Position numbers and translations under genes: made by a program. The notes beneath the pieces are model-generated. The model was not told the origin of the DNA and searched no databases. It saw only the letters and a program-made list of their open reading frames with translations. This document shows positions 1 through 51,008 of a stretch of 51,008 nt of DNA, in pieces; within the stretch, counting starts at the first letter, position 1, and each line of letters starts with the position of its first letter. The DNA comes from a virus: positions 1-51,008 of IMG/VR virus record IMGVR_UViG_3300028595_000019; one strand, written 5' to 3'.

Positions 1-2
1 AT

Positions 3-2450
3 TATAATTTAGATGTTGATAAAGATATTGTTATCGATGCAGCAAGTCATACCACAACCCTTAGCGATAATTATTCAATGACTTCAGATACTTCTCAATT
101 TCATTCATTCGTAGAAATAGATAGCAGTTTGATTTTAAACAACAAAACGATAAGATCAGACGATGACTATATTTTTAGAGTAACTTCAGGGGATGATATT
201 TTAATAGGTGAAAACGTTGCTCCAAATTGGACAATAGGAAGTCAAGGGAATATTGTTATAGGTAATAATGCAGGAAATGAACTTACAACAAATCAAAGAA
301 ACGTATTAATAGGAGGTAATGCAGGTAGTGATCTGACAGGCGAAGTAGATGGGAATGTATTAATTGGTTATGGTGCTGGTAAAGACTTAACCGATCAGGA
401 AAATAACACTTTCATAGGTCGCAGAGCAGGATATAATTCAACATCAGAGAATAGTGTTTTTTTAGGGCATTATGCTGGATATAGTGCCAGCGAAGATAGT
501 ATTTTGATTATCGAAAATAGCTCAACAAACAATCCTTTAATTTATGGTAAATTTAATGACAGGTATGTAAAGTTTAATACTGATAGCGTAAAGATGCAAT
601 TTGATAATGACTATTTGAAATACTATGAAGATGGTGATACAGTAAGAATAAATACAGGGACGAAGCCAGTTAAATTTAATAATTTACTAATCCCTTCTAG
701 CAGTTCGACATCTGGAGTTTGGGAAGTTAACGGAGATAAGATTTATTATAACGATGGCAATGTTGGGATAAATACTGACAATCCTCAATACAGGCTAGAT
801 GTAGAGGGATATATGGCAGCAGATACTATTGAAATGAAAGACAGTGTATTAACAATTGGAGACGCCGTATTTTTAAAAGCCGATTATAATGATAATCAAA
901 CAATAGGGATTGGTTCGGGTGGTAATTTGTCAAGCGGTGCAGAAGATAATTTGTTTATTGGAAAAAATGCAGGGCATAATAATATTACAGGAGATGCGAA
1001 TGTAGCAATTGGACTTAATGCAGGCTATTCTGTAAAAGCATCTAATAACATTTTTATTGGAACGAATGCAGGGTATAACACAAGTTTTGCTGGGAATAAT
1101 ATCTTCTTAGGAACAGAAGCGGGATATAACAATACGTCAGGTATACATAATTTATTTTTCGGTTTAGAAGCAGGGAAAAACAACACGACAGGAAGATATA
1201 ATATAGCTTATGGGACACAATCAGGTACACGTCTAACATCGGGCGATTATAATATTATGTTTGGTTACAGATCGGGTTATAATCTTCAATCAGGCGATGG
1301 TAATTTATTTTTTGGTTATAACTCAGGTTACACTAATGTTAATGGCTCAAATAATGTTTTTATCGGTTATGAATCTGGATATAATGAAACAGGGAGCAAT
1401 AAATTATATATCGCTAATTCCAACACATCAACACCTTTAATTTATGGAGAGTTTGATAACGATTTGTTGGCTGTTAATGGAGTTTTAAATGTCCGAGATG
1501 ATATTATACAATTTAATGGATCTAATTTTATACAAAGTGTTTCATCAGATAATATTTTTATAGGTATAGATGCAGGATCTTCAAATAGTTCATCTTCAAG
1601 TAATATTTTTATAGGTAAAGAAGCAGGGTATCATAATCAGACAGGGAATAATAATGTAATCATAGGTAAAGAAGCAGGGAAATTCTCTACAAATTCTGAC
1701 AATGTTATCATCGGGAGCAATGCAGGCTATAATACTACAGGAACTCAAAACACATTCATAGGTACTATCAGCGGTGCCTCTAATACTTCTGGATTAGGAA
1801 ATTCTTATTTTGGTTTTTATGCAGGATATTCAAATACAACAGGGCGATTTAACGTTTCTTTGGGAAATAATGCAGGATACAGTCATAATGGGGATTCAAG
1901 TGTTTTTATAGGGTTTAAGGCAGGTTATTACGAAACAGGTTCTAATAAATTAATCATTGCAAACCAATCTTATGGAAACGAATCTAATGCAAGGGATTCA
2001 AGTCTTATTTACGGAGAATTTGATAACGACTTTGTACGTATTAATGACGGCTTACAACTGGGTAATCATGGCATAACAACCTACACGATCGAAAGGACGT
2101 TAATATCAGATTCAATACTAGTAAGTAATACTAGACCTCAAGAATTAATACCTAATCCTGGAAGTGGTAAGATAATAAATATAGTTAGTTGTGCTATGTA
2201 TTTAGATTACGGAGGCACTGCATTTAATACGAATACAGATGGAATAATAGAATATGAAAGTGCTTCATTGGGAGAATTATTTTTCCAAATACCATTAACA
2301 GAAACAGCAGATACTTATAAACATTTAGAAGTTCAAGACGGCGAAATGTTTCCAAACTCGAATATCCAATTTACAACGCTAACAGGCAATCCTGCAAACG
2401 GTACTTCGGATATAACATTTTACATTACTTATCAAATAATAGAATTATGA
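3..2450 (+). CDS. Tail fibre / receptor-binding protein, 5' end outside the window
   Basis: The reading frame is open from base 3 without a stop before the first ATG at 78, so the gene very likely starts upstream and is cut by the window edge. The protein is built from many repeats of about 16 residues with the pattern N-[IV]-F-I-G-x-x-A-G-Y-N-x-T, a beta-rich repeat expected to form a fibre. The repeats come in three blocks, each closing with a version of SNKLxIAN...LIYGEFDND. The last 130 or so residues are non-repetitive and may be the receptor-binding tip. Its stop overlaps the next start (ATGA) and lysis genes follow directly. The fibre role is inferred from repeats and position; no specific family is recognised. 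Confidence 0.75.
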   Translation, partial: YNLDVDKDIVIDAASHTTTLSDNYSMTSDTSQFHSFVEIDSSLILNNKTIRSDDDYIFRVTSGDDILIGENVAPNWTIGSQGNIVIGNNAGNELTTNQRNVLIGGNAGSDLTGEVDGNVLIGYGAGKDLTDQENNTFIGRRAGYNSTSENSVFLGHYAGYSASEDSILIIENSSTNNPLIYGKFNDRYVKFNTDSVKMQFDNDYLKYYEDGDTVRINTGTKPVKFNNLLIPSSSSTSGVWEVNGDKIYYNDGNVGINTDNPQYRLDVEGYMAADTIEMKDSVLTIGDAVFLKADYNDNQTIGIGSGGNLSSGAEDNLFIGKNAGHNNITGDANVAIGLNAGYSVKASNNIFIGTNAGYNTSFAGNNIFLGTEAGYNNTSGIHNLFFGLEAGKNNTTGRYNIAYGTQSGTRLTSGDYNIMFGYRSGYNLQSGDGNLFFGYNSGYTNVNGSNNVFIGYESGYNETGSNKLYIANSNTSTPLIYGEFDNDLLAVNGVLNVRDDIIQFNGSNFIQSVSSDNIFIGIDAGSSNSSSSSNIFIGKEAGYHNQTGNNNVIIGKEAGKFSTNSDNVIIGSNAGYNTTGTQNTFIGTISGASNTSGLGNSYFGFYAGYSNTTGRFNVSLGNNAGYSHNGDSSVFIGFKAGYYETGSNKLIIANQSYGNESNARDSSLIYGEFDNDFVRINDGLQLGNHGITTYTIERTLISDSILVSNTRPQELIPNPGSGKIINIVSCAMYLDYGGTAFNTNTDGIIEYESASLGELFFQIPLTETADTYKHLEVQDGEMFPNSNIQFTTLTGNPANGTSDITFYITYQIIEL

Positions 2451-2785
2451 AAAAACTAATAACAATTTTACTAATCGTTTGTGCATTTCAAGGCTTTGCA
2501 CAGACAATGAAAATAAACAAAAACATTCAAAATGTAACCGTAGACATCATCCTTGATGAAGAGTTCGATGTGACTAACAAGGCGAATGAGTTGGATTTTA
2601 CTATCACATTTTATTACGACATGGTTATTTATCTTCACAGCGAAGAAATTGCAAGAACAAGAAAATTGATGGCTATTCCTATGAACAAAACAAAAGACAA
2701 AGACTATCATAAGACAATATTCTGGAATCAAATAAAAGCTTTCTTAATGTTAGAAGAAGGAGAATATGAAATACTAACTGAATAA
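2447..2785 (+). CDS. Small exported protein after the tail fibre
   Basis: A 112-residue protein with a clear N-terminal signal peptide (basic KK, hydrophobic LITILLIVCAF, small residues, then Q at about residue 19), so it probably acts outside the inner membrane. The rest is acidic and beta-rich with no recognised domain. Its ATG overlaps the stop of the fibre gene by four bases, so translation is likely coupled. Location between fibre and holin-like genes suggests a virion accessory or lysis helper, but no function can be assigned. Confidence 0.65.
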   Translation: MKKLITILLIVCAFQGFAQTMKINKNIQNVTVDIILDEEFDVTNKANELDFTITFYYDMVIYLHSEEIARTRKLMAIPMNKTKDKDYHKTIFWNQIKAFLMLEEGEYEILTE

Positions 2786-2797
2786 TATAATAAATCA

Positions 2798-3091
2798 ATG
2801 GACAAAATACTACAAACAGGAACATATATTAGTGCTGCCGTAACAGGAGTTGTAACTTATTTTGCTCAAGTTAGCGGAGGTATTTACGATTACATTGTAG
2901 GGAATGATTTTGCTGCATTAATAGCCGTTGTAGCAGCTATTGTTACAATTATTTTTGCTGTATCAGGAATAATATTACGGTCACTGAAATGTAGGTCAGA
3001 AAAACTGTCTATTCGATTAGCAAAAAAGCAAGAAGAAAAAGCTGATTTAGAGATAGAAAGAATAAAAAGAGAACTTAAAACTAAAAAATAA
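2798..3091 (+). CDS. Holin-like membrane protein 1
   Basis: A 97-residue protein with two hydrophobic segments (about residues 8-30 and 37-62) followed by a highly charged, Lys/Glu-rich C-terminal helix. Small size, two membrane segments and a charged tail are usual for phage holins, which form the lethal hole in the inner membrane. It lies 12 bases after the preceding gene and its stop overlaps the next ATG by one base (TAATG). It sits within a block also holding spanin and endolysin genes. No sequence family is recognised; the role is from topology and context. Confidence 0.6.
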   Translation: MDKILQTGTYISAAVTGVVTYFAQVSGGIYDYIVGNDFAALIAVVAAIVTIIFAVSGIILRSLKCRSEKLSIRLAKKQEEKADLEIERIKRELKTKK

Positions 3092-3438
3092 TGGAAGAAC
3101 TAGTTTGGCAAAATCTACAGGAAGGATTTAAAACACTACTTGGTTATATCGAGTGGGTTTACATGGTTGTATTTATACTCGTAACATGGCTATTTAATAG
3201 CTATACGTTTAGTAAATCAAAAGCAGGACACCTGAATGTATTACAAAGGATTCCTCCTCATGTATGGGCAGTAATCATAGGTATGTTACTTGCTATATTC
3301 TGGGTTTGGGGATTTGATTGCAATTCAAAAGATTGTATAGTAGGGTTGTTTTTTACCTTAATATTTGCAATGGTAATATACAAATTCGGAATAGGAAAAT
3401 TGCTTGAGTATGCAGCTAAAAAAAGATTAAAGACATGA
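3091..3438 (+). CDS. Holin-like or antiholin-like membrane protein 2
   Basis: A 115-residue protein with three hydrophobic segments (about residues 19-38, 54-74 and 82-102) and a basic C-terminus. Paired small membrane proteins in a lysis block are often a holin and its antiholin or accessory pore protein; which is which cannot be told here. It overlaps the previous gene by one base and the next by four, indicating tight translational coupling. Two cysteines lie between membrane segments 2 and 3. Function is inferred from topology and neighbours only. Confidence 0.55.
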   Translation: MEELVWQNLQEGFKTLLGYIEWVYMVVFILVTWLFNSYTFSKSKAGHLNVLQRIPPHVWAVIIGMLLAIFWVWGFDCNSKDCIVGLFFTLIFAMVIYKFGIGKLLEYAAKKRLKT

Positions 3439-3722
3439 TAAGAAAAATAATATTCATTCTATTAATAGTAGCAGGGGTTTTTCTGCCATCATGTTGGAGC
3501 ACTAAAAACGCTATTGAGATACCTTTTCACTCTAAACTATTTGATAAAAGGACTCTTGTAGTAGAAAAAAAGATAAAGGCAAACTATTATTACAGAAACC
3601 TTCAGCGATTAAATTATGTGAAGTCGAGAAGGAAAGTAGATAGCCTTGGGAGCATCTATATCGATGTGTATAACAACGATTATTTACCACCTAAATTATT
3701 AAACGATGTGGAGAGTTATTAA
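3435..3722 (+). CDS. Small lipoprotein in the lysis block (possible outer spanin)
   Basis: The first 20 residues form a lipoprotein signal ending in LPSC, with the lipidated Cys at position 20. The mature part is about 75 residues, basic, and without known domains. Small lipoproteins beside holin and endolysin genes are often outer-membrane spanin subunits, but the next gene already looks like a complete one-piece spanin, so this could instead be an accessory lipoprotein. Its 3' end overlaps the next gene by 17 bases, an embedded arrangement also seen in spanin pairs. Confidence 0.5.
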   Translation: MIRKIIFILLIVAGVFLPSCWSTKNAIEIPFHSKLFDKRTLVVEKKIKANYYYRNLQRLNYVKSRRKVDSLGSIYIDVYNNDYLPPKLLNDVESY

Positions 3723-4221
3723 CATATTGCTTATTGCTGTTATTCTTAGTTCCTGTTCTCCCCAGAAACGACTAGGCAGGATTATTGAGAAACATCCAGA
3801 ACTGATACAGGCAGACAGTATTGAGAAGATTGTATACAGGGATACTGTTATTTTTCTTACAGATACGGTAATTGTGAATTTACCTCCCGATACATTGTAC
3901 TTAGATACCGTAATTTATTTCAAAAAAGGATTCGATCTGGATACGGTAAAAATAAAGAAAGGAATAATTAATGCCGAGATTTGGTATTTAGAGAGCCATT
4001 TAGGCACTAAAATATATCTTGATAGTACCTATATATATCAACTACAAGATAGTTTAAAATTACTACGTGTAATCAAGGAAAAAACGGTAAATAAAACGAA
4101 GTATGTCACCATAAAAGAGAAAAGTGATAATAAATTGTTTTTGGGGATAATCGGAGGATTGTTTTTTGTCGTCCTGATATTGGGAGGTATAATATTAATG
4201 ATAATTAAAGGAATACGATAA
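3706..4221 (+). CDS. Unimolecular spanin (u-spanin), lipoprotein with C-terminal membrane anchor
   Basis: A 171-residue protein with a lipobox (LSSC, Cys17) at the N-terminus and a strong hydrophobic segment near the C-terminus (about residues 144-168), joined by a periplasmic linker rich in repeated D-T-V-I strands. A lipid anchor at one end and a transmembrane anchor at the other is the defining layout of a u-spanin, which links outer and inner membranes and fuses them in the last step of lysis of Gram-negative hosts. The stretch RLGRIIEKHPEL just after the Cys resembles Bacteroidota phage lipoproteins I know. Context with holins and endolysin agrees. Confidence 0.72.
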   Translation: MWRVINILLIAVILSSCSPQKRLGRIIEKHPELIQADSIEKIVYRDTVIFLTDTVIVNLPPDTLYLDTVIYFKKGFDLDTVKIKKGIINAEIWYLESHLGTKIYLDSTYIYQLQDSLKLLRVIKEKTVNKTKYVTIKEKSDNKLFLGIIGGLFFVVLILGGIILMIIKGIR

Positions 4222-4247
4222 CATAATAAAAACTAAACAAATAAATT

Positions 4248-4712
4248 ATGCCTAAATATAGCGTAACGTCAAACGAAAAGCTTAGAACGTGTAGTAAAAC
4301 TATTCAAATAGTGTTTTATTATGTTATAAAATATTTCGATAATAAAATAATTTTTGGTCACAGGGCTAGTGATTTACAATTTAAGCTATATAAAAAAGGG
4401 AGAATATACGAAGGAGGGAAATGGGTTATTGTCAACAAGAGTAAAGTAGTAACATATAAAGATGGGAAAGATAATCTAAGCAAACATAATTATTCTCCAT
4501 CTAAGGCTATCGATGTAACTCCATATCCAATAGATTTTAGTGATGTTGATAGAATAAGGTATTTTGCCGGATTTGTTGTTGGTATTTCTAAACTACTTAA
4601 AGAACTTGGATATATAGATAAAACACTAAGATGGGGAGGAGATTGGGATAGAGATACCGATTTAAACGATCAAATATTTGACGATTTATTACATTTTGAA
4701 GAAGCTGACTAA
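4248..4712 (+). CDS. Endolysin, M15-type peptidoglycan peptidase
   Basis: A 154-residue protein resembling the D-Ala-D-Ala/L-Ala-D-Glu peptidases of the M15 (VanY-like) group used as phage endolysins. Visible family features are KHNYSPSKAID (candidate zinc ligands His80 and Asp89), the RWGGDWD segment around residues 128-134, and LLHFE with His149 as the third ligand near the C-terminus. It has no signal peptide, so release through a holin pore is expected. It follows the spanin gene by 26 bases. Substrate bond is not determined from sequence. Confidence 0.82.
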   Translation: MPKYSVTSNEKLRTCSKTIQIVFYYVIKYFDNKIIFGHRASDLQFKLYKKGRIYEGGKWVIVNKSKVVTYKDGKDNLSKHNYSPSKAIDVTPYPIDFSDVDRIRYFAGFVVGISKLLKELGYIDKTLRWGGDWDRDTDLNDQIFDDLLHFEEAD

Positions 4713-4723
4713 TACATAATACC

Positions 4724-5251
4724 ATGATCTACGAAGAAACTGACTATACGATGTTTTACTATGATATTGATGAATTACTCAATACGGTAAGTACATATAC
4801 GCTCATTAATACCCGTCACTCAAAAAATGAAGCAGGAGAGTCTAATACAGATGACATTAGTTTGACTAATGACGAATCTGCATTATTTAATAAGCTGTTA
4901 AAAAAAGGAGGTTTAGAAATATTTGAACGAGTGAGTGTATTATCTAAAACGATTACTGATGCATTTTTATTTGATACTTCAGATGACGAGAGTACATCGA
5001 TTAGTGAAGCAGGTTTATTAATTTATAAAGTAGTTCTTCCTACACAATGGGATGATAATATTTCTAAATTATTAGATGAAAATATTGAAAGTGCACTAAT
5101 TAGCTATGTCATTAAAGAATGGTTCCGTATTAACGGAATAATGGACAGATATCAGGTAGAGAATGAGAATTATAAGACATTGCTCTCTAAGATTAAGGGT
5201 AATGTAGTCTATCGTAAGAAAAATGTAAAGATAACATATAGAGGATTTTAA
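4724..5251 (+). CDS. Unknown virion-associated protein, paralogue 1
   Basis: A 175-residue acidic protein without signal peptide or membrane segment. It aligns by eye with the next gene across its length: LFNKLLKKGGLEIFERV against LFKKLLDNAATQIFLLI in the middle, and ISYVIKEWFRINGI against IMYTLFDWYTIIGL near the C-terminus. Two similar small proteins beside tail and lysis genes may be head-tail connector or tail-assembly proteins, but no family is recognised. It starts 11 bases after the endolysin stop, in the same operon. Confidence 0.6.
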   Translation: MIYEETDYTMFYYDIDELLNTVSTYTLINTRHSKNEAGESNTDDISLTNDESALFNKLLKKGGLEIFERVSVLSKTITDAFLFDTSDDESTSISEAGLLIYKVVLPTQWDDNISKLLDENIESALISYVIKEWFRINGIMDRYQVENENYKTLLSKIKGNVVYRKKNVKITYRGF

Positions 5252-5268
5252 CATTAAAAAATACAGCT

Positions 5269-5799
5269 ATGTCATACCAAAAAATAACAGCAACAGATCC
5301 TAACACAATAAGGTTTTATTATGCCCAGGACACTATATTTGATCATGTCTCATTATTGTCCATGCAAAGGGCAAAAAGAATTATTGATGAAAAGACAGGG
5401 GAGGACCAAACAGATGAGTACGGGATAACCCTTGATGAAAGAGATTTGTTTAAAAAACTTTTGGATAATGCTGCTACACAAATATTTTTGCTTATTAGAA
5501 AAATGGTTAATAGCGTTGATCCGGCATTCGATTCTGACGAAGGAGAAAGCACTTCTGATGACACTACAGATGATTATATTGAATTTTGGATAAGAGATAA
5601 CGATGCATATAATGAAGCTGATCTTGAATTAGTTGATAAGCTTGTACAGGAATGTTTAATTATGTACACTTTATTTGATTGGTATACCATTATTGGTTTA
5701 ACTGAAGAGGCTCAGAAATATCTTTCCAGGTATAATAACACCAAGAAAGATTTAGTTACTAAAGCCTTATACAAACTGAAGATAAGAAACATAAGTTAG
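5269..5799 (+). CDS. Unknown virion-associated protein, paralogue 2
   Basis: A 176-residue acidic protein, paralogous to the gene just upstream (shared spacing of the KKLL...IF and W-x-x-I-G motifs), which points to an old tandem duplication. No signal peptide, membrane segment or catalytic motif is visible; a connector or tail-assembly role is only a guess from position. Its stop codon TAG lies inside the outer end of a palindromic element (5796-5871), so the rightward structural operon ends exactly at the edge of the accessory block. Confidence 0.6.
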   Translation: MSYQKITATDPNTIRFYYAQDTIFDHVSLLSMQRAKRIIDEKTGEDQTDEYGITLDERDLFKKLLDNAATQIFLLIRKMVNSVDPAFDSDEGESTSDDTTDDYIEFWIRDNDAYNEADLELVDKLVQECLIMYTLFDWYTIIGLTEEAQKYLSRYNNTKKDLVTKALYKLKIRNIS

Positions 5800-5871
5800 T
5801 TACATATATCCTCACGTATTTGGATTTTATCGGTAATATTACTGATAAAAACGAGTTATGTGCAATAAAAT
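5796..5871 (-). repeat. Palindromic element copy A, 3' of the radical SAM gene
   Basis: Read on the minus strand, this 76-base element matches the element at 21085-21160 without gaps at about 67 of 76 positions. Its centre (5826-5849) is a 24-base near-palindrome with GTAATATTAC in the middle. It is oriented with the radical SAM gene and lies after it, as the other copies lie after their genes. One end overlaps the stop codon of the opposite-strand structural gene. It may be a cassette recombination site or a transcript-end hairpin. Confidence 0.75.
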
Positions 5872-5873
5872 AA

Positions 5874-5907
5874 AAAAATCCCACCGCACCTCAGTTTTTT
5901 CAAAACT
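5874..5907 (-). terminator. Probable terminator of the radical SAM gene
   Basis: On the minus strand, right after the stop codon, AGTTTTG-AAAA-AACT forms a short hairpin, followed by a G-rich stretch (GGTGCGGTGGGA) and a run of T. A very similar arrangement ends the gene at 49097 (about 49060-49096), including the same hairpin and a G-rich stretch before T-rich sequence, suggesting a shared 3' module. Confidence 0.45.
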
Positions 5908-6817
5908 GTTAGGTTTTGTAATCCTTCCAATCAATCGTTTTAAATATTGCTTTATGATTTACCCATCTTGAAAACATTTTTTGTTCTTTAGTTGGTAGTA
6001 TATTATTTTCAAAATCTCTATAAGGCTGTGCAAAAGGGTCGAGTTTCAAATCTTCCAAAAACAAAGCTCTTTCGTAAGCATCTTCAATGTCTTTTACAAG
6101 CAGGTATATAAAGTAATTTTTAGGCGTTGTATTATATTTCCTTAATAATTCAGTAGCTTTTTCAATGTATTTCATTTGAGATTTTTGATCACAAGCCATT
6201 CTTAAAGGCTTTGCCCATTTAACACGACTTAATAATTTTGCAATATCTTCATTGTTTGCTATTAATCTTGCATCTAATCCTTGGTTGAAGTCAATTTTTA
6301 TTCCTAAGTCTATTATTTTTTCAATCTGTTTTAATCCAAAATCAGAAGCTAAAACATTATTATCAAGCAAAACAGCTTCTTTTTGTCCGTTCCAAAATTC
6401 TGTAATATCAGCATTACCCTTTATTGAACCTTCTTTTTTTGGTACTATGCACCATTGGCACTTATTAGGGCATCCCCTTGTTAAAAATCCGTATGCTTTG
6501 TCTGTTTTATAAAGTGAATAATCAGGCATTAAGTGTTCAATTTCATCAGGCAAAGTATTTGTTTTATTAAATCCAGTACCACCATTTATAACTTCACCAT
6601 AATTACCAAATCCATTTACAAACTCAGGAGAAAATGTAAATACTTTACTCATATATGTTTTGTCATAATCTCCGATCGTAACAAACTCAACATTATCACC
6701 TTTTTGCTTATGAAATGCACTTAGTTTCATTAATGCTAAATTTGGGAAATTATGCCCATCTATATCTATTAATCCAATTTTTGCCATCCCTATTTTTTTA
6801 TTTTACAGACACCTAAC
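5908..6817 (-). mobile_element. Integron-like gene cassette 1 (radical SAM)
   Basis: On the minus strand the unit begins with GTTAGGT (6817-6811), which fits the integron R' consensus GTTRRRY, and the gene ends in its exact reverse complement ACCTAAC (5914-5908). In integron cassettes the two ends of one cassette are complementary because both come from its own attC site. The start codon follows the first core by 23 bases. The core is only seven bases, so this cassette is the weakest of the set on its own. Confidence 0.5.
5909..6787 (-). CDS. Radical SAM protein, carried as a cassette
   Basis: A 292-residue protein with the radical SAM iron-sulfur motif C-x3-C-x2-C (Cys106, Cys110, Cys113, in RGCPNKCQWC). 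The first 90 or so residues look like a degenerate cobalamin-binding-type Rossmann domain, as in B12-type radical SAM proteins, but I see no clear B12-binding His. The family cleaves S-adenosylmethionine to start radical chemistry; the substrate here is unknown. It is alone on its strand between a rightward structural operon and the methyltransferase. The stop codon lies inside ACCTAAC, the reverse complement of GTTAGGT that lies 23 bases before the start codon, which marks it as a possible mobile cassette. Confidence 0.75.
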   Translation of the reverse strand: MAKIGLIDIDGHNFPNLALMKLSAFHKQKGDNVEFVTIGDYDKTYMSKVFTFSPEFVNGFGNYGEVINGGTGFNKTNTLPDEIEHLMPDYSLYKTDKAYGFLTRGCPNKCQWCIVPKKEGSIKGNADITEFWNGQKEAVLLDNNVLASDFGLKQIEKIIDLGIKIDFNQGLDARLIANNEDIAKLLSRVKWAKPLRMACDQKSQMKYIEKATELLRKYNTTPKNYFIYLLVKDIEDAYERALFLEDLKLDPFAQPYRDFENNILPTKEQKMFSRWVNHKAIFKTIDWKDYKT

Positions 6818-6865
6818 ACGCAATATATGGCATAGAAAAAACGCCACATATTGCCACCCGTTACC
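6811..6865 (-). repeat. attC-like site between the ORF-less unit and the radical SAM gene
   Basis: Inverted repeat with arms GCAATATATGGC (6820-6831) and GCCACATATTGC (6843-6854), 11 of 12 paired, bounded by CCTAAC outside on one side and GTTACC on the other. AAC and GTT at the outer ends with an imperfect stem inside is the general plan of an integron attC site. No integron integrase is seen in the window. Confidence 0.55.
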
Positions 6866-6941
6866 GGCAAGCTGAATAAATAATATTATTCGTGCTTGTT
6901 TTTAGCTGTATCTCCTTTAAGAAGAACAGCCAGCCGGTAAC
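6860..6941 (-). mobile_element. ORF-less cassette-like unit of about 82 bases
   Basis: On the minus strand the unit runs from GTTACCGGCTGGCTG (from 6941) to CAGCTTGCCGGTAAC (to 6860). The two ends are reverse complements at 13 of 15 positions. No reading frame of any length lies between them; the middle holds a small palindrome, GAATAATATTATT. It sits directly before the radical SAM cassette in the same orientation, so this would be a cassette without a gene or the remains of one. Confidence 0.45.
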
Positions 6942-7003
6942 ACCGCGTATAAAACATGGCGGCCTCGGTTTTTCAAATTTAAGATACTGCATATCTGACC
7001 GTA

Positions 7004-7978
7004 TTAATAGTTTTTTTCTCCCCGCTTTTGCCTATCGGCAATTAGGATAGCCTTAAATATCTCATAGGCCACTTGTGGTACTATTGCGTTTCCTCCTGCT
7101 TTGGTGCTTTCTTGTCTCCAGTTACGAACGGTAATTCCGTCCAATCTGGAGGAAAGCCCATCATCTCCATTACAAATCGGGGATTCAAGGGGCCATCTAC
7201 CATCATCGACAACTCTATGCTCTTTCCAATCTCTTTTCTCCGTTGTATTGCTTTGTTGCTCGGTCCGCCCCTGTCTCGGTTGTCGCTTGCCGTTGGTGTC
7301 GGTATTAGTCCGTAAAACATCGCTGCATCCAATATACTGTTCGGCCTGTTCTCCCCGTTCTTTCGACTCATCATTGTTGTTGCTCCTTTGTCCAGTAATC
7401 CCCTCACTCGTTCTGGATGGTCCCGTTGTACACTTGTCGGAGTAGGCCACAAACCAAACTCTTTCACGCCTATGTGGCGCACCAACGGCACAAGCTGGCA
7501 ATATAACTGGTTGTACTTCGTAGCCTTCACTTTCCAGGTCAGTTTGCACCTCGTTGAAAACCAATCCCCCGTTCCAATTAGTAAGCCCATAAACGTTTTC
7601 CCCCACGATGTAGCGCGGGGCAATCTCTCTAATTGCTCTAAGCATTTCTGGCCAGAGGTGGCGTTCATCTTCTTTACCTTTCCGTTGCCCTGCGAGGCTG
7701 TATGGTTGGCATGGAAATCCGCCCGTAAGGATGTCAATTCGTCCTCTCCAAATAGTGAAGTCTGTTTTTGTGATGTCTCCATAACTTATTGCATTTGGCC
7801 AGTAATATTTAAGCACTTTTTGCCCGAACTCGTTCCATTCGCAATGAAAAGCATTTATCCAGTTCATCCATTCGGCTGCAAGGTCAAAACCGCCTATTCC
7901 GCTAAATAGTGAGGCGTGTATTAGCCTGTCGGCTTGTTGGCCATCGCACAAAAAACTATTAATACTACTGTCGTTCAT
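7004..7978 (-). CDS. dcm: DNA (cytosine-5) methyltransferase
   Basis: A 324-residue protein with C5-methyltransferase motifs in order: motif I FSGIGGFDLAAEW (residues 25-37), motif IV GGFPCQPYS with catalytic Cys90, motif VI ENV (127-129), motif VIII RRERVW (170-175) and motif X GNAIVPQVAYEIF (296-308). It transfers a methyl group from S-adenosylmethionine to cytosine in a short DNA target that cannot be read from sequence. The target-recognition stretch (about 180-265) is polar and low in complexity, and is also translated in another frame (next entry). G+C is clearly higher than in neighbours, fitting recent transfer, dual coding or both. In phages such enzymes usually protect DNA from host restriction. 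No partner nuclease is next to it. Confidence 0.9.
   Translation of the reverse strand: MNDSSINSFLCDGQQADRLIHASLFSGIGGFDLAAEWMNWINAFHCEWNEFGQKVLKYYWPNAISYGDITKTDFTIWRGRIDILTGGFPCQPYSLAGQRKGKEDERHLWPEMLRAIREIAPRYIVGENVYGLTNWNGGLVFNEVQTDLESEGYEVQPVILPACAVGAPHRRERVWFVAYSDKCTTGPSRTSEGITGQRSNNNDESKERGEQAEQYIGCSDVLRTNTDTNGKRQPRQGRTEQQSNTTEKRDWKEHRVVDDGRWPLESPICNGDDGLSSRLDGITVRNWRQESTKAGGNAIVPQVAYEIFKAILIADRQKRGEKNY
7081..7782 (-). CDS. Gene embedded in a second frame of the methyltransferase
   Basis: A 233-residue frame lies wholly inside the methyltransferase gene, same strand, other frame. It is not random: it begins with ETSQKQTSLFGED, has TSGQKCLEQLERL (about 43-54), LTWKVKATKYNQLYCQLVP (81-99), two copies of PTPT (113-116 and in the middle) and ends with NPRFVMEMMGFPPDWTELPF (200-219). 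These are hallmarks of phage proteins found beside or fused to C5 methyltransferases, as I remember the family. So about 700 bases seem to encode two conserved proteins. The function is unknown; a methyltransferase specificity or helper part is possible. A homology search and codon-position substitution test would settle it. Confidence 0.6.
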   Translation of the reverse strand: METSQKQTSLFGEDELTSLRADFHANHTASQGNGKVKKMNATSGQKCLEQLERLPRATSWGKTFMGLLIGTGDWFSTRCKLTWKVKATKYNQLYCQLVPLVRHIGVKEFGLWPTPTSVQRDHPERVRGLLDKGATTMMSRKNGENRPNSILDAAMFYGLIPTPTASDNRDRGGPSNKAIQRRKEIGKSIELSMMVDGPLNPRFVMEMMGFPPDWTELPFVTGDKKAPKQEETQ

Positions 7979-8026
7979 TTAATCAAATTTAGTTGGTTAT
8001 TTCGCCACGATTTCATACGCTTTTTC

Positions 8027-8189
8027 GTTAGCGGTAATGCTTTTTAGCCTCTCGCTTATACTCATTACATATATCTAATATGTAATCATTTCTATCGTTT
8101 TCATTATCAAATGTTATCATTAATTTATCAATTACTTTTTTCAATATAGCAACCTGAATATTTATTTTGATGTCAGCACTACCGCTAAC
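8027..8189 (-). mobile_element. Integron-like cassette 6 with 5' core inside a reading frame
   Basis: On the minus strand GTTAGCGGTAGTGC begins at 8189 and the reverse complement of GTTAGCGGTAATGC ends at 8027: 13 of 14 positions pair, including a perfect ten-base core. The 3' core holds the stop codon of the ORF at 8028. The 5' core lies in frame at residues 45-48 (VSGS) of that ORF rather than before its start codon, as if a cassette had been joined into an existing gene. Confidence 0.5.
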
Positions 8190-8321
8190 AAGTGGTAAAT
8201 TTAATTGCTCATTATGGTACTCTTTAAGAACTTGCTCGACAATTTTACCACCAATATAATATTTATCGCAATTTTCATATATCGCTGTCTCTAATTTAAG
8301 TTTGTATTTTTCTATGCTCAT
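8028..8321 (-). CDS. Small protein of unknown function, possibly a cassette fusion
   Basis: A 97-residue, lysine-rich, probably helical protein with no recognised domain. It follows the DnaA-domain gene by 51 bases on the same strand. A ten-base core GTTAGCGGTA sits inside the gene at residues 45-48, and its reverse complement contains the stop codon. The N-terminal 44 residues and the C-terminal part may therefore have different origins. The region before the start (8322-8372) also carries GCGG/AAC-type inverted repeats that look like a decayed site of the same kind. Confidence 0.6.
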   Translation of the reverse strand: MSIEKYKLKLETAIYENCDKYYIGGKIVEQVLKEYHNEQLNLPLVSGSADIKINIQVAILKKVIDKLMITFDNENDRNDYILDICNEYKREAKKHYR

Positions 8322-8372
8322 TTTATAAAGTTTTTACGTTAATAACCGCAACTAAAATTTACCGCAATTCCG

Positions 8373-8891
8373 TTATATTTTTTCTTTATCACTATAGTCG
8401 CTGAGCATGAAATAAGCGGTAATAATTCGTTTACCCCATGGTACCCTGACAGGTTTCCCTTCATAGTATATTTCACACTTGATATACTCGTTTGGATAAT
8501 CTGGATTATTAAATAGTTCTATTAGATCATCTTCTCTAACATTATGATTTAATAGCTGTTTTTCCCCGATTAGCAACCTATAGCTATATCCTGATATCCC
8601 AACCTTTAGGGTTTCTTCAAGTTCTTTTATATAGTTATTAAAACGCTTGTCAGTGTCGATTAGGTTATTAACCGTTTTACATGCATGTAGAACAGTAGCA
8701 TGATCTTTTCCTCCGATTTCTTTCCCTATTTCTGCAAGACTATATTTTGTTAGCTTTTTAGAAAAGAACATAGCTATTTGCCTGGATTGAACAATTTCTC
8801 TCTTCCTTGTTTTGGAATGAATTAGTTCTACTGTCTGGTCAAAGTATTCTGCTACTACTTTTTGAATTTCATCTATACTTATCCTATTCAT
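8373..8891 (-). CDS. Replication protein with DnaA C-terminal (DNA-binding) domain
   Basis: A 172-residue protein whose first 80 residues match the DnaA domain IV fold; the signature GKDHATVLHACKTVNN is at 61-76. In DnaA this helix-turn-helix reads DnaA boxes in the origin. The ATPase domain is absent and the last 90 residues are not recognised. Together with the helicase loader directly upstream (two bases between the genes) it probably recognises the phage origin and brings in the loader and host helicase. No DnaA-box cluster could be picked out by eye. Confidence 0.8.
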   Translation of the reverse strand: MNRISIDEIQKVVAEYFDQTVELIHSKTRKREIVQSRQIAMFFSKKLTKYSLAEIGKEIGGKDHATVLHACKTVNNLIDTDKRFNNYIKELEETLKVGISGYSYRLLIGEKQLLNHNVREDDLIELFNNPDYPNEYIKCEIYYEGKPVRVPWGKRIITAYFMLSDYSDKEKI

Positions 8892-8893
8892 AA

Positions 8894-9559
8894 TTACCTC
8901 CTTCTTGATGGTCCTTTTAATACTAATACATTACACATTTCTTTCAGTCTATCCCTGATTCTGTCCCCATATCTCTTTTGAATCTCATCGGCATCTAAAT
9001 TAGTTGTGATAAACAACATTTTATCTGTAGAATACCTCCGGTTTATAACTTCGTAGATAGGGGACTTTTCGGTTCCGTACACTTTTATGCTAGGGTTTTC
9101 TGTTCCAAGGTCATCAATCCCTAGTAGATATAAGTCATGGAATCTCTGAATAAGATCATTGTCCTTTTTGTCGTATGCTTCATTAATTTCTATTGCAGAA
9201 TAAACATGAAAGTTCTTCCTGATATAAGTCAGTATCTCTTTAATGATATTAAACAATAAGGTTTTTCCAGAGCCAACAGATCCCATGATTATTATTCCAC
9301 GGTTAAGGTCATACGAAAACTTATCATCACCCTGTAAATAATATATCAGTTCTTGTATGACATCCCTGTTCATATCATCGATTTCAAATTGGTTCTCTTG
9401 TCCTTTTTCAAGAAGAATACGAGAGCCAATGGTGTTGAATAACTTAGAGAGTTCATCGAATGAAAAATTAATACTAAAGCTTCTTGTCATAGTTTGCGTT
9501 TTCAGGCGCATCAATAATTCTCTCTCTTTTTTGTAGATTTCTTTGAACGTTGTTTCCAT
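8894..9559 (-). CDS. DnaC/IstB-like helicase loader ATPase
   Basis: A 221-residue AAA+ ATPase with Walker A GSVGSGKT (93-100), Walker B LLGIDD (145-150), a sensor-like TTN near 186 and an arginine-rich tail ending in SRRR. This matches DnaC-type loaders, which place the replicative helicase on DNA. The first ATG gives an 86-base overlap with the upstream gene; an internal ATG at residue 24 (base 9490) would cut the overlap to about 17 bases and may be the true start. It is in the early operon between the DUF1376-like and DnaA-domain genes. Confidence 0.85.
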   Translation of the reverse strand: METTFKEIYKKERELLMRLKTQTMTRSFSINFSFDELSKLFNTIGSRILLEKGQENQFEIDDMNRDVIQELIYYLQGDDKFSYDLNRGIIIMGSVGSGKTLLFNIIKEILTYIRKNFHVYSAIEINEAYDKKDNDLIQRFHDLYLLGIDDLGTENPSIKVYGTEKSPIYEVINRRYSTDKMLFITTNLDADEIQKRYGDRIRDRLKEMCNVLVLKGPSRRR

Positions 9560-10343
9560 TTTTATTATAATTTTTATACTTTAATTCCCAATCCTCGTAA
9601 TTCCATGCTCCTTTTTCGGCATGAAAATCTCCTGAATCTTTATAACCAATAAAATTTCTGAATGAATGAATGATGCCTCCGATTAATTCTTTATACTTTT
9701 TGTAAAATTCAAATTGCTCTTTAAAATGCTTCAGAAGTTTTTTATGATGAAGTTGAGTTACGAAATAATTAATCTGTTTTATTTGTTCGAAATGATTTAT
9801 CTCATCGTAACCAAAATATTCAGCAATAGATTTTTCCGTTTCACTAAATTTTTCCCCCACACCCCCTTTTAAAGAATCTTCATCTTCATATTCATATTCA
9901 TATTCAGAGTTTGTTTGTGTGTTTGTTTGTTGTTTTGTTTGTTTTTTTGTTTTAACAAAATTAGGATTGCCACCACCTTTTTTCCCGGCCTTTGATCTTG
10001 CCTCACTCACCTGGTTGTCTTTAATCATGCGCTTTTGGCAAATATATTCGTCCTCAAAATAACATACTTCCTCTTCTATTAATTCATCAATAGCGTTTTT
10101 TATCTCTTCGGTGGTATAAGGAAGGTGTTTTACTAATTGATTAGCAAAATTTAAGCTCATGCTTTTATTTTGTTTGTACTTTTGTTTTAACAAAATCTTA
10201 CCATAAGTTTTAGATTTATGCATTAAACACATCAAACCTTTTATATAAATTCCATGAGTTGAAGGAGAACATTCATTAAGTTTCTCATCAGTCATTATGT
10301 CCTGAATATATAAAGGGAGGTAAGGTTGATCTCTGAGTGCCAT
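9474..10343 (-). CDS. Replication-initiation-like protein (DUF1376-type N-terminus)
   Basis: A 289-residue protein starting with RDQPYLPLYIQDIMTDEKLN and a winged-helix-like domain to about residue 115, the pattern of DUF1376/DnaD-type phage replication proteins. A basic and polar linker (about 118-160) contains an unusual EYEYEYEDEDE-like acidic stretch. The C-terminal domain (about 185-265, with SFRNFIGYKDSG and WNYEDWELKY) is typical of Bacteroidota phage and mobile-element proteins. Its 3' end overlaps the helicase-loader gene. Probable role: primosome assembly at the phage origin, inferred from family and position. Confidence 0.75.
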   Translation of the reverse strand: MALRDQPYLPLYIQDIMTDEKLNECSPSTHGIYIKGLMCLMHKSKTYGKILLKQKYKQNKSMSLNFANQLVKHLPYTTEEIKNAIDELIEEEVCYFEDEYICQKRMIKDNQVSEARSKAGKKGGGNPNFVKTKKQTKQQTNTQTNSEYEYEYEDEDSLKGGVGEKFSETEKSIAEYFGYDEINHFEQIKQINYFVTQLHHKKLLKHFKEQFEFYKKYKELIGGIIHSFRNFIGYKDSGDFHAEKGAWNYEDWELKYKNYNKNGNNVQRNLQKRERIIDAPENANYDKKL

Positions 10344-10345
10344 AA

Positions 10346-10609
10346 CTAAAAGTCTTTTGTAAATTCTTTAATTTCACTAGGATTACATCGCTCCTGGTAT
10401 GTCATGCTTATTTTTATTTTTTCCTCATCATTCGATAATAAGTGTTTATACCTTTCAGGGGCGATAATATTAAGTCTTTCTCGATATGCTACATATTCTT
10501 CTTTTGTGTAGAAAAATTTGCTGATTAGTTTCTTTACAGGCGTTTTTTCTTGATTGTAGTTAACGCTTATTTTTAAGAATAGTATTCTATATAACCATCT
10601 GTTTCCCAT
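10346..10609 (-). CDS. Small protein of unknown function in the replication operon
   Basis: About 87 residues, very basic, without a recognised domain. I choose the ATG at 10609; the longer reading begins with TTG at 10648 inside the methyltransferase remnant. The chosen start follows an A/G-rich stretch (GAAGAAAATT). It is two bases from the next gene, so it belongs to the early operon. Function is unknown. Confidence 0.6.
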   Translation of the reverse strand: MGNRWLYRILFLKISVNYNQEKTPVKKLISKFFYTKEEYVAYRERLNIIAPERYKHLLSNDEEKIKISMTYQERCNPSEIKEFTKDF

Positions 10610-10721
10610 AATTTTCTTCGTATTTTTGAATTGTTTTAAATATCTCAAATGCTATCTGTGGTACTATTGCATTGACTAATGCTTTTCCTCTTATTCCTGA
10701 AAACAAGCTGCCGTGTTCCAT
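10587..10721 (-). pseudogene. Collapsed C5 methyltransferase: motif I joined to motif X
   Basis: A 44-codon frame begins MEHGSLFSGIRG, the start of a C5 methyltransferase with motif I, and continues directly as NAIVPQIAFEIFKTIQKYE, the motif X end of the same family. Compare the intact gene at 7004-7978 (ASLFSGIGG and NAIVPQVAYEIFKAI). All motifs between, including the catalytic PCQ, are missing, so about 260 codons were lost by an in-frame deletion. The start overlaps the previous stop (TAATG), so it is still placed to be translated. It cannot be an active enzyme. Confidence 0.75.
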
Positions 10722-11140
10722 TAATCAAATCTTGAATTATAATTTTGCATTCCTGTTAAAGTCATTTCAGCCTTAGCCTTACTCAGTAGTGATCTACACC
10801 AATCTAATTGATGAGTACAAGACTTGTTTAACCTTTCGATAAAATCTACTAAGTATTGCTCGTCAGCACATAATGACTTTACTAATTCGTTTATAGTCCT
10901 TGCAGTAGCATAAGGAGTATCATTAGCCACTTTTCTCAAGGTTTCCATAATATCACTCTTCATTTTTTTGTTTAGGTGATATTTAGCATCGGCAAGCATG
11001 TTTCCTGTCCTGCCTAAAAATACAGCTAGATCATTTCCTCTGCTTACTATTTCTTCAATCTCATCACTGGATGTGATTTCAAGAAAAGCTTGTATCTCTT
11101 CTGCCTCTTGCTCTAGTTGTATGGGATCGGTTATTTGCAT
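10721..11140 (-). CDS. Unknown protein of the recombination operon
   Basis: A 139-residue, probably all-helical protein with an acidic N-terminus and a C-terminal LNKSCTHQLDWCRSLLS segment. I recall similar proteins in recombination blocks of Bacteroidota phages, but no function is known to me. Its start is one base after the DUF1064 gene and its stop overlaps the methyltransferase remnant. Confidence 0.65.
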   Translation of the reverse strand: MQITDPIQLEQEAEEIQAFLEITSSDEIEEIVSRGNDLAVFLGRTGNMLADAKYHLNKKMKSDIMETLRKVANDTPYATARTINELVKSLCADEQYLVDFIERLNKSCTHQLDWCRSLLSKAKAEMTLTGMQNYNSRFD

Positions 11141-11141
11141 G

Positions 11142-11495
11142 TTATTTTATTATTAAAAAATCAATATTTTGTTCTTTACATTGTGCCTGAAATAGTCTCC
11201 ACTTGAAATTAAATAACTGAGACATTGCACCTTTAGCTTCAATGTAGCTTATAGTTCCATCGGTATTTATTACCAGGAAGTCAGGTTTGAAATTACAAAT
11301 GAATTCATCATATGCTCTCAATTCAACGGAAGGTTCAAACTCCCAATCAAGGATCATCTTTTCTTGCTTCCTGAAGTCCAATTCCTCAGCAATATTAGCT
11401 TCTAATCTATTATGGTAGTAGTAGCCATTATATTTATTGGAAGTGCCAAATTGGCCCTTTAAATTCCATTTTTTGAAGCTATTTGAATTATACAT
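11142..11495 (-). CDS. DUF1064-type nuclease
   Basis: A 117-residue protein with the pattern of DUF1064 (PD-(D/E)xK nuclease fold): HNRLEANIAEELDFR near residues 29-43, then a PDFLV...YIEAKG core where Asp and Glu-x-Lys would bind metal and cut DNA. The family occurs in phage recombination and replication blocks and is thought to process DNA ends or branches. It is two bases from both neighbours in the early operon. Family assignment is good; the exact substrate is unknown. Confidence 0.75.
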   Translation of the reverse strand: MYNSNSFKKWNLKGQFGTSNKYNGYYYHNRLEANIAEELDFRKQEKMILDWEFEPSVELRAYDEFICNFKPDFLVINTDGTISYIEAKGAMSQLFNFKWRLFQAQCKEQNIDFLIIK

Positions 11496-11497
11496 GA

Positions 11498-12232
11498 TTA
11501 AAATGGTGTTCTATCAATATTAATTTCAAGCCCGTGATCAGCTATATAGGTAGATTTGCCTGTTAATCCTTCAATATCCTCTTTAAATTCTTTTGCATTG
11601 CTATTTCCATCGGATAAGTGAAGTAGAATAATATTATTTACATTAGTCAAATCATTAGCTTTTAAGAAACCTTTACATACATCTAAACTTATATGGCTTT
11701 TTACTACTCTATTTCTAACCTTAGAATTTAATTTTCCACTGAAAATATTATGATCTAATATTTTATCAGAATAATTGCATTCAATAAGAATATTATTAAG
11801 GTTTGGAAATTTATAAGGAACATAGTGAGTATCTGTTATAAAAACGATTGTCCCAGATTCTTTATTAGATACAAGGAAACCAAGACAAGGGACATCGTGT
11901 TTTAGATCAAAAGGCTTTATTTTAAAATTCCCAATCTCAAATAACAGTTTAGAGGATACGGGTATCAACCTATGATGTTTTAATTTTTTTGCTTTTATCG
12001 TTTCATACCCCGTATATACAGAAATTCCATAATCAAGAAAGCTTTTAATATACTTAGAATGATCTTCATGCGAATGACTTACTAAAGCACCATGAATTTT
12101 AGACACTTTAAAATCAATTAATTTTTGTACCTCCTTGAATCTAATTCCGCACTCTATTATAAGTGCAGAATCAGACGATTCAAGGAGGTAACAATTACCT
12201 TTACTACTGCTGCCTAATACTTTTAATTTCAT
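11498..12232 (-). CDS. Metallo-beta-lactamase-fold hydrolase
   Basis: A 244-residue protein starting with LKVLGSSSKGNC and bearing the zinc motif HSHEDH (His53, His55, Asp57, His58), with ITDTHY (around 132) supplying a later metal ligand. This resembles the YycJ/WalJ-like and nuclease branches of the MBL superfamily. In a RecT-SbcC operon a DNA 5'-end exonuclease role is attractive but unproven. Start overlaps the RecT stop (TAATG). Confidence 0.78.
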   Translation of the reverse strand: MKLKVLGSSSKGNCYLLESSDSALIIECGIRFKEVQKLIDFKVSKIHGALVSHSHEDHSKYIKSFLDYGISVYTGYETIKAKKLKHHRLIPVSSKLLFEIGNFKIKPFDLKHDVPCLGFLVSNKESGTIVFITDTHYVPYKFPNLNNILIECNYSDKILDHNIFSGKLNSKVRNRVVKSHISLDVCKGFLKANDLTNVNNIILLHLSDGNSNAKEFKEDIEGLTGKSTYIADHGLEINIDRTPF

Positions 12233-13131
12233 TAGAATCCTGGTCCTATGGTTGCTTGTTGATTAGTCTGAGGTTCTGTTGTTTTGTCCTTTTCAATATT
12301 CTCTGTTTCCTTTTCTTCTTCCTTTTCAATTACAACTACTTCTTCAGCATCATCAATAGTCATCTCTTCTTTATTAGCATTCTCTTTCACCTCGTTATCA
12401 ATGTTGTCGGAAGCAGTTCTTTTCTCAACTTCTTCTTCCTCGTATATTCCTTCATCACTTGATGTTGAGATGAATAGTTTACAAGCACGATTGATAACAG
12501 TTTTTTTAGCCATCTCGTCAGGGAATTTTTGGTGCGCTGGCGAATTTCCTTTCATAGCTCCCTGTTGCCAAGATGTTCTAATTTGTTTAATATTCATTAT
12601 CTCAACAAATGAGGATCCATCTTCTAAACTAAGCACAGCATAAGCTCCTCTAATTTTATTATTGTCGATGTTTTCAAAATCCTGCTCATGATTTACTATT
12701 TTCTTTAATCCTGTTTTCCCATCAATTTCATACTGAAATTCATCATTTTCATATATAATGTTAGCATATACAGATTTTACTCCTCCATACCTTTTTGCTA
12801 AAGCTACGGTTCCGTGGTATTCTCTTACTAACGTAAGTTTATTACCATAAGCAATAAAATCGCATTGTTTTTTCATAGGAGACAATCCTTGTACACACAT
12901 ATCAAGTAATGCGTTGGCAATACTATGTTTTGTACATACTTCTAATACAGGCTTATCATCCTTTGTTTTTGTTTCTAACAATGTTAGGTAAGCTGATTTT
13001 AAAGCATTTTCGACAACATAGCCATGAGGCAATCTTAGTTCTCCATATGCTTTAAATTCATCAATTTTCTTTAAAACTGAATTTACAATATCACTTTCAG
13101 TCACTTTGGTTGGTTTGTTTTCCTTTGACAT
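12232..13131 (-). CDS. recT: RecT-family single-strand annealing recombinase
   Basis: A 299-residue protein with RecT-family features: LLDMCVQGLSPMKKQCDFIAYG (about 75-96), LVREYHGTVALAKR, and an HQKFPDEMAKKTVINRACK segment (about 200-220). RecT proteins anneal complementary single strands during phage recombination and replication. The C-terminal 75 residues are a very acidic low-complexity tail. The gene lies between the SbcC-like ATPase and the MBL-fold gene, a usual recombination set; the paired exonuclease could be one of those neighbours. Confidence 0.88.
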   Translation of the reverse strand: MSKENKPTKVTESDIVNSVLKKIDEFKAYGELRLPHGYVVENALKSAYLTLLETKTKDDKPVLEVCTKHSIANALLDMCVQGLSPMKKQCDFIAYGNKLTLVREYHGTVALAKRYGGVKSVYANIIYENDEFQYEIDGKTGLKKIVNHEQDFENIDNNKIRGAYAVLSLEDGSSFVEIMNIKQIRTSWQQGAMKGNSPAHQKFPDEMAKKTVINRACKLFISTSSDEGIYEEEEVEKRTASDNIDNEVKENANKEEMTIDDAEEVVVIEKEEEKETENIEKDKTTEPQTNQQATIGPGF

Positions 13132-13138
13132 TTTACTA

Positions 13139-15094
13139 TTATTTAATGGTTAATTCTTTATAATTTTTATCAGCAATCAAGTTGATTGTCTGGCTATTAC
13201 AATTGATTTCATCAGTAACGCTTTCTCTGTTATCAATAAATACAGGCGCATAGATATTGTAGTGTTGGCTTAATGTATTAATAATATCTATTCCTGCTTT
13301 AATCTGTCCTCCTGTATTTGCTCCACTAAAAGGAACTCCGTTTATTAATGTTTCACACGTTTCTGTTTCTCCTCCGTTAATTTGTTGGTCAAACATTTTG
13401 AATTTAACAAAAGAGAATTTGCTATTAACTTTATCCTCCACGGTTTCGATTTTAGTTTTAATGAAACTGTCAATAGCAAATTCTTCTTTTTCAATATCTG
13501 CAATCTGTTGAGCTAAATTTTTCTCCTCATCCTCAAGCTCTTTAATCCTTGAGTTTGATTTTTCAATAATATCCTGTAAAGCCAACTCTTTTTTATAACT
13601 ATCTCTCTGCTCAATCAAACTTCTTTTTTCTTCTTTTAACTCACTTGTGTCTACTTCATGGATAGCAGATATTTTACTTTCAAGTTCATTTATTTTTTCG
13701 TCCAGATCATCTGTTTTTACAGTAATAACAGCATCCCCTTGAGATGGAATCCCTTTTAATTCATTTAGTTTCTTTTCGCTAGAAGATATTTTTGTTTTCT
13801 CCTCCTTAATCTCGTTTTTTATAGCACCTATTTTCTTTTCGAGATTATTTACAAGTTCGCTGTTTTCTTTCCCTTTCTTTGATATATCTTCTAATTTTGA
13901 GATTTTGTCAGCGTTAAAACGAATAGTCATAGCTTCTTTTTCTGCTTTAATATCATCAGCTTCAAAAGGTCTTTTACATGCAGGACAAATAAATTCATCA
14001 TCATTAAATTCTAAACGAGATGTATTTATATTATTCCATTGTTCACGAAGAGATTCATTATTTTTAGAAATTTCTGTTATTTTAGTTTTTAAGGTAAGAA
14101 TCTCGTGTCTTTTATCACCAACAAGATCATTGCTCTTTTGGATGTCTCTATTCAGCAGATCAATTTTATCTTGATATTCTCTAAATTTGTCACTTGCTTC
14201 ACGAGTAGCTTTAATTTTTCTCTCCTGTAACTGGTTTTGTAAATCATAGATTTGATCTTTGATATTCTTGTTTTTCAGGTGGATTTCATCATTAGCCTTT
14301 CCTTTATCCTCGATTTGTGAATCTATGCTTAAAATATTATCATCTAACGCTTTAATTTCTTTTTCAATTTCGGAGAAATTTTTTGTTTCAGGAATATTTC
14401 TATTAATCTCATCAATTCTTGTAGGAATAGCCTCAATATCATCTTTAAGTTTTCTTTTTCTTGCAGCAATCTTCTTCCTATATTCTTCCAATGGTAATTC
14501 CTGGTTAAGAATATTTTCGATTACTTCACTTGAACCGTTAAGATTTTTAATAATGTCGGAATCTTTAATCTCTCCAATCATATCAAATAAAATATCTCTT
14601 CTTTTCTGCCATGAGATATAATTGAAATAAGTTGGAGAGGTAATAAGTTTAAATAATTCCTCATCCATTATAGTTTCAACCTTCTCTTTATATTCCTTAG
14701 CTTGAAGAGGTACTTCGTCAACATAAAATAATGTTTCATGTCCTGTAAATTCTGTTTCTAACTCTCCTCTGCGTTTTACCCACTTCTCCTTGTACACTCT
14801 TTTAAGGGTGGTTTCTCTTCCATCCACATCTAAAACACCTATAACTTCGTGTTCTAATTTATGTTTTGGAACATTTTTAGAATCAAGTGTTTTAATGTCA
14901 AATTCTTTCCTGTCTAAATGATCTTTACCAAATAATAACCAGGTAAAAGCATCAAACAGGGTTGTTTTCCCAGTTCTGTTTGCACCTATGATACTTGTAA
15001 TATCATTGAAATCAACCTCAATAAACTTAGTTCCTTTAAAATTATTAAGGGTAAGTTTTTTTAATACAATTTTTTTTACACCATTTGTTTCCAT
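13139..15094 (-). CDS. SbcC/Rad50-like ATPase with zinc hook
   Basis: A protein of about 651 residues with an N-terminal Walker A (GANRTGKTT), two long coiled coils flanking a CPACKRPF zinc-hook-type turn, a TGGQIKAG signature-like motif and a Walker-B-like APVFIDNRES near the end. This is the SMC/Rad50/SbcC layout on a small scale; such proteins bridge DNA ends and work with a nuclease. No SbcD-type nuclease is next door; the DUF1064 or MBL-fold protein may partner it. I choose the ATG at 15094 because the upstream ATG at 15118 lies seven bases before the end of the lipoprotein frame. Confidence 0.82.
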   Translation of the reverse strand: METNGVKKIVLKKLTLNNFKGTKFIEVDFNDITSIIGANRTGKTTLFDAFTWLLFGKDHLDRKEFDIKTLDSKNVPKHKLEHEVIGVLDVDGRETTLKRVYKEKWVKRRGELETEFTGHETLFYVDEVPLQAKEYKEKVETIMDEELFKLITSPTYFNYISWQKRRDILFDMIGEIKDSDIIKNLNGSSEVIENILNQELPLEEYRKKIAARKRKLKDDIEAIPTRIDEINRNIPETKNFSEIEKEIKALDDNILSIDSQIEDKGKANDEIHLKNKNIKDQIYDLQNQLQERKIKATREASDKFREYQDKIDLLNRDIQKSNDLVGDKRHEILTLKTKITEISKNNESLREQWNNINTSRLEFNDDEFICPACKRPFEADDIKAEKEAMTIRFNADKISKLEDISKKGKENSELVNNLEKKIGAIKNEIKEEKTKISSSEKKLNELKGIPSQGDAVITVKTDDLDEKINELESKISAIHEVDTSELKEEKRSLIEQRDSYKKELALQDIIEKSNSRIKELEDEEKNLAQQIADIEKEEFAIDSFIKTKIETVEDKVNSKFSFVKFKMFDQQINGGETETCETLINGVPFSGANTGGQIKAGIDIINTLSQHYNIYAPVFIDNRESVTDEINCNSQTINLIADKNYKELTIK

Positions 15095-15110
15095 TTTACT
15101 ACTATTTATG

Positions 15111-15239
15111 TTAATCAATCACGTTAATTCTAGGCCAATGTTCCCAGGGAGGTAATTCCCATTGCATTATTTCACCTTTTTTACAGGTGTTTAATGTTAG
15201 CGCACTTATTAAAAGCACGATCAGTTTAATCTTTTTCAT
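15111..15239 (-). CDS. Tiny lipoprotein (42 residues) in the early operon
   Basis: A 42-codon frame encodes MKKIKLIVLLISALTLNTC, a full lipoprotein signal with the lipidated Cys at 19, then a short tail rich in Trp and Pro (MQWELPPWEHW). It lies between the gene at 15243 and the SbcC-like gene. A mature lipopeptide of only 24 residues expressed with early genes could be a superinfection-exclusion or membrane-signalling factor, but that is speculation. The signal peptide is convincing; expression is not shown. Confidence 0.5.
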   Translation of the reverse strand: MKKIKLIVLLISALTLNTCKKGEIMQWELPPWEHWPRINVID

Positions 15240-15242
15240 CGC

Positions 15243-15491
15243 TTAGTCTTTAGGTTCAATCCTATACAGTATTACTTTATCTGTACGGATGTTTAAATCT
15301 TTCTGGTTTAATATTTCATTATTGAATCGTACTTCTTTAATACAATCCTGCACAGAGGCAAGAGGAAAGTCAATTCCATTTTTTTTGCACAATTCAAAGT
15401 CATCGGCAAAGTTTTCGATACGATCTTCTGTGTTGTTGAAGAAATCAATTTCTAATTTTGATTTTCCTTCCATGTGAAATGTTGCTGCCAT
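15243..15491 (-). CDS. Small acidic protein of unknown function
   Basis: An 82-residue acidic protein (starting AATFHMEGKSKLEIDFF) with no recognised domain, signal or membrane segment. It lies in the early operon three bases before the tiny lipoprotein. Confidence 0.6.
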   Translation of the reverse strand: MAATFHMEGKSKLEIDFFNNTEDRIENFADDFELCKKNGIDFPLASVQDCIKEVRFNNEILNQKDLNIRTDKVILYRIEPKD

Positions 15492-15504
15492 ATTCTATTA
15501 TTAT

Positions 15505-15702
15505 TTAAGTTTGTGTGTCAAATTTTCCTCCGACATTATTCCTCTTTTCAATACCCTGATGGGACCAATAATTATTAAAAGAGGATGAGCAATGCTCTTT
15601 TTCCCGGTATCCACATACAGGACATACCAGCCATTTATTGAATAATCCCAGCCTTTTCTTTTGAGGCACTAATGATTCTATGCAGTTAGGACAGTATCTC
15701 AT
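15505..15702 (-). CDS. Small zinc-ribbon protein
   Basis: A 65-residue protein with two Cys pairs, CPNC at residues 4-7 and CPVC at about 27-30, spaced as in a zinc ribbon, followed by a polar tail. It may bind DNA or a protein partner. Its start overlaps the stop of the helix-turn-helix gene upstream by one base. Confidence 0.6.
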   Translation of the reverse strand: MRYCPNCIESLVPQKKRLGLFNKWLVCPVCGYREKEHCSSSFNNYWSHQGIEKRNNVGGKFDTQT

Positions 15703-15977
15703 TAAGCGTATTTTTTATAGGATTTAGAAAATTCAATAATCTCATAAAGAGAGAACTTATGATATCTTGATCCCGGTGAATCAGGATAAGAATTGATTTT
15801 CCCTTCGTCTATTAACTTCTTAAAGGTGTTAAATGACGAAATTCCTAATAAAGACATAGCTTCTTTAGAAGGAATTTTAACTGTAGAGATATATTGTTTA
15901 ATAGGCTGAATTTCTTTTCTTACAGCCTCAGCCATCATTTCTGCTAAATCGTCACGCGATATTGATATAAGTTCCAT
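15702..15977 (-). CDS. Excisionase-like helix-turn-helix protein
   Basis: A 91-residue protein. Residues 36-85 (IPSKEAMSLLGISSFNTFKKLIDEG and following) fit the MerR-like winged helix of excisionases and similar DNA-binding proteins (helix-turn-helix, then the SRYHKFSLYEI wing). It is the second gene of the leftward early operon near the integrase, so a recombination directionality factor is plausible, though replication-linked DNA binding is possible. It overlaps both neighbours by one base. Confidence 0.65.
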   Translation of the reverse strand: MELISISRDDLAEMMAEAVRKEIQPIKQYISTVKIPSKEAMSLLGISSFNTFKKLIDEGKINSYPDSPGSRYHKFSLYEIIEFSKSYKKYA

Positions 15978-16225
15978 TAGGCAGATATTTTAAATTCTTT
16001 TTCTTGTTTGTCAAGATATTTATTGACAATTTTCCTGACTGTTTCAATCGTAATCCTGTTGGTTTTTACACCGTTTGGCATCCAACTTGTTCTAAAAGTG
16101 TTCTTAGAGATGCCAATAATGTTAATGATTTCTCGCTTACACTGGATTTTTAACTTCTTGTTATAGAATTTGTTAATATCTCTTTTGATATTATATACTT
16201 CTATTTCTTGACTTTTTGTTTCCAT
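15977..16225 (-). CDS. Small DNA-binding protein, first gene of the leftward early operon
   Basis: Read from the ATG at 16225 (82 residues). An upstream ATG at 16252 exists but would leave only a few bases after the predicted promoter. The middle, EIINIIGISKNTFRTSWMPNG, looks like a helix-turn-helix. As the first gene opposite the repressor it is in the place of a Cro-like or operon regulator. Confidence 0.6.
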   Translation of the reverse strand: METKSQEIEVYNIKRDINKFYNKKLKIQCKREIINIIGISKNTFRTSWMPNGVKTNRITIETVRKIVNKYLDKQEKEFKISA

Positions 16226-16265
16226 TTTTATATATTTAACATGGCCGTTCATCTAAAATGTATAA

Positions 16266-16297
16266 CAAATATACTACATTATACTTGACAATACCAA
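16266..16297 (-). promoter_or_regulatory. Leftward early promoter with operator
   Basis: On the minus strand TTG (16297-16295), 21 bases, then TATATTTG (16273-16266) match the Bacteroidota TTG...TAnnTTTG promoter. The -7 box overlaps AAATATACTACATT (16267-16280, plus strand), a 14-base string also found over the rightward early promoter at 18986-18999. It probably drives the whole leftward operon and is repressed in the lysogen. Confidence 0.6.
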
Positions 16298-16310
16298 ATA
16301 TAATACGACA

Positions 16311-16318
16311 TAAATTTG
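16311..16318 (+). promoter_or_regulatory. Possible promoter -7 box of the repressor gene
   Basis: TAAATTTG fits TAnnTTTG and lies 25 bases before the repressor start. A TTG at 16285-16287 is 23 bases upstream, two more than usual, so the match is imperfect. Confidence 0.35.
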
Positions 16319-16343
16319 ACATAAAATTTAAAAAAGAGTGTAA

Positions 16344-17051
16344 ATGACTGATAGTGAGATAATAGTGAAGTTAATAAATTTACTGGGTTTAAAGAATGGT
16401 AATCAATTAGCAAAAACATTAGGTTTTAAAGCCGACAGGGTATATAACGTTATAAAAGGAAGGAACGGTTTAAGTACCAGGTTTATAGACAGAATCATAG
16501 ATGTTTATCCGCAGATAAATAGGAAATGGATCGAGATTGGAACAGGAGAACCATTTGTCGAAAGTTTTAATACAATATCGGATAGAGTAGGTAAGATTAT
16601 TGACTATCTGGGTTATAATTTTCTGGAATTTACGAAGAGCATAAACCTTTCCGATGTAGAGAAATTCAAGTTATCAGAGGCTATCAATAAAAGCTTGGTC
16701 CCAGACAAGAAGGTGATAGAGAAAATCCTGGATAGATATCCTGAAATATCCCGTGAGTGGTTAATCGACAATAAAGGTACGATGTTAACCATTAAAGATG
16801 AATTGTTGCCGGATCAAGAGCAAAAATTAAAGTTACTTCAAGACCTGGTAAGATCGAAAGACGATCAGATATTGACTAAGAATAGTTATATTAATAAGCT
16901 AGAGGAAGAAAATGAAATGCTAGAAAACATGTTGAATGAACTAATGGAACAATACAAAATAGTTCGACAATTTTCTAAAATAGAAAAAAGGCTTGAAGAA
17001 AAGATGAGAAATACAGATGAGAAATTAACAAGATTTCGAGTCAAAAAGTAG
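16344..17051 (+). CDS. Phage repressor with two helix-turn-helix repeats and a coiled coil
   Basis: A 235-residue protein, divergent from the early operon. Residues 10-70 (NGNQLAKTLGFKADRVYNVIKG, then INRKWIEIGTGEPF) form a helix-turn-helix of the type in Bacteroidota phage repressors; residues 78-148 repeat the plan (ISREWLIDNKG). Residues 155-225 are a coiled coil, suitable for dimers. No LexA/CI-like self-cleaving peptidase is present, so induction would need another route. Its likely operator is the 14-base string shared by both early promoters. The 3' end overlaps the convergent STAS-like gene by 27 bases. Confidence 0.72.
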   Translation: MTDSEIIVKLINLLGLKNGNQLAKTLGFKADRVYNVIKGRNGLSTRFIDRIIDVYPQINRKWIEIGTGEPFVESFNTISDRVGKIIDYLGYNFLEFTKSINLSDVEKFKLSEAINKSLVPDKKVIEKILDRYPEISREWLIDNKGTMLTIKDELLPDQEQKLKLLQDLVRSKDDQILTKNSYINKLEEENEMLENMLNELMEQYKIVRQFSKIEKRLEEKMRNTDEKLTRFRVKK

Positions 17052-17420
17052 GTTACTGGCTAGCTCTTTTGCATCATCCATATTATAAGTTAGATACTTT
17101 TCGAATCTATGTTTGTTATATGACATTGAAGCTCTTTGTACTTGCAATTTCCCTATTGTATTATCGGGACTAAATATACGTATTGATGTTGTTATTCCAT
17201 TATTATAGAATAATTCCGTAAACAAAGAATAAACCTCTGTAGGCATGTCGGAACATTTGTATTCTCGGAAATCAATAATTATTACATGTCCTTCATAGCC
17301 TATTAGTTGCTGGTTTAATTTAGGGAGTAAAAATTTAAGGTCATCTACTTTAACACAGCCTCCAATTTTTAATATAGGAGCGCTTTTAGTTTTCACAATT
17401 CTTGCTTTCATATTTTTCAC
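17025..17420 (-). CDS. STAS-like small protein between repressor and integrase
   Basis: A 131-residue protein whose core (DDLKFLLPKLNQQL, GHVIIIDFREYKCSDM) has the strand-helix order of STAS or SpoIIAA-like domains, which bind partner proteins. It is squeezed between repressor and integrase: it overlaps the repressor tail by 27 bases and the integrase tail by 35 bases. It is transcribed with the integrase and could modulate the lysogeny decision. The fold call is by eye and tentative. Confidence 0.5.
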   Translation of the reverse strand: MKNMKARIVKTKSAPILKIGGCVKVDDLKFLLPKLNQQLIGYEGHVIIIDFREYKCSDMPTEVYSLFTELFYNNGITTSIRIFSPDNTIGKLQVQRASMSYNKHRFEKYLTYNMDDAKELASNLLFDSKSC

Positions 17421-18657
17421 TAAAAAATGGGTGGTTAATTAACAGTTCTGCATTTTCTTCTTCAGATATTTTTATATATGAAAAAAATGTTTTCTCAGAT
17501 TTATGCCCGGTAATCTTCATAATGCTTGCTGTAGGTATTCTTGCCAAATACGCATTAGTAGCAAAAGACCTTCTGGCAGTATGTGTAGAAACTAGCTCAT
17601 GTTTTTCTTTGGTCTCTCTGATTATCTTCTTTCCTTTCTTTCGGGTAACAACAATAATATCTTTAATCTTTGCTGCTTTACATGCATCTTTAATATAGTC
17701 ATTCATTTTCTGGTTACTAATTGCCCTTGGAAGCTTATAATCGTATTTTTCTAATATTTCTTTCAGCATCCAATGAACAGGAATAACGGTTTTAATGCCT
17801 GTTTTTTGATTAGTAATGGCTAGTTTCGTATAATCCTTATTAAAATGTTGTGGGATGATTTGGGAAAAATCAGAAAATCTTAGACCTGTAACACAGCCGA
17901 TTATAAACATGTCCCTTGCTCTTATCCTGCTTTTAGCTAAGCCGTTCCCTTTTAAATCTTTCTGGACTCGATATAGTTGTAATACTTCGTCATTGGTTAG
18001 ATATATCTTATCAACATCTTCCCGGATAACCTTGAATTTTAGGAAATCCATATTTATATTGTATCTCAAATCAGTTGCCTTTGCCATAATCTCTTTAATG
18101 ATCTTGAAATGCAATCCTGCATAGTTAACACTATATTGTTTAGTGTATAATAAATAGTCTTTATAATTGTCGTAGAATTGCATGTCTATCTCATCATAAT
18201 TTAAAACCCTATTGTCGTTGAAATAAGAGACTAACGTATTGTAGACAGTCTGATATTTCTTAGCGTATTCATAACCATGAATAGCAATCATCCTATCCTT
18301 ATATGTGCTGAAGAAGTCCACTAATTTAGGAATAATATCTTTTTTTTCCAATTTGTCGAGATGTTTGTCCATTAAAAATTTGAGTGCTCTATTTGTGACA
18401 ACCTTCCCTTCATTAAGAAGCTGGTAATAACTTTCCTCTAAATAAGATCCCATTTTTTTAAGACGATAGTTATAATCATATCCCATTTTAAAAATTTTTC
18501 CCTCCCGGCATTTTTGAGAATCTTTGAGCCAATTATCAGGATGTATTTTTAAGCCGGAAGAATAGGTAAACGTTTTCCCCTGGTATCGGTATTTTAAAAT
18601 AATTAAGGTGTTAATATCACTGTTGAAATCTTTGAGATAATACTTCACATTAGGCAT
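17386..18657 (-). CDS. int: Tyrosine recombinase (phage integrase)
   Basis: A 423-residue protein with an N-terminal arm-binding region, a SAM-like core-binding domain (about 110-200) and a catalytic domain with the full set: Arg260 (TGLR), His359 and Arg362 (HTARR), His385 (GHK) and nucleophile Tyr394 (FFSYIKI). This is the Bacteroidota phage/transposon integrase type. It should join the phage attP to the host chromosome. The attP is probably in the gene-free stretch directly upstream (18658-19027), which has repeated TTGACGG motifs. It is not an integron integrase: the extra patch of IntI is not seen. Confidence 0.9.
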   Translation of the reverse strand: MPNVKYYLKDFNSDINTLIILKYRYQGKTFTYSSGLKIHPDNWLKDSQKCREGKIFKMGYDYNYRLKKMGSYLEESYYQLLNEGKVVTNRALKFLMDKHLDKLEKKDIIPKLVDFFSTYKDRMIAIHGYEYAKKYQTVYNTLVSYFNDNRVLNYDEIDMQFYDNYKDYLLYTKQYSVNYAGLHFKIIKEIMAKATDLRYNINMDFLKFKVIREDVDKIYLTNDEVLQLYRVQKDLKGNGLAKSRIRARDMFIIGCVTGLRFSDFSQIIPQHFNKDYTKLAITNQKTGIKTVIPVHWMLKEILEKYDYKLPRAISNQKMNDYIKDACKAAKIKDIIVVTRKKGKKIIRETKEKHELVSTHTARRSFATNAYLARIPTASIMKITGHKSEKTFFSYIKISEEENAELLINHPFFSEKYESKNCEN

Positions 18658-18960
18658 ACCATTATCATTAATTATTACTAACTTAGATAAACAAAGATAA
18701 TAAATGTACCTCAGTTGACGGTATAGTTGACGGATTTTTTAATAATTAATGATTTTGGGTATATTAAAACAGGTTAGTAATAATCGCTAAAACGCCTGTA
18801 AATGATAGTCAAAGCATCAATAAACATCAATAAGTTATGATTCTGGCACGATCACATACTTTTTTCTATAACGTAGAAAAAACAAGCATTTCAGAGAGTC
18901 CGTCAAAAGTGGTGTACGCCATGGTTGACGGATTTTTTTATACCCATTCATCAAATAATT
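18658..18960. other. Gene-free region beside the integrase with TTGACGG repeats (candidate attP)
   Basis: No gene is visible in this stretch of about 300 bases. TTGACGG occurs at 18715-18721, 18727-18733 and 18925-18931 and inverted (CCGTCAA) at 18900-18906. Two of the copies are followed by a run of six or seven T. Repeats of this kind beside an integrase gene are candidate integrase-binding sites, but the att core cannot be defined without host junctions. Confidence 0.4.
18900..18939 (+). terminator. Hairpin with T-run upstream of the rightward early promoter
   Basis: CCGTCAA (18900-18906) pairs with TTGACGG (18925-18931) around an inner TGG...CCA stem, followed by ATTTTTTT. This has the form of a rho-independent terminator reading right; it would shield the early promoter at 18971. 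It also uses the repeated TTGACGG motif, so an integration-site role is possible. Confidence 0.5.
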
Positions 18961-18970
18961 AAAGAATTAC

Positions 18971-19001
18971 TTGACAATGTGTAGTAAATATACTACATTT
19001 G
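18971..19001 (+). promoter_or_regulatory. Rightward early promoter with palindromic operator
   Basis: TTG (18971-18973), 20 bases, then TACATTTG (18994-19001) is a textbook Bacteroidota promoter 26 bases before the gene at 19028. Between and over it lies GTAGTA-AATA-TACTAC (18981-18996), a perfect inverted repeat, and AAATATACTACATT is identical to the sequence over the leftward early promoter. The phage repressor probably binds both. Confidence 0.7.
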
Positions 19002-19027
19002 ATTTGAGTAATTAATTAAATACAATA

Positions 19028-19510
19028 ATGGCACACAATGAAAAAGAGTTAAGTAAAAAGCGTAAGCAGTTAAAAGAAGAGTTGTCCAGGGTAAGGTCAT
19101 CAAGACCAGATGTTGTGTTTGCATATAGTCGAAAAGAAGTGCTGGCGGATGGATCACAAGTAATGGTCCCTCCGCAAGTTGCTTCTGAGGCAGGGATAAA
19201 AGTCCCTGTTTACATGACCTCTCAGGTATGGGAAAGATATGTCAAGGTACCTGAAGGAATGGAGGGTTATCAAGACACTGATGGCAGATTATGGGACATC
19301 TTGTGGATGTTTAGAACCTATGCCCAAAGCAGTAAATCCCCTGTAATAATGTTCGAGTATCTTTGTGAATTACCAGGGGATCCACAGATTAACGAAAAAA
19401 GATTTGGGGATACTCATAAAAAGACGGTGAAACTAAAAGCTGTAGCTGGGCCAAAAGACATCGATCAGCCAGAGATGGCTATAACAATATTATTACCTAA
19501 TCAGGATTAG
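19028..19510 (+). CDS. DUF6573-like early phage protein
   Basis: A 160-residue soluble protein. The stretch from ADGSQVMVPPQVASEAGIK to DGRLWDILWMFRTYA (about 38-102) is like the phage family DUF6573, whose function is not known. The N-terminus is a short charged helix. It is the first gene behind the repressed rightward promoter, so it is probably expressed early after induction or infection. Confidence 0.6.
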   Translation: MAHNEKELSKKRKQLKEELSRVRSSRPDVVFAYSRKEVLADGSQVMVPPQVASEAGIKVPVYMTSQVWERYVKVPEGMEGYQDTDGRLWDILWMFRTYAQSSKSPVIMFEYLCELPGDPQINEKRFGDTHKKTVKLKAVAGPKDIDQPEMAITILLPNQD

Positions 19511-19512
19511 AG

Positions 19513-19713
19513 ATGAAAAAAATATCCTCATATCAAAAATTAAAGGCAAAGAACCGAGAATTAAGACAGGACATTAGAACACTCGTATTAAGTCCTGATT
19601 CAATGGAAGCGTTACGGTTAAAAGCTAAGTATACTTTCCAATACCAGGCTGAAGATGCAATAATGTATGGGCATAGTACAACAATAATAGAAGGTAATGT
19701 ATTATTAAATTGA
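19513..19713 (+). CDS. Small unknown early protein
   Basis: A 66-residue basic, helical protein starting MKKISSYQKLKAKNRELRQD, two bases after the preceding gene. I recall similar short proteins in Bacteroidota phage early operons but know no function. Confidence 0.6.
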   Translation: MKKISSYQKLKAKNRELRQDIRTLVLSPDSMEALRLKAKYTFQYQAEDAIMYGHSTTIIEGNVLLN

Positions 19714-19724
19714 TATCAATAATA

Positions 19725-19940
19725 ATGACTAGAGAAGAAGAGATAAAGTATTTAAAAATCGCTTTGAATATACAAGGTATAAACATCAGCGAGAGAATAG
19801 CGGATCAGGTTATTGAAACCTTTGAAGCAGTAAAGAAGAAAAAAGGAAACTTCAGTGTTAATGATGCTGTTGGTATTGAATTAAAGGTAGAGCGCAAGTA
19901 TAAAGAGATTGAAGTTAAAGCAAGAAAAAACAAAGAATAA
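19725..19940 (+). CDS. Small unknown early protein
   Basis: About 71 residues from the ATG at 19725 (MTREEEIKYLKIAL); a longer form would need a TTG start at 19710. Predicted helical with a charged C-terminus. It lies in the early operon between two close neighbours; function unknown. Confidence 0.6.
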   Translation: MTREEEIKYLKIALNIQGINISERIADQVIETFEAVKKKKGNFSVNDAVGIELKVERKYKEIEVKARKNKE

Positions 19941-19942
19941 TA

Positions 19943-20329
19943 ATGAACATCTTATACCTCCCCATAAAAAGAAAGTGGTTTTACATGATCGCAGAAGCAA
20001 TTAAGACCGAAGAATATCGGGAGGTAAAAGATTATTGGGTAAAACGATTAATGAACCGGCATAAGTTAAAGGATGGTTCTGAGGTAATGTATTCAGGGGA
20101 CTACAAGAAGTTTGACGTAGTACGATTCAAGGCCGGTTATGGCAAAAACTCTCCAACAATGGACTTAGAGTTCAAAGGCATTAAGATAGACACAGGAAAA
20201 GAAGAATGGGGAGCAAAACCTGGCAAACATTATTTTGTAATAAAACTCGGCTTGAGGCTAGATATTAATCTTGAACCAAGCCAGCTAAGACATTGTTGTC
20301 CAACAAAGGTTTTACTTAAAAACTTATAA
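19943..20329 (+). CDS. ASCH/PUA-like domain protein
   Basis: A 128-residue protein. The start, LYLPIKRKWFYMIAEAIKTEEYR, with the later GAKPGKHYFVIKLG, follows the pattern of ASCH-type domains, a PUA-like fold thought to bind RNA or modified nucleotides. Phage copies are common; targets are unknown. It lies two bases after the previous gene. Confidence 0.65.
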   Translation: MNILYLPIKRKWFYMIAEAIKTEEYREVKDYWVKRLMNRHKLKDGSEVMYSGDYKKFDVVRFKAGYGKNSPTMDLEFKGIKIDTGKEEWGAKPGKHYFVIKLGLRLDINLEPSQLRHCCPTKVLLKNL

Positions 20330-20331
20330 CT

Positions 20332-20511
20332 ATGCAACTAAGCAAACAAGCCAAACAACTAGCGAAGATCAAAAAGAAAATCAGGCAAAAGGAGGAGTTT
20401 GAACGATTATGTGATGTATTGACCGAAGGGATAAACAACCTGGAGATTATTTTCAGCCATAACCCACATGAATTTCCTAAAGCGGATGATTTTATTACAG
20501 AAATAAGATGA
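20332..20511 (+). CDS. Small basic helical protein (59 residues)
   Basis: A 59-codon frame, MQLSKQAKQLAKIKKKIRQ at the N-terminus, two bases after the ASCH-like gene, ending in TGA that overlaps the next ATG (ATGA). Tight packing supports translation. No domain is recognised. Confidence 0.55.
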   Translation: MQLSKQAKQLAKIKKKIRQKEEFERLCDVLTEGINNLEIIFSHNPHEFPKADDFITEIR

Positions 20512-20675
20512 AAAAATATAAAGCAATAGAATTAATGAGACAAGGCAAGAAAATAACGCATAAGCACTTTACGCCTGATGAATGGATGACAATTAAAAAC
20601 GGACAAATACTTTTAGAAGATGGTGTAAGATGTAACCAAGATGAATTTTGGAAATGGAGAACAGATGAAAGCTAG
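20508..20675 (+). CDS. Small protein with DUF2829-like start (55 residues)
   Basis: A 55-residue frame, overlapping the previous stop by four bases. The opening KAIELMRQGKKITHKHFTPDEWM resembles the N-terminal half of DUF2829 (the Tad2-type anti-defence family) and many short Bacteroidota phage proteins; the rest of DUF2829 is missing. An anti-defence role is only a possibility. A cassette-like site begins 25 bases after the stop. Confidence 0.55.
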   Translation: MKKYKAIELMRQGKKITHKHFTPDEWMTIKNGQILLEDGVRCNQDEFWKWRTDES

Positions 20676-20700
20676 AATGATGATTATTCACTTTATGGTT

Positions 20701-20830
20701 GCTAACGGACGAGTGTATGATATGTTGCGTTTAGACACGCTTAAACTATCGGATTAAAAACAGAATTAACAAATACAAAATAAAATTAACCAAAGCAGTA
20801 AATAGCAATATATTATACACATTGTTACCT
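20701..20830 (+). repeat. attC-like site before the gene at 20850
   Basis: Arms GTGTATGATATGTTGC (20713-20728) and GCAATATATTATACAC (20805-20820) pair at 14 of 16 positions. GCTAAC (20701) lies outside the left arm and GTTACC (20824) outside the right. The site begins 25 bases after one stop codon and ends 19 bases before the next start, as an attC does between two cassettes. Confidence 0.6.
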
Positions 20831-21100
20831 GCTTTTAAAATTACGATTTATGAAACGATTTATATGTTGGTACGCCTATCAAGGACAAGAAACAGAAGGG
20901 CAATTACAACTTAAAGAGCCAAAAATAATAAAAGCTATAGATATGGCAGAAGCTATGTGGAAATGGCATCATTTAGATTGCCCTGATTGGGGAAAAAGAT
21001 TCTATAATGACGACATAGAAGCATATAGAAAGAAAGGTGAATTTACAGGATGGGGATGTTGGTGTGAAGAACTAGCCAAGTAATTTTTATTGCAGGTAAC
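20824..21100 (+). mobile_element. Integron-like gene cassette 2
   Basis: The unit begins with GTTACCTGC (20824-20832) and ends with its perfect reverse complement GCAGGTAAC (21092-21100), nine bases after the stop codon. It holds one gene (20850-21083) in the same orientation. Matching ends with a private core sequence are what a circularised integron cassette would leave. Confidence 0.6.
20850..21083 (+). CDS. Cassette-borne small protein of unknown function
   Basis: A 77-residue protein unusually rich in Trp and aromatic residues (CWYAYQG, MWKWHH, GWGCWCEEL). No domain is recognised. The beginning, a strand followed by QGQETEGQLQLKEPKII, suggests a small alpha/beta fold. It is the only gene in its cassette, with a palindromic element directly after it. 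Confidence 0.6.
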   Translation: MKRFICWYAYQGQETEGQLQLKEPKIIKAIDMAEAMWKWHHLDCPDWGKRFYNDDIEAYRKKGEFTGWGCWCEELAK

Positions 21101-21160
21101 TTGTTTTTATACGTAATATTACAGATAAACTCCAGGTACGTGAGGATATATGTAACTAAC
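21085..21160 (+). repeat. Palindromic element copy B
   Basis: About 76 bases nearly identical to copy A at 5796-5871 (opposite strand). The centre (21106-21129) is a 24-base near-palindrome with GTAATATTAC in the middle. It lies between the gene at 20850 and the YopX-like gene and includes the 3' core of cassette 2. Confidence 0.75.
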
Positions 21161-21170
21161 AAAAATAATT

Positions 21171-21527
21171 ATGAGAACAATAAAATTTAGAGTTTGGGAA
21201 AAGTTTACAAGTAAAATGCATTATAATGATGTTAGCCATCTTGCTTCTTTAACTGATGATGGAGTTTTATCTACTGTTAGCGGTTATGGTGAAAATACAG
21301 CTATGCAATTCACAGGCTTAACCGACAAAAACGGCAAAGATATTTATGAAGGTGATATTTTTAAACTTGGTGCAGAAAAGGAAATATTTGAAATCCGTTT
21401 TGAACACGGTTGTTTTATGGCTTTTCACAATGACAAACAATTTGGATTAATTGGAGAATTACAAATATGTTTTATTGAGGTAATTGGAAATATCTACGAA
21501 AATCCTAAACTAATCAAAACCAAATAA
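21171..21527 (+). CDS. YopX family protein
   Basis: A 118-residue protein with the YopX pattern: RTIKFRVWEK at the start, MQFTGLTDKNGKDIYEGDIF in the middle (about 45-64) and EVIGNIYENPKL at the end. The family is common in phages of Firmicutes and Bacteroidota; its function is unknown. It follows the palindromic element by about ten bases. Confidence 0.88.
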   Translation: MRTIKFRVWEKFTSKMHYNDVSHLASLTDDGVLSTVSGYGENTAMQFTGLTDKNGKDIYEGDIFKLGAEKEIFEIRFEHGCFMAFHNDKQFGLIGELQICFIEVIGNIYENPKLIKTK

Positions 21528-21529
21528 CC

Positions 21530-21679
21530 ATGGAAGCAAAAGAGATATTAAACCAAATAAAAGCTAATGTATTACAAAATATGGATCATTTAACCGCAAA
21601 TGACACCTTTAGTTTAATTAATGATCTTATCAAACTAAAATGCAAAGAGCAAAGAGAAATCTGCGCCCATAAAGTTTAA
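21530..21679 (+). CDS. Small unknown protein (49 residues)
   Basis: A 49-codon frame beginning MEAKEILNQIKANVLQNMD, two bases after the YopX stop. It is predicted to be helical. Close packing and normal codon use support it; nothing more can be said. Confidence 0.5.
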   Translation: MEAKEILNQIKANVLQNMDHLTANDTFSLINDLIKLKCKEQREICAHKV

Positions 21680-21819
21680 TATAATAATAATTATGGGGAA
21701 TTAGATATTGTTTCGAAAAGAATTGTTTTAAACGCACCAGAACCAAAAATGTAACATAACAATTACCAACATCTACCAATTAGATACCATTTATGCCAAA
21801 AAACAACCAAAATAACGTA

Positions 21820-21846
21820 AATTTAGGTAACAAAAAATAACCTAAC
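21820..21846 (+). promoter_or_regulatory. Inverted repeat just before the HTH gene (possible operator)
   Basis: TTAGGTAA and TAACCTAA face each other across a short A-rich spacer, ending directly before the ATG at 21847. A self-regulated XRE-type protein would typically bind such a site. Confidence 0.4.
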
Positions 21847-22026
21847 ATGGCTATAAAAGACGTAATCAGGCGTAAACGCAAGACTTTGGGAATTACCCAA
21901 CAGGTACTCGCTAATAAAATAGGAGTACACAGAATTACTATTACTAACTTTGAAAACGGAAAACATTCACTATCAAGTGAGTATATCGATAAAATATGTC
22001 ATATCCTCAGTATTAAATGTGAATGA
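21847..22026 (+). CDS. XRE/Cro-like DNA-binding protein (59 residues)
   Basis: A single helix-turn-helix domain: RRKRKTLGITQQVLANKIG, then VHRITITNFENGKHSLSSEYIDKICHILSI. This is the classic XRE pattern (ITQ...LA..IGV....I..FE.G). It probably acts as a small regulator of the early genes and may bind the inverted repeat before its start. Confidence 0.75.
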   Translation: MAIKDVIRRKRKTLGITQQVLANKIGVHRITITNFENGKHSLSSEYIDKICHILSIKCE

Positions 22027-22096
22027 ACTAAAATTATAGTTGTATAACGTGAAAATTAGTTGATATGGAATAAATAAGATTGTTTACAAAACACCT

Positions 22097-22216
22097 ATGG
22101 CACAAGAGATAATTAATGATAAAGGTGATTTATATCATTACTTCTTTGATGAAGAGGACAATGAACTGTTATTCATTAGACTTGGTAATACTTCGTTTAA
22201 TAAAAATAAAAAGTGA
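22097..22216 (+). CDS. Tiny unknown protein (39 residues)
   Basis: A 39-codon frame, MAQEIINDKGDLYHYFFDEEDNE at the start, overlapping the next start codon by one base (TGATG). Overlap with a real gene is the main support. Confidence 0.45.
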   Translation: MAQEIINDKGDLYHYFFDEEDNELLFIRLGNTSFNKNKK

Positions 22217-22725
22217 TGGAAACTTTAATTATAATATTAATAATAGGATCAATATATTTCTTCTTGTTTAACAAGACAACGACTGTGAGAGAGAAAAACC
22301 ATAATGATTATATTGATTTAGGAGATAACTGTTGGTTTACTCCTGGAGGATTTGTTGATTTAACACCAAGATTAACCCTAGAGCAAGAGTTACACAACCA
22401 GAACAATGAACGTGAAATAAGAAGAAGGGACGAAAGGTTTAAAATGGAGTGTGCAATGGCAGAACACGATATGTATATGAAACAGTATCAGTTAATGAAG
22501 GATAAAGTAGATGTTATTCCTCCTTTAGAAAAACTTGAAGTGTGGCTTCCTAAATGGATTGATTACGTTTGTGATTGGCATATAAAAGAAAAGAATCGAT
22601 ATGAAGAAATATATGGGTATATGCGTTTTGATGTGTTTATTGCTACTGAGATTATCCCATTTAAAGGCTATGGAATGAAATTAGTATTTAAGAAGCCTGT
22701 GGCTCAAATAGAGTATGTCGTTTAA
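22216..22725 (+). CDS. Membrane-anchored protein of unknown function
   Basis: From the ATG at 22216, 169 residues with one N-terminal hydrophobic segment (LIIILIIGSIYFFLF) and a soluble, charged rest containing a coiled-coil-like stretch around 55-95. The anchor puts the bulk at the inner membrane. It is the last gene of the rightward early block; a convergent terminator follows. No family is recognised. Confidence 0.6.
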   Translation: METLIIILIIGSIYFFLFNKTTTVREKNHNDYIDLGDNCWFTPGGFVDLTPRLTLEQELHNQNNEREIRRRDERFKMECAMAEHDMYMKQYQLMKDKVDVIPPLEKLEVWLPKWIDYVCDWHIKEKNRYEEIYGYMRFDVFIATEIIPFKGYGMKLVFKKPVAQIEYVV

Positions 22726-22749
22726 AAAAGAGCGACACATAGATCGCTC
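22724..22749 (-). terminator. Rho-independent terminator (leftward)
   Basis: GAGCGA (22730-22735) pairs with TCGCTC (22744-22749). On the minus strand the hairpin is followed by a run of T, so it ends the leftward transcript of the genes at 22803-26102 against the rightward early block. Confidence 0.7.
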
Positions 22750-22802
22750 TCATGTGCTTTGATTATCTAACCGTGATTCTTATTCACCCAATCACGCTTT
22801 AG

Positions 22803-22937
22803 CTACTTACTATTTTTAAAGTATTTCTCAAAACTTATTTTCCCTTTTACATAAAGAGATAAATTCTGATTTTTAGCTCTCTTGTTTCTCCCGATCTTGC
22901 GAGAGCCACCGCCTTTTTTTTGATTTGTATTAGCCAT
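22803..22937 (-). CDS. Small basic protein (44 residues) with KGGGSRKIGRNKR motif
   Basis: A 44-codon frame opening MANTNQKKGGGSRKIGRNKR. I know this Gly-Ser-Arg-Lys pattern from short basic proteins near structural genes of many phages; usual forms are somewhat longer. It lies after the large virion protein gene on the same strand. Function unknown, possibly nucleic-acid or virion binding. Confidence 0.55.
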   Translation of the reverse strand: MANTNQKKGGGSRKIGRNKRAKNQNLSLYVKGKISFEKYFKNSK

Positions 22938-23009
22938 GATTAATTAGTATTGGTTAATTATTTCATAGCAACCTCCTTTCTTGTTATCATAAATTGTGAT
23001 ATGTTAGTA

Positions 23010-25607
23010 TTATTTATTCTTAAACCTTTGTCTGTATGTTATCGACAGGTCGTTTATCTCACTGTCTTTTATTTTACCTACGAACACGAAAGTAAAATAA
23101 CGACAACTGAATAATGTTTTCTTTAGTCCAGGATCGTATTGAGTATTATCTGTTAATTGTTTATATTGGATAGCTTTCCAATTCACTCCATCGGTACTTC
23201 CAAATAGATAAATCCCACAATCATTATCTGTATCAATAGACAGATTAGCGTTCAAAAGCACCTTATCAATACGTTTTAGCATCTTATTCCCTAATGAGAA
23301 TGGCCTGGTTTGAATCATTACGTCCATATAGTCAGAGGAATCCTCCTGAGAGAGATAATACTCTCCTCTGGCCGTAGTATAGAGCAATACGTCTGGAAAA
23401 TTAAGGATTGACATGGAAAAAGATTCTGTAATTTTGAACCAGAACTTATATGTGAAGGAATAAACATAAGAATAATCATAATTTTCTGAGGTGACTAACA
23501 ACTCTTTTTCCACATGATCGTACACCATGAATGTATCTTCATCCTGAAGGTAAGTCAAGAAATCATCTGAGCTCAGGTAATCATATAATGCAAGATCACT
23601 ATCGAAAAGATTGTCATAGTCAGAATTAATAAGGCCGTTATTTATTTCTCCTTCCACCGGCAAAGATATCTCTACAATCTTTCTTCCTTCAAGTGTACGA
23701 ATCCCTTCGTTTGTTGCATATATTACAAATCCATTTCTCTCGACAATTGCATCCTCACTTGTAATGACTTCTCTGTTGATATTAATAATGTTACTATAGA
23801 GGACATCAGAGTCAATCGTGCCTAATTGCATGGAGTAGACTCCTTTTGATGTGAATACATAGAGGGGATATTCACCAAATTTATCCTCACTCATAGGTTC
23901 CATTGCTGTAGCGAATCCTAATACTTCATAGTTATTGTCCTCTCCTATCTGGTAACTCCTTTCTGAAGGATATATTAAAGGATTACTGAGTGCAGACACT
24001 TGTACTCTATTAGAATCAGACAACAATAAATCACTGGAAGGAGTCGCTGTGTAGTAATCCACTCCCATATCATCAATATCCACAGATGTACTCTCAAGGT
24101 TTTCATCGGCATAATAGCTCAGGTTAAGATAAGGATGTGTTTTCAGGGTAACGTCCATGATTTTTATCTTCTTATCTATTGATGAGTCATAGGCATAAAT
24201 AACCATTCTTTTAGCGCGTAAATCAGGATAGCATAAGAATGGAGGGATATAAGCTATATTGCTTAGAGAATTAATTATCCATGGGTAAAAACGCTGGTTT
24301 ATGATCTTAACACCTTCATTCTCCGTTGACAAATATACGTCTGTATAAAACTGATAGCCACCAGAATATTTTTGTCTAAGTGCTGATTCAACGGTAGAAA
24401 TATAATTAAACGGGGCATATCCATGGAAAAGCTTTGTTTGAACATTTCCTAAGTGAAGATAGGAATTGTATCGGTAGTAATGCTGTGCAAATAATGTGTG
24501 TGGATCATCATTAATAGGTAAACTTTCGTTTACTTCTATGTCTCCTATCTCTGATAAATCTAACTCATCAGATATGGTGTTATCATCGAGCAAGTCGGTT
24601 AATTGTATCTCGTCTATCTTGTAGTAGGATTGTGCTTTAACAAGCGATTTAATCCCTTCTACGTTGGTAGGAGCCCAATAATATCCTGATCCAGCACTGT
24701 CCCAAATGGAATAATCATCTTCATCACTTACGGCATAATGGCTTACCTTATCGGTCATAAAGATACATAAAGACTTAATGACTCCTTCAAAGTTCTCAAG
24801 TCTTGACTGAATCGTATTGCTAATGTATAGCTGATATGATGTAACAGCAAGATATAAATTCTCAAACCTATTATAAACACCAGAACCATCTTCTACATGT
24901 TTGTATTTTAGTTTCCTGGAAGAAGTGAAACTATCTATCGCACCTATTTCGTGGTAAATAGGAGCAGAAAACATAAGATAATCCCCTGAGTATGTCTTAT
25001 ATGCTAAACGAAAGAATACATGTCCTTCTAGCTCATTGTCAGCGATCTTATCGGTGATTAAAGCAGTAAGTTTATCATAACTCTCCTCATAAGCCTCATC
25101 TCCCAACCTGGATTGTATTTGTTCTGTATCATAAGGAGCAGCACTACTATCATAGGCTGTGAAGTCAGGAATGATATCGGTATCCAATCTTTTGTAAGCA
25201 TTCTCCATGGATGCTGTAGAATCGAACAAGAAAAAGTAGCCATTATAATTTGTTACAATGATTAACACATTATTCAGGTGTGTTATCCTCACTAATTCTT
25301 CTCCTTCCTCAAAAGATATGAGGGTGGTATACACTTCCGGATCCAACTCCCCAACGTTCATCTTTATGAAGTAATACACTTCATTACTACTGGATTTATA
25401 TCCAATAGCGCGATCATCATCAAGGACAGGATGATAATAGATATAATTATATCCCGATGCTCTTTTTCCTGTAGAGGCTTTAGGCGTAACAGGTTTCCAT
25501 GCATTGTCTTTTATCCTGAGATTAATCACCTCCTGGCAATCACCGTCCTTTGCATTGATTGAAGGTGTATTCCTGACAATCCCGTTGAATGTTATCTGCT
25601 TTTCCAT
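23010..25607 (-). CDS. Large virion protein, probable tail hub/DNA-stabilisation type
   Basis: An 865-residue, beta-rich protein without signal peptide. The start, QITFNGIVRNTPSINAKDGDCQEVINLRI, and the repeated short strand patterns through the body resemble beta-propeller-like tail proteins in podoviruses of Bacteroidota, comparable in idea to P22 gp10. The C-terminal part has DGVNWKAIQYKQL, a phrase typical of virion surface domains. It lies on the strand opposite to the portal and ejection genes, together with the terminase-like gene. The specific role is inferred. Confidence 0.6.
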   Translation of the reverse strand: MEKQITFNGIVRNTPSINAKDGDCQEVINLRIKDNAWKPVTPKASTGKRASGYNYIYYHPVLDDDRAIGYKSSSNEVYYFIKMNVGELDPEVYTTLISFEEGEELVRITHLNNVLIIVTNYNGYFFLFDSTASMENAYKRLDTDIIPDFTAYDSSAAPYDTEQIQSRLGDEAYEESYDKLTALITDKIADNELEGHVFFRLAYKTYSGDYLMFSAPIYHEIGAIDSFTSSRKLKYKHVEDGSGVYNRFENLYLAVTSYQLYISNTIQSRLENFEGVIKSLCIFMTDKVSHYAVSDEDDYSIWDSAGSGYYWAPTNVEGIKSLVKAQSYYKIDEIQLTDLLDDNTISDELDLSEIGDIEVNESLPINDDPHTLFAQHYYRYNSYLHLGNVQTKLFHGYAPFNYISTVESALRQKYSGGYQFYTDVYLSTENEGVKIINQRFYPWIINSLSNIAYIPPFLCYPDLRAKRMVIYAYDSSIDKKIKIMDVTLKTHPYLNLSYYADENLESTSVDIDDMGVDYYTATPSSDLLLSDSNRVQVSALSNPLIYPSERSYQIGEDNNYEVLGFATAMEPMSEDKFGEYPLYVFTSKGVYSMQLGTIDSDVLYSNIININREVITSEDAIVERNGFVIYATNEGIRTLEGRKIVEISLPVEGEINNGLINSDYDNLFDSDLALYDYLSSDDFLTYLQDEDTFMVYDHVEKELLVTSENYDYSYVYSFTYKFWFKITESFSMSILNFPDVLLYTTARGEYYLSQEDSSDYMDVMIQTRPFSLGNKMLKRIDKVLLNANLSIDTDNDCGIYLFGSTDGVNWKAIQYKQLTDNTQYDPGLKKTLFSCRYFTFVFVGKIKDSEINDLSITYRQRFKNK

Positions 25608-25610
25608 GGT

Positions 25611-26102
25611 TTATTCTCCTATAATGTTTTGTTGGTTTTGGATCTTATTTATAATCGTGTTGTACACATTCTTTTTATTTCCTACTGTATCAGTATCTTC
25701 CTGATTGTCACCTTTTAAGATGCTGTTAAGCTCTAAGAATATCTCTAAAGCGTTCTTAGCATATTTCTCTTTCTTAATTAATTCCGATACCTTGTCGAGA
25801 GCTTCCTCACGGGTATCCCAGATTTTCTTTAATAAATCTTCTGTGTAAACATTATTCCTTGCTACTGCATCTGTTAACGCTAAACTCATTCCTATGTCTG
25901 CCGAACCTTCTTTCTTTGCGAGTTCTAATTTCTCTGAGTTCTGTTCTTTCCAGATGCGTAATGTTTTAGGCGTTGGTCCTTTCTTTCCTCCATCGCGTAA
26001 CATCCTTACTGTTTTACTAATATTACCCCTGTTTTCATCTAACAATATTAATGCAGAGGCCACATATTCTTTCGAATAGTATTGGGAGTTTTGATCTCTC
26101 AT
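25611..26102 (-). CDS. Small terminase subunit-like protein
   Basis: A 163-residue protein. Residues 10-55 form a helix-turn-helix (YVASALILLDENRGNISKTVRMLRDGG...TPKTLRIWKEQ) as in DNA-recognition parts of small terminases; the rest is helical with a charged tail, fitting a ring-forming oligomer. It is followed after three bases by the virion protein gene. The large subunit is not in the window, so this is not a firm assignment; a transposase-like HTH is the alternative. Confidence 0.5.
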   Translation of the reverse strand: MRDQNSQYYSKEYVASALILLDENRGNISKTVRMLRDGGKKGPTPKTLRIWKEQNSEKLELAKKEGSADIGMSLALTDAVARNNVYTEDLLKKIWDTREEALDKVSELIKKEKYAKNALEIFLELNSILKGDNQEDTDTVGNKKNVYNTIINKIQNQQNIIGE

Positions 26103-26171
26103 AATTAAATAAATAAAAGTAAAAATACAAAATAATATTACAAGATTATAAGTATTTTATACAATTTAATT

Positions 26172-26203
26172 AACTAAATACTACTTAAATACGTAATTTA
26201 GTT
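26172..26203. promoter_or_regulatory. Inverted repeat in the divergent intergenic region
   Basis: AACTAAATAC (26172-26181) faces GTAATTTAGTT (26193-26203) in the 130-base gap between the leftward terminase-like gene and the rightward ejection genes. It may be an operator for late transcription in both directions; no clean TAnnTTTG promoter is seen here. Confidence 0.35.
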
Positions 26204-26232
26204 GAAGCTTTACTTTAACTAAAAACATAGTT

Positions 26233-27069
26233 ATGTGGTACCCTGGAAAAAACTTTAAAGACAACTTAAAAGGCGGTTGGGATACATTACTTGACATACT
26301 TCCCATTACTGGCGATATAAGGGCTAATGATGAATTAATGAGTCAGATAGAAGAGGCTATGGGAAATCTGGGTGATTATTCTGACAGCCAATATCAGCAG
26401 TTATTAGATTTTGGAGATCAGTATCAAAGTGATGCAACAGACATCCTTGATAATATATATAACCAGCAAAGAGACAATATCAACACTGAGAAAGACAGTG
26501 TAAATGACCGTATTACTTCTCTTGAAGATTGGTTCGCAGAGAATAATATAAATTATGAGGATACTGCCGAGGCTAAGTTTGCTCTTGAGCAAATGAAAGA
26601 GAACCAGAAAGATCAAATCAATGATGTGAGTAAGAACAAACTAAGAACGGGAGGAACGATAGAGTCTGAGCTTGCTTCGCGTAAGGACCTGAACGAGAAC
26701 TTCAATGATTCTCTAGCTGGATTTACATCTAAGAGCACGGCATATAAGGAGGGATTAAGAAATGAGTATGACTCTAAGATGAATAACCTTATCAATACGC
26801 GTATTAGTCTCACCGGAATGGAGAATAGTGCTTTAGGTGATTATGGTCAAGGAAACCTTAGTATTCTAAATGATATATTCTCCAACAATTCCAATGCTAC
26901 AGGGGACTATTTCGATCAAATGAGAGAGTTAGAGATGATGCGACTTAATGGATATCAGAATGGAGCAAACAATATGAGCCAATTCAGAAATGATTTTTGG
27001 AGTGGATTAGGCAACTGGGGATCGGACAAAAAAGATGATATTGGGAATATCATACCATTTTTACTCTAA
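26233..27069 (+). CDS. Internal virion (ejection) protein, helical
   Basis: A 278-residue protein that is largely coiled coil (about 30-220), Asn/Asp/Gln-rich, with a short Gly/Trp-rich N-terminus and a C-terminal hydrophobic end. In short-tailed phages such proteins are packed in the head and ejected with DNA (T7 gp14, P22 gp7 type). It is first in a rightward operon leading to a giant protein and the portal, which supports this role. No direct family match is claimed. Confidence 0.55.
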   Translation: MWYPGKNFKDNLKGGWDTLLDILPITGDIRANDELMSQIEEAMGNLGDYSDSQYQQLLDFGDQYQSDATDILDNIYNQQRDNINTEKDSVNDRITSLEDWFAENNINYEDTAEAKFALEQMKENQKDQINDVSKNKLRTGGTIESELASRKDLNENFNDSLAGFTSKSTAYKEGLRNEYDSKMNNLINTRISLTGMENSALGDYGQGNLSILNDIFSNNSNATGDYFDQMRELEMMRLNGYQNGANNMSQFRNDFWSGLGNWGSDKKDDIGNIIPFLL

Positions 27070-27080
27070 ATACTTACACT

Positions 27081-28334
27081 ATGCTAACAGACGTTGAAAG
27101 ATTTAAGCTATTAAATATTCCCATAGACAGGGAGGATGAAGAAAAGGAAAAGCGTGAGCGAGAGAAGATGGAGAAGATGGAGAAGATGAAGATGACTACC
27201 GACATTCTTTCTCCGGAACCTGAGATTCTTACACCTGAAGAAGAATCAGAAGATAGCACTAAAAAAGACGGTTCTATCTCTATGAGCGATGAACAAGCTA
27301 AAGACCTGTTAAAAAATAGCGGTATCGATCTTGAAGCGATGAAAAAGGGAGGAAATCCATTATCTTATTTATTATCGAATCAAGGTGCAGGAAGTCCTCG
27401 CTCAAAAAGAGATAAGGCAAAGAGACAAAACATGTTGGGCGTACTCAGTGATTTTGGCAATCTACTTGTTTCGATGAGGGATTTGGATTGGGCTAAGAAA
27501 GGAGCCATTATCCCTGATAGAACAACTACTAAGAATACAGCCAATGAGCAATACGAAAAGTTGATGGATGTATATGACAAAGAGAATGCATATTTCAAGA
27601 ACTTAGAGTATCGTAACCAGGCAAACAAATTAAGGAATGATACAGAGTTAGAGAAACAGCGTTTAATAGGAGAAAGACAGGAAAAGAAACGTCTTAGCGA
27701 TATTGAACAGAAAGAGTTAGACCGTCAGACACGAGAGGATATCGCAAGGATGAGAAACTCAAGGAGCTCTAACAAGGTCACAAGGAATGATAAAGAAGAG
27801 AAAGCTCCTTATTATATTCCTTATAATGGTGAAGAAATTCCTATTACCAATGAACAGTATATCGATATTTACGGTTCATTGAAGAATAATCCTCCACAAA
27901 ACTTAATAGATGAGATCACAGGGGAGTTTATACAGCCCAAAGGGAAAGATGAATATGCAAGCGTAAGAAACCACTGGCAGGATTATTATGACGTGAATTA
28001 CGATCAGGACGGAAAACCTTACATTGTCCCTAAACAGCCAGAGCCATCTCCTACATTAGAGGGGAATGATGTTCACACAAAAGACTTTGATGATTTCCGG
28101 GGATCTGTTTCAGACTTAGGATTACCAAACAAACAAGGCCTTGGTAATAGCAACAATGAAAGCCAACAACAATATACATTACCAGACCAAGCGGTAGAAG
28201 ATTTGGGTATTATTATGAAGAATGCTCCATCAGAGAAGAGGTTAATTGCAATTAAGAAATTACTGATAAAATATAAGTATCCTGGGGATGTAGATGCTAT
28301 GGCAAACAAAATTGTTTCTGATTACAATCAATAA
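27081..28334 (+). CDS. Internal virion (ejection) protein, charged coiled coil
   Basis: A 417-residue hydrophilic protein with a long Lys/Glu-rich coiled coil (about 155-230), a disordered Pro-rich middle and a helical C-terminus ending in KYPGDVDAMANKIVSDYN. It lies 11 bases after the previous gene and four bases before the giant gene. A second ejected protein or scaffold for the giant protein is the most likely reading. Confidence 0.5.
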   Translation: MLTDVERFKLLNIPIDREDEEKEKREREKMEKMEKMKMTTDILSPEPEILTPEEESEDSTKKDGSISMSDEQAKDLLKNSGIDLEAMKKGGNPLSYLLSNQGAGSPRSKRDKAKRQNMLGVLSDFGNLLVSMRDLDWAKKGAIIPDRTTTKNTANEQYEKLMDVYDKENAYFKNLEYRNQANKLRNDTELEKQRLIGERQEKKRLSDIEQKELDRQTREDIARMRNSRSSNKVTRNDKEEKAPYYIPYNGEEIPITNEQYIDIYGSLKNNPPQNLIDEITGEFIQPKGKDEYASVRNHWQDYYDVNYDQDGKPYIVPKQPEPSPTLEGNDVHTKDFDDFRGSVSDLGLPNKQGLGNSNNESQQQYTLPDQAVEDLGIIMKNAPSEKRLIAIKKLLIKYKYPGDVDAMANKIVSDYNQ

Positions 28335-28338
28335 AGCT

Positions 28339-31300
28339 ATGCCAGACGATAAACTGTTAAAAATATTACAGAAAAACGGACTATATCAAAGCGCTTCCTC
28401 TCAATCTCAAACTGACGAGGAAGATTTTGATTTAGACGAATTCCTGTCGAAATATAAAAATAAACCCGAAGAGAAGGAACCACAGGCTAAGGAAGAGGAA
28501 GTAATTGATTTCCGTGATCTTCCAGATGTGGACTTACAAAACCTTGATCTATCAAAGAAAGATACCAAGATAGTCCCTACACAGCAGCAGGAGTTTGATA
28601 AGACACAGCAGAAGTTAATTAATGAAGGGCAAGAGTATAAGGATGAATTAAAATATGAAGGTGATGATGTACAAAACGCAGTAGAAAGAGGAGCTTATTA
28701 TGGAGGAAAATCTGCTATTGGATCAATGGGTATTGGTTTAGAGGAAGGTGCATTAAAAGTAAATGATTATTTAAGTAAAATATCTGATAGTCCAGGTTAT
28801 CAGGAATGGATTAAACAACAAGACGAAAGGATAGAAGGAAACATTAAAGAGATCAATCAATGGAAGAACAGTAATCTTCCAGAGATGCAGGGGACATTTG
28901 GAGAAAAAGTAGGAGGAGCTTTACCATTTGCTTCTATGGTAGTGGCAACAGCATTGACTAAAAGTCCATACATGGCACAAGCTACAGCAGGATCATTCGG
29001 CTTAATGGGATTTGGTGAAGGTATTGAAGCTTATGACAAAGAAAAAGAGAATAAGGATGTATTAAACGAATATTACGGGAAGGAACCAGAAGAAGTTGAT
29101 GAAGCAAAAAGATTAGGTACAGGAGCATTGTATTCGGCTGTGTATTCATTACCAATGGCTAAATACTTAAAATCTATTTTACCTAAAAACGCTTATAATA
29201 AGGTGATAGCGAAAGCTTTTACCAAGATGGCTAATAATCCCGAAATTAGTAAGGCTGGAACAGAAATATGGGAACATTTTCTAAAAACCAGCCCGGCACA
29301 AGCAAAAACTTTCGCTAAACAGATGGGAGGAAAAACTTTACATTCTATTGGGACAATGGAAGGAATAGGTTTAGGGAAATTAGCTGTAGATAAATACTTC
29401 TTAGATAGAGATGTTTCATTAGATGAGTTTAAGCAAGTAGCTACAGAAGGATTAGAAAGCGGATTGATCTTTGGTGTATTAACGGCTCCATTTGGTATAT
29501 ATGCTCAGAATACAGCCACAAAACAACGCAGACAACAACAAGGAAGTGTCGTTTTAGGTATAAACCCGGATGGTAAAGCAGTAGAAATAATTCCAGGTAA
29601 AGAAGGTAACATAGGAATAACACCTGAAGGAAAGCAAGTAAAAGTATCAGAAAACACGGTTAGGAATTCTGTGAAAGTTCCTTATGATGTTTTTGAGAAG
29701 TCAATCAATGAGTTTAAGAAAGAAAACAAGCTATACGAAGGAGCTGAAACAGAAGCCGTACAAGGGAATATTAGTGAACTGGCTAATAAAGCAGCTTATA
29801 AGAATGGTGAGGATATCTATGTTTATATAGATAAAGACGGGAAGAAATACTTTATTAAAGATGGCGAGATAAAGAATAAAGACGAGAAATTAAGTGTAAT
29901 TACTGAAGATGGACAAAGTTTAAAAGCCAATATTCCTAGAGATAAGATCAATATTGTTTCTAAGGATGATTTTGTGTTGGAAGGAATGAAGTTATGGGAA
30001 AGCCGATTTAAGCCTAAAACAACAGAAGAACAAGTTGTCGAAAACATCCAGGCCAAAGAACAAGCAAAACAGCAACAAAAAGCAACGGAAGAGGCTAAGA
30101 TTAATAAGAATATCGAGGACATGATGTCTGAGGTAACTCATTCTAATGGCAAAGAGGTTATTACATTTAAAAATATTCGTGGTAGAAAATATTATCTAAA
30201 AGAAGGTGACTTAAAAAACAATGAGATAGGTACCACAAGAAAGGCTATTGATGCAGAGACAGGAAAAGTTGTCCCTGTTGACTTTGTTCCACAGGAAGAA
30301 GTTAGATATACCGTTGATGAGTTTAAAAAATTCCTTGAGAAAGAAAAAGGAGACTACTTCTCTAAGCAAGAAGCGAAGGAGTTGATGGATAAGATTGATC
30401 CTGAAAAACCATTTAAGTTTCAGGGGAAAGACATGATGGTTGTAGAAACAACTCCTATGGGGATTGTAGCGCATGATGTAAATAGCCAGGATGTTAATGA
30501 AATTATACTTATTCCTCATTCAGAATTCGATAAGATAGAGATTAGCCCAATACAGGAAGAAGCTTATCAGGTTAAGAAGGAGACAGAGAAAGAAGTAGAG
30601 AAATACCAGAAAGATTTACGTGTTACCGTAGAAAACGAGGAAGTCACTCTTCCATTTTTACCTTCAGAAGATGGTAATTACCAATTAGCTAAAGATGTTG
30701 AAAGTAAAGAGAATGCATTGGATTTGGTGGATCAGCTTAATAAAAGATATCCTAACAGGGTATTTGAGGTATATGATCTTACAGATCCGAATGATGAATT
30801 TGCCGAAGCGCGTTATACCATTACTAGTAAACCGAATATTAAAGAAAATGAACAAGAGAAACAAGAAATTCAAGAGCAAGAGCAACAACAAGAATTGGGA
30901 GAAGAACAGAGACCTACAGAGGAAGCAGCAGAGGAAAATCAAGTACAAGAACAGGTAATTCCAGGGCTGGAAAAAGATATTAATGAGTATGCCGGGAAAC
31001 TAAGTAAAGAATTTAGCAGGGATAAAAGACAGGATATCGTTGCTAAATTAGCAGAGAAAGAAAGGCAGTTAAGCAAAATAAAAAGTGAAGAAAATAAGAA
31101 GAAAGGGATAGATTTAACGGGCAATACAATGACAAGTTCTCCATCTATATTAGATAGTGAACAGAATATTGATGCCAAAAAGACCTTATCCGACAGAGGA
31201 TTTAAGACAGATATTAAGTGGAGTCAAGGGGAAATTAATCACGCACTAAAAGAGAATAGCGAAACAGATTTTGCTGAAGGATATTTAGACATGATGGTTA

Positions 31301-34300
31301 ACAATAAGAGTGTTATCCCTATTAGATCGCTTCCTTTTGCAGAAAGTTATGAACAACGGCAATCAATTATTAACAACTATAAAGCCTATAAAGAAGGGAA
31401 AGAGGAACTTAATGAAGATACTCAGAAAGCACTGGAATATTTGAAGCAAGGGTTCTTGAACCGTGGATTTGAAGGGAAGAATGATGATGCTAGAGACTAT
31501 ATAGACGATTACCTTGAGGGTCAGGTGGATCTAGATTCAGAGATGATGAAAGACGTTATCAATGAATATTATAAAATTGATAATGATTTTAAAAGACGTA
31601 TTGAGCGTTACCAGGGCTTGACTTTAAAAGAAATAATTCGTAACTTATCATTAGAAGAATCTATAAAATTTTATGATCATGCAAGAACGAAAATACAAGA
31701 ACGGGATTCCAAAAGAAAAGATGGAAATGATTATCCAGGGATTGAAGGAGAGAAGAGAGGACAAAAGAGCGAAGTACGCGAAGAAGTACAAAAAAGAGGA
31801 AGATCAGTAGAAGATTTCCTCAGCGAAAGTAAGAAGGTCGTTGAGAAATCCAAAGAATCCGTTAGTGAATACCGTCAAAGCTTAGACAAGCTGGAAAATA
31901 CCCTTTCGGGTATAGAAGAAAAACCTAAAAACAAGGTTAAGTCCAAGAAAGATAGTGAGTTAGAGCAATCTTCTGTTACTGAAGATATACCTGATCGGGT
32001 ACAAAACAAAGAACTCACACCTGCTTCTTTAAATAAAATAGACGATACCGAAGCACCCTCTAGGGGATCCGATACTAAATTATCGGAGAGCATCAATGTG
32101 AGTTCTAAATCTGAAAGCAATTCACAACTAGCGAATGCTAAAAACGAAGATAAAAACAAAAATTTAATAATACAACAATCTAATAGAGTAGATTTAATAA
32201 AAGATGTCAAATATATTGAAACGAAAGAAACAAGGATAGATAATGATTTCGACAAAGATGATCCTGAATATAATCAATATAAGGCTTTAAAACCATTTTT
32301 TATAAATGAATGGTATTATGCAGATAATACTGATCCTGTTACAGAAACTTTTACCAATATTGAAGATGCGTTAAAAGATTTAAGAATCCCGGGAAACGAC
32401 TTAGACTTAGATGGAAATTATGAGCCATACAAAATTATAAGGCTTGGAGTTGAAGAGGTGTGGCTTGATTCGGATGGCAATGAGGTTTATGATGGAGATA
32501 AGATTAGTTATGATGAATGGGCTTATGATAACAGAGATAATGAATTCGTAAAAAAATTCGGAGTAGAGTCATTTATTAAAGATTATAGTTTTGATTCTCT
32601 AGAAAAAAACGCACAAGAACTTGAAAGCAAAGTTTATTCTAATATTCATATTGATCTGATTAATGAATATGAAAGTAATGGCAATAAATTAAATATAAAA
32701 ACTCCTTCAAGTGGAAAATATAGGCGTATTATAGTTGAAAACGAAAAGGGTGAAGATGTCGGAGAAATTAAGTTAAGAATATCTGATCATGCTTATAATC
32801 CTGCAAATAACAATTTTGAAAATGATATTGTTTCTATTGAAATTGCAAACGAAAATAAAACGGCAAAAAAGTTTAATGGCTTATATGGATTAAGGTTTAA
32901 TGGCGAAAACACGTATAATGAAGTTGTTGAATTAGTAAACGATAGAATAAAAGAGATAATCGATAATTGGAACATTGACAAAAATCAAGAAATCCAACAA
33001 GCCGAGCAAGAAGTAGAACAGAATCCTAGTGAAGAGCAAAAAGGAAACGTTTCTACGGGTGAAAACGTTTCAAAAAACCAACCTGAATTCGCAGGGGAAG
33101 TTATCAGTAAGCCAAAGGAAAAGAAAGAAAATGAAAAAGATGACACAGGAAGAGATCAACAAGAAGAGAAAAATGGCAGAGAGCCAAGTGAAGCACTAGT
33201 TGATGATCTTAAAATAAATTCTTCCAAAAATAAAAGTGATAAGATAAATACCTTAGATGATATTGATAAAAAAATGATATTAGACAGGGTATTGAAGTCA
33301 ATTAAAGAGAAGAATTACAGAGAATTTTATGGTACGAAACCTATTTTTGAAATCATAGCAATACAAGAAATTGAAGAATATCTGTATGCAGAAATTGATT
33401 TAAGTACAGAAGAGGTTAACGAAATATTCATCAGTAAAGAAAATACGGATAAATATATTAGTAAAATAATAAAAGAATTTTTAGAATCTGACTTATCGAA
33501 AGTAAAAATAATTCCAGAGAAAAACAGGATAAATTCATTGCCTGAAGCAAATATAGGTACGCTAAATCCAGTATCTATTGAATACAAAAAACAACCAATA
33601 AAAAAGAATATTCAGGCAAGCGTATTAGGATCTCTTAAAAACGTAATTACAACAGATGAATTAAGACCTGTAATGAATGGGGTTCTTATTGATCCTGAGA
33701 ACAATGTTATGGTTGCATCTGATGCTCACAAGTTAGTTGTTATTCCTGTTAAAGCCGGAGGTAAAAAAAGAATAATTGCTCCTAAAAATATTAATAATTC
33801 ATATAAGTATAAAAAAGGACAGGAGATAGAGGGTAATTATCCTGATTATAAAGCTGTTATACCAGAAAAAACTACTACTTTAAATGATAAATTTAAGACG
33901 AAAGATTTATTAGAAAGATTAGAAGGTATTAATCGAGTCAGAAAATTCATTACGGTTCCTCAAGAAGTTGTTACTATCTTGAATTTTAATGACACAGAAA
34001 TTCATTTACAACCAAATATCTTGTATGATGCTATAGAAGCACTTTATCTTAACGGCTCAAAAGAGGTTGAGGTTAGTAGTACTGGCTATGCTGATAGAGC
34101 TGTTGTCTTTAGAGATGTAAAGAATAAGGATAAATTAGCTTTAGTTATGCCAATCATACCTGGAGGTTTAAAAGTTCATGTTAATCTTAATAAAGGAAAC
34201 ACCGTAATAAAGCCAGCCAAAGACAAAGATGTAGTTTCAGAAAAAATACAGCCAAATAATCTTAAAGACGTTGGTGAAAAAATAGGTGGAGCAAAAAAAG

Positions 34301-37300
34301 ATATTTGGAAGCAAGCTATAAACATTACAAAAGACGATATAGTCTCACAACCGCTTAGTAAATCATTTCCTGAACCTGACTATTTAAAAATGATTGAAGA
34401 GGGAGGAGTAAGCATTGATAATGCTATTTTGATGAAATTCTTATATGACAATATACCATCAAAACCACGTAAAAAATACCGAGTACAGTCATGGGTAAAC
34501 AAGGTGCAAAATGTGATAGATACCTACAACGATTTACTTGATAAAGGAATAGACAGAGCAGGCAAACTAGAATCATCTATACCAGACAAATTTGGAGGTG
34601 TAGCAGATGAGTTTAGGATATACAAAGATATCATGAAAGAATTTGGATTCCCTAAAGAAATTATAAAACTAGGAACTTATGGCATAAGAAAATTTCATGG
34701 AAGAGATGACTATACAATTACAAACGGTAGATTTATTGTAAAAGACTTCCCTACAATCAAGGAAGCTGCCAAACATCTTAAAAATATATTATCAAATAAC
34801 AAAGAAAAAAGAAAAAAGATTTCTTTTGGCGTTTATCAAAACAGGAATAGTGGAGAAATATATATTGGTAAAAAATCAGCAACAGGAGTAGTTCCAATAG
34901 TTAAAGGATTCACGAAATTAGAAGATGCAAGCAACCATCTAAAAGAAAATCAGGAACAACTTGAATCCATTTGGGAGGGAATGAAAATAAAAGTCAAAGA
35001 GAGAAGGGATATTAACAGGCAAAGAGTTGGTACAGATTGGAGAAAAGGGAAAGATGTAACAGCCTCAGAATATTCAGACACATTTGGTTTTAGAGGAGTT
35101 GAATTTGGTAATTGGGTAAATCTTAAAGAAAGGCAAGAACACGTAAATGCAGCTTATGATTCTTTAATGGACTTAGCAACAGCCTTAAATATTCCGGCAA
35201 AAGCAATATCTTTAGGCGGAGAACTAGGCTTTGCATTTGGAGCAAGAGGATCAGGTGATGCTTCCGTACATTATGAACCCGGCAAGGTTGTAATAAACCT
35301 AACGAAAACTAAGGGAGCAGGAAGTTTAGCGCATGAATGGTGGCATAGTTTAGATAATTATTTCTCTCGTAAAAGAGGCGAAAAACTAAATTATCTTACC
35401 CAAAAACCAAGACAAGGAGTTGTTATTTCTGAAAACAGGAAAGTTGTCCCTGATGAACGTATAAGAAAAGAAATGCACGATGCTTTTAAAGGTGTGGTTG
35501 ATGCTATTAATAAAAGTGGATTACCTACTAGGTCAAAGAGGATGGATGAAACTCGCAGTAAGTTGTATTGGAGTACACCTATTGAAATGAGCGCAAGGGC
35601 ATTTGAAAACTTTATTATTGAAAAACTTGGAGCATCAAACCAGAGTAATGACTACTTAGCTAATTTTAAAGAAACAGGGGAATGGATTAAATCAGGTGTT
35701 GATATGGATTCTTACCCATATCCATTAAAGGAAGAAAGTGAGAAAATTAATTCAGCTTTTCAAGAGTTTTTTGATGTTATCCAAACCAAGACTGATGAGC
35801 AAGGGAATGAGGTGATGTTTAGGATTAAAGAAGCTTCACAAGTTGAGGATATTACTGAAACAGATAACTTTAAGAAATGGTCAAAAAATGCTCCAATATT
35901 ACAAGGATTTGATATACAAGGCACAAAACCAGGTGAACCTCAAGTATTTGACGTATATCATGGCACAACTAACGAATTTTATATATTTGATCCAAAAGTA
36001 AAAGGAGAAATTGAATCTCATTTTGGATTAGTAAATTATTTTACTTCCGATGAATATGATGCGAACCAAAACTATCTATCTACAGGTCCAGATTTAACTA
36101 ATCGAATAGAGAGAGAAAAAGAACAACTCGAATATACGATTGAAGAAGAATTAGAAGATTTAGGATTTGATGAGTTAAAAGAAAATTATAATCTTCCAGA
36201 TAATTTCACAGAAGATAGCTCTCCTGAAGAAATTGCAAAGTATATTTCAGAAAAGAAATTAAAAGGGGGTTCTGAGAAAATAATGGAATTATTTGTAAGG
36301 TTAGATAATCCCGTTGTTATTAATGGAATAAATAAAACATGGATTGAGCCTTATAATGAATCCAAGATTGAAGATTATTTAGAAGATGCAACAAGAGAAA
36401 TTGCTGAGGAATATGATATATCTGAAGAAGAAGCAAAAGAAGATTACAGTCCTGAGATTCGTGAAAGAGCAATAGAAATAGGAGGTATTGAAAATCAAAT
36501 CATAGAAGCAGCACAAAAAGCAGCATGGGATAATGGTGTCGATCCAAATGATGTTCTTCAGGCATTACCAGAACAGGTATATTTTGAATCAGTAAGTGCA
36601 GACGATATTAATAATTCAATAAGAAAAAGTGAGAGCGCAGCATATTTAGAAGATGATGATGGGAAACTAGTTAATCATCAAATAATAGGAGATATATTTA
36701 AAAATCTTGGTTATGACGGTATTGTATTAGTTAATGCGAGGGATTTTTTCTATAATATGAAGATGGATCCAAATACTTCTCATGTTCATTTATTTGATGG
36801 ATTCCAAAATCAAGTAAAACTATCCGATGGAACTAATGTAGAATTTGGAGAAAGTAATGATATTCGATTCCGACAAAACCTCTCCCGTCCTACCCGACCA
36901 AACATTGCTGATGCAGGGAAATATGTTGAGTACCGAGATAAGCTTGATGAGTTCGACAAGGCAGTGCGCGACATGGCTCAGGCAGCACAAAAAGAGTTTG
37001 GTGTACCTGTGAATGTAGTTAGTCAAGTGAAAGAATTACCTGAGAAAATACAGCGTATCATAAAAGACAGTGGGCATGATATTAAGAAGATTACCGGGCT
37101 TTACGATCCTATTCGCGAAGAGGTGCACATTGTTTCTACTAATAACAAGTCTACTGATGAAATTAAGCAGACCATAGCACATGAGATAATTGCTCATAAA
37201 GGACTAAGACAATTATTTGGCAATGAATATGTAAATATTGCAGAACAGATTTATGAAAGCATCCCACAGAAAGATATTGATCGTTTAGCGGATGTTTACC

Positions 37301-40300
37301 AGACAGATGATAAGTTTACTATTGCTGATGAATTTATTGCTGAGACAGCCGAAAAAGACGTTAAACCTAGCTGGTGGAAAGACTTCATCCAGAAGATCAG
37401 AGACCTTTTCAGGAAACTATTTAATATAAAGTACACCACAAAAGACATTGAAGGGTTGCTGAAGAAAAGTGCTAAAAACTTACGTAAAGAGGCAGCGAAA
37501 AGAACGGGACCACCTCAGAGAAAAGAGTATAAATATGCCGGAGAGTATATTGATGCTTTGGTAGAGAATTCTCCACGTCAACTCAAAAAGGATTCTCCCA
37601 ATGTGAGAGCGAGGTTAAAAAAAGACGAGTCTTTAGAAAAGAAAGAAAAACAGTTACTTGACAAACTGGACAAGATTCCTAAAAAGAAAGAGGTTCACTA
37701 TAACCACACCTTGATAAAGAACAAAATTAAGTACATTAAGCAAGGATGGAGATTAGGGAACATTGATACCAAAAGGTATATTAACGACTTACAAAAGAAT
37801 ATTGTTAGTTATGCTAAGAAATACATGCCTTTTGATCAGGCTGGGAAAGCTGAAGTAAATAAATTGTTATCATTGATTACAAAAGCTGATACTCCCGAAA
37901 AGGTAGAAGAGGCTTTTGATCAAATCACAGATATTGTAAGGGGAATAGATAAAAGAAGGATCATTTCTAATATTGATAAACTCCTAAAAAAGAACAAGCC
38001 TAAGACGGTAAATGGAAAACCTCAAGGCAGGATGAATCCAGATGTGTATGAAACCTTAGATAAGATAAGGGTAATACGAGGATTAAAAAGCGATGAGTTC
38101 GAAGAGTATTATGAGAACATTGATGAATTGGATGTAAAAGAAATTGCATTAGCTACCCTCTTTGGAAACTTAGAAGAGAAGTCGAGAGCTGAGTTAGAGG
38201 AAGCATACACCAAGTTATCCGACATCGTTGATATCGGGAAGATATGGTACAAGGACGACCTAGAGGACAGGGAAGAACACATAAAGGAATTAAGGTATAA
38301 GGCCATTGGGAAAATTACAGGAGGCAAAGGGATTGTCCCTGCACAAGAATATCCTGGTGGTATCCCTATAAGAAAAGGAGCCTTAGACGAATACGTCAAT
38401 AATAATCAGAGTTTTGAGTGGTTGTTAGACAAGTTGTCCAAGGATAAGAAAGAAGAAACAGCACAAGGATGGATGCAGGAATACTTTGGTGACTTGGTAC
38501 ATAAATCTACGAATGCAGAGACTAAAGGGATACAGGAAGTAACCGAACAGATACATAATAAGGCAGCCGAAATCTTTGGGAAAGATAAGAAGAAGCTTGC
38601 TAAGTTATTGGCTAAAAATTCAGAAAAGGTCAAGAACTCAGGAGTAACATTCATAAACAGAAAAGGAGAAAGGCAAGAAATTGAGTTATCTCAGAATGAT
38701 GCATATAAGAAATGGATGGAGTGGCAAGATCCAACGTTAGAAGGAACATTCGAAAAGATGGGATGGGATGGTATCACACTGTTAGAACTTGAGAAATTCC
38801 TTGATCCTAAAGTAAAGAAATGGGCTGAGTGGCAACTAGATGAGTTTTATCCGAGCTATTATGAAGGAGTGAATAAGAAGTTTAGGGAAACATATTATGT
38901 GAACCTTCCATTTAATGAGAAATATTCTCCTATACGTAGAGAAGTGACTCAGGTAGCCGACAAAGATGATAGCATGTTACGAAAGAGTAACTTACTTTCT
39001 AGTGTAGGAAATGCAAGTTTGAAATCAAGGGTAGTAAATAAAACAGACCTACAGTTATTAGATGGAGACCAGGCATTGATAATGCATGTCACTGAGATGG
39101 AACATTTCAAGGCATGGGTTGATACAATTAAAGAGCTTCGCGCAGTATTTGGATCACGAGGGGTACAACATGCCATTAAATATGAGCATGGTAATGGTAT
39201 ACGCTCTATTCTTAATAGACAGATTAATGATTTTGCCAGTGGAGGAAAAGACCGTTCAGATGTGATATACACCATTGACAAGGTTAGGAGAGCCTTTGTT
39301 ACGGCAGAGCTGGGATTAAATTACACCTTGATGCCTAAGCAGCTAGTATCTTCTTTTACTTATATGTCAGAGATGCCAATACATAAGTATGCAGCAGGAA
39401 TGATAAATCTTGCCTTGAATTTCAGAGAAGCATTCAATACGCTCACAGAGTCGGAAACTGTAAAAGAGCGTTATCGTAGAGGTTGGACTCATGAGGTTCA
39501 TTCTGCTTTAAAATCTAATATCCCAACGAAGATGTCAGGAGCAAAATCCACGATGAATGACATACGTAATTTCTTAATGATTCCTACTAAACTAGGGGAC
39601 TTCGGTGGAATAATGGGTGGATGGACAGTATATCGATATCACTATAACAAGCAAAAAGAATTACAAAAAACAGACAGCGAGGCTCATCGTTATGCCTTAA
39701 ATAAATTTGAAAGGGCTATATCTCGCTCACAACAGTCCTCAAGATTAGTAGATACCTCAGAATTGCAAAAGGGTTCGTTTGGTAAGCTGTTTACAATGTT
39801 TAAAAACTCTCAGCAACAGTATTTCCGATACGAAAATGCAGCGATAAGAAACCTTCTTAAAGGAAGAGGTTCAAAAGCGAAGAACATTAAAATTATAGCC
39901 TTATATCACGTATTATTACCTGTTATATTCCAGGCAGTAGCAAACTTTTTTACAGACGATGATCCTGAAAAAGAAAGAAAGAGACTGTTAAGGGCAGGAA
40001 TATTAGGCTCGTTTAACGGAATGTTAATCCTTTCGGACATTGTAGAGTTCTTATTGGAAAAAGCAATGGGAGAAAGATGGAGTTATTCAGCGACACCAAT
40101 TGAGGGAGCCGTTAATAATCTTGGTTATGGAGCATACAATATTTATTCCGGAATAAAAGACATGGACCGAGAGAAGGTACAAAAAGGATTGAAGCAGTTA
40201 GGTTATGGTCTTAACAATATGAGAATAGGTCTCCCATACAGGCCAACAAAAAAGATTATTGAGCAGATAAAAGATTTAAAGGAACCTGAAAGGGTTGAAG

Positions 40301-40572
40301 CCGAAAAGGTGATGGAGGATTTCAATAAGCTAAAAAAGAAAAATAAAGATTGGGAAAAGACAGCAAAAAGACTGAAAGAGAAAGGAGACGAAGAAGGGAT
40401 GTATGGCATGATGAGTAACTCTAAATACAGAAAACAAGAGTATGCCATATCGAATATAAATAAGATTATTAGAGACCTTGATAAAAAGAAAGAGTATAAA
40501 AAACTAACAGAAAGAGAGTATTACAATGAGAAAGCACGGCGAATAAAAAGAGAGTTAGAAAAAGCAAAATAA
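28339..40572 (+). CDS. Giant polyvalent ejection protein (about 4,077 residues)
   Basis: I place the start at the ATG at 28339, four bases after the previous stop. Domains, in approximate order: a Gly/Ala-rich hydrophobic region (110-400); charged repeats and linkers; a beta-clamp-like domain (about 1740-1945, with TTDELRPVMNGVLID, ASDAHKL and GNYPDYKAVIP); a polyvalent metallopeptidase-like domain with AHEWWHSLDNYF (about 2330); an ADP-ribosyltransferase-like domain from YHGTT (about 2539) to YDGIVL; a second metallopeptidase with HEIIAH (about 2946); long helical stretches; and a membrane-active region near 3850-3960. Such proteins travel in the virion and enter the host with DNA, where their enzymes may block defences. 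It fills a quarter of the window. Confidence 0.75.
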   Translation: MPDDKLLKILQKNGLYQSASSQSQTDEEDFDLDEFLSKYKNKPEEKEPQAKEEEVIDFRDLPDVDLQNLDLSKKDTKIVPTQQQEFDKTQQKLINEGQEYKDELKYEGDDVQNAVERGAYYGGKSAIGSMGIGLEEGALKVNDYLSKISDSPGYQEWIKQQDERIEGNIKEINQWKNSNLPEMQGTFGEKVGGALPFASMVVATALTKSPYMAQATAGSFGLMGFGEGIEAYDKEKENKDVLNEYYGKEPEEVDEAKRLGTGALYSAVYSLPMAKYLKSILPKNAYNKVIAKAFTKMANNPEISKAGTEIWEHFLKTSPAQAKTFAKQMGGKTLHSIGTMEGIGLGKLAVDKYFLDRDVSLDEFKQVATEGLESGLIFGVLTAPFGIYAQNTATKQRRQQQGSVVLGINPDGKAVEIIPGKEGNIGITPEGKQVKVSENTVRNSVKVPYDVFEKSINEFKKENKLYEGAETEAVQGNISELANKAAYKNGEDIYVYIDKDGKKYFIKDGEIKNKDEKLSVITEDGQSLKANIPRDKINIVSKDDFVLEGMKLWESRFKPKTTEEQVVENIQAKEQAKQQQKATEEAKINKNIEDMMSEVTHSNGKEVITFKNIRGRKYYLKEGDLKNNEIGTTRKAIDAETGKVVPVDFVPQEEVRYTVDEFKKFLEKEKGDYFSKQEAKELMDKIDPEKPFKFQGKDMMVVETTPMGIVAHDVNSQDVNEIILIPHSEFDKIEISPIQEEAYQVKKETEKEVEKYQKDLRVTVENEEVTLPFLPSEDGNYQLAKDVESKENALDLVDQLNKRYPNRVFEVYDLTDPNDEFAEARYTITSKPNIKENEQEKQEIQEQEQQQELGEEQRPTEEAAEENQVQEQVIPGLEKDINEYAGKLSKEFSRDKRQDIVAKLAEKERQLSKIKSEENKKKGIDLTGNTMTSSPSILDSEQNIDAKKTLSDRGFKTDIKWSQGEINHALKENSETDFAEGYLDMMVNNKSVIPIRSLPFAESYEQRQSIINNYKAYKEGKEELNEDTQKALEYLKQGFLNRGFEGKNDDARDYIDDYLEGQVDLDSEMMKDVINEYYKIDNDFKRRIERYQGLTLKEIIRNLSLEESIKFYDHARTKIQERDSKRKDGNDYPGIEGEKRGQKSEVREEVQKRGRSVEDFLSESKKVVEKSKESVSEYRQSLDKLENTLSGIEEKPKNKVKSKKDSELEQSSVTEDIPDRVQNKELTPASLNKIDDTEAPSRGSDTKLSESINVSSKSESNSQLANAKNEDKNKNLIIQQSNRVDLIKDVKYIETKETRIDNDFDKDDPEYNQYKALKPFFINEWYYADNTDPVTETFTNIEDALKDLRIPGNDLDLDGNYEPYKIIRLGVEEVWLDSDGNEVYDGDKISYDEWAYDNRDNEFVKKFGVESFIKDYSFDSLEKNAQELESKVYSNIHIDLINEYESNGNKLNIKTPSSGKYRRIIVENEKGEDVGEIKLRISDHAYNPANNNFENDIVSIEIANENKTAKKFNGLYGLRFNGENTYNEVVELVNDRIKEIIDNWNIDKNQEIQQAEQEVEQNPSEEQKGNVSTGENVSKNQPEFAGEVISKPKEKKENEKDDTGRDQQEEKNGREPSEALVDDLKINSSKNKSDKINTLDDIDKKMILDRVLKSIKEKNYREFYGTKPIFEIIAIQEIEEYLYAEIDLSTEEVNEIFISKENTDKYISKIIKEFLESDLSKVKIIPEKNRINSLPEANIGTLNPVSIEYKKQPIKKNIQASVLGSLKNVITTDELRPVMNGVLIDPENNVMVASDAHKLVVIPVKAGGKKRIIAPKNINNSYKYKKGQEIEGNYPDYKAVIPEKTTTLNDKFKTKDLLERLEGINRVRKFITVPQEVVTILNFNDTEIHLQPNILYDAIEALYLNGSKEVEVSSTGYADRAVVFRDVKNKDKLALVMPIIPGGLKVHVNLNKGNTVIKPAKDKDVVSEKIQPNNLKDVGEKIGGAKKDIWKQAINITKDDIVSQPLSKSFPEPDYLKMIEEGGVSIDNAILMKFLYDNIPSKPRKKYRVQSWVNKVQNVIDTYNDLLDKGIDRAGKLESSIPDKFGGVADEFRIYKDIMKEFGFPKEIIKLGTYGIRKFHGRDDYTITNGRFIVKDFPTIKEAAKHLKNILSNNKEKRKKISFGVYQNRNSGEIYIGKKSATGVVPIVKGFTKLEDASNHLKENQEQLESIWEGMKIKVKERRDINRQRVGTDWRKGKDVTASEYSDTFGFRGVEFGNWVNLKERQEHVNAAYDSLMDLATALNIPAKAISLGGELGFAFGARGSGDASVHYEPGKVVINLTKTKGAGSLAHEWWHSLDNYFSRKRGEKLNYLTQKPRQGVVISENRKVVPDERIRKEMHDAFKGVVDAINKSGLPTRSKRMDETRSKLYWSTPIEMSARAFENFIIEKLGASNQSNDYLANFKETGEWIKSGVDMDSYPYPLKEESEKINSAFQEFFDVIQTKTDEQGNEVMFRIKEASQVEDITETDNFKKWSKNAPILQGFDIQGTKPGEPQVFDVYHGTTNEFYIFDPKVKGEIESHFGLVNYFTSDEYDANQNYLSTGPDLTNRIEREKEQLEYTIEEELEDLGFDELKENYNLPDNFTEDSSPEEIAKYISEKKLKGGSEKIMELFVRLDNPVVINGINKTWIEPYNESKIEDYLEDATREIAEEYDISEEEAKEDYSPEIRERAIEIGGIENQIIEAAQKAAWDNGVDPNDVLQALPEQVYFESVSADDINNSIRKSESAAYLEDDDGKLVNHQIIGDIFKNLGYDGIVLVNARDFFYNMKMDPNTSHVHLFDGFQNQVKLSDGTNVEFGESNDIRFRQNLSRPTRPNIADAGKYVEYRDKLDEFDKAVRDMAQAAQKEFGVPVNVVSQVKELPEKIQRIIKDSGHDIKKITGLYDPIREEVHIVSTNNKSTDEIKQTIAHEIIAHKGLRQLFGNEYVNIAEQIYESIPQKDIDRLADVYQTDDKFTIADEFIAETAEKDVKPSWWKDFIQKIRDLFRKLFNIKYTTKDIEGLLKKSAKNLRKEAAKRTGPPQRKEYKYAGEYIDALVENSPRQLKKDSPNVRARLKKDESLEKKEKQLLDKLDKIPKKKEVHYNHTLIKNKIKYIKQGWRLGNIDTKRYINDLQKNIVSYAKKYMPFDQAGKAEVNKLLSLITKADTPEKVEEAFDQITDIVRGIDKRRIISNIDKLLKKNKPKTVNGKPQGRMNPDVYETLDKIRVIRGLKSDEFEEYYENIDELDVKEIALATLFGNLEEKSRAELEEAYTKLSDIVDIGKIWYKDDLEDREEHIKELRYKAIGKITGGKGIVPAQEYPGGIPIRKGALDEYVNNNQSFEWLLDKLSKDKKEETAQGWMQEYFGDLVHKSTNAETKGIQEVTEQIHNKAAEIFGKDKKKLAKLLAKNSEKVKNSGVTFINRKGERQEIELSQNDAYKKWMEWQDPTLEGTFEKMGWDGITLLELEKFLDPKVKKWAEWQLDEFYPSYYEGVNKKFRETYYVNLPFNEKYSPIRREVTQVADKDDSMLRKSNLLSSVGNASLKSRVVNKTDLQLLDGDQALIMHVTEMEHFKAWVDTIKELRAVFGSRGVQHAIKYEHGNGIRSILNRQINDFASGGKDRSDVIYTIDKVRRAFVTAELGLNYTLMPKQLVSSFTYMSEMPIHKYAAGMINLALNFREAFNTLTESETVKERYRRGWTHEVHSALKSNIPTKMSGAKSTMNDIRNFLMIPTKLGDFGGIMGGWTVYRYHYNKQKELQKTDSEAHRYALNKFERAISRSQQSSRLVDTSELQKGSFGKLFTMFKNSQQQYFRYENAAIRNLLKGRGSKAKNIKIIALYHVLLPVIFQAVANFFTDDDPEKERKRLLRAGILGSFNGMLILSDIVEFLLEKAMGERWSYSATPIEGAVNNLGYGAYNIYSGIKDMDREKVQKGLKQLGYGLNNMRIGLPYRPTKKIIEQIKDLKEPERVEAEKVMEDFNKLKKKNKDWEKTAKRLKEKGDEEGMYGMMSNSKYRKQEYAISNINKIIRDLDKKKEYKKLTEREYYNEKARRIKRELEKAK

Positions 40573-40591
40573 TAAATAAATTCTTGCAACC

Positions 40592-42646
40592 ATGGAAAAG
40601 ACGATAATGAATATAGACAAGAAGAAGCTGACCACTTCTAACCTTGTCGAGAGTGCGCGAGCAAAGAAAGAAAAACGCGACAGGAAGCAAACGCGATATC
40701 TTTATGATGAAGAAACGCAGGAGAACCAACAACTCCTGGATGTATGTCGCCAATATTGGGAGTCATTACAAGACTTTCGTGACAGGAGAAAGAGGAACAG
40801 AAAATACTATCGCGGAGAACAATGGAAGGATAAAATTAGCAATCCCGATTATGATGCTAATGATAGTAACTCAGAAGAGTATATTACCGAAGAACAGTAT
40901 ATCATCAATCAAGGGAAAGTGCCTTTAAAGCAAAATATTATTCGCCAGCTCGTAAGGAATTTTATTGGTCAGTATCGTCAAAATCCAAGTAAATCTATGG
41001 TTGTTGCAAGAGATAGAAATGAAACCTGGATTGTTGACATGTTAAATAACGCGCTTGGTTATGCCCATGATTTGAACAGAACAAAAAGACTAGATGCGCG
41101 ACTATTAGAAGAGTTTTCTATGTCTGGGTTTTTAGGTCAAAAGATTACTTATGATTGGTGGGATGAAAAACGAAGAGAAGATGTAAAGATTGTTAATAAG
41201 AACCCGGCAATGATGTTCTTTAATACTGATGTAGCAGATCCTCGTTTGCTCGACCTTAATCTTATTGGGGAAATATACGATATGGAGCTAGATGATATCA
41301 TTGTTGTTTTCTCACAGAAAAAATCGGATGAAGAAAAGATAAGGGAATGGTACGGATATGATAAAAGTGATCTAAAAGCTATTTATGAAGGAGACGGCCT
41401 CTCCGCAGACAGAATAGATTATTTGGATTTCTTATTGCCTAATGAACCACATAAATGTAGAGTTATCGAAGTATGGGAAAAACGTACTGAGTGGAGAGTA
41501 AAAGCATGGGATAAGCTTTCAGGGAAAATGGATGTCGTTGAATACTCTATAAAAGAGATTGATTTAATGAATCAGAAAAGGATAAGAGAATTTGCATTGG
41601 AGGGAATTCCAGAGTCAGAGGTACCATTAATCCAGGCATGGGAAGAAAAGGTAAAATTTTGGCATGTAAAATATCTTACTCCTGAAGGATATGTCTTATA
41701 CGAGTCAAGATCAGTATACGAGCATAGATCACATCCATATGTGATAGCTTTATATCCTTTATTAGACGGTGAAGTGTGGGGATTTGTGGAAGATATGATT
41801 GACCAACAGCGTTATATCAATAGATTGATAACATTGATTGACTTCATCATGGGATCCTCTGCTAAGGGAGTTTTAATGATTCCTGAAGAAAGTATTCCTG
41901 AGAATATGACACCACAAGATTTTGCTACCGAATGGACGCGATATAATGGAGTTATCGTATATAAATCCAAACCGGGCGTTTCTCCACCACAGCAGTTAAG
42001 TACAAACTCTTCTGCCGTAGGAGCGCAAGAATTATTATCTCTTCAGATGAAATTAATCCAGGAGATATCAGGTATCTCTAATGCTGTGCAAGGGCAAACA
42101 CCTAAAAGTGGTACTCCTTCGTCTTTATACGCTCAACAGAGCCAAAACAGCATGACGAATATGGCTGATTTTATGGAAACATTTAATGAGTTTAAAGAGA
42201 TAAGAGAGATGAAGGTATTACAAATTATACAGCAGTTTTATCCCAAGAATCGTCATGTATCTATTTCTAGTGAGACATATGACGATGATAAAGCAGCAGT
42301 ATATAATCCGGATGCAGTAGCCGATCTTGATTTTGATGTTACAGTAGTACAAGGTGTAGACACTCCTGTATACAGACAGTTAATGGATGACACGTTAATG
42401 GAATTGCTACGAGGACAAATGATCTCTTTAGAAATGTTCTTACAGAATACGTCATTACCATATGCTCAGAATCTATTAGATTCTATACGTAAAGAGAAAG
42501 ACAGGATGCAACAAGGCCAGATACCAGATGGTCTATTACAACAATATGCTCAGTTACAAGGTTCTCCAAAAGAAGGAGGACAGCAACAACAGGGGCAACC
42601 AGCACAACGTCAATTAATGGATAGATTGTTAATGAACGCATCTTAA
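40592..42646 (+). CDS. Portal protein (P22-like)
   Basis: A 684-residue protein with portal hallmarks: FRDRRKRNRKYYRGEQW (about 54-70), VPLKQNIIRQLVRNFIGQYRQNPS (about 110-133), a long helical stem region and a Gln-rich C-terminus (barrel-like). Portals form the 12-fold ring through which DNA enters and leaves the head; the length fits short-tailed P22-like phages. It follows the giant ejection protein by 19 bases, an unusual order since ejection genes usually come after the capsid. Confidence 0.85.
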   Translation: MEKTIMNIDKKKLTTSNLVESARAKKEKRDRKQTRYLYDEETQENQQLLDVCRQYWESLQDFRDRRKRNRKYYRGEQWKDKISNPDYDANDSNSEEYITEEQYIINQGKVPLKQNIIRQLVRNFIGQYRQNPSKSMVVARDRNETWIVDMLNNALGYAHDLNRTKRLDARLLEEFSMSGFLGQKITYDWWDEKRREDVKIVNKNPAMMFFNTDVADPRLLDLNLIGEIYDMELDDIIVVFSQKKSDEEKIREWYGYDKSDLKAIYEGDGLSADRIDYLDFLLPNEPHKCRVIEVWEKRTEWRVKAWDKLSGKMDVVEYSIKEIDLMNQKRIREFALEGIPESEVPLIQAWEEKVKFWHVKYLTPEGYVLYESRSVYEHRSHPYVIALYPLLDGEVWGFVEDMIDQQRYINRLITLIDFIMGSSAKGVLMIPEESIPENMTPQDFATEWTRYNGVIVYKSKPGVSPPQQLSTNSSAVGAQELLSLQMKLIQEISGISNAVQGQTPKSGTPSSLYAQQSQNSMTNMADFMETFNEFKEIREMKVLQIIQQFYPKNRHVSISSETYDDDKAAVYNPDAVADLDFDVTVVQGVDTPVYRQLMDDTLMELLRGQMISLEMFLQNTSLPYAQNLLDSIRKEKDRMQQGQIPDGLLQQYAQLQGSPKEGGQQQQGQPAQRQLMDRLLMNAS

Positions 42647-42664
42647 AAACTTTAATTACATATT

Positions 42665-44077
42665 ATGGAATGTCCGAAATGCTTTAGTTCAAACGTAACT
42701 AAAGAAGGAAGTTATTTGTATGACGGAGAAAGAGTACAGCGTTACAAATGTCATAATGAAAATTGTGATGTGGATAGGTTTAGTAGCCGGACCAGGTTTA
42801 ATGAAAAGACTCGACATAGAAGTCGGAAGGAATCTTTTAACCAACGGGATTTTATCATTAATAAATACAAGGATGACGAGAAAGAAAAGGAACGAATATT
42901 AGATGGTGAAATATCTTCAAAGACAACCGATAGGAAAAAGATTCTAAGTAAGTTTTTAGAAGAGTGTGAAGTAGATATTGATAAGTGGGAAGTGGAGAGG
43001 TTTTTATTAAATGCGTGGGACGTAACTATGAAAATAGGCAAATATAATGCCGAATCTATTCATAAAACTTATAAAGACGAAAAAGGAGAAACCGTACATC
43101 AAGGTAAATATAGTGCTGAATCTGACAACCATTCAGAAACATATACAAACTACCAAATAAAAGTATGGCTCAAACCTAAAACTAAAGACTTCGATCCAGA
43201 AGTATTTAAGGCACAAATAATAGAAGATATTACCAAGCATTCCCCGTTAATTAAAGAAATAAAATATAAACCTAAGAATGAAAAGAATTTATTGGTTTTA
43301 AATCTATATGATGCGCATCTAGGTCGTTTAAGCTGGGGAGAGGAGTCTGAAGGGAATTATGACATAAAGATTGCCGAGAAATTAATTTTTAAAGTTGTCA
43401 ACGGTCTTATAGAAAAGTCTAAAGGATTCTCCCCAGAAAAAATACTTATTCCTGTAGGACATGATTTCTTAAATTACGACTATGCAAAGCCTTTTCCACA
43501 AACAACAAATGGCACACCACAGGAAGCAGATGTACGCTGGCAAAAGATGTTTAGGATAGGTTATAAGATTTGGTTTGACATAATCGATTTGCTTAGTAAA
43601 AATATTGCTCCTATAGATGTGATAAGCATACCGGGGAACCATGACGAGCAATCTATTTTTTATCTGTCTGAAGTATTATATATGAAGTACTTTAATAATA
43701 AGAACGTACATATTAACAATGCTCCGAAAAAACGGAAATACTATAATTATGGACAGAATCTTATTGGTGTAACACATGGGAGATATGAAAAAAAGACAGA
43801 GATTCATAACCTTATGTTTAGTGACCGAGATGCAAAACCATTTTTAAGCAAGACAAAATTCAGGTATTTCTATTTAGGACACTTACACCATGAGAAACAA
43901 GTGCAGATCAAATCGGAGGATTATCGAGGAATGATTGTAGAGTTTCTACCATCTATAGCACAGACAGATGCTTATGAATTTGATAGAGGATATTCAAGTA
44001 TTAGAGGTGGTACAGCAATGGTACATAATCATAAATATGGAAGGATAGCTAAGTTTAATCATAATATTATGGAGTAA
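42665..44077 (+). CDS. Metallophosphoesterase with N-terminal zinc finger
   Basis: A 470-residue protein. The N-terminus has CPKC and CHNENC, a zinc finger for DNA or protein binding. The C-terminal half is a calcineurin-like phosphoesterase: LYDAHLG (about 220), a later GHDFLNYD, GNHDE (about 327) and GHLHH (about 410) supply the two-metal site. The family cuts phosphodiesters or phosphates; in phages between portal and other head genes it may act on DNA ends. Stop overlaps the next start by one base. Confidence 0.8.
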   Translation: MECPKCFSSNVTKEGSYLYDGERVQRYKCHNENCDVDRFSSRTRFNEKTRHRSRKESFNQRDFIINKYKDDEKEKERILDGEISSKTTDRKKILSKFLEECEVDIDKWEVERFLLNAWDVTMKIGKYNAESIHKTYKDEKGETVHQGKYSAESDNHSETYTNYQIKVWLKPKTKDFDPEVFKAQIIEDITKHSPLIKEIKYKPKNEKNLLVLNLYDAHLGRLSWGEESEGNYDIKIAEKLIFKVVNGLIEKSKGFSPEKILIPVGHDFLNYDYAKPFPQTTNGTPQEADVRWQKMFRIGYKIWFDIIDLLSKNIAPIDVISIPGNHDEQSIFYLSEVLYMKYFNNKNVHINNAPKKRKYYNYGQNLIGVTHGRYEKKTEIHNLMFSDRDAKPFLSKTKFRYFYLGHLHHEKQVQIKSEDYRGMIVEFLPSIAQTDAYEFDRGYSSIRGGTAMVHNHKYGRIAKFNHNIME

Positions 44078-44433
44078 TGATCTATAAAAAGAATATACGG
44101 CTCGCTCCTACACAATTTATGATGGATGTATTGGTTTGTCCTTTCCAGGATTTATTTAGTTTGTTACAAGAAAAATATCCTGGGGTGCGCTTCGAAGTAG
44201 ATGAGGGACTAATGGATTTAGGTTCTGTATGGACAGTATCTACTAAAAAGGGAACTAAGATTTTAGTTTATATCCATGAACTTGATGATGTTGTTACTGT
44301 AGCTCATGAAGCGTTACATGTGACTTATTTGCTTGACAGTTGGTGTGGATTCAATTATAGTAAGGACAATGAAGAATCTCATGCCTATATGCATAGCTAT
44401 ATTATGGAATTGATTTTAAATTTAAAGAAATGA
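44077..44433 (+). CDS. Small zinc metallopeptidase-like protein
   Basis: A 118-residue protein with VAHEALHVTYLL (HExxH around 70-74) and a downstream EESHAYMHSYIMELI helix carrying a possible third ligand. This pattern occurs in small phage peptidase-like proteins next to head genes. It overlaps both neighbours (one base and four bases). Activity and target are unknown. Confidence 0.65.
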   Translation: MIYKKNIRLAPTQFMMDVLVCPFQDLFSLLQEKYPGVRFEVDEGLMDLGSVWTVSTKKGTKILVYIHELDDVVTVAHEALHVTYLLDSWCGFNYSKDNEESHAYMHSYIMELILNLKK

Positions 44434-44618
44434 ATCATAACGTAGTTTATTTATGCCCATATTGCAATTATGAACACGAAGTTGTTGCTGCTCCATACCA
44501 GATTTGTAGTAACTGTAATGAGACATTTGATTATAATGATCTTATTGTTAATCAAGTGGAAGTTCATCCTTTTTATAATAAATTAAATGTTAAAAAATAC
44601 TTAAAAAAACAAGCGTAA
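44430..44618 (+). CDS. Zinc-ribbon protein
   Basis: A 62-residue protein with CPYC (residues 8-11) and CSNC (about 26-29), a compact zinc ribbon. It is the last gene of the rightward structural operon, with its start overlapping the previous stop by four bases. Function unknown. Confidence 0.6.
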   Translation: MNHNVVYLCPYCNYEHEVVAAPYQICSNCNETFDYNDLIVNQVEVHPFYNKLNVKKYLKKQA

Positions 44619-44674
44619 AACAGGTAAGGTATTTGTTGTTCCCGACACATATAAGTGAATAACGTTATTTTACC

Positions 44675-44968
44675 ATGACTAAAAACATAATAATATCAAT
44701 ATATTTATATGTAATCGATATACTCAATGTACTAACCTTATGTTTAAAGTATTTGCTTTTAAAGATTAAAGAATTACTGCAATTTTGAAGTCACAATTTG
44801 TGATCTCAAGAAATTCCAGCCGCGTCTGGAAAATCTTTGTACCGTTTTGTTTTACCGTCCAGGCAGCAAAAAGACCTATAAATTGAGTCTTTCCGTTACA
44901 CAATTAGTAAAGTTAAATTATATTGCCGTTTAAATAGTAAGTTTTGCATGTATTATACAATAAAATAA
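44675..44968 (+). CDS. Possible small protein with hydrophobic N-terminus
   Basis: A 97-codon frame begins MTKNIIISIYLYVIDILNVLTL, a possible membrane segment, then a basic Cys- and aromatic-rich part. There is no close gene before or after, so evidence for translation is weak. The middle (CDLKKFQPRLENLCTV) could equally be a fragment of another gene read in the wrong frame. Confidence 0.3.
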
Positions 44969-45135
44969 GATTATGTATACAAACCTTAATGTATGATATA
45001 CCACTCATAAATAGCAAAAAATAACCTTAATGTATGATAATCCCATCTTGATATCGCATATCGCGATTCGCGATATTTTAATTTGCTTTTGGTCCATAAA
45101 TATTATAACTTAGTATATTACTAATAACCAATGAG
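44969..45135. repeat. Gene-free stretch with a 17-base direct repeat and a palindrome
   Basis: AACCTTAATGTATGATA occurs at 44982-44998 and 45023-45039. ATATCGCGA-T-TCGCGATAT (45058-45076) is a perfect inverted repeat with a one-base centre. They lie before the secreted-protein gene and could be regulator sites. No gene is seen in this part. Confidence 0.5.
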
Positions 45136-45624
45136 ATGAAAATTATAAAAACTATAATATTATTAATTCTGATAGGGATATCGTTATTCTCTAAATCACA
45201 AGATCAAGATCAGGAGTTTAATTTTGAAAATTCAAGAGACATCGTGAGTAAAGACCTTGCTTTTACTTCAAACTACCTTAATGTATTAGGATATGAATTG
45301 CTTGATATAGAACCTGATTCTCTTTATAATATTGTAACATTCAATAAATGTAATGATGATACATGTTACTTTGTAGAAGTAGCTGTAGAAAAAAATAGTC
45401 AATCAATCAAGAGGTTACGCTATAATATCTATTCAACTAACGATTTAGTTGATCTAAGAAGATTACTTATAGATTCCGGCTACACATCTTTTGGTATTGA
45501 TATTACAGATAATTATATGAAAGAAATATTTTTTAACATGAAAGATACTACCTACGCTTTCTTTGTAGATGTATATTCAATAACGAATTCAAGGATTAGC
45601 TATATAATTGATATTGCAGAATAA
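45136..45624 (+). CDS. Secreted protein of unknown function
   Basis: A 162-residue protein with a signal peptide (KIIKTIILLILIGISLFSKSQ) and an acidic mature part containing one likely disulfide pair (CNDDTC). It is alone on its strand behind a region with repeated regulatory-looking motifs, convergent with the glycan operon. It looks like a lysogen-expressed cargo gene. No family is recognised. Confidence 0.6.
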   Translation: MKIIKTIILLILIGISLFSKSQDQDQEFNFENSRDIVSKDLAFTSNYLNVLGYELLDIEPDSLYNIVTFNKCNDDTCYFVEVAVEKNSQSIKRLRYNIYSTNDLVDLRRLLIDSGYTSFGIDITDNYMKEIFFNMKDTTYAFFVDVYSITNSRISYIIDIAE

Positions 45625-45625
45625 A

Positions 45626-46540
45626 TTATTGTTCTGGCCTCCTCAATACTTTCATTTTTTTAATGTTGCTAATAATTTCAATACTCTTTTTGCTCTCCTT
45701 AATACCAAATCCATTTCCTTCTAAAATGTGTTTATAGCTTTCGGTATGAAGATCCGTGAAGCCATTACTGAATTCCAGTTCTTTCCCTTCAACGGTTATT
45801 CTTCTGAAAGTACGCTGTCCGGCCTCCCTTACTTCGTCAGGAAGTTCATTCTCATCAATACTTAGCTTCCAATTTACTGAAGCTCTCCTAAAATATGTAT
45901 GTCCTTCAATAGTGGTGCTTGTCCTTCGAAAGAGTTCTGTGTTGTCCATCTCTCCAAAAATCCACTGTAGCATATCAAAGAAATGGACTCCTATATTAAT
46001 AATTAATCCACCAGACTTATTATAGTCTCCTTTCCATGAGAAATGATACCAATTGCCTCTGGATGTGATGTATTCTAATTCTACATCATAAGGATAATCG
46101 CTTGACAGGTCAACACTCTCTTTTAGTTTTATTATTTCAGGATGTAAACGTAATTGTAGAATATTGTAAACATTCCCTGGTGAACGTTTTTCAAGGTCGA
46201 GCAATCCATCTATATTCCTTGGATTTATTACCAATGGCTTCTCACAGATAGCATTTGTTCCATAATTTAATGCATACCTGATATGAGAATCATGTAAGTA
46301 GTTAGGAGTACAAATACTGATATAATCGATCTTTGTATTCTTCTGTTTTAACAAATGTAAATACCTGTCGAAACGTTCAAACTCTGTAAAGAAATGCGCG
46401 TGTGGGAAATAGCTATCTATTATTCCTACGCTATCACTTTTATCAATAGCAGCGATTACGTTATTTCCTGTTTCTTTAATGGCTCTTAAATGACGAGGAG
46501 CAATGTATCCACCTACTCCTATAATTGCAAAATTTTTCAT
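45626..46540 (-). CDS. Gfo/Idh/MocA oxidoreductase, WlbA/WbpB-like
   Basis: A 304-residue NAD-dependent dehydrogenase: Rossmann motif GVGGYIAPRHL near the N-terminus, AICEKPL (about 92-98) with the catalytic-region EKP, and GGLIINIGVHFFDMLQW (about 178-194) with the family His. It is like WlbA/WbpB, which oxidises UDP-N-acetylglucosaminuronate at C3 in LPS sugar synthesis. Two bases separate it from the 2-epimerase gene, so the two act in one sugar-nucleotide route. The exact sugar cannot be fixed. Confidence 0.78.
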   Translation of the reverse strand: MKNFAIIGVGGYIAPRHLRAIKETGNNVIAAIDKSDSVGIIDSYFPHAHFFTEFERFDRYLHLLKQKNTKIDYISICTPNYLHDSHIRYALNYGTNAICEKPLVINPRNIDGLLDLEKRSPGNVYNILQLRLHPEIIKLKESVDLSSDYPYDVELEYITSRGNWYHFSWKGDYNKSGGLIINIGVHFFDMLQWIFGEMDNTELFRRTSTTIEGHTYFRRASVNWKLSIDENELPDEVREAGQRTFRRITVEGKELEFSNGFTDLHTESYKHILEGNGFGIKESKKSIEIISNIKKMKVLRRPEQ

Positions 46541-46542
46541 GG

Positions 46543-47604
46543 TTAATAGCGTTTAATTAGTTCTTTTAATATTTTTGTTCCTGCTTTGCCATCACCAAAC
46601 GCTGAAACATTATACACACTTTTATCTTGTGATTTGGTAATGGCCTCGATAATTTTAATCTTGTTAGCTCCCGTTAAGATGTTCCAGTTGCCAATACATG
46701 TATTCGGGTATTCTGTATCTTCTCTAAGGGTAATACAAGCTCTTTTCATGTAATAAGCTTCCTTTTGTAGTCCTCCACTATCGGTTAATACTTTTCGGCA
46801 TAAGAATAAAAGGTTAAGCATATCATAATATCCTAATGGTTTGGTGAATATGATGTTTGTTGTATCATTCTCTATAGCAGAAACCATGTCCTTAATACGA
46901 GGATGTACAGGCAAAATAACTGGGTGAGGCAATACATCTAAAGCATCGATGATAGATTTAAAATTCTCTTTATTGTCTGTATTGCTTGGCCTGTGTATCG
47001 TGGCTAAATAAAAATTTTTTACATCAAGATTTGTAATGAAAGGACTAAGGGTTTCTGAGGCAATACGAAAATTGTAAAGAAAGCTGTCATAAGTTATATC
47101 TCCGCTATAAATATGCCTGTCAGATAGACCTTCGAGGTAAATGTTATAGTTTGCTTCCTGTGAAGGAGAAAACAATAAATCACAGATATGATCTGTTGCT
47201 ATACGATTTATCTCCTCTGGCATTTGCCTGTTAAAAGAACGTAATCCTGCCTCTACGTGAGCAACAGGAATATGCATTTTAACGGCTGCCAGTGCTCCGG
47301 CAAGCGTGCTATTTGTGTCTCCATAGACTACTACGCAATCAGGTTTTTCCAGCTTGAGAAAATCTTCTATCATACCAAGCATTTCACCTGTTTGCCATGC
47401 ATGAGATTTACTTCCTACCCGGAGGTTGAATTTTGGTTTAGGGATGGAAAGTTCCTGGAAGAACTGATCGGACAGCATGTAATCATAATGCTGCCCTGTG
47501 TGGATCATCACTTCTTCAATATCATTATGCTTCTGTATCTCTCTGGATAGTACAGCAGCCTTTATGAATTGTGGCCTTGCGCCAACTATAGTTACTATTT
47601 TCAT
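46543..47604 (-). CDS. UDP-N-acetylglucosamine 2-epimerase type (WecB/WbpI-like)
   Basis: A 353-residue non-hydrolysing 2-epimerase: GARPQFIKAAV at 8-18, TGQHYDYMLSDQFF, VYGDTNSTLAGALAA (about 92-106), HVEAGLRSF and MPEEINRIATDH with the catalytic Asp/Glu region, and VHPR (about 220). These enzymes turn UDP-GlcNAc-type sugars into ManNAc-type sugars for surface glycans. The neighbouring WlbA/WbpB-like gene points to the WbpI branch acting on diacetamido uronates. Confidence 0.85.
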   Translation of the reverse strand: MKIVTIVGARPQFIKAAVLSREIQKHNDIEEVMIHTGQHYDYMLSDQFFQELSIPKPKFNLRVGSKSHAWQTGEMLGMIEDFLKLEKPDCVVVYGDTNSTLAGALAAVKMHIPVAHVEAGLRSFNRQMPEEINRIATDHICDLLFSPSQEANYNIYLEGLSDRHIYSGDITYDSFLYNFRIASETLSPFITNLDVKNFYLATIHRPSNTDNKENFKSIIDALDVLPHPVILPVHPRIKDMVSAIENDTTNIIFTKPLGYYDMLNLLFLCRKVLTDSGGLQKEAYYMKRACITLREDTEYPNTCIGNWNILTGANKIKIIEAITKSQDKSVYNVSAFGDGKAGTKILKELIKRY

Positions 47605-47655
47605 GGTTTGGGTTTTAAGTTCTTGGCCTTAAACCCTCACCATCCTAATTGCCAG

Positions 47656-47952
47656 TTAGGTTAATTCTTTATTACCTTCTTTTGTTTTTATATTAATATC
47701 GTCCATAAGACTCATTGATAAATCTCTTGTGTATAATTTGATGATACGATCATAGACTTTACTCCTTTCTTCTTCTGAATCGAAATACCATGATTCTGAA
47801 TTATTTTGTTCAAAACTTCTACCCTCGAATTTTTTAGAGATATAATTTTCTCCGAAAAAAAATTCAATCCAAGTATCATATTTTTTCCCAATCTTTGTAA
47901 CTAAATCCAAGTTTATAGGATCGTTATTTTTGTATGTAATAAATTGTGCCAT
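47656..47952 (-). CDS. Small unknown protein in the glycan operon
   Basis: A 98-residue acidic protein (MAQFITYKNNDPINLDLV) without recognised domain, signal or membrane segment. It is two bases after the gene at 47955 and 51 bases before the epimerase gene, within one leftward transcript. Confidence 0.55.
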   Translation of the reverse strand: MAQFITYKNNDPINLDLVTKIGKKYDTWIEFFFGENYISKKFEGRSFEQNNSESWYFDSEEERSKVYDRIIKLYTRDLSMSLMDDINIKTKEGNKELT

Positions 47953-47954
47953 AA

Positions 47955-48182
47955 TTATTCAATTAAATCTTCTGTAAATATGTTATAATCTTCGTGCATC
48001 ATTCTAACAAGCTCACGATATACCTCTTTCCAATTTAGTCTGCCTACTTTTAATTGTTCTTCAGCATGTAAAAACCTTTTATAAAAATTGTTTTCCAATT
48101 CAAATAGAAACGAAGCCATATCACTTGATTTAGCAAGCATCTTACTCTCTTTCTCTGTCTCAGCTATAAATTGTGCTTTCAT
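47955..48182 (-). CDS. Small phage protein of a Bacteroidota type
   Basis: About 75 residues from the ATG at 48182, which overlaps the glycosyltransferase stop (TGATG). The pattern MASFLFELENNFYKRFLHAEE...VYRELVRMMHEDYNI is like short helical phage proteins I know from Bacteroidota; their function is unknown. Confidence 0.6.
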   Translation of the reverse strand: MKAQFIAETEKESKMLAKSSDMASFLFELENNFYKRFLHAEEQLKVGRLNWKEVYRELVRMMHEDYNIFTEDLIE

Positions 48183-48907
48183 CAAAAATTGTCTTTAATA
48201 AATTTCTGTAACTCGCTATTTAACCCAGCGTTATTGTAATTCATAAATAACTTTGGGAAACACATCTTTTCAATATACTTATATTTATAAGCATGGTATA
48301 CTTCAGCTTTATAATGTGGACTCTTGATTAACGATGTATCAGGAGCAGGACAATAGTTGTTAAAATATAATGTATTGAATAAGTATGGGCTTTCATTTAA
48401 GTTATACTTGTCAATAATTGCCCGGACTTTTTCTTTATTATATATCCTGGGTAAATGTGTTTCGTAATCCCAAACAGGAAGTCCCTCAGATTTTAACTGC
48501 CTGATTGTTTTAGTGAACGTATTATACCAATGAGGAGACGGTTTATGTCCTCTTTTAAAGTACTCTGCCATCTTTTTGGGGTAATCCCTAGCTAAGATAA
48601 CTTTAAACGGTTTTATGTCCGTTTTCTTGAGTAATATGATATCATCGTACATGTAAACAAAATCGTCATTTATCTGTGGGGTATTAACAATTTTTGTCAG
48701 CTTCTTAATCGAATCTAATGCCTTAGCATGTTTTACATTTGTAATCTGACTACACGGAACATGTATTACGTTCCTAATTTTTGGGTTGTCTCCAACTACA
48801 AATATCTTCTTCTCTCCAATAAAATTAAGCTGAATGCTTCTTATTGAATGTAATAATTCTTGCCAAATAGCAGGTTTTTTAACCCATACGTAGACGAAAT
48901 GTGTCAT
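48182..48907 (-). CDS. Stealth-like glycosyl-phosphotransferase / glycosyltransferase
   Basis: A 241-residue protein. YVWVKKPAIWQELLHSIRSI at the start, FVYMYDDIILLKK (about 84-96) with a DD metal motif, and LPVWDYETHLPRIYNK (about 148-163) follow the layout of Stealth-type capsule phosphotransferases. It would add a sugar (or sugar phosphate) to a cell-surface polymer. It leads the leftward operon with the epimerase and dehydrogenase genes. Confidence 0.6.
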   Translation of the reverse strand: MTHFVYVWVKKPAIWQELLHSIRSIQLNFIGEKKIFVVGDNPKIRNVIHVPCSQITNVKHAKALDSIKKLTKIVNTPQINDDFVYMYDDIILLKKTDIKPFKVILARDYPKKMAEYFKRGHKPSPHWYNTFTKTIRQLKSEGLPVWDYETHLPRIYNKEKVRAIIDKYNLNESPYLFNTLYFNNYCPAPDTSLIKSPHYKAEVYHAYKYKYIEKMCFPKLFMNYNNAGLNSELQKFIKDNF

Positions 48908-49004
48908 TTTAGCTTATTTTGATAGTTTTTCACATTAATAAATTGTCTGTCTTTTTCAGTTGTTCCCATTTTGTTTATCTTTGAAAGGTGTACATACATA
49001 CAAG

Positions 49005-49630
49005 TTAGTAGCAAGCGGGGTTTAGTTCTCGTATCAAAGTTTCTACAAACTTGGAAGAAAAAAAGAAAAGCCCCACCCGCTTTAGTTTTTTCAAAACTAT
49101 TTGGATTTAAACCTCTGAATTAAACCATTAGTGTATGTTTTTGCTTCTTCGTAATTAACCAAATTGGCATCTACAACATTTTTAATACTCTTTTCAATAC
49201 CTTCATCTCTTTCAATATTGTATTCGTTTAATACATCAGCTAAATAAAACTTCCAACCTAAAACGTGGCATTGTGCAACTATATTTCTAGCAGCACCAGC
49301 CATAAATCCAGTTATTCCACCTTGGTCATCACATTTACAAATAATACCGTGTGGTGTTGTCATATCAGGGTTATATCCAATATTAAATTCACCTTCAAAG
49401 CTATCTAAATGCTTCATTACATTTATAGCCACATTTACACACGCACCACCATAACCATCTTGGTTTGCATCTATACTTTTTTGTAAAGCATCTTTGTTAA
49501 TTAGTCCTTTAATTGAATCATAATTTTTCATAATTGTAATATTTAAGTTTTTAAAAAATTTCCCACCCTTCGCTTTTATTTTTAGTGCTTCGTTGTAGCG
49601 GCAGTGGGCAAATATCCGCCAGCTACTAAC
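49005..49630 (-). mobile_element. Integron-like gene cassette 3
   Basis: On the minus strand the unit begins with GTTAGTAGC (49630-49622) and ends with its perfect reverse complement GCTACTAAC (49013-49005). The match resumes after two differing bases with GCGG on both sides. It holds the gene at 49097-49531 in the same orientation. Confidence 0.6.
49097..49531 (-). CDS. Cassette-borne unknown protein (144 residues)
   Basis: A 144-residue soluble protein. A Gly/Cys segment (DGYGGACVNVAINVMKHLD, about 26-44) and TPHGIICKCDDQGGITGFMAGAARNIVAQCHVLGW (about 64-98) look like the core of a compact alpha/beta domain with conserved Cys residues; I recognise no family. The start lies about 90 bases after the 5' core of its cassette, and a hairpin and T-rich stretch like that after the radical SAM gene follow the stop. 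Confidence 0.6.
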   Translation of the reverse strand: MKNYDSIKGLINKDALQKSIDANQDGYGGACVNVAINVMKHLDSFEGEFNIGYNPDMTTPHGIICKCDDQGGITGFMAGAARNIVAQCHVLGWKFYLADVLNEYNIERDEGIEKSIKNVVDANLVNYEEAKTYTNGLIQRFKSK

Positions 49631-49723
49631 ACGTTGTATATGTCAGTTTTGCCAATTGGCTTTTGTGCTTTGAATCAAAGTATGTGCTTGGCAAAACCGA
49701 ACACATACAACCAGCCGTTAGTA
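49624..49723 (-). repeat. attC-like site, 100 bases, nearly fully paired
   Basis: From the outside inward: TACTAAC with GTTAGTA (7 of 7), GTTGTATATGT with ACACATACAAC (10 of 11), GTTTTGCCAA with TTGGCAAAAC (10 of 10), and an inner CTTTGA/TCAAAG stem. The left core belongs to cassette 3, the right core lies ten bases after the stop of the gene at 49734. This is the clearest attC-like structure in the window. Confidence 0.65.
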
Positions 49724-49733
49724 ATAATAAAAA

Positions 49734-49925
49734 TTATTCATCTTCCTTATAATGTACCGCAAAGGATTTTCCGTTTATAACTCTTAATCCATCTTTTATT
49801 CTTTGAAGCTTTGTTTTCAGTGAATAAAATGGTAATGGTTTTGCTATATACCACTTCAAGTCTTTTGCTTGTGCTGTTGTTGAAGTGTCCGCTTCTTTCA
49901 GTAATTTGTCAATTAGTATGCTCAT
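49734..49925 (-). CDS. Small unknown protein (63 residues)
   Basis: A 63-residue protein (MSILIDKLLKEADTSTT, then AKPLPFYSLKTKLQRIKDGLR), probably helical and basic. Its stop lies ten bases before the 3' core of an attC-like site, so it is probably cassette-borne; its 5' core was not found. Confidence 0.55.
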   Translation of the reverse strand: MSILIDKLLKEADTSTTAQAKDLKWYIAKPLPFYSLKTKLQRIKDGLRVINGKSFAVHYKEDE

Positions 49926-50103
49926 AATTTTTTCTATTTATAACATTATTTAAAATTCATTAAACCGCTTTTTACATTTACCGTTGTCAGTCTTTAAAAT
50001 TACTTTTTACTTTTTTTGTCATTTTATAACCTTACATTTTATTCAACTGTCTTGGATTTCTTGACGATTCAAAATTATTGCACTGTATAGAATACATAAT
50101 TTC

Positions 50104-50316
50104 TTATTTTTTGCCCTGTGTATTATCCATTTCTTTATTAATTACATAAGCCATTTGACAAATGTGGTCATCTATTAAATCTGCACCAAATGTCTTATAC
50201 ATCATCATTACCTTGAATGCATGAAAATATTGATCAAGTCCGACATCTGAATTGTTGAAAGTTATCTCAATTTTACCCTCTTTGCTTTCTAGTGTTATTT
50301 TAGTTTGTTGTTCCAT
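50104..50316 (-). CDS. Small unknown protein (70 residues)
   Basis: A 70-residue protein, beta-rich N-terminus (EQQTKITLESKEGKIEITF) and helical rest. Its start codon lies directly after palindromic element copy C. No domain is recognised. Confidence 0.55.
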   Translation of the reverse strand: MEQQTKITLESKEGKIEITFNNSDVGLDQYFHAFKVMMMYKTFGADLIDDHICQMAYVINKEMDNTQGKK

Positions 50317-50379
50317 TACGTGATAAGTTAATATTAGGAGTTTATCTGTAATATTACAGATAAAAACAAGTTATAAGCC
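50317..50379 (-). repeat. Palindromic element copy C (perfect 24-base palindrome)
   Basis: On the minus strand TAACTTGTTTTTAT leads into a perfect 24-base palindrome (50341-50364, arms TTTATCTGTAAT), then AAACTCC. About 37 bases are shared with copy B; the outer part differs. It sits between the DUF1660-like gene and the gene at 50104, and its outer end is the 3' core of cassette 4. Confidence 0.7.
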
Positions 50380-50534
50380 ATTTAATATCGCCTATACTCT
50401 TGTTTTAAGCATCTATCACAAACATACCATTCTTGTCCTTCTGTGCTTTTCATTGGTCTTTTCCATTTGTGTCCAAATATTCTGCAAATTAATCTTCTTA
50501 GTTTCATATCTTTTGTTTAAAAACGGCTTATAAC
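50370..50534 (-). mobile_element. Integron-like gene cassette 4
   Basis: On the minus strand the unit begins with GTTATAAGCC (50534-50525) and ends with its perfect ten-base reverse complement GGCTTATAAC (50379-50370), two bases after the stop codon. It contains only the DUF1660-like gene, whose ATG is about 20 bases after the 5' core. At about 165 bases it is small for a cassette. Confidence 0.6.
50382..50507 (-). CDS. DUF1660-like small zinc protein (41 residues)
   Basis: A 41-codon frame MKLRRLICRIFGHKWKRP...WYVCDRCLKQEY. The C-x3-GHxW and C-x2-C pairing fits the small phage family DUF1660, which probably binds zinc. The function is unknown. The frame fills its cassette exactly. Confidence 0.6.
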   Translation of the reverse strand: MKLRRLICRIFGHKWKRPMKSTEGQEWYVCDRCLKQEYRRY

Positions 50535-50623
50535 AAAGTGTATAGTTAAAAAGCCAAATTAATATTCGTTCATTTAATTAAAGTTTGTGTGTTGGCTTTC
50601 AAACCATACACAAGACGTTAGCA
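50528..50623 (-). repeat. attC-like site between cassettes 5 and 4
   Basis: GTGTATAGTT (50538-50547) pairs with AACCATACAC (50602-50611) at 9 of 10 and AAAGCCAA (50550-50557) with TTGGCTTT (50592-50599) at 8 of 8, with TATAAC and GTTAGC outside. It lies five bases after the stop of the gene at 50628 and 20 bases before the start of the DUF1660-like gene on the minus strand. Confidence 0.6.
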
Positions 50624-50904
50624 GTAATTATTTTTCTTTACGCCAGAGAACAACCCTCCGCTCCTTTTCTAATTGACTTACGTGTTTACCACATCTTTTA
50701 CATGTAAAACTTTCGTAATTACATGCCGGATAAACCATATAGCTTATGGAATCATTTTCTACCAAATAAGGAGGGCAATACATATCTGTTGTCATTACAA
50801 TACCACCTTTCACATGCCCACGCTCCAGGCATATTTTATTAACATTTGTGTCTATGCTAACAGTATCAAACTCTTGTGAAAAAGAAGAATAACATACTGC
50901 TAAC
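50617..50904 (-). mobile_element. Integron-like cassette 5, 5' core inside a reading frame
   Basis: On the minus strand GTTAGCAGTA (50904-50895) and its perfect ten-base reverse complement (50626-50617) bound this unit. The 5' core lies inside the frame of the gene at 50628, within the hydrophobic segment of its signal sequence, so the upstream part of the gene may belong to older DNA to which the cassette was joined. Confidence 0.45.
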
Positions 50905-51008
50905 AATATGACCCCGACAATAAATGTTTTAGAAAGTAATTTATTATGCTTCTTACATTTCTTTTCAACTTTCTTTTCAATATTTCTTATTTTCGATTGA
51001 AGTTTAAA
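50628..51008 (-). CDS. Exported zinc-finger-like protein, 5' end beyond the window
   Basis: The frame is open from the right edge of the window, so the start lies outside. Visible are a basic region (KKVEKKCKKHNKLLSK), a hydrophobic segment (TFIVGVILLAVCYSSFSQ) that could be a signal anchor, and a Cys-rich mature part ending in CNYESFTCKRCGKHVSQLEKE. A shorter form would need a TTG start at 50906. Function unknown. Confidence 0.5.
   Translation of the reverse strand, partial: FKLQSKIRNIEKKVEKKCKKHNKLLSKTFIVGVILLAVCYSSFSQEFDTVSIDTNVNKICLERGHVKGGIVMTTDMYCPPYLVENDSISYMVYPACNYESFTCKRCGKHVSQLEKERRVVLWRKEK

Follow-up and report, generated by a model that had tools for sequence, protein, structure and literature searches.

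Cassettes with attC-like sites in a phage contig: probable parts of a phage-adapted integron-type recombination system

Introduction

Integrons are gene-capture platforms of bacteria, and an array of cassettes without a recognised integrase is classed as a CALIN. Integron components and CALINs in phages, as well as the use of their attC sites by IntI1, are already described in the parts of Qi et al. 2023 (PMC9892861) considered here. Bartlau et al. 2021 (PMC8776804), who reported the Polaribacter phages Freya and Danklef, took an integrase as a sign of potential for a temperate lifestyle, and the words 'integron', 'cassette' and 'insertion' are absent from the main text of that paper.

Here we consider an IMG/VR virus record of 51,008 bases, referred to in its entirety as the window. 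An earlier note, made from the letters alone, had proposed that one end of it carries an integron-like cassette array; we compare this locus with related viral and cellular loci and weigh how its cassettes may move.

The contig and its cassettes

The window encodes a portal protein (phrog_156) and a 423-aa phage-type integrase (phrog_1), the latter being its sole integrase, and has a G+C content of 33%. The integron-integrase profile TIGR02249 matches neither the window contig nor G001, in agreement with the earlier note, which had seen no IntI and a single integrase of the ordinary phage type. Both contig ends are open. Searches for tRNAs in the window, for Rfam families in the cassette region and, by BLAST against named phages, for the left flank of that region returned no match. 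Relatives of the phage, sought through the protein encoded at 42665-44077, reached just 33-41% identity and offered no comparable empty site. Terminase_6N, used as a test of viral character, was found in 7 of 34 records, and in neither the window nor G001; the viral status of most records is IMG/VR's own classification. Two further regions deserve mention: minus-strand genes at 45626-48907 resemble a nucleotide-sugar epimerase, an oxidoreductase and, weakly, Stealth_CR2, and are possibly glycan genes adjoining the cassettes, while a single ORF of 4092 aa occupies 28294-40572 amid structural genes.

Table 1. Cassettes, attC-like sites and attI-like sequences in the window.
Feature	Position	Strand	Description
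Cassette A	49004..49630	-	GTTAGTAGC ... GCTACTAAC around a 144-aa gene (49097-49531); boundaries recur in L002, neighbours differ
Cassette A gene	49097..49531	-	144 aa, function not assigned; weak phrog_9822; relatives in L002-L005
Cassette B	50370..50534	-	GTTATAAGCC ... GGCTTATAAC around the DUF1660-like gene (50382-50507); exact 10-nt core pair; PF07874
Cassette C	20824..21100	+	GTTACCT ... AGGTAAC around a 77-aa gene (20850-21083); assigned from sequence
Probable cassette D	5855..6817	-	Around a radical-SAM gene (5909-6787; phrog_9298); core match imperfect
attC-like site	49624..49723	-	Upstream of cassette A; R'' TACTAAC, L''/L' stem, R' GTTAGTA; score 36; z -4.1 as minus-strand DNA
attC-like site	50528..50623	-	Between signal-peptide gene and DUF1660-like cassette; R'' TGCTAAC, R' GTTATAA; score 29; z -3.2
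attC-like site	20700..20830	+	Missed in the earlier note; score 25; weaker, folding no better than shuffles
Short attC-like site	6811..6866	-	Missed in the earlier note; before the radical-SAM gene; score 21.5; z -4.1
attI-like	50337..50373	-	Abuts the 3' core of cassette B, with TTGTTTTTATCTGTAATATTACAG following YAAC; repeat family D3/I2
attI-like	21097..21133	+	Follows cassette C; 88% match over 76 nt with the copy at 5795-5870
attI-like	5795..5870	-	After the radical-SAM gene
Sequence after 3' core of cassette A	48987..49003	-	TTGTATGTATGTACACC; presumed attI-like, by position only

The units at 49004-49630 and 50370-50534 are cassettes (A and B in Table 1). GTTAGTAGC stands at 49004 and its reverse complement at 49622-49630; for GTTATAAGCC, at 50370, the reverse complement occupies 50525-50534. 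This complementarity between a 5' core and its own 3' core is found in cassettes A, B and C, and imperfectly in D. Three units with private matching cores had originally been proposed. The first two do have exact cores on both sides; in the third, the partner core for GTTAGCAGTA (50895-50904) falls within an ORF that encodes a signal peptide and remains open to the contig end, and this 5' core is probably a chance match. Matching cores alone are weak evidence, because exact 10-mer core pairs occur at 8 of the 795 YAAC sites in the window, the real ones counted in. The suggestion that one gene is DUF1660-like is borne out by a match to PF07874 at 28.8 bits (cut-off 21.4).

Long, imperfect inverted repeats are present at 49624-49723 and 50528-50623, where they had been noted, and the folding check proposed for them came out in their favour: on both strands they fold better than dinucleotide shuffles (z -3.0 to -4.1). 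Both have the architecture of attC, with R''/R' cores, an L''/L' stem and a foldable hairpin, and may be read as folded single-stranded sites. Measured against the strict RYYYAAC / GTTRRRY, the window cores always have the AAC/GTT and differ in the outer bases (e.g. TACTAAC, GTTAGTA). The site at 20700-20830 folds no better than shuffles (z +0.2 and +0.4), though stem and cores are present.

Sites were sought with two finders. Counts in the window from the first, which was symmetric and without polarity, were no better than in Markov sequence, and it was replaced by a polar finder with spacers of 5 nt between R'' and L'' and of 2-3 nt between L' and R', an asymmetry taken from the related phage locus L002. 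At a score of at least 24, the polar finder returned three sites in the window against about 0.1 per 51 kb of first-order Markov sequence; it was hand-tuned on L002 and written after both the window and L002 had been read, and the window sites are no independent test of it. Upstream of the short site at 6811-6866 there is also a tiny unit of about 90 bp (6855-6944), with GTTACCGG and CCGGTAAC as its cores and no obvious gene.

One repeated sequence of the phage follows the cores at 50373, 21097 and 5858. Among the loci compared, a pattern made from this attI-like repeat, drawn after the sequences that it matches had been seen, matches only the window, L131, L079 and contigs of CPR bacteria and archaea; in the CPR and archaeal contigs the sequence sits 5' of a recombinase. 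In 296 Bacteroidota genomes the motif had one match, with two mismatches. It is closer to CPR/archaeal attI than to the attI of the viral recombinases described below, a resemblance that is no more than suggestive.

Cassettes in related viruses

The 144-aa protein of cassette A has four relatives in viral contigs (L002-L005) and none in genome contigs or named phages, the latter being equally true, for named phages, of the DUF1660-like protein. The relative in L002 is 85% identical and sits in an array whose sites have spacers of 5 nt (R''-L'') and 2-3 nt (L'-R'). The two units align from the GTTAGTAGC core to GCTACTAAC, where identity ends on the 3' side; on the 5' side the shared sequence takes in about ten bases of the attC that precedes the unit, and the neighbours differ. 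The genes in L003-L005 are 63-64% identical and without cores, so the cassette A gene also exists outside cassettes.

The signature is widespread. A pattern drawn from a few sites has matches in at least 120 stretches from viruses and in 34 from cellular contigs, and viral arrays reach 18 sites. In L011-L090 the polar finder located 292 sites in 636 kb, where the Markov rate predicts about one; up to about 80-90 of the 292 are the seed matches themselves, and these loci test the finder better than the window does, although each of them had been selected by a single match to the pattern. In Polaribacter phage P12002L, one of the phages of Qi et al., the same finder located six sites, of which five share the minus strand with the genes around them.

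Viral and cellular cassettes differ in how their genes are turned. The longer ORF reads toward attI in every one of 261 scorable cassettes from viruses and away from it in none, 39 cassettes without an ORF of 50 aa and 21 ambiguous ones being left out. In cellular cassettes, 21 read away from attI and 5 toward it (about 17 and 5 once repeated loci are dropped); related records make all of these counts less independent than they look. Because the position of attI and the asymmetry of the spacers agree in the viral and cellular sets, the difference lies in the gene, which is turned within its cassette. The genes of the window are oriented as in viruses: they are turned relative to attC polarity when compared with most cellular cassettes, a correction to the earlier note.

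As for cargo, 80 viral cassette proteins, taken as the longest ORFs (a choice that favours enzymes), included 12 N6_N4_Mtase, five MT-A70, one D12 methylase, one C5 methylase and one Thoeris inhibitor, Tad3.

A recombinase at the end of viral arrays

In viral relatives, a tyrosine recombinase of about 268 aa without the IntI-specific insertion is found at the array. At all 12 viral recombinase loci sampled (L178-L189), an attC-like site lies upstream on the strand of the recombinase, which follows the 3' end of the array; sites in L187, L188 and L189 have equal spacings and these are probably near-copies, leaving about ten independent loci. In each of the ten of these loci inspected in sequence, the last cassette ends in AAC, followed by a TA-rich, attI-like sequence and then by the start of the recombinase. 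The attI beside the recombinase gene is a constant 5' site in the relatives; the window has no such recombinase.

The catalytic residues are present in the viral proteins, and a segment of roughly 45 residues known from IntI is absent. This insertion is likewise absent from CPR proteins and present in two true IntI (L166, L167). TIGR02249 matches 14 of 35 virus records, all under its cut-off. The best curated models are NF040815 (184 bits) and XerD (156 bits), the nearest families being XerA, XerD and IntI, under every curated cut-off; the best PDB match is an archaeal Xer-like protein. In a tree with a midpoint root, placed for drawing only, the IMG/VR recombinases alone form a firm group (99/97), their union with a protein from one bacterial genome that has the viral form of attI (L191) rests on a weak branch (76/95), and CPR proteins group with IntI. 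The array-end recombinase would have the catalytic role.

Several loci outside the viral set were noted. L191 (G174:C1, 249138-249929), from a Bacteroidota genome, encodes a virus-type recombinase at 47% identity, with GGTAAC followed by TATTATATAT before the start, and is possibly a prophage. On other Bacteroidota chromosomes (L192, L193, L198, L202, L205, L213, L217 and L218), the recombinase has an attI-like site on its 3' side, and the cassettes there read away from this site. In CPR bacteria and a Pacearchaeota contig (L134/L169, L139/L172, L145/L177 and L157/L175), attC-like sites occur within a few kb of a recombinase that lacks the IntI insertion and is preceded by a GTTTTTAT.CGAA-type site. 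Finally, Cellulophaga phage Ingeline_1 (L234, 4500-5500) has GCTAAC followed by ACCCACATAACTCC before its integrase, resembling the attI of Freya, and may hold another phage integron.

Isolates of Polaribacter phage Freya encode a related recombinase (37.5% identity) and differ by whole cassettes. We compared stretches of 2.5-7.5 kb, ending in the recombinase, from seven of the ten isolates (1, 2, 5, 6, 8, 9 and 10). The arrays of Freya_1, 2, 5 and 6 nest within one another, differing by exactly 842, 902 and 472 bp at the junction of YAAC and attI; Freya_10 exceeds Freya_9 by 307 bp at this junction, and Freya_8, compared with Freya_10, lacks the 902-bp cassette from the interior of the array. 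These differences carry no direction of gain or loss, and the crossover is not placeable within the common AAC. Record lengths of the isolates are consistent with the cassette sizes. The backbone, compared over a 23.6-kb stretch only, has a reported identity of 100.0% in all ten isolates; Freya_2 and Freya_4 score slightly lower (43622 bits, against 43639), which indicates a few differences there.

The Danklef isolates (L246-L250, Polaribacter phage Danklef_1-5) match the recombinase gene only in truncated form, and their array content also varies: a 781-bp methylase cassette of Danklef_5 is absent from Danklef_3 and _4, with a clean YAAC junction. Such a difference is what action in trans would predict; it could also stem from exchange with another phage or from movement that preceded the truncation. 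The earlier note had let the cassette view stand or fall with clean presence or absence at the cores in related genomes, and on this the view has held: L002 shares the boundaries of cassette A among different neighbours, and near-identical isolates show presence and absence of whole units at YAAC/GTT.

Discussion

We consider it probable, at roughly 0.7, that the units in the window are cassettes of a phage-adapted integron-type recombination system whose recombinase likely acts in trans or belongs to a missing part of the genome. Each cassette would be bounded by private YAAC/GTT cores and followed by an imperfect hairpin, its attC. In related viruses, the tyrosine recombinase of about 268 aa sits at the 3' end of the array, with the attI-like sequence between the last core and the start codon, and cassettes would be gained and lost both at attI and within the array. 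Because cassette genes read toward attI, array and recombinase are co-oriented. The window phage, without this recombinase, has cassettes ending in attI-like sequences at three places or more. Their arrival, and perhaps continued movement, is most likely owed to a recombinase that acts in trans, its source being another phage, a prophage or the host, or to one whose gene lies in the missing part of the genome. The earlier note had offered an integrase in trans or another recombinase; the latter is supported for the family, and for this contig we infer that the likeliest mover is a recombinase of the phage type, which would act in trans on orphan attI-like sites. Against this reading weigh the absence of the recombinase from the window, the lack of an empty site from any close relative of this phage, the resemblance of the window motif to CPR/archaeal attI, and one site of the four that folds no better than shuffles.

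The wider proposal carries a little better than an even chance in our estimation: that Bacteroidota phages have an integron class of their own, with a recombinase lacking the IntI insertion, attI directly before its start codon and cassettes with genes directed at the recombinase, rich in DNA-modification and counter-defence genes, that are gained and lost among sister phages, while phages lacking the enzyme keep orphan attI-like sites and use it in trans.

The window could instead hold an ordinary CALIN, the phage having taken cassettes from a chromosomal Bacteroidota integron whose integrase moves them, if anything does. Related recombinases and attC arrays do occur on Bacteroidota chromosomes, and IntI1 recombined five of six phage attC sites tested, according to the parts of Qi et al. 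(PMC9892861) considered here. Gene orientation points the other way, with 261 viral cassettes toward attI and none away against 5 and 21 in cellular arrays, and with the window on the viral side. With such a difference, viral cassettes give no appearance of having been borrowed recently from the sampled cellular arrays, and we regard an ordinary CALIN as unlikely. We think it less likely still, indeed improbable, that the arrays are relics inherited by descent that nothing moves now. In favour of this, the contig lacks a recombinase and the core pair of cassette D is imperfect, but cassettes A and B retain intact cores and stems, an unrelated array also has cassette A, and a whole cassette still distinguishes sister phages whose recombinase is truncated. 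That the hairpins are terminators or other intergenic structures beside chance core pairs, and no recombination sites, deserves very little credence: they are intergenic and near stops, and 10-mer core pairs occur at about 1% of YAAC sites, but hundreds of sites share the polar spacing, cassette A is shared, isolates differ exactly at like sites, and for the family the Freya series contradicts it.

If viral arrays have a dedicated recombinase outside the definition of IntI, many phage CALINs may belong to functional systems. The cargo suggests a route by which phages could quickly swap DNA-modification and counter-defence genes, which would be the benefit of such a system. Freya isolates, near-identical bar their arrays and with a cultured host, would make cassette capture testable in a phage.

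Within the open-access literature, to which our search was confined (subscription papers and preprints lay outside it), no report was found of a phage recombinase at the array end, of reversed genes or of the Freya series as an integron, and within that literature these points appear new. The phage CALINs of Qi et al. (PMC9892861) likewise consist of attC cassettes in phages, mostly without an integrase; in the parts of that paper considered here, there is no phage recombinase at the array end and no orientation census, and the proposed mode of entry is illegitimate or off-target recombination. Freya and Danklef (Bartlau et al. 2021, PMC8776804) share with our loci this type of recombinase gene together with cassettes. 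XerA, XerC and XerD provide the best-scoring curated models for the viral recombinase, yet all of these scores fall below the cut-offs, and the viral genes sit at cassette arrays. With chromosomal and mobile integrons, the viral systems have in common an attI beside a tyrosine recombinase, a polarity of attC relative to attI, private cores and insertion at attI; they differ in a recombinase that lacks the roughly 45-residue segment of IntI and scores under the TIGR02249 cut-off, and in genes that read toward attI.
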